Assembly (NCBI GenBank): GCA_021234155.1
Contig: JAJEKV010000216.1
Location: forward strand, 186,001 to 250,000
Source of the DNA: Isoetes taiwanensis
Taxonomy: Eukaryota; Streptophyta; Lycopodiopsida; Isoetales; Isoetaceae
Reading direction: 5' to 3'
Length of the DNA stretch: 64,000 nucleotides
Shown piece after piece: positions 1 through 64,000 of this stretch; positions within the stretch are counted from its first letter, which is position 1, and each line of letters begins with the position of its first letter. A program made the translations under genes and the position numbers. A model generated the notes under the pieces. It searched no databases, was not told the origin of the DNA, and saw only the letters and a program-made list of their open reading frames with translations.

Positions 1-800
1 TACAATCTCAACCACATCTTCGTATGTGGTTTCCTCCCCATGAGGGGCCCCATGATCCTCACATGGCATCAAGTAGTCCATGCCCCCACAAATTGACCCA
101 TATTGAGATCCAAGCACTGTGAAAAGATCTTGATCCCCGTAGTTGCCCAACATTTGCATGACCTTAACTTGGTGCTTACATAAGTTGCCCTTGGCTCCCT
201 GGGGACGATCCCACGGCATGCCCGGTTCTTGTGTGCCCTGTTCACAAAGTATGGTCCTTGCCCTAGAGTGCGTTCACTTTGCACACTGCCTCACCTTCTT
301 CGGGTTAGTGAATGTGACTGTTCATCAACAATCTTCCTTGCACCCAATATGGCACATTGTATTATCTCTTCCCGGGAGGTGTTCACCACAAACCCCGCTT
401 CCTTCATGGACCTAGATGACAAGAGAATTATATTCTTGCAAAATCAAAATAGGCTACAAATGATGATTAGAAGTTATACGATGTATGCCATGTGTGTCTC
501 CACGTTGTTGGTTAGAATGTAGAGGAGCGGTCAATCCTCCGTCCCTGAGTGCTCGTTTTGAAATGCCCAGCGCCTTTTCAAGGCACAATGCCATGCCTCT
601 ATGGCTGCATTTGTCTCTTGGTTGGAGTGAGGGTACATCCTTGTAGCCAATACCCATTGGCAAATGTTTTTGGTCCACTCCTTACTCATGTAAGCCGCTA
701 ACTTGGGGTATTGAGGATACTTCCTCAATAAGTCCTCAATTTCCCTAGTTGCCTCCCTCCCATACGCCTCCCTATACTCTTCACCGCACACATTGTCCCC

Positions 801-827
801 TAGATAGATAGATAGATAGATAGATAG
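801..827. repeat. (TAGA)n microsatellite
   Basis: Six to seven perfect tetranucleotide units. It coincides with the 3' tail of the SINE. Confidence 0.9.
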
Positions 828-1039
828 TAGTTTTAACGCCACGCCACTAGCAAAGATCCAACGGGACATGTGACCACACACCACACTACATTGCTTGGTT
901 GGGCCCCCCCCCAACCACCTTACATCAAGGCCTCATTTGGGATTTGACCCCAACAAAGATCGAAAAGGATTCTCGGGCGGTCTCAAACTCGAGACCACAT
1001 AAGGAACTAGTGTGTTACCACTAGACCAAACCCCTAACG
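805..1039 (-). mobile_element. tRNA-related SINE inserted in the MULE remnant
   Basis: On the minus strand, 1030-1013 reads TGGTCTAGTGGTAACAC, a good RNA polymerase III A box, and 996-979 reads GGTCTCGAGTTTGAGACC, a B-box-like element at the right distance. The element runs down to a (TATC)n tail at about 827-801, the kind of simple-repeat tail plant SINEs carry. A short direct repeat (CCTAGA) lies at both ends (799-804 and 1040-1045) and may be the target duplication. The MULE reading frame resumes on the far side. This is a retrotransposed SINE, not a tRNA gene: there is no tRNA cloverleaf. Confidence 0.6.
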
Positions 1040-2174
1040 CCTAGAGGACCTTTCCGTCTCGTACATAATGTAACCAAGTTCCTTGAGCAGATCGTACGTG
1101 CCACCTTGTTCTTGATGTTCTTACGCAACCACTTGATCCAAGCCCTCCTCACGTGCCATATGCAAATTTGCACGGGCACACTAGGAAAAACCTATGAAAT
1201 TAAACAATGTTAGTACACTTATGATTTGCTTCCCAAGGATTAGAGTTTGACAAGTTACTTTTTTCACGCCTTTATCTCAAAGATGGGCATCATCCGTAAT
1301 GATGCAAGAAGGTTGCCAATCGGGGATCATCTCGGCATAAGGACTCCTTTAGTGCTTGCATCCACTTTGTTATAGCTCCACTCTTTTGAGAATTAATACT
1401 CATCAAAGGCGAGAAGTGTGAAAAGATAGAACACGCATTAAACCATACACAATAATCAAATCAACACACAATAAAAGTTGAGGAAGAACCGCACCTCTTG
1501 TCGTTTGTTTTGAATGTAGAGTCCATGCAAATGGCTTTGTTCTTGCCAAATTTCAACATGGACTCCCTTTGGATTGGAGTCATAACTCCTAATTGAAACA
1601 AGTCTCCTTGCTCATACATGAACACCAAATCTTGATGTTGTTGAACCCACATGTCAATGCTAGTGGGAAGATCTTCATGTAGCTTCCATGTGTTACGAAC
1701 AACTCCCTTTTTTCAATATTGTACACATCCCAATTTTCAATACATCATCCCTACACATGCTTTCCTGTCCATTCACTTCAAGTCTCAACCTCCACCTCTC
1801 TTCATGCATGTTCATGACACTACGTGGCGTGTGCCATTGGACAAGCTTACATCTTTACCCATTCCCTCAATTCTTGTGAGATCCGTGGTGCTAGCTTGAA
1901 CCTAACTCCAAAGGATGGGTCAACAAACCTACCATGGCGGGGGGCAAACCTTGGATATTCTTGTGATCAAACCCATAATAAGTGATATGTGAAAAAAGTG
2001 CGGAAGGAAATAGAGTTGCCTCGATTGTGAAATGGCTTTGGCAGCCCCTACGCATGCCCTCTCCCCTCTCAACCCTTTTCCTACGTGTGCCCGGTGGACG
2101 TGGTCTTTCCTCAACCACATGAGTGTTTCTGTTTTGTCCCGAGGTCCATATGAACACCAATATCATATTGTGCA

Positions 2175-3005
2175 TTACACGTTAGTATTAATCTACTAGG
2201 TGTAATCTTAATGACAAGCACCCCAAATGACTTAAAAAGCAAGATTTATAATCAAACGCATAGCTGAGCAAACACATAATCTTGGACTCATGATTTAAAA
2301 CAAAAACACATGTATCAAACCAATACCTCTTCAACGTCACATAGGAATCCTTGTAGGGTCTTTTTAACACTCTCTCGGTGCATCAACTTAGATAGAAATT
2401 GGCGGGTGCTTCACAATTCCTCTGCTCCCCAAGAAGCGAAATCTTGGACCCAACCGTATGGATGTAGCAAGTCCAAACAAGCATCTGGCCACCCCTTGAA
2501 TATCGTGTACAAAATGCTCTTGGGGATACCAATGTAAGTTGCCATGATCAAACATGCCATTTGAGGTGTTTGGGTCAGATTCTCTGACCCTAAAGTCGGA
2601 AATAAGAACAAACAAAAATGACAACGCACTTGTTTTGGCTGTATCTCAGCCCTAATTTGGAAATAAAAACATTAAACACAAAATCGTAACGCTTCTTTAA
2701 AGCCCTTGAACTTACCTCTTCTCTCTTACGCTCTAACTTTCGTCCATAGCCAAGCAGCCTACGGCCGCGATTAAGCTCCTCCTCCATGCCTCGCTACTTC
2801 GACATCAGCCCACACGCAGCGGGGGATGAAACCACACTCGGATGGTGATCGGGAGGGTGGTCTCTAACGCCCACGTGTTCTCATTGTATTGGTTTGTCCG
2901 CATGGCCGCGTAATTCAAACTTAGACCACTCCGATTAGTCCACGCCGCTATCTCTACCGGCCCAAACATTCTCATAGCCCCGCCTCCCAATCACAAAGGC
3001 CAAAT
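2175..3005. other. no recognised gene
   Basis: Short open frames only. The minus strand may contain more of the N-terminal part of the MULE remnant (2790-2400), but I see no diagnostic motif. Confidence 0.4.
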
Positions 3006-3009
3006 GACA

Positions 3010-3750
3010 ATGGGGATCCCGGAGGAGGGATCACGTGAGGGCGATAGCGCCCCGCCAGTTATCGACCACCTGGGATCGGGAGGAGGGGATCACGACGACG
3101 GATAGTGCGGGATAGTGTCCGAGTTCTCAGCCATTAGGGGGTGATCCGGAGGAGGGGATCCGTCCGGGGTGCGGGGGATCTGGGAGGAGGTGATCACCAC
3201 CGGCGGATAGCGCCCCCGTTATCGCCATTGGGGTGATCCCGAGGAGGGGATCCGCCCCGGTGCAGGGATCCTGGGAGGAGGATCACCACCGATAGCGCCC
3301 GCGATTTATCACCACGGGGTGATCCCGAGGAGGGGATCACTCAGCTGATGTGGTCCGCTATTACGTACCACTTCACGCAAGGTGACCTCTTGGCTGATAG
3401 GGTCCACCGCTAGCCTACTCACGGGTGATCCCTGAGGAGGGGATCCGCTGGCCCGGGTGCCCGTGATCCCTTTGAGGAGGGGATCACCGATGGATATCGC
3501 CCTAACAGGCCACGGGCCAAGTGATCCTGCAGGAGGGATCCGCGGCCCCGGTGTCGGGATCCCGGAGGAGGATCACCGGGCGGATATCGCCCGTCAAGTA
3601 TCAGCCTACCACGGGGTGATCCCGAGGAGGGGATCCGCTGGCGGGGTGCGGGGATCGAGGAGGAGGGATCACCTGGCGGATATCGTCCGCCCAGATTAAC
3701 GGCCAGCGGCAGAGTAGGGGATCCGGGAGGAGGGGATCGCGTGGATGATC
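3010..3750. repeat. GC-rich minisatellite of GATCCC/GGAGGAGGGGATC units
   Basis: About eight degenerate tandem copies of an 85-95-bp unit. Each has a core like GGGGTGATCCCGAGGAGGGG followed by ATC, then a GGTGCGGGATC...GGAGGAGG half and a linker resembling GGCGGATAGCGCCCG. Each unit contains inverted GATC-centred halves that could fold. The composition is strikingly GC-rich against the AT-rich surroundings. Units differ mainly by one-base indels at CC/GG runs. No coding function is apparent. Confidence 0.85.
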
Positions 3751-4990
3751 CCGAGGCTGGATCTCGAGGCGCGACGACGACCCATTGCCGCGGGGTTTGG
3801 ACGGCGGGATGGTGCAGGCGACGTGGTGTCCGCCGTTACCTCGTAAGCCGGTCTCCGAACGGACCCGTCGGGGAGACCGAGGATCCCGGAGGCCGCAGAA
3901 TTTATCTCCGGGATCACCGAATCAAGGGTAAAAGTAACACGAGCCCAGGTGGCGGTGCTCTCGGTTCAAGAAATCTAATATGTGCTAGGAAGGTGGTTTC
4001 GTGCTAGGGAATCGGACTCTAAGGGGACGCCTAAATCAAACTCGGTAAAAGGGAAAAATCACCGCTATACGCACTGGCGATTCTCAAATATTGAGCTCTT
4101 TACAACCCTCGGACCGCCGATGACTCTTTTTTCCTCGGGGGAGGGCGGCCGGATTCGAGGAATGGACGCGATATAGAAGGCAAGAAAGATCCGTAATGGG
4201 AGGAGCCAAGCCAATCCAAAAACTCGTATAGCCACGACTAGCTGGAAAATTCTTTGGAAAGGCATGCTAAAAAGTCGGTAATTCCAACTTTTTTTTTGCT
4301 AGTAATCTTATATATAGGAAGGACAAGTGGTGTATGGCGAAAGATGACATTTATTTATTTATTTATTTATTTATTTATTTTTTTCTTTTCCAGATGCACA
4401 TGTTGACCACTATCTTATGTGTTTATACTATGACCAATTATAGGAGCATCATGCTAATTCATGCGAAGAGAGGACGAGAACCTTTCATAAATGCAGCCAT
4501 TCATGCTATTTCTAAAAATGATCCGGAGTGGTTTTCCGCTTTGAAGAAATTATGGCATGCAAATGCAATCCTAAGCGCTTGACTATACAAAGTTGCATTT
4601 AGGCGATCATTTTCACAAAGGTATTTGCTTGCAACATATCTTTCCTTGCTTTTATGCCGTTTACATTACTTATCCTAATATGGACTTGATTTTTCATTAG
4701 CAATAGCTTCCCCGATTGATATATACTTTGCATGTTGCACAATCAATGAGCATATATTGCAATCATCTATTTCTCCTTCTTGCGTAAAAAGAAAAGAAGA
4801 GTTATGCGAACCATGATACATGCTTTAGATCCATGAATTAAATGTTTTGTTTTTTAAACTTTTACGGATTAAAATTATGTTTTGAAGAGCCCAATATAGA
4901 GATCAGGTGTAAGAGGAAGAAAGTTGCATGATAAAGATGGAGAAAAGTTTGAAAAAAAAAGAGGTCATTTTTTTTTCTCTTAGGTGAGTA
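3751..4990. other. no recognised gene
   Basis: Short frames only. An 82-codon frame at 4334-4582 includes a peptide that looks protein-like (HAKRGREPFINAAIHAISKN), but I do not recognise it. It begins in a TTTA microsatellite. Confidence 0.4.
4349..4380. repeat. (TTTA)n microsatellite
   Basis: About eight uninterrupted ATTT units. Confidence 0.95.
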
Positions 4991-5749
4991 TGTAGCCTCT
5001 TCGATATGGAAATGCATATCGGAAACTCGCAGAGGCACTTGATATATTTAAACAAAAATGCAAAAGAGAAGTGTCTTTGCCATGCTATGTTAAGTATGGA
5101 CGTTCAATTATTTGTTTCAGTTGATGGTACTAAGCATTTTAAGTTCACTGGCTCCCTCTCCTCTTGCATGAGGGCAATCTTTTGTTTGACATGCTCTTTA
5201 AGGGTTTTTGAATGGGGGTTTATCTTGCTAGATACCTTTAATGTAGCACATTGATAAGAATTTATTAATGTTTGGGGATTACAATTTTAGAATCAAGATA
5301 GTTTATCCTTTCTAGTTGCCAACTAGGACTTTAAGGAAAATACGCTTTAAGGTTTCTCATAGCAAATGTTTCTTTACACATTTGCAACCCACTTTGGCAT
5401 ATGGAAAATGATCGACAATCAACGCATACATGGTCAATCACTTGCACATTTCCATGTACAAAAAAATAAAATTTAACAATGGAAGAGCAGTGTAGAATAA
5501 TCATACAACTAGCATAACCTTTGCTATGGGTGCAAAATCAGTCTTGGGTAGTAGAAATCACCGACCCCGGACGCTTACAAAGTGCTTAAAATCTGGGGTG
5601 TGTTTTAAAACACGACGTGCGTGATTGAAGTATTGACATAGGGTAGCGCTTGATCAAAATGACAAGTCGAGAGAATCATGAACATGTTTGGTGCGGAAAC
5701 ATGAATGCCTCAGAGTCCGACATATTCCCCGGATGGCGGGCTAACCCAT

Positions 5750-8650
5750 CTTGAATTCAAGCAAAATGGAGGGACTAATTGTTTCCAAGAATTGCCTCGA
5801 ACGAAATTCAACAATTTGCCCTCACCAAATTTGCAATACACGTAACGGGATAGATGAAACCCAATTCCTCTCCCGTTCAATTTCTGAGCCATTGATGCAA
5901 CAAGGAAGAGAGATCCGAGATTGTATGCAAAGAAGGTAGCAATGAAGAAGAATTCCCTTCTAAAGATTCGCCTTCAAAGAAGAATAAGAAATTGAGGATC
6001 GAGTGGCCAAGAATAAGAGAAATTTCGGAGAAATTTATGAAGTATTCAACCAAATTAGTACAAATGTTGATGACAATGACAAAGGCCGTATCCTTGACAG
6101 TCTTCTTTGGAGGGCAAGGGATTTACCAATTGCTTCTGGGTAAAAGCATGTTAGGGTGTACCACTTTTGGAACCCGCAAAAGTACATACACTAGGTACTT
6201 ACGAATCGGGTACTTTCTCATTTTTCTTTTCATTAAAACTAATACAAAAATCCAAAATAAAAGTCAAGGACATGGTAATATTCAAAGTTAAGGTAAAGAT
6301 AATGCTATCGGAGACCAATATATATATAAAAAGTTCAAAAACATACCTTATATTGAGATATTATACAGGTATCCAGTACCCATTCCTGGCTACCTTTTTA
6401 GGTACCTTTTTAGTCACTAAATAATACTTTTTAAGGGACACCCTAACATGCTTTTACCCTTCTATAAAGAAACCTAAGCAGGTTACTATGGCCGAGCAAA
6501 TGGTGAAGAATTTGAAGGAAACAATGCAAGAACATAAATTTGAGAGGAATCATGACATGCTTCGTTGCAAGGAAGTCCACCCCGATAATGGCGAAGCAGG
6601 TACAAATGGTGTCAAGTGATTGAATCGCTGTAGTGGCAGATTGCTCAAAGATCCCGAGAAAAACAATTTCAAATGCTTTTCAAAGAAGGGTGCAAGCTAA
6701 CAAAGGGAAGGACCTTGATCAATATTCAGGGAGGAGGAAGCGGATGGATAGCATGTTAGATTACAATGGAGAAGTCATTATCAAGTTCGGACGAAAAAAT
6801 ACAAGAGTTTCTCCATACAAGAAAGACGTGAGGAAGTATGTATCGTAGACAGGGAATAAAGATGGAACATCCAATTCACCTTCTTGAAGTCAGCCAATCC
6901 TATATTGTAGGGTTCATTATATGTAGCATTTATTTGGCATTCACACGATTTCCCTCTACATTTGCAATTCTACCTCAAAGTTTAGAGAGGAGAATCCTCA
7001 TATCAAAATTGCATTGTAGACTTTTGAGAGGTTGAAACCGAAGTTTTGTAAGGAGGATCGTGAGAGGCATACATCTTGTTGCATTTACCACTTGAAATTT
7101 GAATACATCATGCGAGTGGATTGAGCAACTCGAGAAAATCGGGTGGAGTTCATGATAATTGCAACCGCCATCGCGGAGATTTGTGGCCCCGCCTGCATCG
7201 TGCAAGCCAAGGAGCATACAATCAAGTGCACCGTTGATTTATGGAGACAAGTGGTCTCAAGCGGCAAAGGTGATGATGAGGAGTGGTTTGATCATAAGCG
7301 CTTGATGTTGGCGTAAAAAATGTGGGTTGGATAGAATTAGAAAATGTCCACGGTGAAATGGATGGCACCTGTTCAAGACTAGTTACTTGGAAGACATTTG
7401 AAAAGCAACCCATGGACGTGATGTAGAATTCAGGGATCCAAGAAAGGCTTTGAGGTACAAACCTGCCTTGAGATTAGTACGTATGAGAGAAGTCCCAAAG
7501 AGTTTCAAGAGGATGTGAAGAAGGTAATATCAGATTTTGTTCCACACAATTACATAGCACATTGGCGGTGCCAATCGGTTTAAACGTTGTGTGTCATCAT
7601 TTTAAGATATAATTGTATACATTATTGAGTTTGCGTAAAATTACAAAGATCAAGATCCGAGAATGAGCCCGACCAATGCACCGCATACGCATACCAAGTT
7701 TTTATACTTGTTCACATAACATATAGACATGACAAAAGTGTCGATATTCACATTCTGCAAGCGCATAAAAAGAAGACTATCCAGAGAAGAAAAAAAAAAG
7801 AAAGATTGGAGCAGATCGGGAATAGACTCAACAATGGTAGGAAGATCATAAAAGAGACTCACTTTTACATTTCTGATGATAAAGTGCATGACTCATTATT
7901 TGTGGAACACTGTGTCTACAAAAGCATGTTGCATGGCTTAAGGAACAGGAAATAGAGTATGAGAAGCATTGGGTTTGGAGTGATGGCGCTCATCACAATT
8001 CAAGTCGGGAAAAGCTTTTTTTTTCTTAGGCAGGTACTTCACAATGAATGACAAGGAAATAGTGTGGAACTACTTTGCCTTTGCTCATGGTAAAGGTGAA
8101 CATGATGGTGCGGTGTTTCAATTATCAAAAGGTCGCTAAGTAAGGAACAACTCAAACCCAATGGTGTGCAACCGAGGCATGCTAAAGATATTGTAAAATT
8201 TCGGTACATATTTCAAGAAATACCAATGTTTGATGAAACAGATGAGATCAAAAGATATTTTGGGAAATTGAACCCGCCGTTGTTGGCAAACATGCAAGAA
8301 TATGAAATTGAAAACACTTAAAGGCACAAAGAAGATTCACCTGTGATCGGACTGCCGCCAGAGTAGACCAAACAGTTTGCTCATAGATGCCCCGGCTATG
8401 TTTCTCGCTTTTGTTTTGCATGGATCATAATTGGGACTCCCGCATCAATACGTAGATTTGGAAAGTGGGAGGTAACCGACTTTAAATCAAGAGTTGAGAA
8501 GAAAAAAAAGGAGACTCTTGAACAAGCCAATGAATGGACTTAATTTGGTAGAGGTAGGTGACAATTTTGCAAAGTTGAATGCCGAGGTAGACAATTCAGA
8601 GGGTGTGGACTACATCCTCAAGCGTACGTAACCCAAATGCACACTTGAAG
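5750..8650 (+). pseudogene. DNA transposon transposase remnant (HGKGEHDG family)
   Basis: Plus-strand fragments in shifting frames carry a series of blocks I recognise from a widespread transposase-like family found in animals and non-seed plants. At about 6800-6900 is KKDVRKYVS...GIKMEHPIHLLEVSQ. At about 7030-7110 is a Cys-rich block (LKPKFCKEDRER, then CCIYHLKFEYI). At about 7970-7995 is an SDG segment (VWSDGAHHNSSREKL). At about 8070-8125 is NYFAFAHGKGEHDGAVFQL, matching the family's conserved HGKGxxDGxG signature. The family architecture (Cys block, then SDG, then HGKG) is in the right order. Several stops and frameshifts, plus a MITE at 6138-6459, make it non-functional as shown. The start and end of the element were not found. 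Confidence 0.65.
6138..6459. mobile_element. 322-bp MITE with 22-bp perfect TIRs
   Basis: The left end begins GGGTAAAAGCATGTTAGGGT and the right end is its exact reverse complement over 22 bases. Both sides are flanked by TTCT (6134-6137 and 6460-6463), a likely 4-bp target duplication. The interior is AT-rich, rich in GTAC-containing motifs, and non-coding. It interrupts the transposase remnant at 5750-8650, so it inserted later. Confidence 0.85.
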
Positions 8651-8889
8651 ATTCATACAAAGATGGATGGGGCAAAAATTTGGAGTGCATGAGGTTATCT
8701 TAAGTGGATTGTATTATCAATTTTGGGTAATTTCAAGTATATGTTGCTCACTAAACAACCCTAAGCCTCAGGTGCGGCACCATGTGGTAAGATATCCTAA
8801 AATTGATATGGATAAAATAGAAGGCAATGAACATGTACAAAATTTCACAGAGACCCATGAAAAAATTATGGCCATCTCCCAATAACATT

Positions 8890-10185
8890 GTAATTCTTTG
8901 ACACTTAACCAAATTGATGTCATTCTTTTCAAGTGATTTGTTGTTCCAAAGACCTAAGCACGTAAGCACACATTTGTATATATATTAATAATGGTGAGGA
9001 TGCACAAGGGTGGTGTGCATGGACACGCACTTCAAAATGAAGATTGAATTGTTGTTTAAGAATGTACATTTGTGACATTGGAATAACATTCAATTATTTA
9101 TTTTGATACCATCACTATCCCAACATTCTTGGCAAAATTATATTGTCAAGGCATTTCCTCGATGTGACATGTGTCAATTCGATTGGTCATAACGTAAAAT
9201 ATTTAAGCCGGTTACTTAATTAATTGTTTCGGCGCTGTGAGGTTTTTCAGACACCGGGCGCCCTAAGCAACAGGATTTAAGCACTAGGACGCCTAAGCAT
9301 AAGCTCTTCTCACAAGCTCACGCTCGGCCCATTCCCCGCCCATTTCCTCACTCCCAATTCCTTCGCCGCGCCCAATCCGCATTCCCAATTCCTCCCAGGC
9401 ATGAAGCGAAAGCACATAGCGAGGAGCCTGAGGTCACCTCTAAGAGGCGCCATTACTAAAGCGTCGAAGAGGTGTTCCCTCCACTCTTCCCACCTTTGCC
9501 TCAAGTACTTGCCTCCTCTCACGCCTCCTCTCCGCCCACTCCTATGCCTCTACCACTTTACGTATCAAATGTTCTTTTTTCGTTCTTTGTTTTTTGTTCT
9601 TTGTTTGTCAATTTCTTTCTCTATCAAATGTTCTTTTCGTCTATCAAATATATGTGAAGTTTTTTTGTCTCATCTACTTCTTTTCAGCATCACGTTTTGT
9701 TTTTTCTATTAAATAAAGAATGAATTCATTTGATGTTCTTACTTCTATTATCTACGCAGTGGCAAAACATTGAATTCTTGTGCAGTCCATCCATATTCGC
9801 TTGAATGTCCGGTGCTCTAGCTCAAACACTAAGCACTTTAATTAGTTTCAAAGAAGGCTTGTGAGTAAAAGCATCGAACACAAGAGCACACATGCAATAA
9901 ATAGCTATCTTTAAACAGTTATATAGCATAACAAGAAGTTAATTGCACCTAGTACTAAACATATATGTTTTACCTAGTGTTTTTGGCAATTTTTTGTTTA
10001 AGCACTTGGTAAGTTTTTAAGCATCCCTTTGGTCGGCATTGAAGTAGATATAAACAATATAGCAAAAACTTATAGACAAGTCTGCATTGAACTACATAAA
10101 CAACATAGCAAAACATTCTTAAATTAAGATAAAGATGGTACATGAAAAGTGTAGGATTCCTTGGCCTAAATAAATGACAAACATG
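8890..10185. other. no recognised gene
   Basis: AT-rich with short frames. A 103-codon plus-strand frame at 9401-9712 is low in complexity (F/S/L-rich) and unlike any family I know. Confidence 0.5.
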
Positions 10186-10192
10186 TTAATAA

Positions 10193-12902
10193 TCATGGAG
10201 AATGACAATCGTCATCACCATAAACCTTCTCAATTCCTCCTTCACAAACACAGAGAACTGAACTATTTTCCGAAAGTCTTTCCAAGCATAGCTTCATAAT
10301 ATTTCTATCCGTCTTAGGCCAAGGCTTGTATCTGTGTGTGTTCTTCACCAATAACTTCATTTTTTCCTCGGTCTTGGGCAAAGTATTTCTTCTATCTTTG
10401 GGGTGAGTAATCTTGTTAACACTTCATCATGGACATCCATCTTGAATGTAGGTACCCGAGAAATTTCGAGGGATGCTAAGGTAAGTCTTGTATAATGAAT
10501 CATCAAGAAGCAAAGTCTTACCTTTGAATCTTGGGTATGACTCATATATTTTCCCAAGTGGCTTCATCAGGTGGACAGCCCGGGTTTGTTAGGGTGGTGA
10601 AAACCGGTGCGCACACATTTTCCCTGTCCCCATACAAATTGAAATCCGTCCCTCAAACTGGACATAGTACTTGCAAACACATCTTCCACATTAGAGAGTT
10701 GCATTGATGACCATATACCAATACAACATACGTAACAAAGTCTTCAAGAAGAACACCGCATACGGTGCGAATATCACTTTCTTTACGCTAGTGTATGTCA
10801 TTGTCAATCCCGCTTCCAAAGCGTATGTGTTCATTTGCACCAAATGTTTTACCAACACACCATTTAAATCCAAGACAATGAGTTTATCTTTTGTTTGCCA
10901 AATCAATATTTAGTACGTTGGAACATCGAATACCTACACAACAGGAATTACTACATGAATAAATAGATGTAGATGAAAATGAAAAATGGGTTGAATGTGG
11001 AAACCTTTACGTATCAACAATGGGATTCTCGACCTAATGATTCAATTGGTAATCCTACAATGAATGCAACAAAAGAAAATCAATAATATTCATTGTTTAT
11101 TTTCGGGCTTGAAAGAATGCCCCTTGACCCATTGTTAAGGGCGGCAATCACTTGTTGAACATCGGGCTCACACAAACACGAGGGCACGATTACGCATTTT
11201 CTTGAGAACACACTTCCATAGGTGTGGTGTCATGATTGAGGCCGCTTCTGCATCTTTTGCAAAGCTACTTCTTGTTCTCTTTCTTGTAGCTTTGAACAAC
11301 TTCTTTGCTATCCTCCGGCTTACCCCTCTTTGTTCTTACGCCCTTTCCTTTTGGCAAGTATTCACCCAAGTTGCCCTCATCCGATGGAATTACTCCCTTA
11401 ACTTCCTTAGGTGCTTGATGTGTGTACAATCGGATCTGTTTTTTCCACTGGCTGGTCTTTGTGTTTACAAGCTGCTGTGTTTCTGACTTCTTCTATAGCT
11501 TCTTGGATGACTTCTTGGACTAGTGGTGATGGTTCTATTTGTTGCATTCAAATCGATCACAATTGTTTGTACTCCTATAGGACTTTTTCGGGGGGTTGTG
11601 CATCTTCAAATGGCACCATTGTCCTTCTTTGAACCCCGAAGGGTGAGACCTCAATTGCGTGACGGATTAACACATCCTTTTTGGTGTACTATTTGAAGCA
11701 CCCGCAACATGGCCAAAACCTAGCTCGTCAAATACACCCTCCGCACCTTTCCGGGGCAACCATGAATTCTCAACAATGAACAACAAGCTATATGATACTC
11801 ATGTTGGCAATTGATTGCTAAACTTAACTCAATAGCTTTGGCGAATTCCGGACCATATCTTTGAACATGTATAAAATGGATCTTCCACTAACAACTTATC
11901 TCATTATAATAGTAGAGATGCTAAATGTTGAGGGAGTATATTTTCAGCTTCCACAAATTGTTTATGTAGAATTGCGAAGTCTCTGTTCTTCTTCGAGAAC
12001 TTTTAACTCCTCAAGTTTGAGTTTACATTTGACACGCTCATTAACGGATGTAGGGTTCATTGCTTTTTGTACCTTGTTCCGCGTGCCAAGTTTCCATCCG
12101 AACGGTCTGCTCCAAATCTTTAATTTCTGCCTCCAACTCACGGTTTGGATTGAGCTTGAACTCCTCTGTTTTTTGTAGCCAAATCATTTGTGGCCCTGTC
12201 TTAAATTGTTCTCGGCCTCTTCCAACATCATTTTACGTAATTCAGAGGCCTTCTCATTGCCTTTCAGCTCACTTCCTACTGCTTCCAGATTCTTTGTGAT
12301 AAGTAAAACTGATTTTCCAATCTCCTGTACTGCATTCTCTAAGGTTTTTATGTTTTCATCACATGCACTGATATCATTTGATCCAGCTGCCACCTTTGGC
12401 TTTGCCTTCATTTCAGTTTTCCTAACATGTGCTACAACATCTGCCTCTATTTTTACTTGTCTATTGTTGTGGTATCTTTGGCATTGCACGCGACAAATGC
12501 ATTGATTTACTTTTGTGTTCCTGGGTGCAAGTATTGATCTAGTGCAATTTTCAAACGCAAAAGCAAGGGCGGTTGCTTTCTTACTTCTTTGTTGTGACAA
12601 TTCTTGTAGATTTTTCGGCAGAGTGTTTCCAACTTCTCTTGAAGATGCTCCTTTGCACAGTGCCATTTTATCTTTCCCTTGTTCAACTTCTTTGTCCAAA
12701 CAGAATCCCAATCTCGATCCGTGACATTATTTTCCAACCAAGCTTCTTCCTCGTGGGGCTTCACCCCCGAATTGCACAGACCTCTGATGCTGTGAAAGTC
12801 ATCCGCGCTCCATGCCTCCATCATCAACAGTGAAACACTGATCTGAGTTTTCGCGCCCAGGGGAAAAGGAGGGAGAAGGGCGTGGACGGCTTCGACGTCC
12901 AT
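10193..12902 (-). CDS. FCP1/NIF-like HAD phosphatase, candidate multi-exon gene
   Basis: The C-terminal part (10914-10430) is an FCP1-homology (NLI-interacting-factor-like) HAD phosphatase domain. It has motif I as KLIVLDLNGVLV, with the plant-subfamily DLN in place of DxDxT, then KKVIFAPYAVFFL, a motif II region (IGIWSSMQLSNVEDV), HHP...KPLGKIYESYPRFK, and motif III TLLLDDSLYKTYL with the acidic pair. A C-terminal helix (IMKLCLERLSENS) follows. Known members dephosphorylate phosphoproteins, often RNA polymerase II tail or nuclear substrates. Upstream on the same strand lie a basic NLS-like segment (KRKGVRTKRGKPEDSKEVV, near 11300) and a coiled-coil region from an ATG at 12902 (LENAVQEIGKSVLLITKNL, near 12350). 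I infer these belong to one gene, but splice sites were not proven. At least one frame change inside motif II (about 10745) may be an intron, a sequence error or decay. The domain is a confident call; gene integrity is uncertain. Confidence 0.6.
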
Positions 12903-13930
12903 GAAGTTTCAAAGACTTAAAGTGCTTAAACGCTTCGCCAAAAGTTGTACCCCACTAGCGATTTTACACCCCTATATTGGAGTCAACATGATGTAAAAAT
13001 TTCACCCTAGTTATATGGAGCAGTGCATCTGGTTGAGACCTAACATGGAAGTTTCGTACCATATTCTTTACATCGAGGAGATGATGTCAGCTTTACCATT
13101 TTTCTTCACCTGGGCATCAAGATCATGAAGAACTCAACAAATGCGGTGGCAAATTCTGCCAAGAATGGCTCATGATCGGGCGCAGGATTTCAAAGGCTTA
13201 ATGGCTTAAACTTAGAATATAGGGTCAATGTAAGAGAGGACTTGCAATCCACCTGTGAAGGATAGGCTTGGCATAAGTGGATCGATAGATACATTTTTCT
13301 TTTCCACCCTTTCCTTATCGAGATTACTTGAAAGATACAAGGACCTTGTTCTTTGATGGAAGCATGCTATAAATCACGAGACTTAATCTTTGGTTTATGT
13401 GGTAGACCAACATTACTTGCATATATTTCATTGTCTTTAATGCCTGCCATTTTTTTCTTATCTACACAATCTCCCTCTCCCTCGAGGCGTCTTATTTAAC
13501 AAACCACGATCATGTAGGAATCAAAACAATACACACGGTTTTTTGTGTGATCGAATATTAAGCAAATATAAATAGATTTTGTTCCAAATGTTCGGGGTTA
13601 TGGCTTTGCATTGAGCCCCTTCACCCTCCGGCCATGGAGGGCAACCCTCCGTCTTGCAAAGACCTTGTTTTTGAAGGATCGGATATATATTAATTGGAAC
13701 TCATCAATGACATACATACGGCAAGTGATATCATACACCTACATACCATGTTTGGTTATGTAGGGATAACCACTCAGCTATGAAGTTAAACTTTTATAAA
13801 AGAATTGAAAGAGCATCGTGGGCTGGAAAGCCCACTCCTCCTCCTCAAATGCTGCAAGATATTGGCAGGCCTTTTGCTTCAAAGATGGCCATAAGCTGTT
13901 AGGATGGAGATATTCTTGAGAGAACGCAAA
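12903..13930. other. no recognised gene
   Basis: AT-rich intergenic sequence. It may contain the 3' untranslated end of the neighbouring minus-strand LINE. Confidence 0.5.
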
Positions 13931-13939
13931 TTTTCTCCG

Positions 13940-15049
13940 CCTTTTCTATATTAACCATAGAACCCATCCCTTGCATAAATTCAAAGCAATTCTTTTTCCA
14001 GTTTGCCAAAATAATGGATGTAGACCGAACAAGATCTCCTTTTCTGAAATAGAAGTCTCAAACACGTCCTTCAATTTTTCCCATACTGGACGGAGTTCTC
14101 TACAATTCATGAAACAGTGTTCAGTTGTTTCTACTTCTCGTCCGCACAAGGTTGAACTTGTTCACTAATGTGTTGACCCTGACTGCTCTATGGAAAATTT
14201 GCCATATTAGTGTGGATACCTTTGGTGGTAAGTGGCTCCTCCAAACCCATTTCCATATTTGAGTGACCTGGTGATCTTCTAATGTTAACTCCCATTGAGA
14301 AAGGAGACTTATCAGTTCATTCACGTGCAGGATCTTGTATGCCTTTGAAACAAAATCTTTTTTATCAAGATTTTCACGAGGTAGGCAGAAAGCACCTACT
14401 TGTGGAACTGCATAGGATGGAATATTGTCATGTACCATGTTCCAAATTCGCTTATCTTGCGTTTTCAAGTTAAATTCCCTCTGGAGTGACTCCCAGGAAC
14501 GTTGTACACCGCATCGATACAAATCTCCAATGCAAGACAAACCTGCACTGATCCATCTGTTTTGAGTTCTTTTGTTCACCACCGAGAAAAGTGGCACACG
14601 ACCTCTGTTGATTTCCACTTGCAACCACCACAAAGGCATGGACATAGAGGTACAATTTTTGATATCCGTGTGCCCGGTAACTTTTATTATCTCCCAAGCT
14701 CTTAATAATTCTTTAAGAAATGGTGAGGCTTCGTGATCTGGTCTCAATTTATAAAAGAGGGCCCAGGGCAGACGTGCTTTATGGAATGGTTTTCCGCAAG
14801 GTGTACAATGAATTAGAGATTGTTTGAGAAGCTCAAGGCACGGAGATTTGAATCTGGAGGATTTCCCACATGAATTTGCAAACTAGGATCTTCTTGTGTA
14901 ACTTGAAATCAAGCATTCCTAGTCCCCGTGAGATTTGGAACTCAAACACTTTCTCCATGCTACTTTGACATTTGCCCCCTCCTCATTTCCACCCCAGATA
15001 AAATTTTGCATCATTTTTTATAACTCTGCTAGTTTTGATTTAGGAGCCA
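13940..15049 (-). mobile_element. LINE (non-LTR retrotransposon) ORF2 3' part, truncated
   Basis: Minus-strand frames give the end of a LINE reverse-transcriptase polyprotein. At about 15015-14950 is NFIWGGNEEGANVKVAW, the usual block after the palm. Then comes a long frame (14747-14121) with IWKWVWRSHLPPKVSTLIWQ, the start of the zf-RVT domain. At 14149-13946 are the zinc-binding Cys/His residues (CGREVETTEHCFMNC). The catalytic RT palm is absent: the element is cut off where the dispersed repeat begins at 15050. Stops and shifts show it is dead. A clear poly(A) tail was not found; a T-run near 13447 (plus strand) is a weak candidate. Confidence 0.8.
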
Positions 15050-18012
15050 ACAGCCCCTTTTTTTGATCAATTAAAATATAGAGAAATTTTGCCCCTTCAT
15101 TCCAGTCAGTGTTGGGCAAAGTTGGGGCAACACTATCAACCAACCGGTTGAAAATTGAAAATTTTCCGGTTAAGTTAGTGTATTGTAGGAATTTTTCCAC
15201 AAGTTTTCTTATAGTTTTCTATTAAAACAATGTAAAAGGTTTGCCTAACACCGATTCAGATCAAATAAAAAATAAAGTAACTGTCTATTGTTTGCTGAGA
15301 AGAAGAAGATAGGTTAAAGAAAAAATAATTTCTTGCGTTTATTGGATCAAATAAAAAAATGGAGCAACGTTCTATTTTTCATTTCTTTAAATTTGTAACT
15401 CCAGCTTTTGTCTTTTGAGGATAGATAGTGACCAAGAACTTTACTTCATATCCGATCACGCCTTGACCCCTAAAAACCTGCGTTTTTCCCTTTGAGCTGC
15501 CTTTCTCATGCCTGTATTTTTCAAAAATGGCCCTAAGAACTATGTTTTATTTTATTTTTATTGCATGTAGCATCACTCGACTAATTTGTTTTTGTCTCTT
15601 GCAGTCCTTATCTCGACCAAATAGTACATGCTTGGGAGCAATGAAAAGATCATTTCATTAAAGAAAGGTCCCCAGAAGAGGGTGGTGACATCGTTGGACA
15701 TACAAGCACGTGGCCCATAAAGGAACTCCTCATACAAATTTCTATAAATGCAGAAGTTGCTCAGGACTAGGAGAGAGCTCCCAGCGCCTTCTCAGACTAG
15801 GTGGTTCATGTGTGAAGAGGGTGTAATGAGCCCATTTATAAATATAAGGTATCTCAAAACTAGTATTTTTGGGTGATTAAGTAAACGATTTGCATAATTT
15901 TTGTTGGAATTTGTGATCTATTGTCTACCCACCTAAGAAAATAGAGCCAAAATGTTCAACTAAGAATCTTTTTCAATTAGAACTTGATAGGTCTAATGCA
16001 TGTTTTGCGTTGCATTGTTCTTGTTCTCAACACGCTATCCAAGAAAACTGGAAGAAAAGCTTGGATGCACACTAATAGACAAAAATTCCAATTATGGCGG
16101 TTTCGGGTCTGGGGTGCTTCTTTTGTGTGAATTAACATGGTTCAAAAAAAAAAAATGGGAATGGAATGAGTCCCACTTTAATTAAATACGACTTTTATCT
16201 CCCGAGAATAAAGATGGAGAATTTTAGTTCATCTAGGATACATGCGCTTTATGGCTTAAATTTGACGGCCTTCACTTTGGTTTTTGCACTTTCACCTGTC
16301 AAAACAAGTAAAAAAATAGTATTGCAAATGAAAAATAGCGAATGACTAAATTCATGTCATAAGAAAAATTATTTCCCTCAAATGTGGTGTTGGAATTAGA
16401 GTTGTATTCAAAGTCGTAAGTTGATACGGTTGCATTTAAATGGCTAACACATGTTTGCATCCTAAAGATGTTTATATTATTTTTCTAATCTTTTGAGAAT
16501 ATTGATGAAGAACTCATCTTGGATATGCCTTACTGAGTTTAGTTTATTTTCCAATCTTGAATATTTCTTAAGAGTTCAGTTTATATCCTCCATTAACTAA
16601 CTAGTCGTTGTATTCAATTTAGGAAGTTGATACTGGTGTATTTAAATGCTTAAAATGCATGTTTGCATGATGTCCTACATTCATTTGCTTCCTGTCTAGA
16701 GGGCATAAATTCAACAATCATTGGAGCATGGCCCATACAATACATAGTTCTAGACTTATATGGAGTCTGAACGAAAATGAGCATTAGTTGTTTCACCAAA
16801 TTGGTGGCGGATCACGACACATGTGCATAGATGTCGTAGCTACTCTTTTGTATATGCAGCTATTGACTGAAAGTGTTTAACTTTAAAGTTTGTAGTTATT
16901 GTCCTCTATATTCTAAATGAGGTGCATCTGGACTACCACAGTTTGTTGATCCATCGATCCTACGCCCGCACTGGTATGTTGGAGCCTTTGGACACGTCTT
17001 CTCTCGCTTATGGTCATTTATGCTTGGGGGTGCTACCACGCTTGTTGGATCCATCGATCCTACGGCCCTGCACCATATGTTGGAGCCTTTGGACACATCT
17101 TCTCTCGCTTATGGCCGCTTATGCTTGGGGGTGCTTATGAGTATGAAATATGACATACGAGTTTGCCTAAGGTTTTGATGAAATATCGACCTCTTCACGG
17201 CTTCGCCTAAGGTCTTAGAATATGAAATACGGGGCCTCGAACCTCTACTAAAATAACTCAATGTTTTAATAAGACTACTTTGACCAATCTAACCCGCAAA
17301 ACTAACGCGGCTTATTTTCTATGTTAAATCTATGTTTGTTCAGATGCTTCCGATGTTTGCTTCAGATGTCGCCGCTTCAAATCTGCACGATTCATCTTCA
17401 TATTCAAGCCGGATGGGTGCACACCGATTTGGATTCACGGGGTTCAACTCCCCCCAGCTTTTTACTGATTTTTGTGTTCGTGAGAGGGTTTATTTTCCTT
17501 AAGAAAAAAACCAGTTTCAGAATCGATTTCTTGTGAAAAAATCAAATGTTTTATGCTTCTTATTTGTAATTGGTTGGGACTATCGGGGTTTGATTCCGGC
17601 CAAGAGATTTGTTTCTTGCTTGCGATCCGCGTGAGACCGGTTTATGGTTTTGTTCTTGTTGCTTCTTGTTCTTCTATATTTGTTCGTGTTTATTGCCTCT
17701 TGTTATATTCCGATTTTGCACCTCAGATCTGCTGTGGCGCTCTAATTCCAATTCCAGATTGGAGCGGATCTTGAGCGGATTGATTACCTAGTCTATCTGT
17801 CATCGGATTGAAGATTCTGCTCTGCTTGAAGCTCTACATGTATTTATGTGTATTTATGCATGTAGATGTATTGATTGTTTGAATATGCTAATCTAATGGT
17901 TTATAATCCAATGGTTCAGTAAAAAGAATAAGATAAGGTATGGATTAGAGATAAGGTATCGGTTAGAGATAAGGTATGGAAACATGAAACATGAATCCTA
18001 TTAAAGGAAACA
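15050..18012. repeat. dispersed repeat, copy A
   Basis: The sequence matches, in pieces, 35572-36195 (its left part), 40703-41585 (its middle) and 61270-63832 (its right part). The last two are one copy split by the chromovirus. Copy A has about 730 bp (15462-16195) that the others lack and a 93-bp tandem duplication (16943-17130). No long ORF and no terminal repeat was found. It could be a large LTR or non-autonomous element; its class is undecided. Confidence 0.75.
16943..17130. repeat. tandem duplication of about 93 bp
   Basis: Two adjacent copies of a segment starting TTGATCCATCGATCC and running through GTTGGAGCCTTTGGACAC to the end of a GCTTGGGGG run. Copy B of the same repeat (from 61279) has only one. 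Confidence 0.85.
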
Positions 18013-21000
18013 TGAAAAGCACGAATATCCAATGGTTGGACATTATACATTGTCACACTTGCTATTTGTTGGAAATTTTTGACACAGAATATATAGCATA
18101 TGGTGCTAGGATTTATGGGCTATCGATACATCATGTGATTTTTGAATTATTTTGAAGAAGACTAAAGCAATGGTTGAAACCATTGAATATTTGGCAAAAG
18201 AATGGTCTAAAATGAGATGGAGGCAAACCAATTCAAAAATAGAATCCCCTAAGTGTAAGGGGTGATCTACACACGCCTAAGAGACCGGGAACCATGCCAC
18301 AGAGGCCGGAACCATGCCACGCCAGATCGAAGTTGTGAAGATATTTTTCATGCTCTTAAGTTCTTAAGTTCTCGATATTGTTTATTGATCATATAGTTCA
18401 TATGAATGTGAAGATATGACATTTACTTGAAATTTCAATGGTTGAATAAGCCTTGTGCTTTGTAAGAAACTTGGTTGAGTTGATTGTTAATGATATTGGA
18501 AGGGTGTTGATATAAAATTCTCATTCACCCCGACATGCCAGTTGCACCACCGCCACGTATAGCACCCTAACCTTCTGATGGGGAAGTGAGCTCCATGTCC
18601 ACGCCCAAACCGAAGTGCCATCGAGAACCTTGGAGCCATGGAGACCACTTGCTCAAGGGGCAAAGCAGGTCATGAATAGCCAAAGACCGATAACTAGACC
18701 GCACAAAACAAGAAGACACAACATCCTGGATGAACCTTCCAAACCCGCACCACCACATCATCCCGAGGGAACATGATTATAGTATTCATTTAAAGCTTTA
18801 TGCTTAAATGTGAGAAGGCCAGCATGGCAGAAGAATTGAGACCTGTTTATAGCTTTGTTCATGAGATTTTTAGGAGTATCAAGAGCTCACAGGCCAAGTC
18901 CTGCAAGCTATAGAGATAGATTGATAAAGACGTGAAGACTCATTTGCACAGTTCAAACATCCATTTGCAGACAAATATACAACGTCAAGGAAAGTTGGTC
19001 TTCATTGTTGTTTGAGATCCAATGAGACATCGCCATGTGGCGACCATTCTATTCCAGAATGAAATGTGTCTACACCATTCTGTCACGACCTCTTGCAGAA
19101 GGTTACCATCGGATCTGGACTGCCGCTGTAAACCATTCGGTTCTAGAGACCTGGAAAGCTTTAATAGAAAAACAGTGATATTTCTTCTTCTACCTTGCCG
19201 ATTTAGAGCTATAACAAAGATTTAGAGCAAGATTTATGGCTATGATGAAGATTTCTAAACCCAAAGCTTTGTGCTCGAGCTTCCTGAGAACTTGGTGAAG
19301 CTTTTTGCTGAGGATTTGCTTGCCGGAGATGCCTTTTCTTTATGCCATAGCACCGAACCAGCCTCAAAAAGCCATAGCTTTCCTTGATGTTGTAGAAGGA
19401 GAACAAGTCGTGGAGTCATGTCTTGCCTTGGACTTTTCCAACCAAATCTTGCCATTTCAAATACTAAGGCAAAAGTTGATGCAAGGAGGAGGTAATTGAT
19501 CATAGTCTACAATGTCCTCTTAACATCTGCTCTATTTGCTATGCATACAATACTTTATGTACAATACTTTCCTTGCATTATTAAGTACACATGTTGCAAC
19601 ATTTAAAGAGATCCAATGTTCACATTTATGAAGGTGCAAAATAGACCAGGAGCTAAGTTAACTACTGCAAATTAGAGAGTTTTAAATAAACCACTTAAAA
19701 AGCTGACAATGCAAACATGTATGCTCTTGTCACTGATGCCAACGTGAGTTCTTTTAGAGAATTAAGACCTACTCAGATGGTGTTAATATAATTTATCATA
19801 TTGTGTGCAGCTGCTATTCGTAAAAGAGCAAAACCAAAATATGTGTTGAATGTAGAAAACGATATCTCTTTATAAAAGCCTGTCCAGTATGTGCAGCCTT
19901 ATCGGCCATTACCGTTACCATACATTCTGATATAAAGGCAGTGGTTTGCAATCATTCGCACATGCCTTCTTTCGCAGCAATGTTAGGCCTCAATGCTCAA
20001 GTTGGAGCTGAAACTGTAGTTTGGAGAATACCTCGACCAAAAAACGTGCGTGCAAGCTGCAACTATGGTCTTTTCTGTGCCTGTCGTATTTCAAATAGAA
20101 GGTTCTCTTTCCAGCCCAATGTATAGAAGCAATGCAAACTTCACCCAGAAAACTGTTAAAATTTGAAGCCCTCGCCTGTAACATTCAACTGCACTGAGGT
20201 TCTTCTTACTCAAAATTGCATTGAGCAGCGCGACAGTGATGGCAATTGCACTCCATATATTGCCATTTCTAGAACAACGTATGCACCAAAAGAAATATGC
20301 ACTAAAAATGTCTGTTAGGCCTGGCTACAGTGGACAAACTGCAAGCTTCCGCAATATCCAACACTATATTGTTAAAGCCGATAGATTTTGAGAAGGGACA
20401 TGAATTATACATAGGACTCATACTAAGACTGCTTGGCCTATCTTTCACTTGTACATATGCATATACAGTTTCAAAAGAAACTAGAAATTTGTTGTGCTTT
20501 CTATGCCTCTTCATGCTTTAAAGAGACATGTTCTTGTAAGAAATGCATTCGCAGAAAAGAGAAGGCGTAAAAAATAACGTAACAATAAGCCCACTCCCTT
20601 CTCCTTTATCACAATTGATCAAGTACAATATACATGTGCAAATGTCGACATCTATGAAAGCCATTACACCGATTGAGCTTGGAGAGTTGGTCCATCGCAT
20701 CATTTCCCATCGAGTTTCTCCAACAAACACTATTGTATCCGGTCCGTTTCACATTTATCGCCTTTGATAAAGCTCAGATCAAGGGTGCATTGTCCCGCAC
20801 AAAATAAAATCTTTTAATGTATGTCTCCAAATGAGAAAACGATCACAAAGAATTGCGAGACATTTTCTTGGCTCGACATAAATCTCATCAAATCAAATAA
20901 AAGATGAGACTAATTTAAATGTTAAGTGGTTTCACCAAATTGAACAGATGCTTTGTTTTGCTCAAGAATGCTGCCCAAGTGTAAAAAGACATGCATGGCA

Positions 21001-21340
21001 CAACATGGAACATGACAAATAATGCGAAACATGAAGCCTGACAGATCCGTTCTTAATCTTTATGCTGCCAACATGAACCCAAGTGATCATCTATCAAGAT
21101 GCTAAGCATAAAATTCAAGAACCCGGCAGATTCTCATATTTGATGTAATGGGAAGTACAGAAAATAACTCAAGGGAGACAATTCAGAGAAATCTCAAAGA
21201 GCCTCAACCTTGAGACTTCCAAGAGGATTTTACATGCAACTTTGATAGAGAAAAAATAATAAAGGGCAGCCAAAAATAGAATGATCTCTCCTCAATCTTT
21301 GGCTTATATTAACTAGACAGAATGTGCAGAATTTTTTAAC
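18013..21340. other. no recognised gene
   Basis: Only short frames on both strands. An 82-codon minus frame at 19503-19255 begins with a hydrophobic stretch (MINYLLLASTFALVF), but there is no family resemblance I can support. A small local repeat (GGAACCATGCCAC twice) lies near 18285-18320. Confidence 0.5.
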
Positions 21341-21775
21341 AGCTTGCATCCTCCCAGCGGTATCAACCAATACAACATCTTGTTTTGTCCGAATTGCCTC
21401 AGCAATGGCTTTCTTTACTGCGGCCGGGTCCTTTTCATATCCTTTCTCAAATATTAGTATTTGTTGAATGAAGAACATGCTCTTTTACTATTGGTTGCTT
21501 GTGAAAAACAAATTGTACATTCCATCAGAATCTAAGGTTACCTGCAATCTTCTGGCATAGGTACGTAGTTGTTCAACAGTACCATATCTGAATGTATCAC
21601 ATGCAGCCATCATGACACTAATATCATGCTGGAGAAGCCAGTATGCCACCTGCAAACATGTCCCTTTATATTAGCTTCTCAAATTGATAAAAAGATACGA
21701 GATTAGCATTGAAGGACTGTTTATAATCTTAGCCAAGTTGGTTGGCTTTCCAACGCCATTAACCCCTATAAAGAC
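21340..21775 (-). pseudogene. SRP receptor alpha (SR-alpha) GTPase fragment
   Basis: Three exon-like blocks of the SRP-type GTPase domain of the ER signal-recognition-particle receptor. Block 1 (21775-21730) reads IVFIGVNGVGKPTNLAK, the P-loop. Block 2 (21651-21541) reads VAYWLLQHDISVMMAACDTF then RYGTVEQLRTYARRLQ, with a good AG acceptor before it and a GT donor after it. Block 3 (about 21460-21355) reads IFEKGYEKDPAAVKKAIAEA, then DVVLVDTAGRMQ, the DTAGR motif. Family members have GKS/T in the P-loop and FRSGA after DTF; here the P-loop has Pro in place of Ser, and FRYGT replaces FRSGA. No GT donor follows block 1 or block 3, and no AG acceptor precedes block 3. I take it as a decayed gene copy. 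The upstream and downstream exons were not found. Confidence 0.75.
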
Positions 21776-21994
21776 AATTATGTATGTCAATTGAACGTTT
21801 TGGAGTTGAAATTCTCACCAAAGCAAGATCCTCCGTGGTCCTAGAACGATATACGTGAAAACCCGGGTGAGGGATTGATCATCTCTGAATCACAATAAGT
21901 TATAAGAAGATGGTCTATCGTGACTAACATTTGTGTGCCTATTGTTTGACTAACGATTCACCTCGAGGTTAAGGTAGGGTAACTTTTTATTGAC

Positions 21995-22390
21995 CTACCC
22001 AGTTTTTTGACCATCACAAAGACACATATAAGCACCTTCACCAACACCCACCAATCCATTTGAGCTCGTCAATTCAATTGTGACTAAAATCGAACACGGA
22101 ACTTCAAAAGATATGTGTAATCCTCCAATGATTTCGCGGACTTTGTTTGTGCGATCAAACATTGGCGGAACCAAAACAAACACCGGCGAACCACATAGCC
22201 GGTTAGATTCGAACAGCGGCCCCTCAACAACATGGGTGACCGCCAATTTACTGCCAGTAGCAAGTTTGTAGCAATTTTCCGCATATTCTAAGGATATATC
22301 AAGAATATGCCGAAAACCCACATAAGAAAGGGATTGCCCCCCGAGGGGCAACCCAAAAATTGGGAAGTAAAAGAGTAATTTAAGGAGCAT
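21995..22390 (-). CDS. unassigned 131-codon ORF
   Basis: An uninterrupted minus-strand frame with protein-like composition (for example LAVTHVVEGPLFESNRLCGS and FVLVPPMFDRTNKVREIIGG). I do not recognise the family and see no motif. It may be an exon or a transposon relic. Confidence 0.3.
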   Translation of the reverse strand: MLLKLLFYFPIFGLPLGGQSLSYVGFRHILDISLEYAENCYKLATGSKLAVTHVVEGPLFESNRLCGSPVFVLVPPMFDRTNKVREIIGGLHISFEVPCSILVTIELTSSNGLVGVGEGAYMCLCDGQKTG

Positions 22391-22399
22391 TATTGGACT

Positions 22400-23890
22400 A
22401 AAACCAATGCCATTTTACCATAGGATAAATCTTCACCATTTTACCCAAAAACCTCGACAAGTGAAGGCATATAAATACACGTATCCAAGATATATGAATA
22501 GAATACTAATATAGGCTTATACATTTCATTGCGAATATAGGTGACGTTACTATATGGTTATATTTTATTTGCCGATTGACTAGAATAACTAAACAATCTG
22601 CACATGCAAGCTATAGAAAAATCATCAGCCACATGTACCTCGTTACTATAATACTGAACACTGAACAGCTGTGGGGAATCGCCTTGGGGCAAGTTTGAGT
22701 CATGAGAGAATGCTAAGTATTGAACCTACGTCAATGTCATTGCAAGGGAATTGGATAAGCTGCTTCAACATGTACACTAACCTCAAAGAAGGGGTAGAGT
22801 ATGAATGAGACACATGTTTAGTAAATAATATAACGAGGCCTAAATTGTAGATCTAGTAAAATTCATCAAGCACATGCAGCATTTTCTATAGGGCACTAGG
22901 TGGTAGATTTAGCCCATGTAAACGTAGCCAGGAGAATATGAATAAGAGTTTCTTTATTTTAGTGTGAACTAGTAATGGTGGTGCCCGTTCTGCCGGGCAT
23001 AAGTTAAGAATGTATAAATGATGTTCAAGAGAATGATGAGATGCCCTAATGGATTGGTATTAGCTCAATATTCCGCTCCTTAATCAGCTAGCATCTTTAA
23101 CACTTACGTGGAGCATCATTTTGGAATAATTCTTAAAAACATAGCGTGTTTTAAGGCTCTTTCCTTTTGTTTTAGTCTTTAATCTCTCAAAAATAATAAC
23201 GATAATCTTCCTCTTATTGTGCAGAGCATGTCCCCTTTTGCTTTCCACGGCCACGCTTGTTGTTCCGCCTCTAAAGAACCGCTTTTTGCAATTGTCCGAC
23301 CTAACAATTGCATGTAAAAGCATGTCCTCTAATGCGGTAGTTGTACATGGCATGCAAAGAAATTCGAAGCTTCCTAAATGTAAACAACATGCCATACATA
23401 AAATATTGCTCTATATTTTTGGTTTCAATACCTCAAAGATTGAACTCATCGTGATAAACAAAAAAAAAAGGGGCTATGGGGGGAGAGGGTAAACAATAGT
23501 CTCTAGGCTTTTTGTTCATGAAACAATGGGCCACGTCTATTTTATAAAGGATATTGGAAACAATTGTTTATTTCCAAACCCTTAATCGAGATTGATGTTT
23601 ATGAGGGTGTTTATGCAAACTTCTCCCCAAATACCAAAACTAATTGGGCAAACATAATGTCTATTTCTTGATAATGCTCTAATGTTATCTTAACGTAATT
23701 TTAACGTTGCTTTTTTATTACTCAAAAAGCTGCAAGACATAAGTAATTGCTTCAATTAAAAATCTATAGCCCATGCACATGTTAACACTCTAAGCATTTT
23801 TACATGTAGTCCAATATTTGGGGCGATTTCGCTTGAATTCCACATCGACTATAGAATGTAAGTGAAATTCAATCAAACCATATGCACTTA
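22400..23890. other. no recognised gene
   Basis: AT-rich. Only short frames, none recognisable. Confidence 0.5.
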
Positions 23891-25640
23891 CATAAATTAA
23901 AACATTTTCAAGGCCTTTCCCACCAACTTTAATTCAGACTCCAAGGATAATTGTGTATCAGCACCATCTTCTACTATGGAGGCCGAGATTCGCCCATTCA
24001 ACAAAAGCCGGTAATCGCCAATCTTCAATCGCATGTGTGTGATCCGGTAAGAACGTTTCTCAAAAGGCTCGAAAGACCAACATAACATGTTGCAATGACC
24101 AATATCAATGGCTTTGCAAGAGGCAATCGCTTGGCTTGATAACCGATGTAGTCGCTCAAATGAAACTTCACACCAATGCTTTCGTCATCCGGTGGCCCTC
24201 TCAAAGGACACCGCAGTGGAATGCAAAAAGAGAACGTGCAATCCCGCAAGCACGCCAAGTAGCAGCAAAGATATGCCGTTTTCAATCGCCGAGCTTACAA
24301 AGGCAGCCATTCCTTCAAGAATCGAGCGTGATGGTACAGCCAGAGCAGAGGCGGTGGGAGCTCTGCAACCGCAAAGTGTTCGAGAGGACATCTTCCCCGT
24401 AATTTATACCAAAGAAAACCTTCAAAATCAGAGGCGATTGCAAAACCTAATTATAAATGCAAGAATTCAAAGAAACTAACATGCAATGCAAGGACTTCAA
24501 CGAATGGCCTCAAAGACATTGAGATCTTCTTCATCCCATGCCTTCCAATCAGCCACCAAATCTGCCCAAATCAGAGAATACGATCAATTTTCCGCGCCTC
24601 ACTTGAGAGGGGTTCGACATGTATTTAACCAACGCCCAAGAAGGAGTGATGCGTCGCTTAAGTGAAGGAGGTGGTAGTCGCCAAAGACCTTTAAAATCCC
24701 GCAGTAAATGAGGCAAGATGAAAGTTGCTCATTTACCATTGTAGGCTTATGCAATGTAATCAGTAAATATCGGGTCAAAACAAACTTGTGGTGGCGCTTA
24801 GCCAAGCTTTGTCTGCAAAAGCTTGGCAACAATATCCGCAATTGTCTCACGGCCGGACTTCCAAGCCACCGAGAATTTGTTTCATCATTTTCTTCGGGTT
24901 CAAGATCGCCCCAGCTCAGATTAAAGCAAACCATTGCGTAAAACCCAAGTTCTACAACCTGAAGTAACAGACAACCAAAGATGTAAAATTTCTCGAGAGA
25001 AAAATATCTCACAATCGAAGGCATCCCATCATGGTGTCTGGCCAAGTCTTTGATTGACAAAATAAAAAGTAACAATGCGATCAAATCTTCATAAGTGCCG
25101 AACAGGCTTATTTGATTCAATGACTAAAAGGTAACAATGCAAGCCATAAAATGCACTAACAACAAAATAGAGAGTGATGACCATCCCAAATATGGTGACT
25201 TCATTTTGGCCGCCAGATTCAACCAATCGCTTAAATTTCAAATATGCATATCTTTGATTTAATCTAAACTTGAACAAAACCAACTTCCAAATCAATCTTG
25301 TACCTATAACATAGCTTCTCAGAGAAGTAAATGATGAGGCGTTTGACATGTCTTTCCCAAGGATTCTTCTCTAGCTTTTGTGATATGGAACTCTGCCGCA
25401 TGAAGATTCGTGGATTCTTTGAGCTCGAGCTTCACTCTTGCGGGTGGAAGCTTCCAAGAAAGCATGCGCGCTTCGGCCTCTACGCTTCTCTCGCGGAGCC
25501 TCGGCTATGGCCCTCGCTTTCGATTTATGGACTTTCCCAACGAAGAAACGCTTAGCAGATGAATCACTTCTTGCAATAGCCACTTGCGGATCCGGGCGAA
25601 GATCCTCTTCAGAACCTTGCCCCATGCCCAAAGACTAAAT
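23890..25640 (-). other. possible exons of an unidentified membrane protein
   Basis: Several minus-strand frames look coding but change frame between segments, as exons would. These are a basic N-terminal-like stretch (25631-25371), a hydrophobic one (25349-25089, with LRSYVIGTRLIWKLVLFKFR and a membrane-like VITLYFVVSAFYGLHCYLLV), another hydrophobic one (25120-24599, FYIFGCLLLQVVELGFYAMV), and 24285-24025 with a hydrophobic end. I could not name the family or prove splice junctions. Confidence 0.3.
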
Positions 25641-25872
25641 AATCTATTCCGCCTTCTTGTTTTACACCTTCACACCTTCACCTCTGCTGTTCTGAAGCTT
25701 TCACCCGCCTTCACCATGTTTAGCCTTTGAAACCATACCGAGAGGAGATAGATGCAAAATCGAGTAAGGGAAAACATTCCGCCATAGCCAAGCTTAACTT
25801 AGAGCTGCTCCTGCCGCAAACAAAAAAAAAACTCTAGGAAAGGTAATTAGGAAACGATGCGATGATGCCACG

Positions 25873-28188
25873 GTAACGGACCTAGGATTTTGAGGTAAAT
25901 TGTGGATTATTTTATTTAAAAGATGCAAAGGAATATTAATCAAAATATCACGATGCAGAGAAATACGTCAGATATGTAGAGATTATACCGGACAAAAAAT
26001 CGTGGTTAAAAATAAATATAAGTACGAGAGAAAAGCATTGGGAAAAAAAGATTGATTGCAAGAGGGATTGTGAAGGAGCGAATCGCGTCGCGAGCTCTGG
26101 GAGCGTGTTGGAGCCGCAAGAAAGAAGCAACAAGCGGGATTCCGTGTGGGGATCAAGCCTTACACCGGGTTTTCTAGCTCAGAGCAAAATTGTGCATCTT
26201 GAATTGTGTTGATGCAAGAGGGGATTGTTATGAAACTTAGTATTGATTTAGAATTAAACTAAAAGTGCATGAATATGGAAAAAGCTTGCATGATTGAATT
26301 TGGAAGTATTTTATGATGGCATATTGACAGGTTGCAAAAAGTATCACGGATCTAAGTGAGACAGGCATCTAGATCATGCCGGCATCGGAATAGCTCATAT
26401 TAGAACATGAGGGATGGATTAAGGTAAAGGGATGGCTGGAATCAGTTAAAACCGTGTTAAAATTGTAAAAGTTCCCCGCATGCCGCTTTTATATAACAGA
26501 TCCCGTATCGGTGATGATCCGGAAGCATGAAATGTGATGAGAAATGGGTCGATTTGGGCCTTAGAGTGGCCGAAATGGAAAAGGAATGAGGAATCAGGAA
26601 GATCAAAGCAAGATTCAGCAGTAAATCCCATGATTTTGGTGCTCAAGAATTGATCGGAATGCGGTTTGGGTCGAAACCGGCCGAAATGGCGAAAAACCCT
26701 TTGCAACCAAAATCGGGAGGAGCTAGGAGTTTTGGCATGGAATCGATGGCACGGAGGCCAATCCGGCAACAGAAGGTCGTCGAGGTCGCACCAGAACGAA
26801 GTTAGGGTTAGGTTATGAAGTCAAAAATGTTAACGATTTAGTTAATAGTTAGTAAGGAAGTAATAATAAAAAGTTTGAGGTTAAAGTTAAGGCTCTATCT
26901 TAAAATATCAAGGTTGAGTTGTTGGGTTCGGAATATATTTAAGCCGGAGGCCCTTGTTAAGGCGGGTTTATACTAATGGTCATAACGACATGAGAAGACT
27001 AACAAGTTATCTAGTTATATATATTAAAAAGAGAAAACCTTTGGAAATTAGCTAAGTAACATTATGTAAAAAAAAAACAAGCATATGGAAATTGGTAAAG
27101 GAACCATAACGATATCTAAATGCTATAGATTAATATTATTAAAGTCTCTAGTAACCTTATTGTTAGTGAATCTATGAAAGATATAGACGTTTATTTTTAA
27201 TTTAATGGTGATGGTTGCATTTTTGCATTATTAAGGCTATGGTTAGACATTTCATGTGTGAATTATGGAATTATTTGATGTTGAGTATGTTAAGGCATGG
27301 GCATGATGGTGAATTGTATGTAATTGTATATGGTGAAATTCTTTGATATAGACCTCTGGGGCCGGAGTCTAGGTGCGATGGTCTAGACTCACGGTTTGCA
27401 CAGTGCTATGTAAATGGTATTTTGAACATCGGGCGTTGGTACCGTAAGGTACAACGCCATGCAAATATAAGTGGTCCTCCAATGCCGACGCGCAGCCGCG
27501 TGGAAGGGTGTGTACACACGCGGGTTACCCCGCCTCTATGTCACCGGGCCCGATCACCGAAGTTGACCTTGCTCGCACCCGTGAGGAATATTGGTTGCAA
27601 TGTTGATGCTATGGTTGCTTGGCTAGTGTATATGTGGTATTTAATGCCGGAATCAAGTTGCAATGGTTGTGCTTAGCATAATTATGCATTGTATTTATGT
27701 TGGTTGGACTAGTAACTTGGATTGCGGTGGGCGAGGTTACCAGAAGGCTAAGTTATTGTTTATGTTGATGCTTGTGGTAATTGATGCTTGATATATTCTA
27801 AATCCCCGATCCCCACTTAGTCCGTGTGACTAACCCCGTGGTTAAATGGTGTAAGCAGAGGTGCGAGATGCTCCGGAGAGTAGCCAAGCTGCAGAAAGGC
27901 GAGAGTAGGAGTGTGTGAATTGCTAGATAATACATTTGATTAATATAACTATTATTATTATGGATCGGTTTAAACTATAATTATTTGTAAACTTGGTTGT
28001 TGTGTGGGATTTTGCCGAGCAATGGCAAGTATAATATTTTTTTGGGACCTTAGAGCACGAATAAAGATTAAATTCTTTACCTAAGTATGCATGTATTAAT
28101 TTCTTGAGTCTAAGAGCTAAGTAGATCCAACGGTAGAGATCGATGGGATCTCCAGTTACCGAGAGGTTAACTGGCCAGGCCCGTCACA
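25873..28188 (+). repeat. 5' LTR of the 25.9-kb gypsy element
   Basis: It matches the 3' LTR from end to end. The canonical TG start appears as G only (the T seen in the 3' LTR is absent). It ends CCCGTCACA. About 530 bp (26820-27350) matches the 3' LTR with one substitution. Differences elsewhere are clustered indels at CG/CHG motifs. Confidence 0.95.
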
Positions 28189-28190
28189 GT

Positions 28191-28203
28191 TGGTATCAGA
28201 GCA
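28191..28203 (+). promoter_or_regulatory. primer-binding site (initiator tRNA-Met type)
   Basis: TGGTATCAGAGCA lies two bases after the 5' LTR. It is the usual plant PBS complementary to the 3' end of initiator tRNA-Met. Confidence 0.95.
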
Positions 28204-28275
28204 AAGTTCTGGTTAGTGGATTATGAGATTTGTGATTATTGATGATATTTGCTATGGTTCCAGATTCTTGTAGAG

Positions 28276-29430
28276 ATGAGTTCCCCAGGAGGATCCCCAG
28301 GAGGAGCTGGACAGGCTGGTGGAGCTCCTGATGTAGCCAATATCTTGCAGGCTATTCAGCAAGTGTTGCAGCAGAGTGCGTCGCAACAAAAGACAGCTGC
28401 GGACAAGGCAGTAGAGAAGGTGCTGAAGGACACTAAGAGGGAAGTATTTACTGGAGAGAATGTTACAGGGGATGATGCAGACTCGTGGCTTCGTGGAGTT
28501 GAGTTTTACTTTAAACTCATTAACGTCAAGATTCCTCATAAAGTCAGTATTGGCTCAAGCAATGTTGGGTGGATTTGCTAGAGTATGGTGGGAGAATTAT
28601 TTGCGGGATATAAATAAGGCTGCAGGGCAGGCAACTTGGCAAGAGTTTAAGACCGCTTTTGAAGGACATTTTATGCCTCCTGGGTACAAAGTTGACAAGA
28701 TGAATGAGTTCTTGGACTTGACACAAAAAGGGACGGTGGCTGAATATAACGAGAAGTTTAGAAGGTTGCAGTATCATTGTCCTTTTGAGGATAAGGAGAA
28801 GCTTTGTGCTCGATTTGTGAAGGGTTTGCAGGTTGATATTAAGAGCACAATGTCAGGTGTGTCTTATAAAGATTTGGAGGAGGTATTCAGAATTGCTAAG
28901 AATCGTGAATCTGACCTAGCTGAGAAAGCAACCTTGGAGAATGCTAAGAAGAGACAAGTTCCTTCCACATGGCAGACTGGTGGATCTGCGAGCAGAGGTA
29001 GATTCTCTAGTAGGGGTGGCATGGCTGCGCAGGCTGTTAGTATGCAGGAGGGTAGTCAAAATCGAGGATCTCGGCCTATGTATGCACCTTTGAATGATGA
29101 GACTAGGGAAAAGTGTCTTAATGAGAATCGATGCTTTAGGTGCAGAGAAGTTGGTCATTATGGACGAGATTGTCCGAGAAGGTGGATGGATAGTACCGCC
29201 TCGTCTGCATCTTCTCAACGTGGAGGGCAAACAAACCAGTGGTCCAGGTTGAATTCTAGTGATACTTATGGACGGGGCCAAGGCAGAGGAAATGGAGGCC
29301 GAAGTAACCGTGGTGGTCGTGGAGGTTTTTGGGACAATAATAGGGGTGGCAGAGGACAAGCTAGAGGAGACAACAGGATTATAGCACAAGCTAACCCCCG
29401 CAGCTTGAAGTTAGGGCTGCTCGAATCATG
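28276..29430 (+). pseudogene. gag: gag of the 25.9-kb gypsy element
   Basis: The likely start is the ATG at 28276 (MSSPGGSPGGAG). A retrotransposon-gag core runs through the first 300 residues (VWWENYLRDINKAAGQATWQ, FKTAFEGHFMPPGY). A CCHC zinc knuckle (CFRCREVGHYGRDC) lies near 29120-29170, followed by an arginine/glycine-rich RGG tail (29270-29370) likely to bind RNA. One frameshift near 28550 and another at the gag-protease junction break the polyprotein. Gag forms the virus-like particle in which reverse transcription takes place. Confidence 0.9.
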
Positions 29431-29934
29431 GACCCTCCTGTTGAAAGAATGTGCATGTATGCTGCAGTGGACCAGGGCCGTGTAGATAATCAAGCTGTGG
29501 TTATCAGAGTTCCAGGTATTATTCATGGAGTCCCTATTCTCTTTCTTATTGATTGTGGTAGTACACATTGTTTTATTTCCCCAAGGCTGGCAAAGAAACT
29601 AGATTTGAATATGATTAGTCGGGACCCTAGATATGTGGAGTTGGCTGATGGTAAAATTAAGACTTCTTATGCTAAGGTAGACAATCTTAAATTCCAAGTA
29701 GGAGATCTTGAGTCCCATACTAGTTTTGAAGTATTGAGCCTAGGGAAGTATGATGCTATTCTAGGAATGTCATGGTTAAGGCCATATAAAGCTTGCATTG
29801 ATTATGAGAGCAAACAGTTACATGCCAAAGTCCTAATGGAGATAAGCATGTCTTTGGAAGGATTGCCTTCGTCATTAGTGGTTACACCTTTGTCCGGAAA
29901 AGTTTTAAGAAACAGATTAAGAATGGTTGCATAA
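29400..29934 (+). CDS. aspartic protease of the 25.9-kb gypsy element
   Basis: Retropepsin-type protease. The active-site block is LFLIDCGSTHCFI, with DCG in place of the usual DSG/DTG; this variant is seen in plant Ty3/gypsy elements. The second conserved block, YDAILGMSWLRPY, follows at the normal distance. It processes the gag-pol polyprotein. The frame is open for 168 codons and then shifts before RT. Confidence 0.9.
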
Positions 29935-29984
29935 GAATGGGATGTGCATTTTTGGCATGGCTGAAAGTTACTGTGAACAACCTA

Positions 29985-30790
29985 TTGCTCCCCGAGATCC
30001 GTAAAGTATTGGATGAGTTCTCTCGATGTGTTTCCTAAAGAATTACCGTAATTGCCTCCACATAGAATGGTAGATCATGAGATAGAACTTGTTCCCGGGG
30101 CTGAACCCACATCAAGGCCACCATATAGATTTCATGCATTAGAGATGGCGAATTGAAGAAACAGTTTGGCGGAATTATTGGAACAAGGGTTTATACTACC
30201 GAAAGTGTTTCTCCATTTGGTGCGCCAGGTTTTGTTTGTAAAAAAGAAAGACGGGACTTTAAGATTATGTATTGACTATCGATGCTTAACCAGATTATGT
30301 TGAAGAATAGATATGCATTGCCTAGGGTTGATGAGTTATTTGATCGGGTTGGGACAAGCTAAGTACTTCACAAAAATTGATCTACGATCCGGATATCATC
30401 GATCCGGATCAAGGATACGATATTTACAAGACCCGCTTTTAGGACACGCTACGGACATTACGAGTTTGTTGTAATGCCCTTTGGGTTGACAAATGCTCCC
30501 GCCACTTTTATGCGCCCTAATGAACTAGATATTCCGATCTTTCCCGGATAAGTTTATATTGGTTTTCTTTGATGATATTTTGGTATATTCCGGGACATTA
30601 GAGGAGCATGTGGAACATGTAAAGCGTACATTAGCTATTTTTTGACGAGAAAAGTTGTATGGTAAGTTATCTAAGTGTTCCTTTGCACAAACTAGATTGG
30701 TATATCTTGGGCATGTAATTTCAGAAAAAGGATTAGAGCCGGATCCTTCTAAGATTGAGGCAGCTTAGAGATTGGCCCACACCAAAGAGG
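29985..30790 (+). pseudogene. pol: reverse transcriptase of the 25.9-kb gypsy element
   Basis: RT blocks are visible in broken frames: [52 protein letters not shown], and the catalytic LVFFDDILVYS (FFDD in place of YxDD) near 30560-30590, then KCSFAQTRLVYLGHVIS. Several single-base shifts and in-frame stops are present, so no full-length enzyme can be read from this copy. Confidence 0.9.
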
Positions 30791-30849
30791 GGGTGAAGGA
30801 GGTAAGATCATTTTGGGATTAGGGGTATTATCGCAAATTTGTTCCTAAA

Positions 30850-31340
30850 TTCGCAAAGATTGCCGCTCCTTTGACTTCTTTGTTGGGTAAGAAGAATGAT
30901 TTGCATTGACCTGATAATTGTCGTGAAAGTTTCCAAAAGTTAAAGGATGTTTTGATTAGTGCACCAGTTTTAAGGATTCCGCATATGAATATACCCTTCC
31001 ATGTAGTCACCGATGCTTCGGGAAAGTCAGAGGAGGAGTCTTCGCAGGATGGCCGAAGTTTGTGCTTATATATCTCAGAAATTGTCTCCTGCTGAACAAA
31101 ATTACCCAGTGCATGATTTGGAAATGTTGGCCATTATCCATGCCTTAAGGGTATGGAGACATTATTTATTGGGTCGTCGTTTCTTTTTGAAGACTGACCA
31201 TCAAAATTTGAAGTATTTTGCAAAATGACCATATTTGAATAATAGGCAAAGGAGGTGGATGCAATTAAGAGAAGAGTATGATTTTGAAATTGAATATCAA
31301 CCCCGCAAAGAAAATGTGATTGCCGATGCTTTGTCTCAAG
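30850..31340 (+). pseudogene. pol: RNase H of the 25.9-kb gypsy element
   Basis: The tether (FAKIAAPLTSLLGKKND) leads to RNase H: FHVVTDAS carries the first catalytic Asp, then [20 protein letters not shown] carries the Glu, then [13 protein letters not shown] carries the next Asp. It ends with WMQLREEYDFEIEYQPRKEN and a VIADALS block. Frame breaks occur near 31020 and 31228. Confidence 0.9.
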
Positions 31341-31459
31341 GTCATTTTTAACCTCTATTAGTGTGTTACAAGGGCAATGGGATGCAGATATTCTTAATAA
31401 GCTAAGGAATGATCCATATTTTGCACCTGTGTTGGAGAACCCTCAAGATTTTTCGAGGT

Positions 31460-31600
31460 ATGCATTGTCCAAAGGAGTTTTATATTATAATGGCCGTATG
31501 TGTATTCCTAATGATCATGAGTTGAGATTGAGGTTGCTATATGAAGCACATGATAGTCCGCTAAGGTGCCACCCGTGGGGTACATAAAACTTTGAGGAAG
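31460..31600 (+). pseudogene. pol: truncated integrase zinc-binding start
   Basis: LCIPNDHELRLRLLYEAHDS, then a damaged GGHPG-type block (RCHPWGT) and KTLRKM, mark the beginning of the HHCC integrase domain. Within about 90 bases the polypurine tract and 3' LTR follow, so the DDE catalytic core is absent. The copy cannot integrate by itself. Confidence 0.8.
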
Positions 31601-31676
31601 ATGCCACATGGGAAGATGCCAATTGGATTCTTCGTGAGTTTCCCGAGATGCGCCCATGAGGACATGGGTTGAATTT

Positions 31677-31689
31677 TTGGAGGAGAGAC
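31677..31689 (+). promoter_or_regulatory. polypurine tract
   Basis: TTGGAGGAGAGAC sits directly before the 3' LTR, as expected for the plus-strand primer. Confidence 0.85.
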
Positions 31690-33995
31690 TGTAACGGACC
31701 TAGGATTTTGAGGTAAATTGTGGATTATTTTATTTAAAAGATGCAAAGGAATATTAATCAAAATATCACGCATGCAGAGAAATACGTCGTATATGTAGAG
31801 ATTATACGGACAAAATACTGTGGTTAAAAATAAATATAAGTACAGAGAAAAGCATTGGGAAAAAGATTGATTGCAGAGGGATTGCTGAAGGAGCGAATCG
31901 CGTGCAGAGCTCTGGGAGCGTGTTGGAGCGCAGAAAAAGCAACAAGCGGGATTCCAGGTGGGGATCAAGCCTTTACACCGGGTTTTTACAGAGCAAAATT
32001 GTGCATGCTGAATTGTGTTGATGCAGTAGGATTGTTATGAAACTTAGTATTGATTTAGAATTAAACTAAAAGTGCATGAATATGGAAAAAGCTTGCATGA
32101 TTGAATTTGGAAGTATTTTATGATGGCATATTGACAGTTGCAAAAAGTATCACGGATCTAAGTGAGACAGGCATCTAGATCATGCCAAGTAATCGGAATA
32201 GCTCATATTAGAACATGAGGGATGGATTAAGGTAAAGGGATGGCTGGAATCGCTTAAAAACCGTGGTTAAAATTGTAAAGTTCCCCGGCATCTTCCGCCG
32301 ATTTTATATAACAGATCCCGTATCGGTGATGATCCGGAAGCATGAAATGTGATGAGAAATGGGTCGATTTGGGCCTTAGAGTGGCCGAAATGGAAAAGGA
32401 ATGAGGAATCGGGAAGATCAAAGCAAGATTCACCAGAAATCCCATGATTTTGGTGCTCAAGAATTGATCCGGAACTGCCGGATTTGGGTCAGAAACTGGC
32501 CGAAATGGCCAGAAAACCCCTTTGCAACCAAAATCGGGAGGAGCTAGGGAGTTTTGGCATGGAATCGATGGCCTGGAGGCCAACCGACAATAAAGAAGTC
32601 GAGGTCGCACTCGTAACGTAGTTAGGGTTAGGTTATGAAGTCAAAAATGTTAACGATTTAGTTAATAGTTAGTAAGGAAGTAATAATAAAAAGTTTGAGG
32701 TTAAAGTTAAGGCTCTATCTTAAAATATCAAGGTTGAGTTGTTGGGTTCGGAATATATTTAAGCTGGAGGCCCTTGTTAAGGCGGGTTTATACTAATGGT
32801 CATAACGACATGAGAAGACTAACAAGTTATCTAGTTATATATATTAAAAAGAGAAAACCTTTGGAAATTAGCTAAGTAACATTATGTAAAAAAAAAACAA
32901 GCATATGGAAATTGGTAAAGGAACCATAACGATATCTAAATGCTATAGATTAATATTATTAAAGTCTCTAGTAACCTTATTGTTAGTGAATCTATGAAAG
33001 ATATAGACGTTTATTTTTAATTTAATGGTGATGGTTGCATTTTTGCATTATTAAGGCTATGGTTAGACATTTCATGTGTGAATTATGGAATTATTTGATG
33101 TTGAGTATGTTAAGGCATGGGCATGATGGTGAATTGTATGTAATTGTATATGGTGAAATTCTTTGATATAGACCCTCAGGGCCGAGTCTAGGTGCGATGG
33201 TCTAGACTCACCGGTTTGCACAAAGGCTATGTAAATGGTATTTTGAACATGAGGGGCGTTGGTACCGTAAGGTACAACGTCATGCATAAGTGGTCCTCCA
33301 ACGCTTTGGACGCACGTGGAAGGGTGTGTACACACGTGGTTACCCGCCTCTATGTCACCGGGCCCGATCACCGAGTTGACCTTGCCTCGCACCCTGCAGG
33401 AATATTGGTTGCAATGTTGATGCTATGGTTGCTTGGCTAGTGTATATGTGGTATTTAATGCCGGAATCAAGTTGCAATGGTTGTGCTTAGCATAATTATG
33501 CATTGTATTTATGTTGGTTGGACTAGTAACTTGGATTGCGTGGGCGAGGTTAAGGCTAAGTTATTGTTTATGTTGATGCTTGTGGTAATTGATGCTTGAT
33601 ATATTCTAAATCCCCGATCCCCACTTAGTCCGTGTGACTAACCCCGTGGGTTAAATGGTGTAAGAGGTGCGAGATGCTCCAGGAGAGTAGCCAAGCCGCA
33701 GTAAAGGCGAGAGTAGGAGTGTGTGAATTGCTAGATAATACATTTGATTACTATAACTATTATTATTATGGATCGGTTTAAACTATAATTATTTGTAAAC
33801 TTGGTTGTTGTGTGGGATTTTGCCGAGCAATGGCAAGTATAATATTTTTGGGACCTTAGAGCACGAATAAAGATTAAATTCTTTTACCTAAGTATGCATG
33901 TATTAATTTCTTGAGTCTAAGAGCTAAGTAGATCCAACGGTAGAGATCGATGGGATCTCCAGTTACCGAGAGGTTAACTGGCCAGGCCCGTCACA
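31690..33995 (+). repeat. 3' LTR of the 25.9-kb gypsy element
   Basis: Begins TGTAACGGACC and ends CCCGTCACA, and is followed by the CCACG target duplication. The ORFs inside it (for example 33072-33440) are chance frames in both strands. Confidence 0.95.
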
Positions 33996-34220
33996 CCACG
34001 TGGCCTGGCGGAATCTCAGCCGCCCAATCTAGGGCGCCATTCAAGACAGACATACACTATAATTTTATTATATAGGATAAGGTGACGTTATACAATGTTT
34101 CCATTCAATCGCTTGACCATGACAACTGCTGAAAGATCTAGTAAAAATCATCAGCCACATACATGCAGCTTGTTTATTCAACCAAGGAGGTACATCATAA
34201 TAAACTAAAATACAGCCATA

Positions 34221-35067
34221 TTAAGATAATTTACTATTAATCAATTCAATGGCCTTGTTCACAATGACAGAGCCTGCTTTCTCCACAGATCCGGCATCAA
34301 AAGGAGGTTGGGGATCATATTCAATGATGAGCTGAGTGGCTTTGGCGATCTCTTCCCCGTTCAACAAAGAAGCCAAAAAATCCCCATATCTATTCCAGAA
34401 GAAACACCTGCGGATGTGATAATCTTCCCCTGCACAGATTAACAAAAAAACACCCACTTAACGTCCAGCAAGACCAAAAGGCCATAAGATCAACAGGCTA
34501 GTATATAAACCAGGATTAAACATAGCAACAGAGCAATTAAACATTCAAGCTTTAAACAACCTGCTGAATTACTCGTTTTGCAGAAGGTATAGCTCCATAT
34601 TTAGCCAAATCGTCATAATTATTCCAATGGGTAGTAGCCTCCAGGCCATCCAGAAGGCCTGCAGCGCCAAGCATGAGGGCACCAGTGCAGACAGAAGTAG
34701 TATATTTGGAAGTTTCGTGCGCCTGAGAAAGCCCCAAAAAAAAAAAAGACGACTTAAGTTAATTGCTGAAAAAAGAAACCAACAACAGCAGGATCACCTT
34801 TTTGATCCAAGTTAGAAACTCATCGTCCTGCAGCGGCAAGAACTTGGTTGGGCATCCTGGAACAATGAGGATATCGGGAGAGGGGATATCCTGGAGGGTT
34901 GCAGTGGCACAGATCTGGATCATACCAAGATCTGCTGTGTAGCGGCCTGTTGTTTTGCTTACAAAAGTGACTGTTGTATCCGGTAGCCAGTGCAGTGGCT
35001 CGTATGGACCTATCGCGTCCAAGGCTGTGAATCCTTCCCATATCGGTATTGCGATTTGTAGCACCAT
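34221..35067 (-). CDS. DJ-1/PfpI-family enzyme, isonitrile-hydratase-like, three exons
   Basis: Exon 1 (35067-34798) starts at an ATG and gives 90 codons with DAIGPYEPLHWLPD and DILIVPGCPTKFL. It ends AAG before a GT donor. Exon 2 (34722-34561) follows a CTTTCTCAG acceptor and gives 54 codons with the nucleophile elbow SVCTGALMLGAAGLLDG, containing the catalytic Cys, then ATTHW. It ends CAG before GT. Exon 3 (34429-34221) follows GTGCAG and reads GKIITSAGVSSGIDMG, then, after one frame change in a run of six Ts (about 34378), LASLLNGEEIAKATQL, EYDPQPPFDAGS and a stop. All phases agree and all splice sites are canonical. Length is about 213 residues, near the 200-230 of bacterial isonitrile hydratases, whose signature motifs it keeps. 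Those enzymes hydrate isonitriles to N-formamides; the plant substrate is unknown. The single missing T looks like a homopolymer error, but a real frameshift is possible. Confidence 0.88.
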
Positions 35068-35099
35068 CGCTCCTTTTTCTTACCACACTACAACTGAAC

Positions 35100-35570
35100 C
35101 GATTTGATTTTTATAGCTGCAATCGAATTGAATTGGTCTCCCATTCTCTCCTTATTTGTTTGTTTACTGATAAGACGATATAGAAAGGAGGAGTTTTGCC
35201 CCAAATTTCAACCTAAATTTTCTCCACGAGGCTGCCAGAGAAATTTTCTGCTGCCCAAAATTCTCCAACGTTAAAAAAACGTGGGCTTGAAATTTAGCCC
35301 AATTTTGTCTTCCGCTGCAATGTGCAATGCCTTATCCCTATCCCCTTGTTCAACTGGCAAAGGGCAATTGCTTGGTGATAGGTCCCTTCTTAGGCATCTT
35401 ATCCTTGTCTAGATGCCCCTTCTAGACCACGCACCCTTGTGCGTTGCATCCGCCCTTTGTTTTTGACTGAGAGGTCTCTGCTAGTGGCGCCGCTTAGCAA
35501 GAGAATGCATCAGCTGCACATGAGTGGAGGTTTTTGAATGAATTAAGCGCTGTTTGGGGGCGAAAATTTA
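35100..35570. promoter_or_regulatory. upstream region of the DJ-1/PfpI gene
   Basis: Contains the presumed promoter and 5' leader of the minus-strand gene at 34221-35067. No convincing TATA box could be singled out. No other gene was seen before the dispersed-repeat fragment begins. Confidence 0.35.
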
Positions 35571-35571
35571 A

Positions 35572-36195
35572 GCCCCTTTTTTTGATCAATTAAAATATAA
35601 AGAAATTTTGCCCCTTTATTCCAGTCAGTGTTGGGCAAAGTCGGGGCAACACTATCAACCAACCGGTTGAAATTGAAAATTTTCCGGTTAAGTTAGTGCA
35701 TTGTAGGAATTTTTCCACAAGTTTTCTTATAGTTTTCAATTAAGACAATGGAAGATTCCAGCTCTAAACACAATATATCCGATCGGCCAAAGTAGTCATA
35801 GGAAATTTTTCAATGGGACGCAAAAGTTTTGCCTAACACCGATTCGGATCAAATAAGAAATAAAGTAACTGTCTATTGTTTGCTGAGAAGAAGAAGAAGA
35901 TAGGTTAAAGAAAAAATAGTTTCTTGCGTTTATTGGATCAAATAAAAAAAATGGAGCAACGTTCTATTTTTCATTTCTTTAAATTTGTAACTTCAGCTTT
36001 TTGTCTTTTGAGGATAGATAGTGACCAAGAACTTTACTTCATATCCAATACGCCTTACTAACAGTTTAGTTTATTTCCCGAGAATAAAGATGGAGAATTT
36101 TAGTTCATCTAGGATACATGCGCCCTAGGGCTTAAATTTGACGGCCTTCATTCCTCGTTTTTGCACTTTCACCTGTCAAAACAAGTAAAACAAGG
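35572..36195. repeat. dispersed repeat, partial copy C
   Basis: Matches the left part of copy A from GCCCCTTTTTTTGATCAATT onward, including AACCGGTTGA and the GGATCAAATAAAAAA stretch, and jumps past the 730 bp unique to copy A into the CCCGAGAATAAAGATGG region. It has about 75 bp (35752-35826) that copy A lacks. Confidence 0.85.
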
Positions 36196-36639
36196 TCTTT
36201 CGCAGACGGAGGGTTGCCCTTAGTTTCTGTGAATAAAGTGGCTTTAAATCAAATCGTGTGGAATCAAAATTTCTATGTCAAACCCCATCATATATGTCGA
36301 CTCAATATTTAAATTAAAGTAGACCCCTACCATGTTCTTATTATCAGTTTGTAGATCCCCTACATTCATCTAGAAGCCCGTCTACAAGTCTCATTTCGAT
36401 CGAGTTGTGTATGTAATCGAGTATTTGAATGTTCTAGAAATGTCCGAACGTGTTTTATGTCTTCGTCTATAATGCCGTGGCAACGTATAAGAATGAGAAT
36501 GATTTTTTTATCGCCCAATCGAGGCCAATCCACGAGAGAGTCGAAAAGAACTAGGAATGGAAGTGCATACCCAGTTCATTTTGAGTACTAAAGAGGGTAT
36601 GTAATGTTTGTGTTAGCCACACATTTTTTTTTATCACAA

Positions 36640-37036
36640 CGTCCTTCATAGCATATGGTTTTTTGTAACAACTAGAGGCACTACTTCCACATCAAAAGCA
36701 AAATTCTGGACCTTAGGCATGAAGATGCTTTGCATTTCGGTTAGAGACCATGAGCCATACAGGCTGGCCCTCCAACACACAAACGACATCAACATGAGCA
36801 GTGTCCTCGATGTTCCCATCTTTATCGTAGACATATTTCACTGGTCGGGCATGAAAGTTCAAAAAAACCGCACACATACTAGAGATTGATGCATGTTGCA
36901 GAAGATGTGCAAGCATTTTGTATGCCTCTGATTTGAACTCCATAATGTAGATCAAATGAGAATGAGACATAGGTATATAGGGAAAGAAGGTATAACAAAA
37001 AAACAAATTAAAGCTTGTAGGGCAAATGAGTCTCAA
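36640..37036 (-). pseudogene. DUF1308/UPF0415-like protein fragment
   Basis: A minus-strand frame reads AYKMLAHLLQHASISSMCAV, KYVYDKDGNIEDTAHVDVVC, VLEGQPVWLMVSNRNAKHL. The HVDVVC...PVWxxVSxRNxK pattern resembles plant DUF1308 (UPF0415) proteins, whose function is not established. The remainder of that protein is not found either side, so this is an exon or relic. A shift near 36720 leads to a second short frame with the same orientation. Confidence 0.45.
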
Positions 37037-37499
37037 TTTGGTAAAACTTGATGACCCTTAAGAGCAAGATCTTTTGCTTCGGTAAATGCATTTAAACATA
37101 ACTACTAACAATAATAAGATTAAACTATTGTGAAAAGGCCACCCAAATGCATGCATAAAAACAGAGGTTGTAACCTATCCCCTGTCAAACCTAAACCTCT
37201 AGTCTTATGTGCAGGGCAAAATCATAAAACCTTAGGAGGAAGGATGTAACTGTTATGGATTTGCTGCCATCTTGGATTCTTCCTGGCCAAACTCAAAAAG
37301 CCCAATGGGAATCTCCAAAATACCAACTTTCAATCAAGGTTGGGCAATTATCTGTAAAATATGCGATGATGCAGGGAAAAATTTATCTTGGAGCCTCTTG
37401 AAATCGTAGGACAAAGCTCACCTAAGTTGATTCTCTCCACTTCGCAAAAGGAGGGAATAGATTCCAACTTATAATGATTTTTCGAAACTTGGCATTAAG

Positions 37500-38095
37500 A
37501 TGCTACTTCAAAGAATGCTAAAATGTGAGCAAAATATGGAGTTATCTTAATCTTGACATATATAATGCCTATACCTTTGACGTCGAGGCATTCATCTCGA
37601 CCGTCAGAAGCATGATGGCAGCATGATGGAGAAGGAGAAGGCGATGAAGTACAAGGAGAAACCACTGAGAAGGAGAAACCATGGCAGCAGGACGGAGATG
37701 GAGAAGGAGAGGCGGATGAAGATGGCGAAGGAGATGGAGATGGAACAGGGGATGGAAATGGAGCCGAAGCTGGAGTTGCTGCCGGAGTTGTTGTAATCAA
37801 CCAAAGTTGCTGCAGAAACAGCCTTGTTCTCCCCTGTTTTCACCACAGCCTTGTTCATCCCTGTTTTCAAACTCAATCCCCCTGCTGCAGTCGAAACATT
37901 GAGCACATATTTGTCTGGTTCAGCACTCTGCGATGCCACTATGGAAACCGGAGACTTGAGAGCTCCAATGGTGTAATACGTTGGCACAGTATGATACTAT
38001 AGCAGAGCAATCTTCTGCGCCGGAGTTAGAGCCGTCATTGCAGCAGAGATAACAGAGATCCACATGAATCGGCCTAAAGAATAGACTGTAAGGAA
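37500..38095 (-). pseudogene. fasciclin-like arabinogalactan protein (FLA) fragment
   Basis: The 3' half of a FAS1 domain is followed by an arabinogalactan-type region. From about 38050, LTPAQKIALL, an in-frame TAG, then YHTVPTYYTIGALKSPVSIV, YVLNVSTAAGGLSLKTG follow the FAS1 H2/YH motif layout (the conserved Tyr-His pair is present). After a frame change at about 37800 come TPAATPASAPFPSPVPSPSP and more Ser-Pro repeats (to 37680), the kind of segment that is hydroxylated and glycosylated in cell-wall proteins. The signal peptide, the first half of FAS1 and a GPI-anchor end were not found. The stop sits where relatives have Gln (LLQYH), so it is a broken copy. Confidence 0.75.
37565..37608. 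repeat. 44-bp direct repeat, left copy
   Basis: TGCCTATACCTTTGACGTCG followed by AGGCATTCATCTC and a CCGTCAG end. A near-identical copy lies at 38942-38989 on the other side of the FLA fragment. Confidence 0.8.
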
Positions 38096-38310
38096 GTCTT
38101 CTTTTCAAGAATAGATTTGCAAGAATATGTAAGGAAGTCTGCTTTTCAAGAATAGACTGCCGGATCCACTTACGTTCCTTTAAGGAAGTAGGCCTGAAGA
38201 ATCGGCCAGGAGAGCTTCAAGAGTCGGTCTGAAGAATCGGCCAGGAGAGCTTCAAGAGTCGGCCTGAAGAATCAGCCAGAAGAGCTTCAAGCCAGAAGAG
38301 CTTCAAGAAT
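38090..38310. repeat. short tandem repeats (AAGAATCGGCCAGGAGAGCT type)
   Basis: About three to four imperfect copies of a 36-bp unit (GAATCGGCCAGGAGAGCTTC plus AAGAGTCGGYCTGAA) at 38195-38310. Before it lies a duplicated segment (AAGAATAGACTGTAAGGAAG and relatives) at 38090-38165. Confidence 0.75.
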
Positions 38311-38529
38311 CGGAAGGTCTTCAAGAATCCAATAGGAAGGGAGATGAAGTAGCAGATGTTTTTCTTATGCCTTGATGCAAGGTTTCATAATCGGAATTAA
38401 AAAAAAAGCCATCCTCATCTAGCATCATGCAGCCCGCCTGGTTCTGCCATAGCCTTAGCCTGAAGAACGCCATAGCCGGTGATGGGTATCCACGATGGCA
38501 GGACTCTGGAAACAGTCCCAAAGAAGGTA

Positions 38530-40300
38530 TGTACCAAATTGGTATGTATTAAATTTTAAATTTCAAGTATGGGCGGGAAAACGAGCGGGGTAAATATTAA
38601 AAAAAGCATGTCGAAAAAAGGGGAGGGCCTATTTCTTTTGTATACGTATACCTACATGGTGTCCATTAGACAATACATGGGGAGGGTCCATTTTTTTCAT
38701 AGGAAATACATGGAGAGGGCATTTTTCATAAAAAAATGCATAAAATATTGTGGTTATTAGAAAATACATAATATAGGATATTGTGCTTATTGAAAATATA
38801 TAGTACATAGTGTCCCATTTGAAAAATCTATATTTGAAATAAACTATGGATAAACATTGATATATTACAAAAGGGGCAATGTCTATTTTTTGTATATGTA
38901 TACATAATAAATGCATAAGATATAATAAATGCATAAGATATGGTGTGCCTATACCTTCGACGTCGAGGCATTCATCTCTAAACCGTCAGGATAGATAAGA
39001 TCGGGCTTCACCATGAGATATTTTGGGCACCTTTGCCACTATCAGAGATTCATGTGATGCAGCTTGACCCGGATGTTTGAATCATTTGGTCATCTTATCT
39101 CCTTCAAACAACATGTCCGAATCCAGATGCTTTTCGTCGCCATCCGCTCATCATTGTTTGGTCGTCTTATCTCCTTATGCAAGATGTCCGAATCGATGCT
39201 TTCATCGCCATGTGCTCATCATTGTTTGACAGATGGACATCTTAGACCCATTGTTCGGTGTTGCCCCGCCTATAGCTAATCTACTGTGGTTTTGTGCATC
39301 TACAAGATCGTAGTTATGATTATGTCAACCGAGAGACAAATATTAGATTAAAAGGATGGGGATCCCTCCATCATGGTATTGACTATGGACGTTGAATTAT
39401 AAGGGATTGCAAAAACACTCGAGTAAAATTCAATTTCCAAAACTAAAAATAACAAATGCTTGTTTTGGAGCATTGTGACAGTGTCATTGAATTGCCATAA
39501 CTATAAATGGTAAATGTTGCTCAAAAAATATCACTGAAATATACTTGCCCATCCATGTGATACGCACACAAAGATTCAACCTTTATGCATGCAATTAGGG
39601 ACCATGGCGATCCCTAATGGAGTAACGCAAAGAAAACTAATCATGCACATGCCAACATAGAAATGACATGATGTTCTAGACTATGGACGATGATTGGCAC
39701 ATGCACCATGGGATTCAAATATATAGTTGTCGAAATCATGGTCTGCACACAATTTTATCTTTGTCTTCAATTTAGAAAAATCACCGCAAAAGCGGATAGC
39801 ATGAGGCACCTTTCGATATGTTTGTGCATATTGCTTGAGCGAGCAAGCACGCTTGATGTGTGTAAAAGAATATGAGACAAGGTAGCTCAGTAGCTCTAGT
39901 AGTTGTAAATGTTGGGCAATTTTGATGGCTATGGCGTTCACCTTTTAGATCTCCTAGTTGATGACAACTTATAGATTGTAGAGTGACACCATACATATCT
40001 TTGCAGGTTCTAATAAGGTTTGGGTGGATCACGTAACCTCCTTCAATCCAAAACTTGGACTGGTATCAGTATTGCAAGGTTGAACAGATGTTACCATATC
40101 AAATTGCCATCTTAGCAATCCAAATTTTAATATGCTACTTGGAGCTTGAGATCTTCGACCTTCAAGATCAAAAGATGAGAGTCACGTTCTGAGAGAAATT
40201 GGTTCAAGGATTCTACATGCGGGGAACTACATGCAATCGAGCTCCGAATCCATAAGGAGAATGCAATGGCGGAGAGCAAGCTCAAGAAGAGCATATGCCC
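38530..40300. other. no recognised gene
   Basis: AT-rich, with short local repeats of the form ATACATGGGGAGGG at 38660-38720. No coding family was recognised. Confidence 0.5.
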
Positions 40301-40319
40301 TTAGAAATTTTTTGATCGG

Positions 40320-40670
40320 ACGTGGAAACCCTTCCTATTTTCCCATGGCTAGGAAGGGTTTCCATTTGAATTTAATTTTGAATTCTCGAGTGGCGTGCAC
40401 CTTTAATGGGCGGCGTCCAGTCTTGAAAGGCGTGGTCCATAAATGTCACCACGTGTCAATTTTAAAAATATTAATAAAAAAAGTGGAAACCCTTCCAAAT
40501 TTCCATGGAAACCCTTAGGTTTTCAAAATAGGGAATCCTTCCAAATTTCCATGGAAACCCTTCCTATTTTCCATGGAAACCCTTCCTATTTTCCAAACAT
40601 AGAAATTTGGAAGGGTTTCCATGGAAATTCGGAAGGGTTTCCATGGAAATTTGGAAGGGTTTCCACGGGA
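40320..40670. repeat. foldback array of GGAAACCCTTCC units
   Basis: A run of units such as GGAAACCCTTCCAAATTTCC in one orientation (40484-40603) is followed by units in the opposite orientation (GGAAATTTGGAAGGGTTTCC; 40604-40665), joined by CCATGG. A smaller hairpin with the same arms is at 40326-40364. Transcribed in either direction it would form a long stem. No gene lies within it. Confidence 0.85.
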
Positions 40671-40702
40671 GCCCAACCCAAATCGGGTGTACTTAAAACC
40701 AT

Positions 40703-41585
40703 CGGCGTTTATTGGATCAAATAAAAAAATGGAGCAACGTTCTATGTTTCATTTCTTTAAATTTGTAACTTCAGCTGGATAGATAGTGACCAAGAACTTT
40801 ACTTCATATCCAATACGCCTTACTAACAGTTTAGTTTATTTCCCGAGATAAAGATGGAGAATTTTAGTTCATCTAGGATACATGCGCCCTAGGGCTTAAA
40901 TTTGACGGCCTTCATGCCTGGTTTTTGCACTTTCACTGTCAAAACAAGTAAAAAAATAGTATTGCAAATGAAAGGTAGCCAATGACTGAATTTGTGTCAT
41001 AAGAAAAATTATTTCCCTCAAATGTGGCGTTGGAATTAGAGTTGTATTCAAGTCGTAAGTTGATACGGTTGCATTTAAATGGCTAACACATGTTTGCATC
41101 TAAAGATGTTTTATATTATTTTTCTAATCTTTTGAGAATATTGATGAAGAACTCATCTTTGAGTTTAGTTTATTTTCCAATAATAGTGATGGACTTTTAC
41201 TCATCTTGAATATGTCTTAAGAGTTAGTTTATATCCTCCAGTAACTAACTAGTTGTTGTATTCAATTTAGGAAGTTGATACTTTGGTGTATTTAAATGCT
41301 TAAAATGCATGTTTGCATGATGTCCTACATTCATTCGCTTCTGTCTAGAGGGCATAAATTCAACAATCATTGGAGCATGGCCCATACAATACATAGTTCT
41401 AGACTTATATGGAGTGCGAGCGAGCATTAGTTGTTTCACCTAATTGGTGGCGGATCACGATACATGTGCATAGATGTCGTAGCTACTCTTTTTGTATATC
41501 TGACTATTGGATTTGAAAATGTTTAACTTTAAAGTTTGTAGTTATTGTCCTCTATATTCTAAATGAGGTGCATCTGGACTACCTT
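40703..41585. repeat. dispersed repeat copy B, left piece
   Basis: Matches copy A (15337-15460 and 16195-16940) up to GAGGTGCATCTGGACTACC. There the chromovirus LTR begins; the match resumes at 61270. Confidence 0.9.
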
Positions 41586-41587
41586 TG

Positions 41588-43171
41588 TGGACGCTCCCGA
41601 GAATATATCGACCCCTACCGTATACATAGGGGACTTTCCCCTCCCAAAGGCGACCATCGCGCCATGAGCGGGGCCCTCCATCTAACCGGGCCATCTCGTG
41701 AGAGGCGGCTCGGGTGAAGGACTGTGAGGAGGTCATTCGCATTACGCGCCGATGAAGCCCTACGCCGCGGAAGCATGAATACAAGGGTTAGCACACGGCA
41801 TAAATCACATATAAATAACCACCACGATGGGTGGCACATCCATCCAAACACCAACGGCCAAGAATATGCATCTAAGACTAAGAAAACACCCAAAACCGAG
41901 GTTCTACCCCGGTTTGGACTCTAGTGGGGGAAGCGACCGATGGCTGGGTCTCGGGGAGATCTGAGACCAAATCTTGGCATGGCGTTGGCTGGCATAGAAC
42001 ATCGGCCAGGGTTGTCCACTCCATCCGCCCCTCCCCTGCACACTTTGCGGATGGGTCGATTCACGCTATGGCCGCTATAGCCTTCAAAGGAGAGCGGCTC
42101 TAGGGATCACCCTTTGAGTCTACTCGGGTTCATGACACCCGGTCCGATGAGGGCGTGGGGGGGCGTCCCCTTCCGGGATCACAGTGGTGTCGTGGGTGAG
42201 CTAGAGAATACGTGCGCATCCCGCACGACCCGATCCCAGGTACCCGACTTACTCACCCTAATTCTACTCAAAGTGCATGGTGCCCCATGCGGGTCACACC
42301 ACTACACCCGAGTGGAGTGTCGGACCCATACCCGCCCCTCCACGTGACCGGCCATCAGGCCTAGCCCCTTTGTAGGAGTCTCGAGAGCCTTTTATGCTCG
42401 TGCAAGACCCCACCCCCTACTTCACCTGCAAGCGTCCCTTGTGCGGTGCTAAGCCGGACCATGGCGTCTATGACCCGGTGGGCTCTTGTGCAAGGCGAAA
42501 CTAGTAGGGCATTTAAGGAAGTACTAGGAGCATTCTATACTTGAGCTCGAGAGGCCTCTACCCCCTTTTAACCCACATTTCTTTGGAAATTACTGAACTA
42601 ACTCATAGAGACATCGACCATTCCATAACAGAGCATCATTCGTGAATTGAACAATATTCCTAGTTACCAAAGAAGGGTTAATCCCAACCAAAGCTAGTCG
42701 GACAAGAACATCAAAGTATTATTCTACAAATTGCAAATTAAACTACCATCGACGGTGTTTGCTAGAGCCGTTGTCAAGGGGTGCCTCCATAGTCTTTGTC
42801 TTGGGGTGGCGACAACAGTTAAAGGGGTGTCTTGGCGATTGGGCGAGGTTCATTGTTGGGCCCCGAAAGTGCTTAGCCGCTTCCGGTCTTGGTTGGGTCG
42901 AAATTGGGGTGAGATGGGGGGTGGCGTCACTTGGTGGCTTGGTTTAGAAACCCCATGCTAGCCACCTGGTTATGCCAAATGGCGCCTTCCCACCATTAGG
43001 TGTCTTAATAGCAAGTATTTAGGTAATTATCCTTTATAATTAAGTTAGCATAGCTAATTAAATCCATTGTGGCCAACCCCTAGGTCAACATGCCCCATAG
43101 TAGTGTATCTATCTTTGGGTGACGTGTCAATATATTTATACATTATCCGTAGAAATACTTGGAACGTCACA
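41588..43171 (-). repeat. 3' LTR of the chromovirus
   Basis: Matches the right-hand LTR (54943-56306 plus 61058-61269) from end to end. Its segment CCCCATGCTAGCC is the empty site of the transposon that split the other LTR. Confidence 0.9.
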
Positions 43172-43184
43172 TTCTTCCCTCCTT
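43172..43184 (-). promoter_or_regulatory. polypurine tract of the chromovirus
   Basis: On the minus strand it reads AAGGAGGGAAGAA and directly abuts the 3' LTR, confirming the orientation of the element. Confidence 0.85.
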
Positions 43185-43779
43185 AGAATTAATGCTGTCC
43201 TCAAAGATTGGGTTTAGATAGAATTATAGCAAAACACATTATGAAGGAAGGTAATTCCTTATTTTCGAAGATAATATATTAAAACTTTAAAGTTTAAAAA
43301 ACAGGTTTAAGCAATCAAGTGCATTGCACATGATTATGATAGTGAAAAGTTCAAGGACCGAAGTCCAATATCAACACCAGAGTAGCACAAGAACAAAACA
43401 TGTAGACAAAATAAAAGTAGACAAATCGGGTCATCAGCAACCCTCTATACATGGGCAGGTGACGTACTGCTCACTGGCCTACACATGTCAATACATGAGT
43501 ATGTAGATAGTAAGTAGGTTGTGGTTGAAGGGACCACCCCCTATATAAAAAAATGAAAAGAAAAAGAAAAAAATAAATAAAAACTATACTACATGGTTTC
43601 CAAGCAGTTCGTAGTCATGTCCACATTGACGGTACACCACGTCCTAGGGAACACGAAGGTGATCCCATCATTGGTAACTATTATCAACTATGATGCATCT
43701 ACCTCTGTTCCGCATACTTCTTGGCGAAACAAGTCTTGCACTTACCGCCAGAAGCGGGGTTGATCGCATCGTTGATAGT

Positions 43780-43915
43780 GCGGCCTTGAGATTCGCATGA
43801 AGTCCGGATAGTGCTTGTCAAGGTCTATTTTCATCACCCACGTAGCATCCTCAACTAGTAAGTGTTTCCACTTAACCAAGTATTGCAACATTTGAGTCCT
43901 TACGGTTTGTTTGTA
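43780..43915 (-). pseudogene. pol: chromodomain at the end of the integrase
   Basis: QYLVKWKHLLVEDATWV, then KIDLDKHYPDF, is the core of a chromodomain as found at the C-terminus of chromovirus integrases: YLVKWK strand, W in ATW. In the family it guides integration to chromatin, and chromodomains of HP1 type bind methylated histone H3 tails. The frame is not continuous with the integrase core in this copy. Confidence 0.8.
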
Positions 43916-44139
43916 AGCTCGATCAAGAAGAGCTTGGGGACTATCTCGAGTTGCTCCTCCGTCATTTCTAGGAGGGTTGGGGTGTCCAAAACCTCTTACG
44001 GATCGGGGTTTGTTGCTTGAGAAGACTCACGTGAAAGACTTTATGGATCTTCAAGCGGGCGGCAAATCCAAAGCGATATGCCTACTCTCCAACACGGTCA
44101 ATAATCTTGAACGGTCCAGCCCATCGGGTGCCAACTTCT

Positions 44140-45230
44140 TTACTGATTACCAATCTTAAGCTTGGCTTGTTTCACCTTAATCTTAAGCCAAACTGATTCA
44201 CCCACCTTGAAATTGCGTGGGGTTCTGTGTTTGTCGGCCACACTCTTCTGACGACTGCGTGCCGCTAATAAATAATCACGAACTTCTTCGACCAGAGCTT
44301 GCATCTCTAAGAGGAGTTGTTGAGAAACCTCTACTTTAGAGGCGGGGTTATGCCATGTATCTGGGGTAAGGCATTGATAACCATAGTTTATCATAAAGGG
44401 GACATCTGGAAGATTCACGCTTCATCTTTGTTATAAGCAAACTCAACCAGATAAATATAGTCGGACCATTGTGATTGCTTACTCCACACATAACTTCTTA
44501 GCATATCCTCTATAATGCGATTGGTCCGCCTGTTTGGCCATCTGTTTGAGGATGATATCTTTGTGCTCATAGCAAGCTTGGTGCGAATGGTGGTAAAGAA
44601 ATCTTTCGAGAATCGCGCCACAAATTTGGGATCCCTATCCGACACAATTACTCGTGGCATTCCGTGTAATCTGAAGATTTCCTTGGCGAAAAGCAGAGCA
44701 GAGTATCAAAGGTTGTATCCGTGGTACGGCATGGCAAGAAATGAGCCATTTTGGACAATTTGTCGACCACAACCATTAAGGCATCATATCCACAATGAAA
44801 TCCATGGTTATTACTTCCCATTTGGCGTTGGGCACATCTAGAGGTTGTAGCTCACACGGGATTTTTAATCGATTACGCTTTAGTCTGGCGGCATATCGAC
44901 CTTTGCCTAATGTATCGGCAATGTCCTTCTTCATAGAAGGCCAGAAATAGGTGGAACGAATCTTAAAGTAGGTTTTCATAAACCCCGCATGTCCAGCTAT
45001 AGGGCTATTGTGCGTGTCATGAAGAATGAGTTTCAGACTCGAAGCTCTGCGGTACACACAACTTATCCTTGTGATATAATAAGTTGCCCTCCTTCTTATA
45101 GGCCACGAAAAGCATCGGCGCTCTGCATCCGAGGCGAGCTTCTTTAGCCAAACTATCCCAAATGTCCACGAAATTCGGATCCGTGGCCAAGGTCTGCTCT
45201 ATATGTTTGCCAAACTCACCGGTAAGCATA
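44140..45230 (-). pseudogene. pol: integrase of the chromovirus
   Basis: The zinc-binding part (LILHDTHNSPIAGHAGFMKT and YFWPSMKKDI) lies at 45035-44930. The catalytic core shows WEVITMDFIVDMMP with the first Asp at about 44800 and VIVSDRDPKFVARF with the second near 44640. The C-terminal region reads LLAARSRQKSVADKHRTPRN, FKVGESVWLKIK (the GPF/Y-like region) at 44300-44160. Shifts occur between blocks. The family inserts the cDNA into host chromosomes. Confidence 0.9.
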
Positions 45231-45850
45231 GAAATGGCATTGCAATGGGTTGGTCACCAAGGGATGGCGTGTTAATGCATCCGCAACCACATTGTGCTTG
45301 CCGGGCTTGTACATAATCTCGAAATCATACTCCTCCAAGAATTCCATCCATCTTCTTTGACGGAGATTAAGATTTACCGGGTGAATAAATAACGGAGACT
45401 TTGATGATCCAGTATCAATTGGAACCTTCTACCAAGAAGGTAGTGTCTCCATATTCGCAGGGGCACGGACAACGGCTAACAATTCGATCATGGGTAGGAT
45501 CGTTGCTGCTCGCCTCGTTCATTTTCTTAGAGTCATAAGCAATAACTCTCCCCTCCGCATTAGGACCCCACCGGTGGCAATTTTGCTAGCATCTGTTGCC
45601 ACTAGCTTATCCTGATCGGGATCGGGTAACGCGGAGAACTGGTGCTGAGGTGAGGGCATCCTTAAGCTGCTGGAAGCTTTCTTTGGACCTTCGATCTTCG
45701 AAAGGCTCCATCCAATCCTTCACCTTTTCCTCGCTTGGTGAGATTGGTAAGAGGAGCTGCAATCCTTGCAAAATCCTTTACAAATTTCGGTAATATCCGC
45801 TAATCCCAAGAAGTCTGCGGATTTTAAACATTCCCTGAATAGGCCATTCT
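45230..45850 (-). pseudogene. pol: RNase H of the chromovirus
   Basis: Broken frames contain VATDASKIATGGVL near 45590, with the first catalytic Asp, and the C-terminal [15 protein letters not shown]-type block near 45330. Stops and indels prevent a full reading. Confidence 0.75.
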
Positions 45851-46690
45851 CTTACGGCCTCTATCTTTGCGGGGGTCTGTAGCAATTCCCTCTCAAGGAA
45901 ATGATATGGCCTAAATAATCAACCCTGAGTGGCGAACTTGCACTTAGAGAACTTGGCATAGAGTTGATGACGCCCCGCCTTTTGTAGGGCCAATCTAAGA
46001 TGTTTCTCATGTTCTTCAAGGGTCTTCTTGTAGATGAGAATGTCGTCGAAGAAAATAACAACAAAATCATCCAAGTATTGTAGGAAGACATCATTCATTA
46101 GTCGCATAAACGTTCTTTGGGGCACTAGTTAATCCAAAAGGCATAATCGTAAATTCATAATGTCCATACCTAGTGCTTGGCGGATTTATGGATGTCCTCC
46201 TCCTTGATCTTATCCGATGGTATCCGGAGCTTAAGATCAATCTTTGAGAAATACTTAGCCCCTTGTAACCGATCCATTGGGTCATCTCGCCTAGGCAAAA
46301 GCATAGCGATTCTTGATGGTATGCTTGTTAAGTTGTCGGTAATCAATACACATCCTCGATGAGCAGTCCTTTTTCTTAACAAAGAGAATAAAAGCCAAAG
46401 GCGAGAAACACTAGGTCGGATGAAACCTAGGTTTAATAGCTCTTGAAGTTGCTTCTTAAGTTACGCCGCCAGTGCGGAGGACTCATACGATGCACTGAGC
46501 CTTCTTTGGTAGGCTTGGTACCTGGTTCTAAAGCTATTTCACATTCCACCCCTCTAAAAGGAGGAAGCTTCTGAATCTCATCCGGAAAAAGATCACCAAA
46601 TTCGCGGAGAAGATTAGCAATCCCCTCTGGGAGGGCGTCGATTACTTGTTTTTGCTTAGCATCTGACTCGATGGAAGCAAGCATAACGAT
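45850..46690 (-). pseudogene. pol: reverse transcriptase of the chromovirus
   Basis: From the right: LREFGDLFPDEIQKLPPFRG, then [17 protein letters not shown], and [20 protein letters not shown] with the catalytic FFDD at about 46060, followed by [12 protein letters not shown]. Frames shift at least three times. The family copies the element RNA into DNA inside particles. Confidence 0.9.
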
Positions 46691-46719
46691 GCAAAGGAGC
46701 TTTTCCTTGTGTATAGCTT

Positions 46720-47110
46720 TATCTAACTGCGATGGACATAGATCTGCAGGATTGGGTTGAGAGGTTCACCTTTAACAGTTACGCGAGCTCCATTAGCTGC
46801 ATTGAAGGTAACTTCTCTCTTCTCGCAGTCTATGTTCGCTTTTGCGGATGCCAGGAATTCCATACCAACAATGAGGTCATATTTGCCAATATCCATCAAT
46901 TCAGCCCCTAAAGCAACGGTGCACACTGGGAGTTGCATGTTGAGATTGATCGGCGGCCATGGGTATGCGGCTTTTACCAGCGGCTAGAGGTGCCGGGTCT
47001 CGGGACGGGACCTCAATGTTTCTAGGCGTAAGACATAGGCCATCCTAGGAGAAGCAAAATTATGTGTACTTCCGTGTCCATAAGAATTACAAAAGGCTTC
47101 CTGTCTACTT
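46720..47110 (-). pseudogene. aspartic protease of the chromovirus
   Basis: The active-site motif is DTGSTHNF-like near 47060, broken by one missing base inside the DTG codons. The second block, YDLIVGMEFLASAKANIDC, is at about 46880-46820. Normal retropepsin layout. Confidence 0.8.
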
Positions 47111-48480
47111 GGCCTATGGTAGAAATAGCGACAAGTTGACTTTCAAGCATTGCCGGTTTCTATAGCCGCAAGGATATGAGACGACCGTGAATGTGTCGGG
47201 GAGCCTCCTCCTCGGCCGGGTTGTGTTGTTTGAGGTCATCCCAATCGAGGTCGGCCATGGCCGGTTGGTTAGTCCAAGCGTGACATAAGGGGCAGTGCAT
47301 GAAGTGTCCCGCCTCATACACTCAGAACATGCTTTATCTCGCGGGAGCCGCTGTTCTCGAGCCTCTTTAGGAATAATAGATAAGAGGTTCGAACTTCCTT
47401 ACGGCATTGTTACGCTTATCAGCGCACTAAAGGTAACCTTCTTTTCGGCGGCCATAAGAGTTTCGGCCGAGAGGCCCCGGACTTGGGGGAGCGGGGTTTG
47501 TAAGGTGTGGGCGGCCGTGGGCTGCAGTAAAGGCGCGGGGCGTGGATCTTGGTTCTTTGGCGTGTCCTCCTCGAGGCTCAATGCTTTAGCCTCTGCCTGA
47601 AGCGATTTTGGGTCTATGGCCTTAACCATCCGTTTGATTGATGGTGCCAATCCCTCAATATAGCCTTTGCCCTTTTCTCATTCATACGGTACATACAACC
47701 TCCGGCGCATAAACTCATCCAGGTGTAAGCACGAGACGGACATACTCTTCTGCTCCAACTTTAGAAAGTGCGGATCTGTTGGCATTTGTGCGCACGGGGC
47801 ACATAATGCGACTTGAAGGCCTTGGCAAACTTTACGAAGTTGCATCTGCTCCTTTCAAATGCTTGGCTCGGCATAGCCCTTCCACCAAACACGGGCAGGC
47901 TCTGTAAAGGTTGGTGGTGGCAACCTTTCACTGTATCTTTTCTCTGTCATTCCAGAAGACTTCCCAAACTCCTTCATCTCATCCAACCGGGACTCGGCGT
48001 TTAGACCGCCTCGGGATTTCCCATCAAACCGGGCCAATTTCCTATTCTTCCATATACCTTCGTTATAGTCTGTATCAACCGTCTTACGGTACTCTTTTGT
48101 CTCGGCGCTTTGCATGGTCACCTGGCTGATACCGATGAACCGGAAGATCGGAAGTGGTTGATCGTGAGGAAGTGGCACTATCTTTAGAGGAACCGGTAGC
48201 GCTTAGCATGAGGCCTCCTCCTTGCAGTCACGGGACTAGCCGTGGGAGATGGCTGTTGTGCAGGTGGACTTCGGTGGTAGCGGAGGTAACGCCCGGTCCA
48301 TCCTCACCGGGTTTGTTGCGGTGGGTTGGCATGCAATACATAGGCACGTAGTTAGCCTAACCGCCCTTTTCATTAACATCAGTTCCTCGTTCAGAGTGAC
48401 CCTATCGGGCGTTGGAGGGTGTTACGCCAAAGCGGCGAGCACTGCGCACCGTCTATATCGAGCATTCATGGAAGCATAAG
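47110..48480 (-). pseudogene. gag: gag of the chromovirus
   Basis: Gag-core blocks are PARVWWKGYAEPS (about 47900), CNFVKFAKAFKSHYVP (about 47840) and RRLYVPYE followed by EGLAPSIKRMVKAIDPKSLQ (47710-47580). A Cys-rich zinc-knuckle-like stretch (CSECMRRD...) lies near 47330. Frames change several times. Gag builds the particle. Confidence 0.75.
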
Positions 48481-48568
48481 CAGGCGTACAATAACATACA
48501 ATTTTATTTAGATAACAATTGCCGACAAGGAAAAGAAAAGTACGAATAAAACCGATGTTTCATTTCAT

Positions 48569-49140
48569 TCAAGTTGAGTACAACAACAAGTTGATTGGTA
48601 CAAGGGTTGGCATGAAGGAGGTATTATCTGATGGAAGTTTTAAAGTTCTCTTTGGCACACAACGAATAACAACAACAAAACACATAACTTGAGGGACCAA
48701 GCCTAGGGGTTCCAAAGGGGGTGCGAGGATCGAGTAGCGGACACTCTCGTCACTGACCCTAACGACATGGCGTGCCCGGGCTTGTACAATTACTGGTTGG
48801 TATTCCCACGTTGGGCTAACAATGAGAAGATTGAAAAGCCCAGAGAGCATAGAAGAGTTGCCACAAGCCTCGTGCACGCTCATACTCCAATAGTCCAGTG
48901 CGGCCGACGGGGGTCAACGAGGGTCCTCAAAAGCTCTGTCCCTAAGGATGTTAACTATCTCCAACCCTTTGTCGGGATCATAGGGTTCTCCGGGTGGTGG
49001 GGTTCCATCTCATAGCCTTCATCCCATTAGGGATATTCGCCATATCTCTCGGCCATAGTCACCACTCTGGCGGCGGGATCATCCCTCGATCATGTCGGTA
49101 ATCCTCTCCTCATATTCCCAAAGGGTCTCTTCTGCAAGGC
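48569..49140 (-). CDS. chromovirus accessory block C, unidentified
   Basis: Coding-like minus-strand sequence (GEPYDPDKGLEIVNILRDRA, then a 104-codon open frame from 48883) ends at a stop followed by an AT-rich spacer before gag. I recognise no domain. Frames change at least once. Confidence 0.35.
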
Positions 49141-49399
49141 AGTTTGAAATGAATGTAGAGGGTTGTATAGTTTTCGTTATAGTTCAACTTCAATAACCAT
49201 CAACACATGATAGAAGGAATAATTTTCAATTGTATTCATAAAGATAGTCCTTACAATCGATGAAAAGAGAGATGTATCATATTATAAAGTAGCTAAAGAA
49301 TTTGCCAACCTAAAATTTTCTGGTCATACATAATACAAAAATCGTAGTACAATTAGTTTAAGAGCTAGGTCCCTCCTCTTCACTTTCGTAGGCCTAGGA

Positions 49400-50714
49400 G
49401 GTGGTGGTGGTAGTCGGTGTCGCAGCCAGAGTCACCCCGGGGTCTCTTGTAAAAGCTACAATGGATGCAACCTCCGGGGTGGGTAGGCAACGGCTAATGG
49501 GGCTGCCGTGGGAGCTTCATGCTCATCCGAGGGTGCAATATCGACCCAAGGCGTTAGAGCAAGATCCGTCGCCGCAGTACATAAGTAAGCGTCACGATGG
49601 GGGAGCTTCTTGTGGCCGGCGGTCTGCGAGAGGGAACGCGGAGGGCCCACCATGAAAAGGACTTGCCCGTGTCGAAAGGTACGACAAAAAGCGGGTAAGG
49701 TGGTTGCCCGATACTTTCCCTTGCGGGGTCTCCGATGTGGCCACCTCCTTATCCAAATCCATGGAAACCTCCTCTTCCTTAAGTTCTTGCTGCTCCTCCT
49801 TCACATAATGCGGGATTATGATATAAATCCTCTCCCTCGTCATCTCGACCGGAGGGAACCTCAACCATATTGATATTGCGGGCGGAGGGTCCCATAGCCG
49901 TGAAGGCATCCGGTGAGGTTTGTGAGGCGGCTCCACGCATCCGCGAAGTCGAAGGCGTGGTAGAGTCTCGGCCCGGCTCTATGGTCTCTTGGCGGAACTG
50001 GCAACGCTTTGCACCTCGGGAGGAAGCTCAATAGAATTGAAGTCGATGAAGTCATCCATGCAATACTCCGCAAGCTCGTAAAGCACATGGTCTTTACGCT
50101 TGCGTCTAAATCCGGCCACCATGTGATAAGTCCAGATAATATCATCCAGAGAAGATATTCTTGCCCTTGGTGATAAATAGCGGAAGGGCATCCGACCACG
50201 ACAAGCCTACGGCTTGTTCCGGCGGGAGGCGGACTCTTCCGCTAATTGCCTCCAGCGGGCGAAGTCGCCCATGCTTATGTGTTCGTTTTCCCCCTCCTCG
50301 GAAGATTGAGGCGGTTTGCCTTTCTCCTGAGCAAAGTTTCATCCTCGACATATTGGTCCATGAGGATGGCTAGGGCAAAGGCAACCTCAAGGTATTGCCG
50401 ACCCACGATCTTTGCACAACAGGCGGTGTTTGCCCCATCGGAGTTTCCTTTCGGCACATCGTATGCATGGGTGTCTCCCCTAGCATCTCCCAGGACCTCC
50501 CGCTCGGTCTGGTGGGGAGGGTCCCCAAGAAGGAATACAGGAGGAGCATCTCCTCCATGTAGAAGTCTAAAATCCGGTGTAATCACGGGTGCCTTTGCAT
50601 GTTAGCAAGGAGGTCAGTATTTGGCGAGCAAGGGTCGCAGCAGGTCGAAGGGACTTGCGGATCCCATTGCTCTCGATCATGGTACAAAGGCGATAGGGTT
50701 TCGGCGGCTGCCAT
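49400..50714 (-). CDS. chromovirus accessory block B, unidentified
   Basis: A likely start is the ATG at 50714 (MAAAETLSPLYHDREQWDPQ). Later segments in shifting frames read QYLEVAFALAILMDQYVEDE (50390-50330), ISSLDDIIWTYHMVAGFRRK (50155-50095) and an acidic coiled-coil-like VKEEQQELKEEEVSMDLDKE (49800-49740). It lies between AT-rich spacers (about 50910-50770 and 49370-49150). No family was recognised; it has no gag or pol motif. Confidence 0.4.
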
Positions 50715-50877
50715 GGCGCTAGAAAGGGAGGGAGGAAGAAGAACAAACGTAGCAGGTGAAATGAAGTTTAAAAAGTTCTTTTATTTGAGGTCGACGCCAA
50801 GCATTCTTTCATATTGAATTACGAAATAGATAAAAAAAAATACAAGATAAAAGTTTTTCTATTAAATACAAAAAAAA

Positions 50878-50899
50878 ATATATATATATATATATATAT
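50878..50899. repeat. (TA)n microsatellite
   Basis: Eleven uninterrupted TA units in the spacer just after the stop of the H3-like block. Confidence 0.95.
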
Positions 50900-50911
50900 T
50901 TACAATGCGGA

Positions 50912-52352
50912 TCAAGCATAATAGACTAAGGATGCTCCCCGAATCCTATGGGCGAGGGCTAAATCCTTAGGCATTATGGTTACCCTCTTTGCGTGGATCG
51001 CGCAAAGATTGGCGTCTAAAAAGTGCCACCAAATAGGCTTCAGCCAGACCTCTTGGAGTGCCAAAATAGCAAAAAGTCCTGGAAAGCGGAGGTCGGTCTT
51101 GAACTCTGTGCAATCTCGGACCAACCTGCGGAAGGAGCTTCCGTGTCGGAAGTTGAGTTGACCACGAAACTTCTGAATCTCGTGGAGCCCGCAGTGCGGG
51201 TTTATATGGGGTGGGGCTTCCTCTGGGGCGAGGGGGTTTGGAGGCGGCCCTCTTAGTGCGGGCGGTCTTGGCCCCAGCGATCCGGTCGGGGCGTGTCCAC
51301 CATTAGCGCCGCCGATTGGAGCTTCGCATTCTTACCAAAAGCACCGGCGGTCCGTAACTTATCCTTGTATTGGTACCCCGATCTTGGGCTAAACCCTTCC
51401 TCGGTTTAGCGGTCACATGCTCGTGTGGGTTGGGCCCGACCGCTTCGGATCCCCGTCCCCCGTGGGTTAGATTGCAGTCTTACTGGCGAGCCTTCTTCTC
51501 CCTTCGAGCCTCTCTATTCTTCCGGTACTCGGGCTCTCCTCGAATCTTCTTGAATCGAAGCGGGTGTTAGGCGCTTGCGAAAAGTTGACATAATGCCGGT
51601 GTTGGGTGTTGGTTCATATCAATACGGATCGTTGTCGTAATCCGACCGATATCGGATCGGGGCTCCCCACATGAAGCTCTGAGAGCCTTCATGCCATTCG
51701 TACGGGGGAACCTCAATTTCCCTGCCATCTATGACGCCAAAGCCGTCCCCTAAATACCGGTACTCCCTGCCACGAGTAGCTGTATCTGCTCACTCTACCT
51801 CCCGATGGTCATCCTCCCTGGCGAAGGCCCTAATGCGATCAGCTTCTGCCCTGATATCCTCCTCCTCGGTATGGCCCTCTTGCTCGGGAGGATAGAACTT
51901 AATCAGCATCATAACCATGTCAGGTTGCTCGACAAGGGTGTAAGAAAGCTGACGAAGGTTCAGCCGGATCAGGAATGGCTCCGAGAAGTGATAGATAGGA
52001 TAGGGAATCCTATCATTATTCTCAAAAGCGGTTCACCAACTCATCGGAAGGATGTCGATGAAGGCCGATTCGGTAGCCATGTGCGGGCAATCAAGGCATA
52101 GATCTGCACTATGCTTAAGGTCTTTGGGTCTATGGTACTCTTGGTATTAGCCATAAGCGTGATGGTACTAAGGTCTATGGAGTCGAGGCGGTGAGGCGCC
52201 TTGAAAAGAGGCGGCAAAGAGGGCGCTAGGGGTTCGCAAGGCACAAAGGGCGGAAGAGGAGGATCAGTGTCTGGTGGCGATATGGCCCGTGATCCTCTGG
52301 CGGTCCGGCGACAAAGCGAAATAAGACAACTAAAAGAAATTTGAGCGGCCAA
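50912..52352 (-). CDS. chromovirus accessory block A with a histone H3-like C-terminus
   Basis: The N-terminal part (from ATGs at 52352 or 52154) is unidentified: [15 protein letters not shown], then [20 protein letters not shown] and an acidic [21 protein letters not shown] basic stretch (51560-51480) follows. The last ~95 residues (about 51197-50912) are an H3 histone fold: EIQKF at the alphaN/alpha1 entry, FRRLVRD, FKTDLRF (51103-51083, loop 1), ALQE, then [16 protein letters not shown] (51010-50963), which equals canonical H3 in 16 of 16 positions, then LALAHRIRG and a stop after a non-H3 extension (ASLVYYA). Upstream, in another frame, [16 protein letters not shown] resembles an H3 N-terminal tail. 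FKTDLRF points to canonical H3 rather than CENH3, which lacks it. Frameshifts remain, so whether one protein is made is unknown. Confidence 0.8.
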
Positions 52353-52439
52353 TTAACTTTTTGAAATTTTTTTAAAATTTTCCTTATTAACTTTTAATTT
52401 CATTATTATTAATTAATTATATGGCTTAAAATACATGGC

Positions 52440-52860
52440 ATGCGGTCGAGCGCCCCGGCTGCGTTATCGTGCTCCGCTTCGACCAGGGGGTCGCCAAAAG
52501 CAAGCGGCGCCCGAGTTGACTGGCCGGGCGGCGTTGACTCTGTCGGTCACGATTCGGGCGCCATTTGCATTTCGGCTCTTCCACCATGGACTGCAAGGCG
52601 ATAAAAGCAAGCGCCGCCGGATTGGTTTTCGGGCCTGCCCTTGACCGTTTTTCGCTGAGACGCGTCTATTCTAGGGTAATTTGAGTGCGCCCGATCCAAT
52701 GGAACCACTTCCTCCGTCATCTGAGCTACCCATTGACATTTACAACTCCTCCAATCTTGGGCCCTCCGGTCGCCCTATCTTATATTATAATGTTGTGTAA
52801 TGGACCGCACCCTAAATCGGACGGTCGAGGATTTGATTGACCAATGGTGGAGATGATGTG
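52440..52860. other. chromovirus leader, non-repetitive part
   Basis: A GC-richer stretch with a 69-codon antisense frame. No motif. It separates the first coding block from the purine tract. Confidence 0.4.
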
Positions 52861-52902
52861 TGCGTGTCTTCAACTAAAATTTCATCTTGACTATGGCTTC
52901 AA

Positions 52903-54730
52903 TATGAAAGGGAAAAGGAAAAGGAAAAAGGAAAAGGAAAAGGAAAAGGAAAAACGAAAAGGGAAAAGGGAAAAGGGAAGGGAAGGGGAAGGGAAAAGAA
53001 AAACGATGAAAGGGAAAAGGGAAAAGGAAAACGGAAAAGGGAAGGGAAAAGGAAAAACGATGAAAGGGAAAAGGGAAAACGATGAAAGGGAAAAGGGAAA
53101 AGGAAAAGGGGAAGGGAAAAGGAAAAAAGATGAAAGGGAAAAGGGAAAACGGAAAATGGAAAACGGAAACGGAAAAGGGAAAAGGGAAAAGGGAAAAGGG
53201 AAAAGGGAAAAGGAAAAGGGACGGGAAAAGGAAAACGATGAAAGGAAAAGGAAAAAGGAAACGGAAAAGGGAAGGGAAAAGGAAAATGATGAAAGGGAAA
53301 AGGAAAAGGAAAAGGGAAAAGGGAAAAGGAAAAGGGAAAAGGAAAACGATGAAAGGGAAAAAAGGAAAAGGAAAAAGGGAAAAGGAAAAAAGAAAAAACG
53401 ATGAAAGGGAAAAAGGGAAAAGGAAGAGGGAAGGGAAAAGGAAAAACGATGAAAGGGAAAAGGAAGAGGGGAAGGGAAAAGAAAAACGATGAAAGGGAAA
53501 AAAGGGAAAAGGGAAAAGGAAGAGGGGAAGGGAAAAGGAAAAACGATGAAAGGGAAAAGGGAAAAGGGAAAAGGGAAAAGGAATAAAAGAAAGGTAAGAG
53601 GAAAAAGGAAAGAGAAGGAGAAAAGGAAAATGGAAAGATAAAAGAAAATAGAAAAAGGAATAGAATAGGCGAGGGGGAAAGGGAACGGAAAAAGAGCACC
53701 GCGAGAAGGGTAAGAAGTAAAGGTGAGAAAAGGAGAAAAAGGTAAGGGAAAATAAGAAAAGGTTGCAAAGTCTATGGAAAAAGAAAAGTAAAAAGGAAAA
53801 GAGAGGGGGAAAAGGGAAAAAGAGAACTTGGGAAAAGGGAACGAGAAAAAGAGAAAAAAGGAAAGGGCGTGAAAAAAAGGGAAAAGAGAAAGGGTGAAGA
53901 AAGAGAAAAAGGAAAGCAAAAAGAGCATCGAGAAAAAGGAAGAGGGAAAGGATGGAAAAATGAGGAAAAAGGTGGGGGAAATTAGAATAGACAAAGGGTA
54001 GGGAGCAAGGAATAGGAAAAGAGGAAGGAGAAAAGGGCACGAGAAAAAAGGGAAGAGGGAAAGGGTGAGGAAATAGAAAAAAGAAAGGGAAAAAGAGTAT
54101 GGAAAGGGAAAAGAAAAAAGAAACAAGAAAGGAGAAAGTGGAAAGGGGAAAAAGGGGAAGAAGATGGGGAAAGAAGGAAAAAGGGTACATAAAAAAGGTT
54201 GAGAAAAGGGAATGGAAAGAGGCATATGAAAAGCGAAAGGGAACGGGAAAGGGAAAATGTAAAGGAAGGGGAAAGAGAAAGGAAAGGGAAAAAGGGAACA
54301 CACAAAGCAAAAGGGTGGGGAAAGTATGAAAAGGGAATGGAAAGTTGAAAGGAAAAGGGAAGCGGAAAAAGGAGAAGGGAAAGCAAAAAGAGCATGAGGA
54401 AAAGAGGAGAGAGAAATGGGAAAAGAGATGGGGAAAAGGGCACGTGATCAAGAGGAAGAGGGTGGGGAAAGGAAGAAAAGGGCACATGAAAAGGTAAGCA
54501 AAAGAGAACGAAAAATGCATGAGAAACGGGAAAGAGAAAAGGAAAAGGAAAAGGAAGAGGAAGGGGAAAAGGAAAGGGAAAGAGAGTAGTGGAAAAATGG
54601 GAAGAGCGGGGGAAAAATAAAAAGGAAGGGAAAAAGTCGACAAGAAAAAGAGAAAGAAAAAAAAGGGGAAGGGAAAGGGAAGGCAAAGGGAGGGAGAACG
54701 GGGTTAGAAAAAAAAAGGGAGAATAAAAAA
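52903..54730. repeat. 1.8-kb homopurine/homopyrimidine tandem repeat
   Basis: The plus strand is almost only A and G. At 52903-53590 a unit of about 40-50 bp recurs, built of GGGAAAAGGGAAAAGG runs and punctuated about eleven times by CGATGAAA. From 53590 to 54730 the pattern is looser (GGAAAAAGAGAAAAGG type). In the sense direction of the chromovirus it is a C/T-rich leader. Open frames of up to 589 codons inside it (F, P, L, S only) follow from the repeat and are not genes. Confidence 0.95.
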
Positions 54731-57700
54731 AGAAAGAAATTAAAGGTTCCTAATTTATGCCCCAAAGAAGGTGGGCCGGGTACCATTACTAGTAACTTCC
54801 TAATTTAACCTAAACACGAACCAAACATCAAAGAGGACCGACAACACATCAACTTAGCCTCTTCCTAACTACCGCATTTATGCGTTAGTGTTTGGTTAGT
54901 GCTATGATTTCGAGCACCAAATCACCGCCTCGATACTCACCGCGGACGCCCTGTAATATATACGACCCCCGGCCGATACATTGGGGACTTTCCCCAAGGC
55001 TTACCATCGCGCCATGAGCAGGTGGCCCTCCATCTAACCCGGACCATCTACGAGACGCCAGTGAAGGACACGGAGGGGTCATTCGCCCACGCCGATGGGC
55101 GCCTACGCCGCTGAAGCATGAATACAAGGGTTAGCACATAAAGATAAATCACATATAAATAACCACCACGATGGGTGGCACATCCATCCAAACACCAACG
55201 GCCAAGAATATGCATCTAAGACTAAGAAAACACCCAAAACCCGTGTTCTACCCCTGTTCGGACTCTAGTGGTCGAGCGGACCGATCGCTGGGTCTCGTGG
55301 AGATCGGCAGACCAATCTTGGCATGGCGCTGGCTGGCATAGAACATCGGCCGTGGTTGTTCACTCCATCCGCCCCCCTGTGCACACTTTGCGATGGGTCG
55401 ATTCACGCTTATGGCTTCGCTTATAGCCTTCCTGAGACGCTGTGCTCTAGGGATCACCCTTGAGTCTACTCCGTGTTCATGACATTACCCGATGAGGCAG
55501 GTCGGGAGGCGCCCCCCTTCCCGTGATCACAAGGTGTCGTGGGTGAGCTAGAGAATACGTGCCGCATCAGCGACCCCCCTCGCATCCGCATCCGACTTAC
55601 TCACCCTAATTCTACTCAGTGCATGGTGCCCCATACGGTCACACCACTACACCCGGAGTGGAGGACCCATACCCGCCCTCCACGGGACCGACTATCGCCT
55701 AGCCCTTTGTCAGAGGGAGTCTCGTGAGCCTTTTATGCTCGTGGCAAGACCCCACCCCCTACTTCACCATCAAGGCCCCTTGTCTGCGGTGCTAAGCCGC
55801 ACTATAGCGCTCTATGACCCGGTGGGCTCTTGTGCATGTGCCAAAAACTAGTAGGGCATTTAAGGAAGTACTAGGAGCATTCTATACTTGAGCTGTGAGG
55901 CCTCTACCCCCCTTTTAACTCCACATTTACTAGAAATTCTTGAACTAACTCATAGAGACATCGACCATTCCATAATGAGCATCATTCGTGAATTGAACAA
56001 TATTCCTAGTTACCAAAGAAGGGTTAATCCAACCAAAGCTAGTCGACAAGAACACCAAAGTATTATTCTACAAATTGCAAATTAAACTACCATCGACGGT
56101 GTTTCTGGCCAGAGCCGTTGTCAAGGGGTGCCTCCATAGTGCAGCATCTTTGGGGTGGCAAAGAATCTGCTAAAGGGTGTCTTGGCGATTGGCGAGGTTC
56201 GGCAACTGGGCCCCGAGCGCTTAGCCGCCTCAGTCTTGGTTGGGTCGAAATTGGGGTGAGATGGGGTGGCGTTTGTCACTTGGTGGCTTGGTTTAGAAAC
56301 CCCATACCCGGGGTTCACCTCTATGTAAAGGGGATATGGCATGTTCCGGTCGTGGGAGAAACCCCTCCAGATATGGCTCGCCCCCATAGAAACCCCTAAT
56401 GTATATTCCGATGTTGGTGAAAAATAATACCGATTCCATACTTTTTACGCCTAGTCCAATCCCCATTGACCCTACCCTTAACCGTATTTTTACGTCAAGT
56501 ATATCACTAATGTAGCCTACCCTCTACCTTTTTACATTCAACCTCCAAATTTTGCAAGCGCCACAAGGTTGGTTGCATACCAATGCTAAATTCATATTAG
56601 TTGAACTAAGGTCCAATTGCTAAAACCATAGTTCTACCCCCGGGTCTTATCTAGCAAAACCTTTACTCCAAACACTAAACCTCGTTAGAGCTTGAGAATG
56701 AGTCTACCCTAGCGTTACCCAGGCCCCGACCCTTAATCCTAGTGAATGCAAATGTAGGTTCCTTCCGGATTCTTCAAAGGCAGACAAAGAATGAAGGGGA
56801 CTACGATAATAGACCCAAACAGACCAAACAGCTTCAAGAAAACTTAGAAAGGTTAAGTGCATATTTTATTATACCGTATGACTATGTACTCTTGGGTTCT
56901 ACAAGAATAGCAAAGAATGAAGGGGACTAAATCATTAGGCTTTACTACCCAGAGAAGGAGTGCAAGAGCTAAAACAAGATTTTAAGATTTTAACATGGAG
57001 TGATAAAGCCAAGCAATCAATGAAGAGATTGAATGTTCAGTCCCAAGCAAAGATACACTTGTCCAAACCCTCCACGCTCATGAAACGAAAGCACCATGTA
57101 GTAGTTAAATACTTCTAAGTTTATGCAAAAGAACTAAGAGATCTAATAGAAATAGATAGCAATGTGATTAAAGTCGTGTGAAAAGACATCTCTATAAATG
57201 TCCAGCTTTTAGATTCAATACACTCGATCTATTTTCACAAACAACCATTATGGTGTGGCTATGTACAAACTTTGGGCAGAGGTCAACATTCTTACTTATT
57301 TACAAATCAAACTTTCCCTTTGTCATGATGAATATGGCCACTCAAAATCAGCCATATTCATTATTAAAGCCAAGTGACCTCTTTACTATGAGTGTGCAAA
57401 TCCATAATGCATACACCTTTATGACATGACATTATGTTCCGTATAGCCGTAGATAACATTTTTCATATTAAGAGCAAAAGATATGTTGTTAAATCACTTG
57501 GCAAATATAAGGACAAGTGTCACAAGCTCCTAAGATCCAAAGGCAAGTTCGCACCAGTTTTGAAAGGCAAATAAGTCGTGAAATGTCTATAGAACACAAA
57601 TGCTAAAAAGATGCAGATAAGCACTTGATCTTTTCTAAAAAACATATATTTCCTGTCATATAGCCAGCAGTTTTTACGACATTATTATAGGCAGCCTTTT

Positions 57701-58338
57701 AAGATCTCAAAATAGTCATCAGCTTGGAAAAACCATCCAGAGTGGGGTCTGCTATCTAGATAAAGCCGTAAGCGATACCCAAAATTTCCAAGATAAAGCA
57801 CAATTGTCACATTATGTTTCAAAATAAAAGAAGATAGTAAAGTTTGAGAAAAACTCCCGTGATAAGTCTCATTTTGTATTCAGAGAACCAAAGTACATCT
57901 TGCACTTAAACATTTTAAACACACCGCAAATCAAACCGGACATCGTTAGCTTTGATAAGGGTAAGCATGGAGCAACTAGCGTGTAAGTGGTAAGAGAAAC
58001 TCGCTTTTTATCCGTTTCCTAGTCAGATTCAAACTGCACAAAGCATTTATGAATATGGATAATGGATATGTTAGCAAGACCGTTAATCACTTCCAATTTT
58101 TATCATAAGCATAGAAAGATAATCACGATGTTGGTTAACCCGCATACGTCCACATCTGCATTTTTAAGAAGACGATTCATAAACGCACAATAAAGAGGCC
58201 AAGCCGCATGTACATCAGGACTAGTAGATGCATGTGCATGTTCCTTACAAGATTCAATTACTCGACGAGTTTCCCTCATAAATAATGGCCGGAGAGATTA
58301 GCGGACATGGAAAAACAGATTTTGGAAAAGCATCAAGC

Positions 58339-58612
58339 ACGATTTATAAAATCCTTATGCAAACCAAGTACATGAAGACCAGTGGATGCATGTGCTTGTA
58401 TCTGGGAAGATTAAAGCATATGGACACAAAGTTTTCCTCATAAATACTAACCGTGATAGATAAACATTCATGGAAAAGCAGTTCTGGAAAAGCATGAAGC
58501 AGGAATTACAAAGTATGAAGTAAAACCCGCACATCTTTGTTCTAAAGGCCAAATCCTTATGCAGACATGTTATGAAGAATAAGAACAACTCTAAGATCAT
58601 AAAACCGGACTG
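58339..58612. repeat. 270-bp direct repeat, first copy
   Basis: From GATTTATAAAATCCTTATGC through TGCATGTGCTTGTAT to GATCATAAAACCG. It is repeated at 60233-60497 inside the same DNA transposon with small indels. Confidence 0.9.
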
Positions 58613-60232
58613 CAGCCCATTCTCAAGAAGAAAAACAATATTTCTACAAAATATTGAAATAATAAAATGCTAAATTCCTCAAATGACTTTGCTCACGATA
58701 TTCCCGAATTTACGCCCATGCAAGATTAAGCTCTTTCAAACATAATAAAACTTTCTTTGATAGCCTTCCGTGCTTGTATAGTCTCCCCTAATCACCGCCA
58801 CCACTAAACTTCTTCAAGTTCCCGTGGTATGCCCCAAGTGCACAAAATTAAAAGATAGCAAGACATTACATGCCAAGCAACATAAGGTCTATACACCGAC
58901 CTCCACATCCATACTTATTGGGGTTGGAACATCACGGGAAGTACTTTAATATAAGGAGCCCACCGGACAGATTCCCAAGAGCTCGACATCAAAACTAACC
59001 CGAGTCGGACCAACCAGAGCGTAAAGAACTACTGAATCAGTATGTACCTCTCCTGAAGAACCGAGCTGCAGCCATGTCCCAACTGTCGCTATATTGTTAC
59101 TTGCTTCATTTTTATCAAATAGACCCGCATGCATCTACGAAGATAACATAAAAAGCTTCGCAATCATTTTCTCAAATAAAATATGAGAAGATAACAAATA
59201 AAGCCGGATAAAACTCACCGATATCGCGGCAAAGAATTTCACCTTCTTCTATGTTCTCTATGACGCACACCACGTACTAGGCTTCCGTTTCCATGAGAAA
59301 CATCATGATCATAACCTATAAGATAAATAATTGGACCTCATAACCAAGTATGACTTGGAAAAGAAACCATACCTCTCGAATTACTTCCACCCCGTATTTA
59401 TCTGTATCAGACGAACGCCCATCCCGGTCGAAAGTTACCACTCTCCCCTCTCCTATTACTAAGAAGTTGGGCGAGAAACAAGATGCATCGAGCTTTTCTT
59501 GAAGCTCGACATCGCATCGCAAGGTTGTCATTATAACTTTGCACCTCATTTTGCCATCGGCTGTGTTGGGCACAATGGCTCCCATCATCTTTGCTTAAAG
59601 CCTTCCCAATCTGGCCTTTCAACAAGAGAAGATCTTCTTTTTAAATCTGTTGGAGTAAGATTTGAGCGTAAAAAATATCCGTGCTTGAATAACCGATGAC
59701 ACAAAATCAAAGGCTTGAGAGAAGTCTAAATGGCCCTTCAACAAGAGAAGATTGATTGACAAGCTTTGCTCCCCTATAGATTTTAAGATTCTTTCCCACA
59801 TAGTACCATCTTTGCTAACAAAATCCAAGGGAGTTATCTCGATTTGAGGTAATCATTAACTCCCTAGCATATGATAAAGTTGCAAGAATACAGATCATGT
59901 AACGGGATTGACAAATATATTTTCAGACTTCCCACGGGATTGACAAATATATTTGTCCCCTTGCCAACTTCACTTTCTACGGTAACAGCCTAAGTGATGC
60001 ATTTGGCACGCTCTAGAACCACTAAAATCACAAATTTTTCAGCTAAAACTAGTTAGTAACGACACAAGGTTTCTACTAGAAATGGGCCAGAATTGAATAT
60101 GCCCTTTCATGTTTGCATTAGAATTTCCTTACCAAATTAAACACTTTGATATTGATAACCCCAAAATTCATACAAATACTACTAATAGTGAGTTGGTGGA
60201 TTACCTTCCATTCTCGGTTCCTTTCACGATAA

Positions 60233-60497
60233 GGATTTATAAAATCCTTATGCGACCAAGTACATGAAGACCAGTGGATGCATGTGCTTGTATCCTGGAA
60301 GATTAAAGCATATGGACACAAAGTTTTCCTCATAAATACTAACTGATAGATAAACATTCATGGAAAAACAGCCGAAAAGCACGAAGCATGAATTACAAAG
60401 TATGAAGTAAAACCGCACATCTTTGTTCTAAAGGCCGTAAATCCTTATGCATATGTTATGAAGAATAAGAACAACTCTAAGATCATAAAACCGCACG
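60233..60497. repeat. 270-bp direct repeat, second copy
   Basis: Second copy of the segment at 58339-58612, 1.9 kb away in the same orientation. Confidence 0.9.
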
Positions 60498-61269
60498 TAA
60501 ATATCTCGTTCTAATTGCGTGCTCATGTTCCCATTCATGTAGCAAATCTAATGCCCCGACAAATAAGAAGCAAAAGTGGCAAAAAAAACCTCAAATGAAG
60601 TGTCTCTAGTGTAATCCAGTCTCCCTCCATGCTCTAGATTTGTAGCCCAGATTGTTGTAGATGGGAGCATCACCGGTAGCGGCAACATTTGCTTTCATAT
60701 AGTAGCATTGCGAATCATGCATCTCCCGATAAGAAACTAATCCGCTCATAAGAAACTATAGAAACAAGTTTTCCGAGGCAAAACTGCATAAGGAAAAAAA
60801 TTAAAAACATACCTCCTGAAATCCAAGGACCCTTAAACATATCCGCCTCAAGAACCAAAGAAAGCATCTAACCCCTTAACGTATTTCTAAGTGCATACCC
60901 CCAGAAAACCTCCTCAAACCAGGTGGAAATACAGCTCCTCCTAGGCCAAAACGTGGGAGACACCTTAGGTATACGTATTTCAAAAACTCAAAACCCCTTC
61001 ATCGCCCACGCATTACATGTTTTTATACGGAAAAGAGGTGAACCCCAGGCCCCCATACTAGCCACCCAGGTTATGCCAAATGGCCTTCCCACCATTAGGT
61101 GTCTTAATAGCAAGTATTTAGGTAATTATCCTTTATAATTAAGATAGCTAATTAAATCCATTGTGGCCAACCCCCCTAGGTCAACATGCCCCATAGTGGT
61201 GTATCTATAACCGGGTGACGGTCAATATATTTATAATGCGTATACCGTAGAAATACTTGGAACGCCACA

Positions 61270-63832
61270 ACCACGCTTGTTGATCCATCGATCCGCCCGC
61301 CTGCACTGTATGTTGGAGCCTTTGGACACGCCTTGTCTCGCTTTTATGGTCATTTATGTTTGGGCATTAGGGCTGGATTTGGGGTCTCAAAATGGCCTCG
61401 AAAAAAAAATTCCATGTCATATTTTCTCTTGCTTATTAATTGTACTTTCCTTCTCTTTAATCGCAATAAATACTCAAAAAGTAACTTCATCAATTAGTTT
61501 TGGGCCATAACTTTTTGATTCATAGCTTCAAATCGCAAGATTTTTGTTTTATTGGATGCGGAATCAAAAGATCTATTCAACAAAGATATGGGTTGAATAT
61601 ATTTTAATCTAATTTAGATGACCAAAAGTTAAAAAACGAGAAAAAAACATGGTTTTTTGCATTTTTTAGTCTTTCCTTTTATCAAAAAGCATATCAAGGC
61701 TATACTCATTGGAAAGATCTCGCCATGGGCTATCCAACGCAACAAACGGCTGCGGCAATTTGGACATCACAATCACAAGTTATAGCCAAAAAACAATGCA
61801 TTTGAGTTAAAAAGTGCAATTATTACAGTATATTTATTGCAAAAGTGCCACGTATCACCGATTTTCATTTTGAATTCCTCTCTTTCATTGGACACGCTTA
61901 TGCTCGCTTGATTAGACTCGATGAGCCGCTACACATGATATCGGGCACGACTTTGCGCGCCACCGGATCATACATTCAGAAGTAATCGGACTTGAGGGCT
62001 CGGATATGCCCACAAGCCAACCATTTAATTGATGTCAAGAAGCCTTATTGCCCGCCCGCTTTTTCCCTCGAAAACCTTCTGAGTGGGGTTTTTTAATCCC
62101 GCAAGAATGTGATCACATGCTTTTTGTATTGGGTCCCATAGGCCGATTGGTCTCGTGGACGATATAAAAACAATTCTATTCTATTCTATTGGCTTGAAGG
62201 TACTATGACGTGGATATTAGAAATTAAAGTTAAGGGCCATTTTGAGTCCCTAAACCGCCCTAATGGGTGCTTATGATTTTGAAATATGACATATGAGTTT
62301 GCCTAAGGTTTTGATGAAATATCGACCTCTTTTTATCGCTTCGCCTAAGATTTTAGAATATGAAATACTGGGCTCGAACCTCTACTAAAAAATAACTCAA
62401 TGCTTTAATAAGACTACTTTGACCAATCTAACCAAAGAAACTAACGTGATTATTTTCTATGTTAAATCTATATTTGTTTTTATGTTCTATGGTTTCAGGA
62501 ATTATGCCCATATCAAATCCCCCGAACCCCGTGTTATTGTGCTACATATTCAATTTAGAGTGGGTAACGCTTTGGCACTAGTGGCTTTAATGTTCATTTC
62601 AGAAGATATTACGTAGTAGAGGGAGGAGGTTTAAAGCATTTGACTATTTGTGGAGGTCATGAATAAGTTGACGAAGCTTGGGAAGTCACATCAAATGAAG
62701 AATTGTCGGAGACTTTAAAATTTGATAACAGTTAGAAATAGTCCAAAAGGAACTAACTGATATGAAGCAACTCACTTTCCAATGTTTCTCATTTGTTGTT
62801 GTCCCTTCTTCTAAAAGGAGCCATCATTGTAGCAACTATTATCAAATAAACATACCACATACATACTCATGATTGAACTCTATCAAGCTTTTCTATTGCA
62901 CCATTCTATAGTCCAAGTTGACTTCAATCAAATTTCGGTATGTAAATTCTATAGAATTACATGAACCCTATAAGGTTCAAGAAAAGATCATTTTTCCGTC
63001 CGGGTTTTGAAAGTGGAGGGGGATTTTTAATTGATAAGGTTTTTTTTTTTTTTTTTTGGACGAAGGTCCAATTTAGGGTCTCTCAGTAGGATAGGGCGGG
63101 CGGATGGAGATATCCTGACTTCGATGCTTGGACTGGACGGCAAAATGCCGCTGCTTCGGATGCTTGCCCGGATGCACCGCTTCAAATCCCGCCAGATTCG
63201 TCTTCATATTCAAGCGGATGGGTGCACACCGGTTTGTTCATTGGGGTTCAACTCCCCCCGGCTTCTTCTGATTTTTTTGCGTTCAGGAGAGGGTTTATTT
63301 TCCTTGAGAAAAAACCGGCCGTAATCGATTTCTTGTGAAAAAATCGATGTTTTATGCTTCTTATTTGTAACTGGTTGGGATTATCTGGGGTTCATTTCCC
63401 GCCGAGATTTGTTTCTTGTTTGCGGATCTGCGTAGACCGGTTTATGTTTTTGTTCTTGTTGCTTCTTGTTCTTCTATATTTGTTCAGGTTTATTGCCTCT
63501 TGTTATATTCCGATTTTGCACATATCTGTTGTGGCGCTCTAATTCCGATTCCAGATTGGAGCGGATCTTGAGTGGATTGATTACATGGTCTATCTGTCAT
63601 CACCTGGTCTATCTGTCATCGGATTGAAGATTCTGCTCTGCTTGAAGCTCTACATGTATTTATGTGTATTTATGCATGTAGATGTATTGATTGTTTGAAC
63701 TTGCTAATCTAATGGTTTATAATCCAATGGTTTAGTAAAAAAAATAAGATAAGGTATGGGTTAGAGATAAGATATGGGTTAGAGATAAGGTATGGAAACA
63801 TGAAACATGAACCCTATTAAAGGAAACATGAA
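61270..63832. repeat. dispersed repeat copy B, right piece
   Basis: Continues copy A from TTGATCCATCGATCC. It matches 16943-17035 and 17120-18012, with two extra segments: a TIR element at 61365-62265 and about 660 bp at 62480-63160 that has no visible terminal repeats. Confidence 0.9.
61365..62265. mobile_element. 0.9-kb TIR element in dispersed repeat copy B
   Basis: The left end is CATTAGGGCTGGATTTGGGG then TCTCAAAATGGCC; the right end, reverse-complemented, is CATTAGGGCGGTTTAGGGAC then TCAAAATGGCC. This gives imperfect TIRs of about 32 bp. Copy A lacks exactly this segment (GCTTGGGGGTGCTTATGAG). It is non-coding. The target duplication is at most GG/GGG and cannot be fixed because of the G run. 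Confidence 0.8.
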
Positions 63833-63955
63833 AATGTTCATTTAATTGCGTTGCCAAGTTCAACGACATTTGCTTACCCACCAACCACATTTTTGAAGGC
63901 CTTGAGTTCAAGCCTTAAATTTGAACATTGCAATGCCATTCAAGAGGCCTTTGGC

Positions 63956-63994
63956 CCTTCCTTCCTTCCTTCCTTCCTTCCTTCCTTCCTTCCT
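63956..63994. repeat. (CCTT)n microsatellite
   Basis: About nine perfect units near the window end. Confidence 0.95.
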
Positions 63995-64000
63995 TTTAAA

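Follow-up and report, generated by a model that had tools for sequence, protein, structure and literature searches.

Can a core histone gene become part of an LTR retrotransposon? This question is raised by a histone H3-like frame in a 64,000-nucleotide stretch of Isoetes taiwanensis DNA (assembly GCA_021234155.1, contig JAJEKV010000216.1, positions 186,001 to 250,000 of the forward strand), referred to as the window, in whose coordinates all features are given. A reading made from the sequence alone had described the frame as a captured H3 gene or a stable component of the element, with selection or recent capture as the reason for its partial conservation. The evidence presented here shows that the H3 copy is real and that it lies within a chromovirus, probably as a captured passenger. 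An intact H3 recurring in the family would mean that a core protein of chromatin travels in a retrotransposon, a very surprising situation, and if such an H3 were also expressed, the element would supply the histone whose marks its own integrase reads. If no intact H3 recurs in this way, it is one more captured passenger.

The homology itself is supported by several methods. The minus-strand ORF 50912-51331 contains FKTDLRF, ALQE and a perfect 16-residue run in the order of H3, as had been noticed by eye, and the profile search proposed at that time returns the Pfam Histone domain with an E-value of 7.3e-12 (46.1 bits against a cut-off of 26.4). In a phmmer search against the PDB, 173 distinct sequences have an E-value of 0.001 or lower, and among the best 60 of these 173 the top match is 7ux9_E, named Histone H3.3 (E 1.9e-19). 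The reference for the alignments and for tblastn was a plant H3.3 sequence. By tblastn it gives four matches in the window, of which only the H3 copy has an E-value below 1 (1.9e-19); a second H3 match at E <1 is absent from the 64 kb. Frame-aware alignment to this reference scores 298, against a mean of 43.75 and a maximum of 57 in 20 single-base shuffles, and extends over residues 1-133 (Met = 1), where 122 codons are aligned and 75 of them agree, while H3.1 as the reference scores 287. When aligned as nucleotides to degenerate H3.3 codons, the copy can be followed on the minus strand from 51338 down to a stop codon at 50926, which coincides with the H3 stop position; the copy is placed at 50926..51338, from approximately residue 1 to the stop codon.

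Scored as separate stretches, residues 45-82, 83-110 and 108-136 each stand far above shuffled sequence (z 16.9, 13.8 and 20.3), and on these sequence comparisons the H3 identity of the core is certain. Scored alone, residues 1-44 reach 30.4 (z 2.8), which lies inside the range of 100 shuffles, whose mean is 20.5 and whose maximum is 32.6. The N-terminal tail is accepted as likely H3 because it is collinear with the core, which is the one ground for doing so. The ten tail-like residues that had been noticed upstream are not in the frame of the core but in that of another ORF, 50967-51302.

The copy lies in a Ty3-type chromovirus of approximately 14.7 kb on the minus strand (41585..56304), recognized by its direct repeats and with outer ends that were placed by eye and are tentative. 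In the sense of the element, the 5' LTR occupies 54955..56305 and the 3' LTR 41602..42956, and the two are 84.9% identical by blastn and 81.0% identical in the columns of a global alignment. The pentanucleotides GGGTA (56309-56305) and AGGTA (41584-41580), alike at four of five positions, form a tentative candidate target duplication seen by eye. Just after the 5' LTR, a primer-binding-site-like sequence (54927..54939, minus, also tentative and by eye) has what we take to be a resemblance to the initiator-Met type; a tRNA scan gave no hit. A low-complexity, pyrimidine-rich leader follows at 52874..54750 (minus), as judged from ORFs, repeats and composition skew. It consists of about 1.9 kb of short-unit repeats, and its opposite strand carries Lys/Arg/Glu-rich ORFs.

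Downstream, the coding part of the element is ordered on the minus strand as well. A gag-like region was recognized by eye at 47150..48202 from the motif ARVWWKGYAEP; its pieces 47855-48202 and 47399-47677 have no Pfam match and the piece 47114-47398 has a sub-threshold match only. It is followed by an aspartyl protease (RVP_2, 46723..46983, E 5.1e-06), an integrase zinc-binding domain (Integrase_H2C2, 44776..45198, E 1.1e-12) and a chromodomain (PF00385, 43742..44026, E 1.1e-06). Neither Gag nor reverse transcriptase gave a match at the curated Pfam threshold in the pieces scanned, all of them outside 45200-46170. The LTRs, and between them the succession of protease, integrase and chromodomain along a single strand, are those of a Ty3/gypsy chromovirus. 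The H3 copy lies inside these LTRs in sense orientation, after the pyrimidine-rich leader and before the gag-like region. The earlier statement that it shares the strand of gag-pol and lies between the LTRs is thereby borne out, with the strand given by the protease, integrase and chromodomain matches and with two LTR-like repeats as flanks.

Three further blocks of gene-like open frames, all on the minus strand, lie beside the H3 copy between the leader and the gag-like region. Block A (51640..52260) contains the ORFs 52041-52352 and 51790-52032, block C extends over 49390..50715, and block D (48570..49140) contains the ORF 48569-48913. None has a Pfam match in the pieces scanned, the search in block C having covered four pieces and 49592-49978. 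These blocks are perhaps further captured genes or genes specific to the element. AT-rich spacers come after the H3 copy (50720..50910, minus), after block C and after block D. In a coding-periodicity test, the mean z was 1.10 for block A (nine windows), 0.47 for block C, 0.19 for block D and -0.37 for H3, but this test is without power because its positive controls also failed to stand out (gag-like region 0.19, protease to reverse transcriptase 0.21, integrase to chromodomain -0.11). A scan of viral contigs gave no pattern match with the H3 ORF, and with one ORF of block A it gave a single unconfirmed stretch and no relative.

The class of the H3 copy can be read in part. Leu 90 is present, which fits the plant H3.3 / H3.1A class, and a Tyr codon aligns at position 41, inside the weakly supported residues 1-44, while positions 31 and 87, at which T31 and H87 mark H3.3, are garbled and unreadable. 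According to PMC4357034, L90 together with Y41 is the signature of plant H3.3 and H3.1A, and the H3.1A genes of non-flowering plants are intronless. The alignment to degenerate H3.3 codons contains no intron-sized gap, so that the copy fits an H3.1A gene or a retrocopy made from H3.3, the plant H3.3 genes themselves having introns. Intronlessness as proof of a retrocopy was consequently rejected, given the intronless H3.1A genes that non-flowering plants own by the same source. Leu 90, with Y41 tentative, indicates either H3.3 or the H3.1A without introns that non-flowering plants have. The copy thus shares Leu 90, and tentatively Tyr 41, with the plant H3.3/H3.1A genes of that source and is intronless like H3.1A, but unlike these genes it lies within an LTR element and is broken by many frame shifts as printed.

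These frame breaks are central to the interpretation of the locus. Relative to H3, the copy shows 22 indel events, 19 of which are not multiples of three, and an intact single H3 frame is absent from the printed sequence; in addition, 41 of 226 determined positions are changed (ts/tv 18/23). The sequence-only reading had taken the helix α2 as diverged, since in its frame ALQE is followed by an unfamiliar 13-residue stretch. At the same place another frame reads AEAYLVALF, which is near the canonical H3 α2, and the odd α2 is therefore a frame break and not divergence of the fold. Some or all of the frame breaks are possibly consensus errors.

The repeats of the window offer a means of judging this. 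Seven repeat pairs were compared, and the clustering of their differences was tested by 500 random placements. Clustering beyond chance was found in three of the seven pairs, namely the chromovirus LTRs, the 26k/32k pair (the LTRs of a second element) and the 63k/17k pair, and in none of the other four. The longest identical run between the chromovirus LTRs is 98 (random placements: mean 32.4, maximum 55) and that of the 26k/32k pair is 409 (maximum 166), with ts/tv ratios close to 1 in the clustered pairs (98/101 and 50/50, respectively). In the three clustered pairs the density of differences climbs with GC content (rho 0.41, 0.56 and 0.51), whereas the four unclustered pairs show no significant relation (rho -0.06, -0.69, 0.26 and 0.03).

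The differences are further associated with particular trinucleotides. The share of CAG/CTG sites that have a difference no more than 3 bp away is 0.71 of 56 sites in the 26k/32k pair (circular shifts 0.23) and 0.94 of 36 sites in the chromovirus LTRs (shifts 0.51), values that were reached in 0 of 300 shifts in either pair. CCG/CGG behaves similarly (0.48 versus 0.22 in the 26k/32k pair and 0.75 versus 0.51 in the chromovirus LTRs; 0 of 300 shifts each). The comparison motifs are weaker, as can be seen from the number of shifts out of 300 that reach the observed value in the 26k/32k pair and the chromovirus LTRs, respectively: 84 and 11 for GAC/GTC, 6 and 7 for GCC/GGC, 6 and 5 for CAC/CTC, and 91 and 224 for GAG/GTG. 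Across the window CAG/CTG is depleted (observed/expected 0.56), while TAG/CTA (1.02) and CAA/TTG (1.06, and 1.17 in the chromovirus) are not. We infer that the clustered differences are base-calling errors at CHG-methylated sites; the CAG/CTG-type sites here are presumably such methylated and miscalled positions, an assumption drawn from the window statistics and from general knowledge. The 40.8k/16.2k pair is unclustered with a ts/tv of 26/11 and looks like ordinary divergence, but its differences still lie near CAG/CTG, one motif count for this pair having taken in any CNG and not CHG alone. This suggests that real deamination also contributes to the differences somewhere in the window.

The damage to the H3 copy tends to follow the same sites. 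No CAG/CTG falls in the clean stretches (122 bp), while nine fall in the damaged stretches (291 bp), and the chance that the clean 30% of the H3 holds none of the nine is approximately 1 in 23. Likewise, only two of eight Gln residues are kept, both of them encoded by CAA, and the other six are garbled (p 0.14 for the whole protein, not significant); from residue 45 to the stop, one of six Gln is kept compared to 59 of 87 other residues (p 0.02). Much of the apparent decay of the H3, including its frame breaks and its garbled α2, looks like consensus error, and the printed sequence may depart further from canonical H3 than the true copy does.

The argument for selection loses its basis at this point. 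The contrast between a diverged fold and a kept loop 2 had been read as a sign of selection, but it tracks the positions of CAG/CTG sites, at which the differences of two LTR pairs lie and which the H3 damage tends to follow. Selection on loop 2 was rejected because the 16-residue perfect run is, by eye, without CAG/CTG, the sites where differences between the LTRs gather. More generally, differences between repeat copies at CAG/CTG make 'conserved' islands and frame breaks unsafe as evidence of selection or decay: a seemingly conserved protein island can be a stretch that merely has no CAG/CTG-type sites, and the frame breaks in such elements allow no verdict on decay or selection unless accurate reads are available.

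How much true decay is left depends on the yardstick. In the core (residues 45-136), 21 of 150 determined positions are changed and 11 indels occur, equivalent to 0.140 + 0.041 per bp; among the 66 positions with two- or three-fold degeneracy, 4 are changed as well. This total approximately equals the pairwise total of the chromovirus LTRs at GC 0.45-0.62 (0.158 + 0.022 per bp), where pairwise totals are twice the per-copy values and aligners split substitutions and indels differently. Since the core damage is close to the element's own LTR pairwise difference, an intact frame may underlie the printed sequence, and the core damage may fit consensus error without further decay. If the LTR yardstick is halved, which presumes that errors hit the two copies independently and at different sites, the damage in the core is roughly double what would be expected, and this excess would be real decay. 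Because of that assumption the reading was set aside, but it counts as contrary evidence. At comparable GC, the core is also more damaged than the 26k/32k pair (0.086 + 0.026 pairwise). The tail (residues 1-44) is more heavily affected, with 20 of 75 positions changed and 11 indels (0.267 + 0.078 per bp), which is beyond the chromovirus LTR pairwise total at GC 0.62 and more (0.164 + 0.037).

With even confidence, we favour the reading that an intronless host H3 of the L90 class was taken into the chromovirus between leader and gag, where it is probably a passenger. In this scheme, a host H3 coding sequence without introns would enter the element by template switching of the reverse transcriptase on co-packaged host mRNA, or by read-through. 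It would then sit in sense within the element as a putative passenger, and consensus error at CAG/CTG-type sites, which may be CHG-methylated, would garble the captured copy by a presumably technical route. The proposal of a captured H3 gene is upheld by H3 homology over most or all of the length, by the continuous alignment without an intron-sized gap, by the sense orientation inside the LTRs and by flanks in which no insertion marks were seen.

These flanks bear on the explanation that one copy of the element received a processed pseudogene of H3, or a piece of H3 DNA, which has since decayed, which we regard as unlikely but worth weighing. The sequence-only reading had named a target duplication and a poly(A) tail as the marks of such an event, and neither of these LINE-type marks was seen beside the H3: no exact repeat of at least 9 bases is common to the flanks 51339-51900 and 50500-50925, 8-base exact repeats number three against 3.44 expected, and no sense-strand run of at least seven A occurs in 50400-51400. 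The check for a duplication is confined to exact repeats, so that consensus errors could hide one. The many frame breaks (19 of the 22 indel events) agree with a pseudogene, as does a tail damaged beyond the LTR yardstick and, with the halved LTR or the 26k/32k yardstick, the core too; however, the tendency of this damage to track CAG/CTG sites speaks against it.

It is distinctly improbable that the H3 is a functional gene, kept intact in the family, which the element expresses and whose product enters chromatin. Its sense orientation, a stop codon where that of H3 is expected and a core damaged within the pairwise difference of the element's own LTRs would all fit such a role, but the N-terminal tail is the most damaged and worst-supported part and the damage pattern lends no support to selection. 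The genes that LTR elements capture mostly ride along as passengers, which further counts against it. That a land-plant chromovirus family carries an intact H3 beside its chromodomain pol and expresses it from its own transcript is, in our judgement, a long shot.

Even less credence is given to the possibility that a nested mobile element carrying gene pieces, of the Helitron or Mutator-like type, brought in the H3 together with blocks A, C and D. The gene-like blocks around the H3, which lack a Pfam match and take up approximately 3.7 kb from leader to gag, would suit such an origin, and the H3 is bracketed by weak inverted arms (49628-49649 / 52758-52779; 22 nt, 77%) and by a weak direct pair (48703-48718 / 52226-52241; 16 nt, 88%); however, these pairs are short and may be due to chance, and five of the seven inverted pairs listed are low-complexity AT sequence beside the H3. 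An assembly chimaera in which LTR sequences were wrongly joined to either side of a host H3 gene is barely credible, for although the consensus looks poor, the H3, the protease, integrase and chromodomain and both LTRs are collinear with the genes on one strand.

Capture by the chromovirus, the favoured reading, has a known counterpart. The maize element Bs1 is a plant LTR retrotransposon with a transduced host gene, and the present case resembles it in having an intronless host coding sequence between LTRs, but differs in that its cargo is a core histone, H3. The element is like other chromoviruses in that protease, integrase zinc-binding and chromodomain matches are ordered on one strand between LTRs, and unlike them in the approximately 6.7 kb from the 5' LTR to the gag-like region, which hold the pyrimidine-rich tract, the H3 and the three blocks. 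In the titles and abstract openings of the literature searched, no LTR element carrying an H3 gene is described; in PMC6934838, H3 genes serve as a hybridisation control.

The window contains other repetitive features. A second LTR element lies on the plus strand at 25870-33995, with LTRs at 25870-28188 and 31688-33995 and an interior of approximately 3.5 kb, in which a gag-like ORF (28427-29485) has, by eye, a zinc-knuckle-like stretch and a Gly/Arg-rich stretch. Its LTRs, which form the 26k/32k pair, are identical over long runs that are interrupted by short garbled patches. Finally, tandem-like short direct repeats of 73-78% identity are found at 3072-3690.
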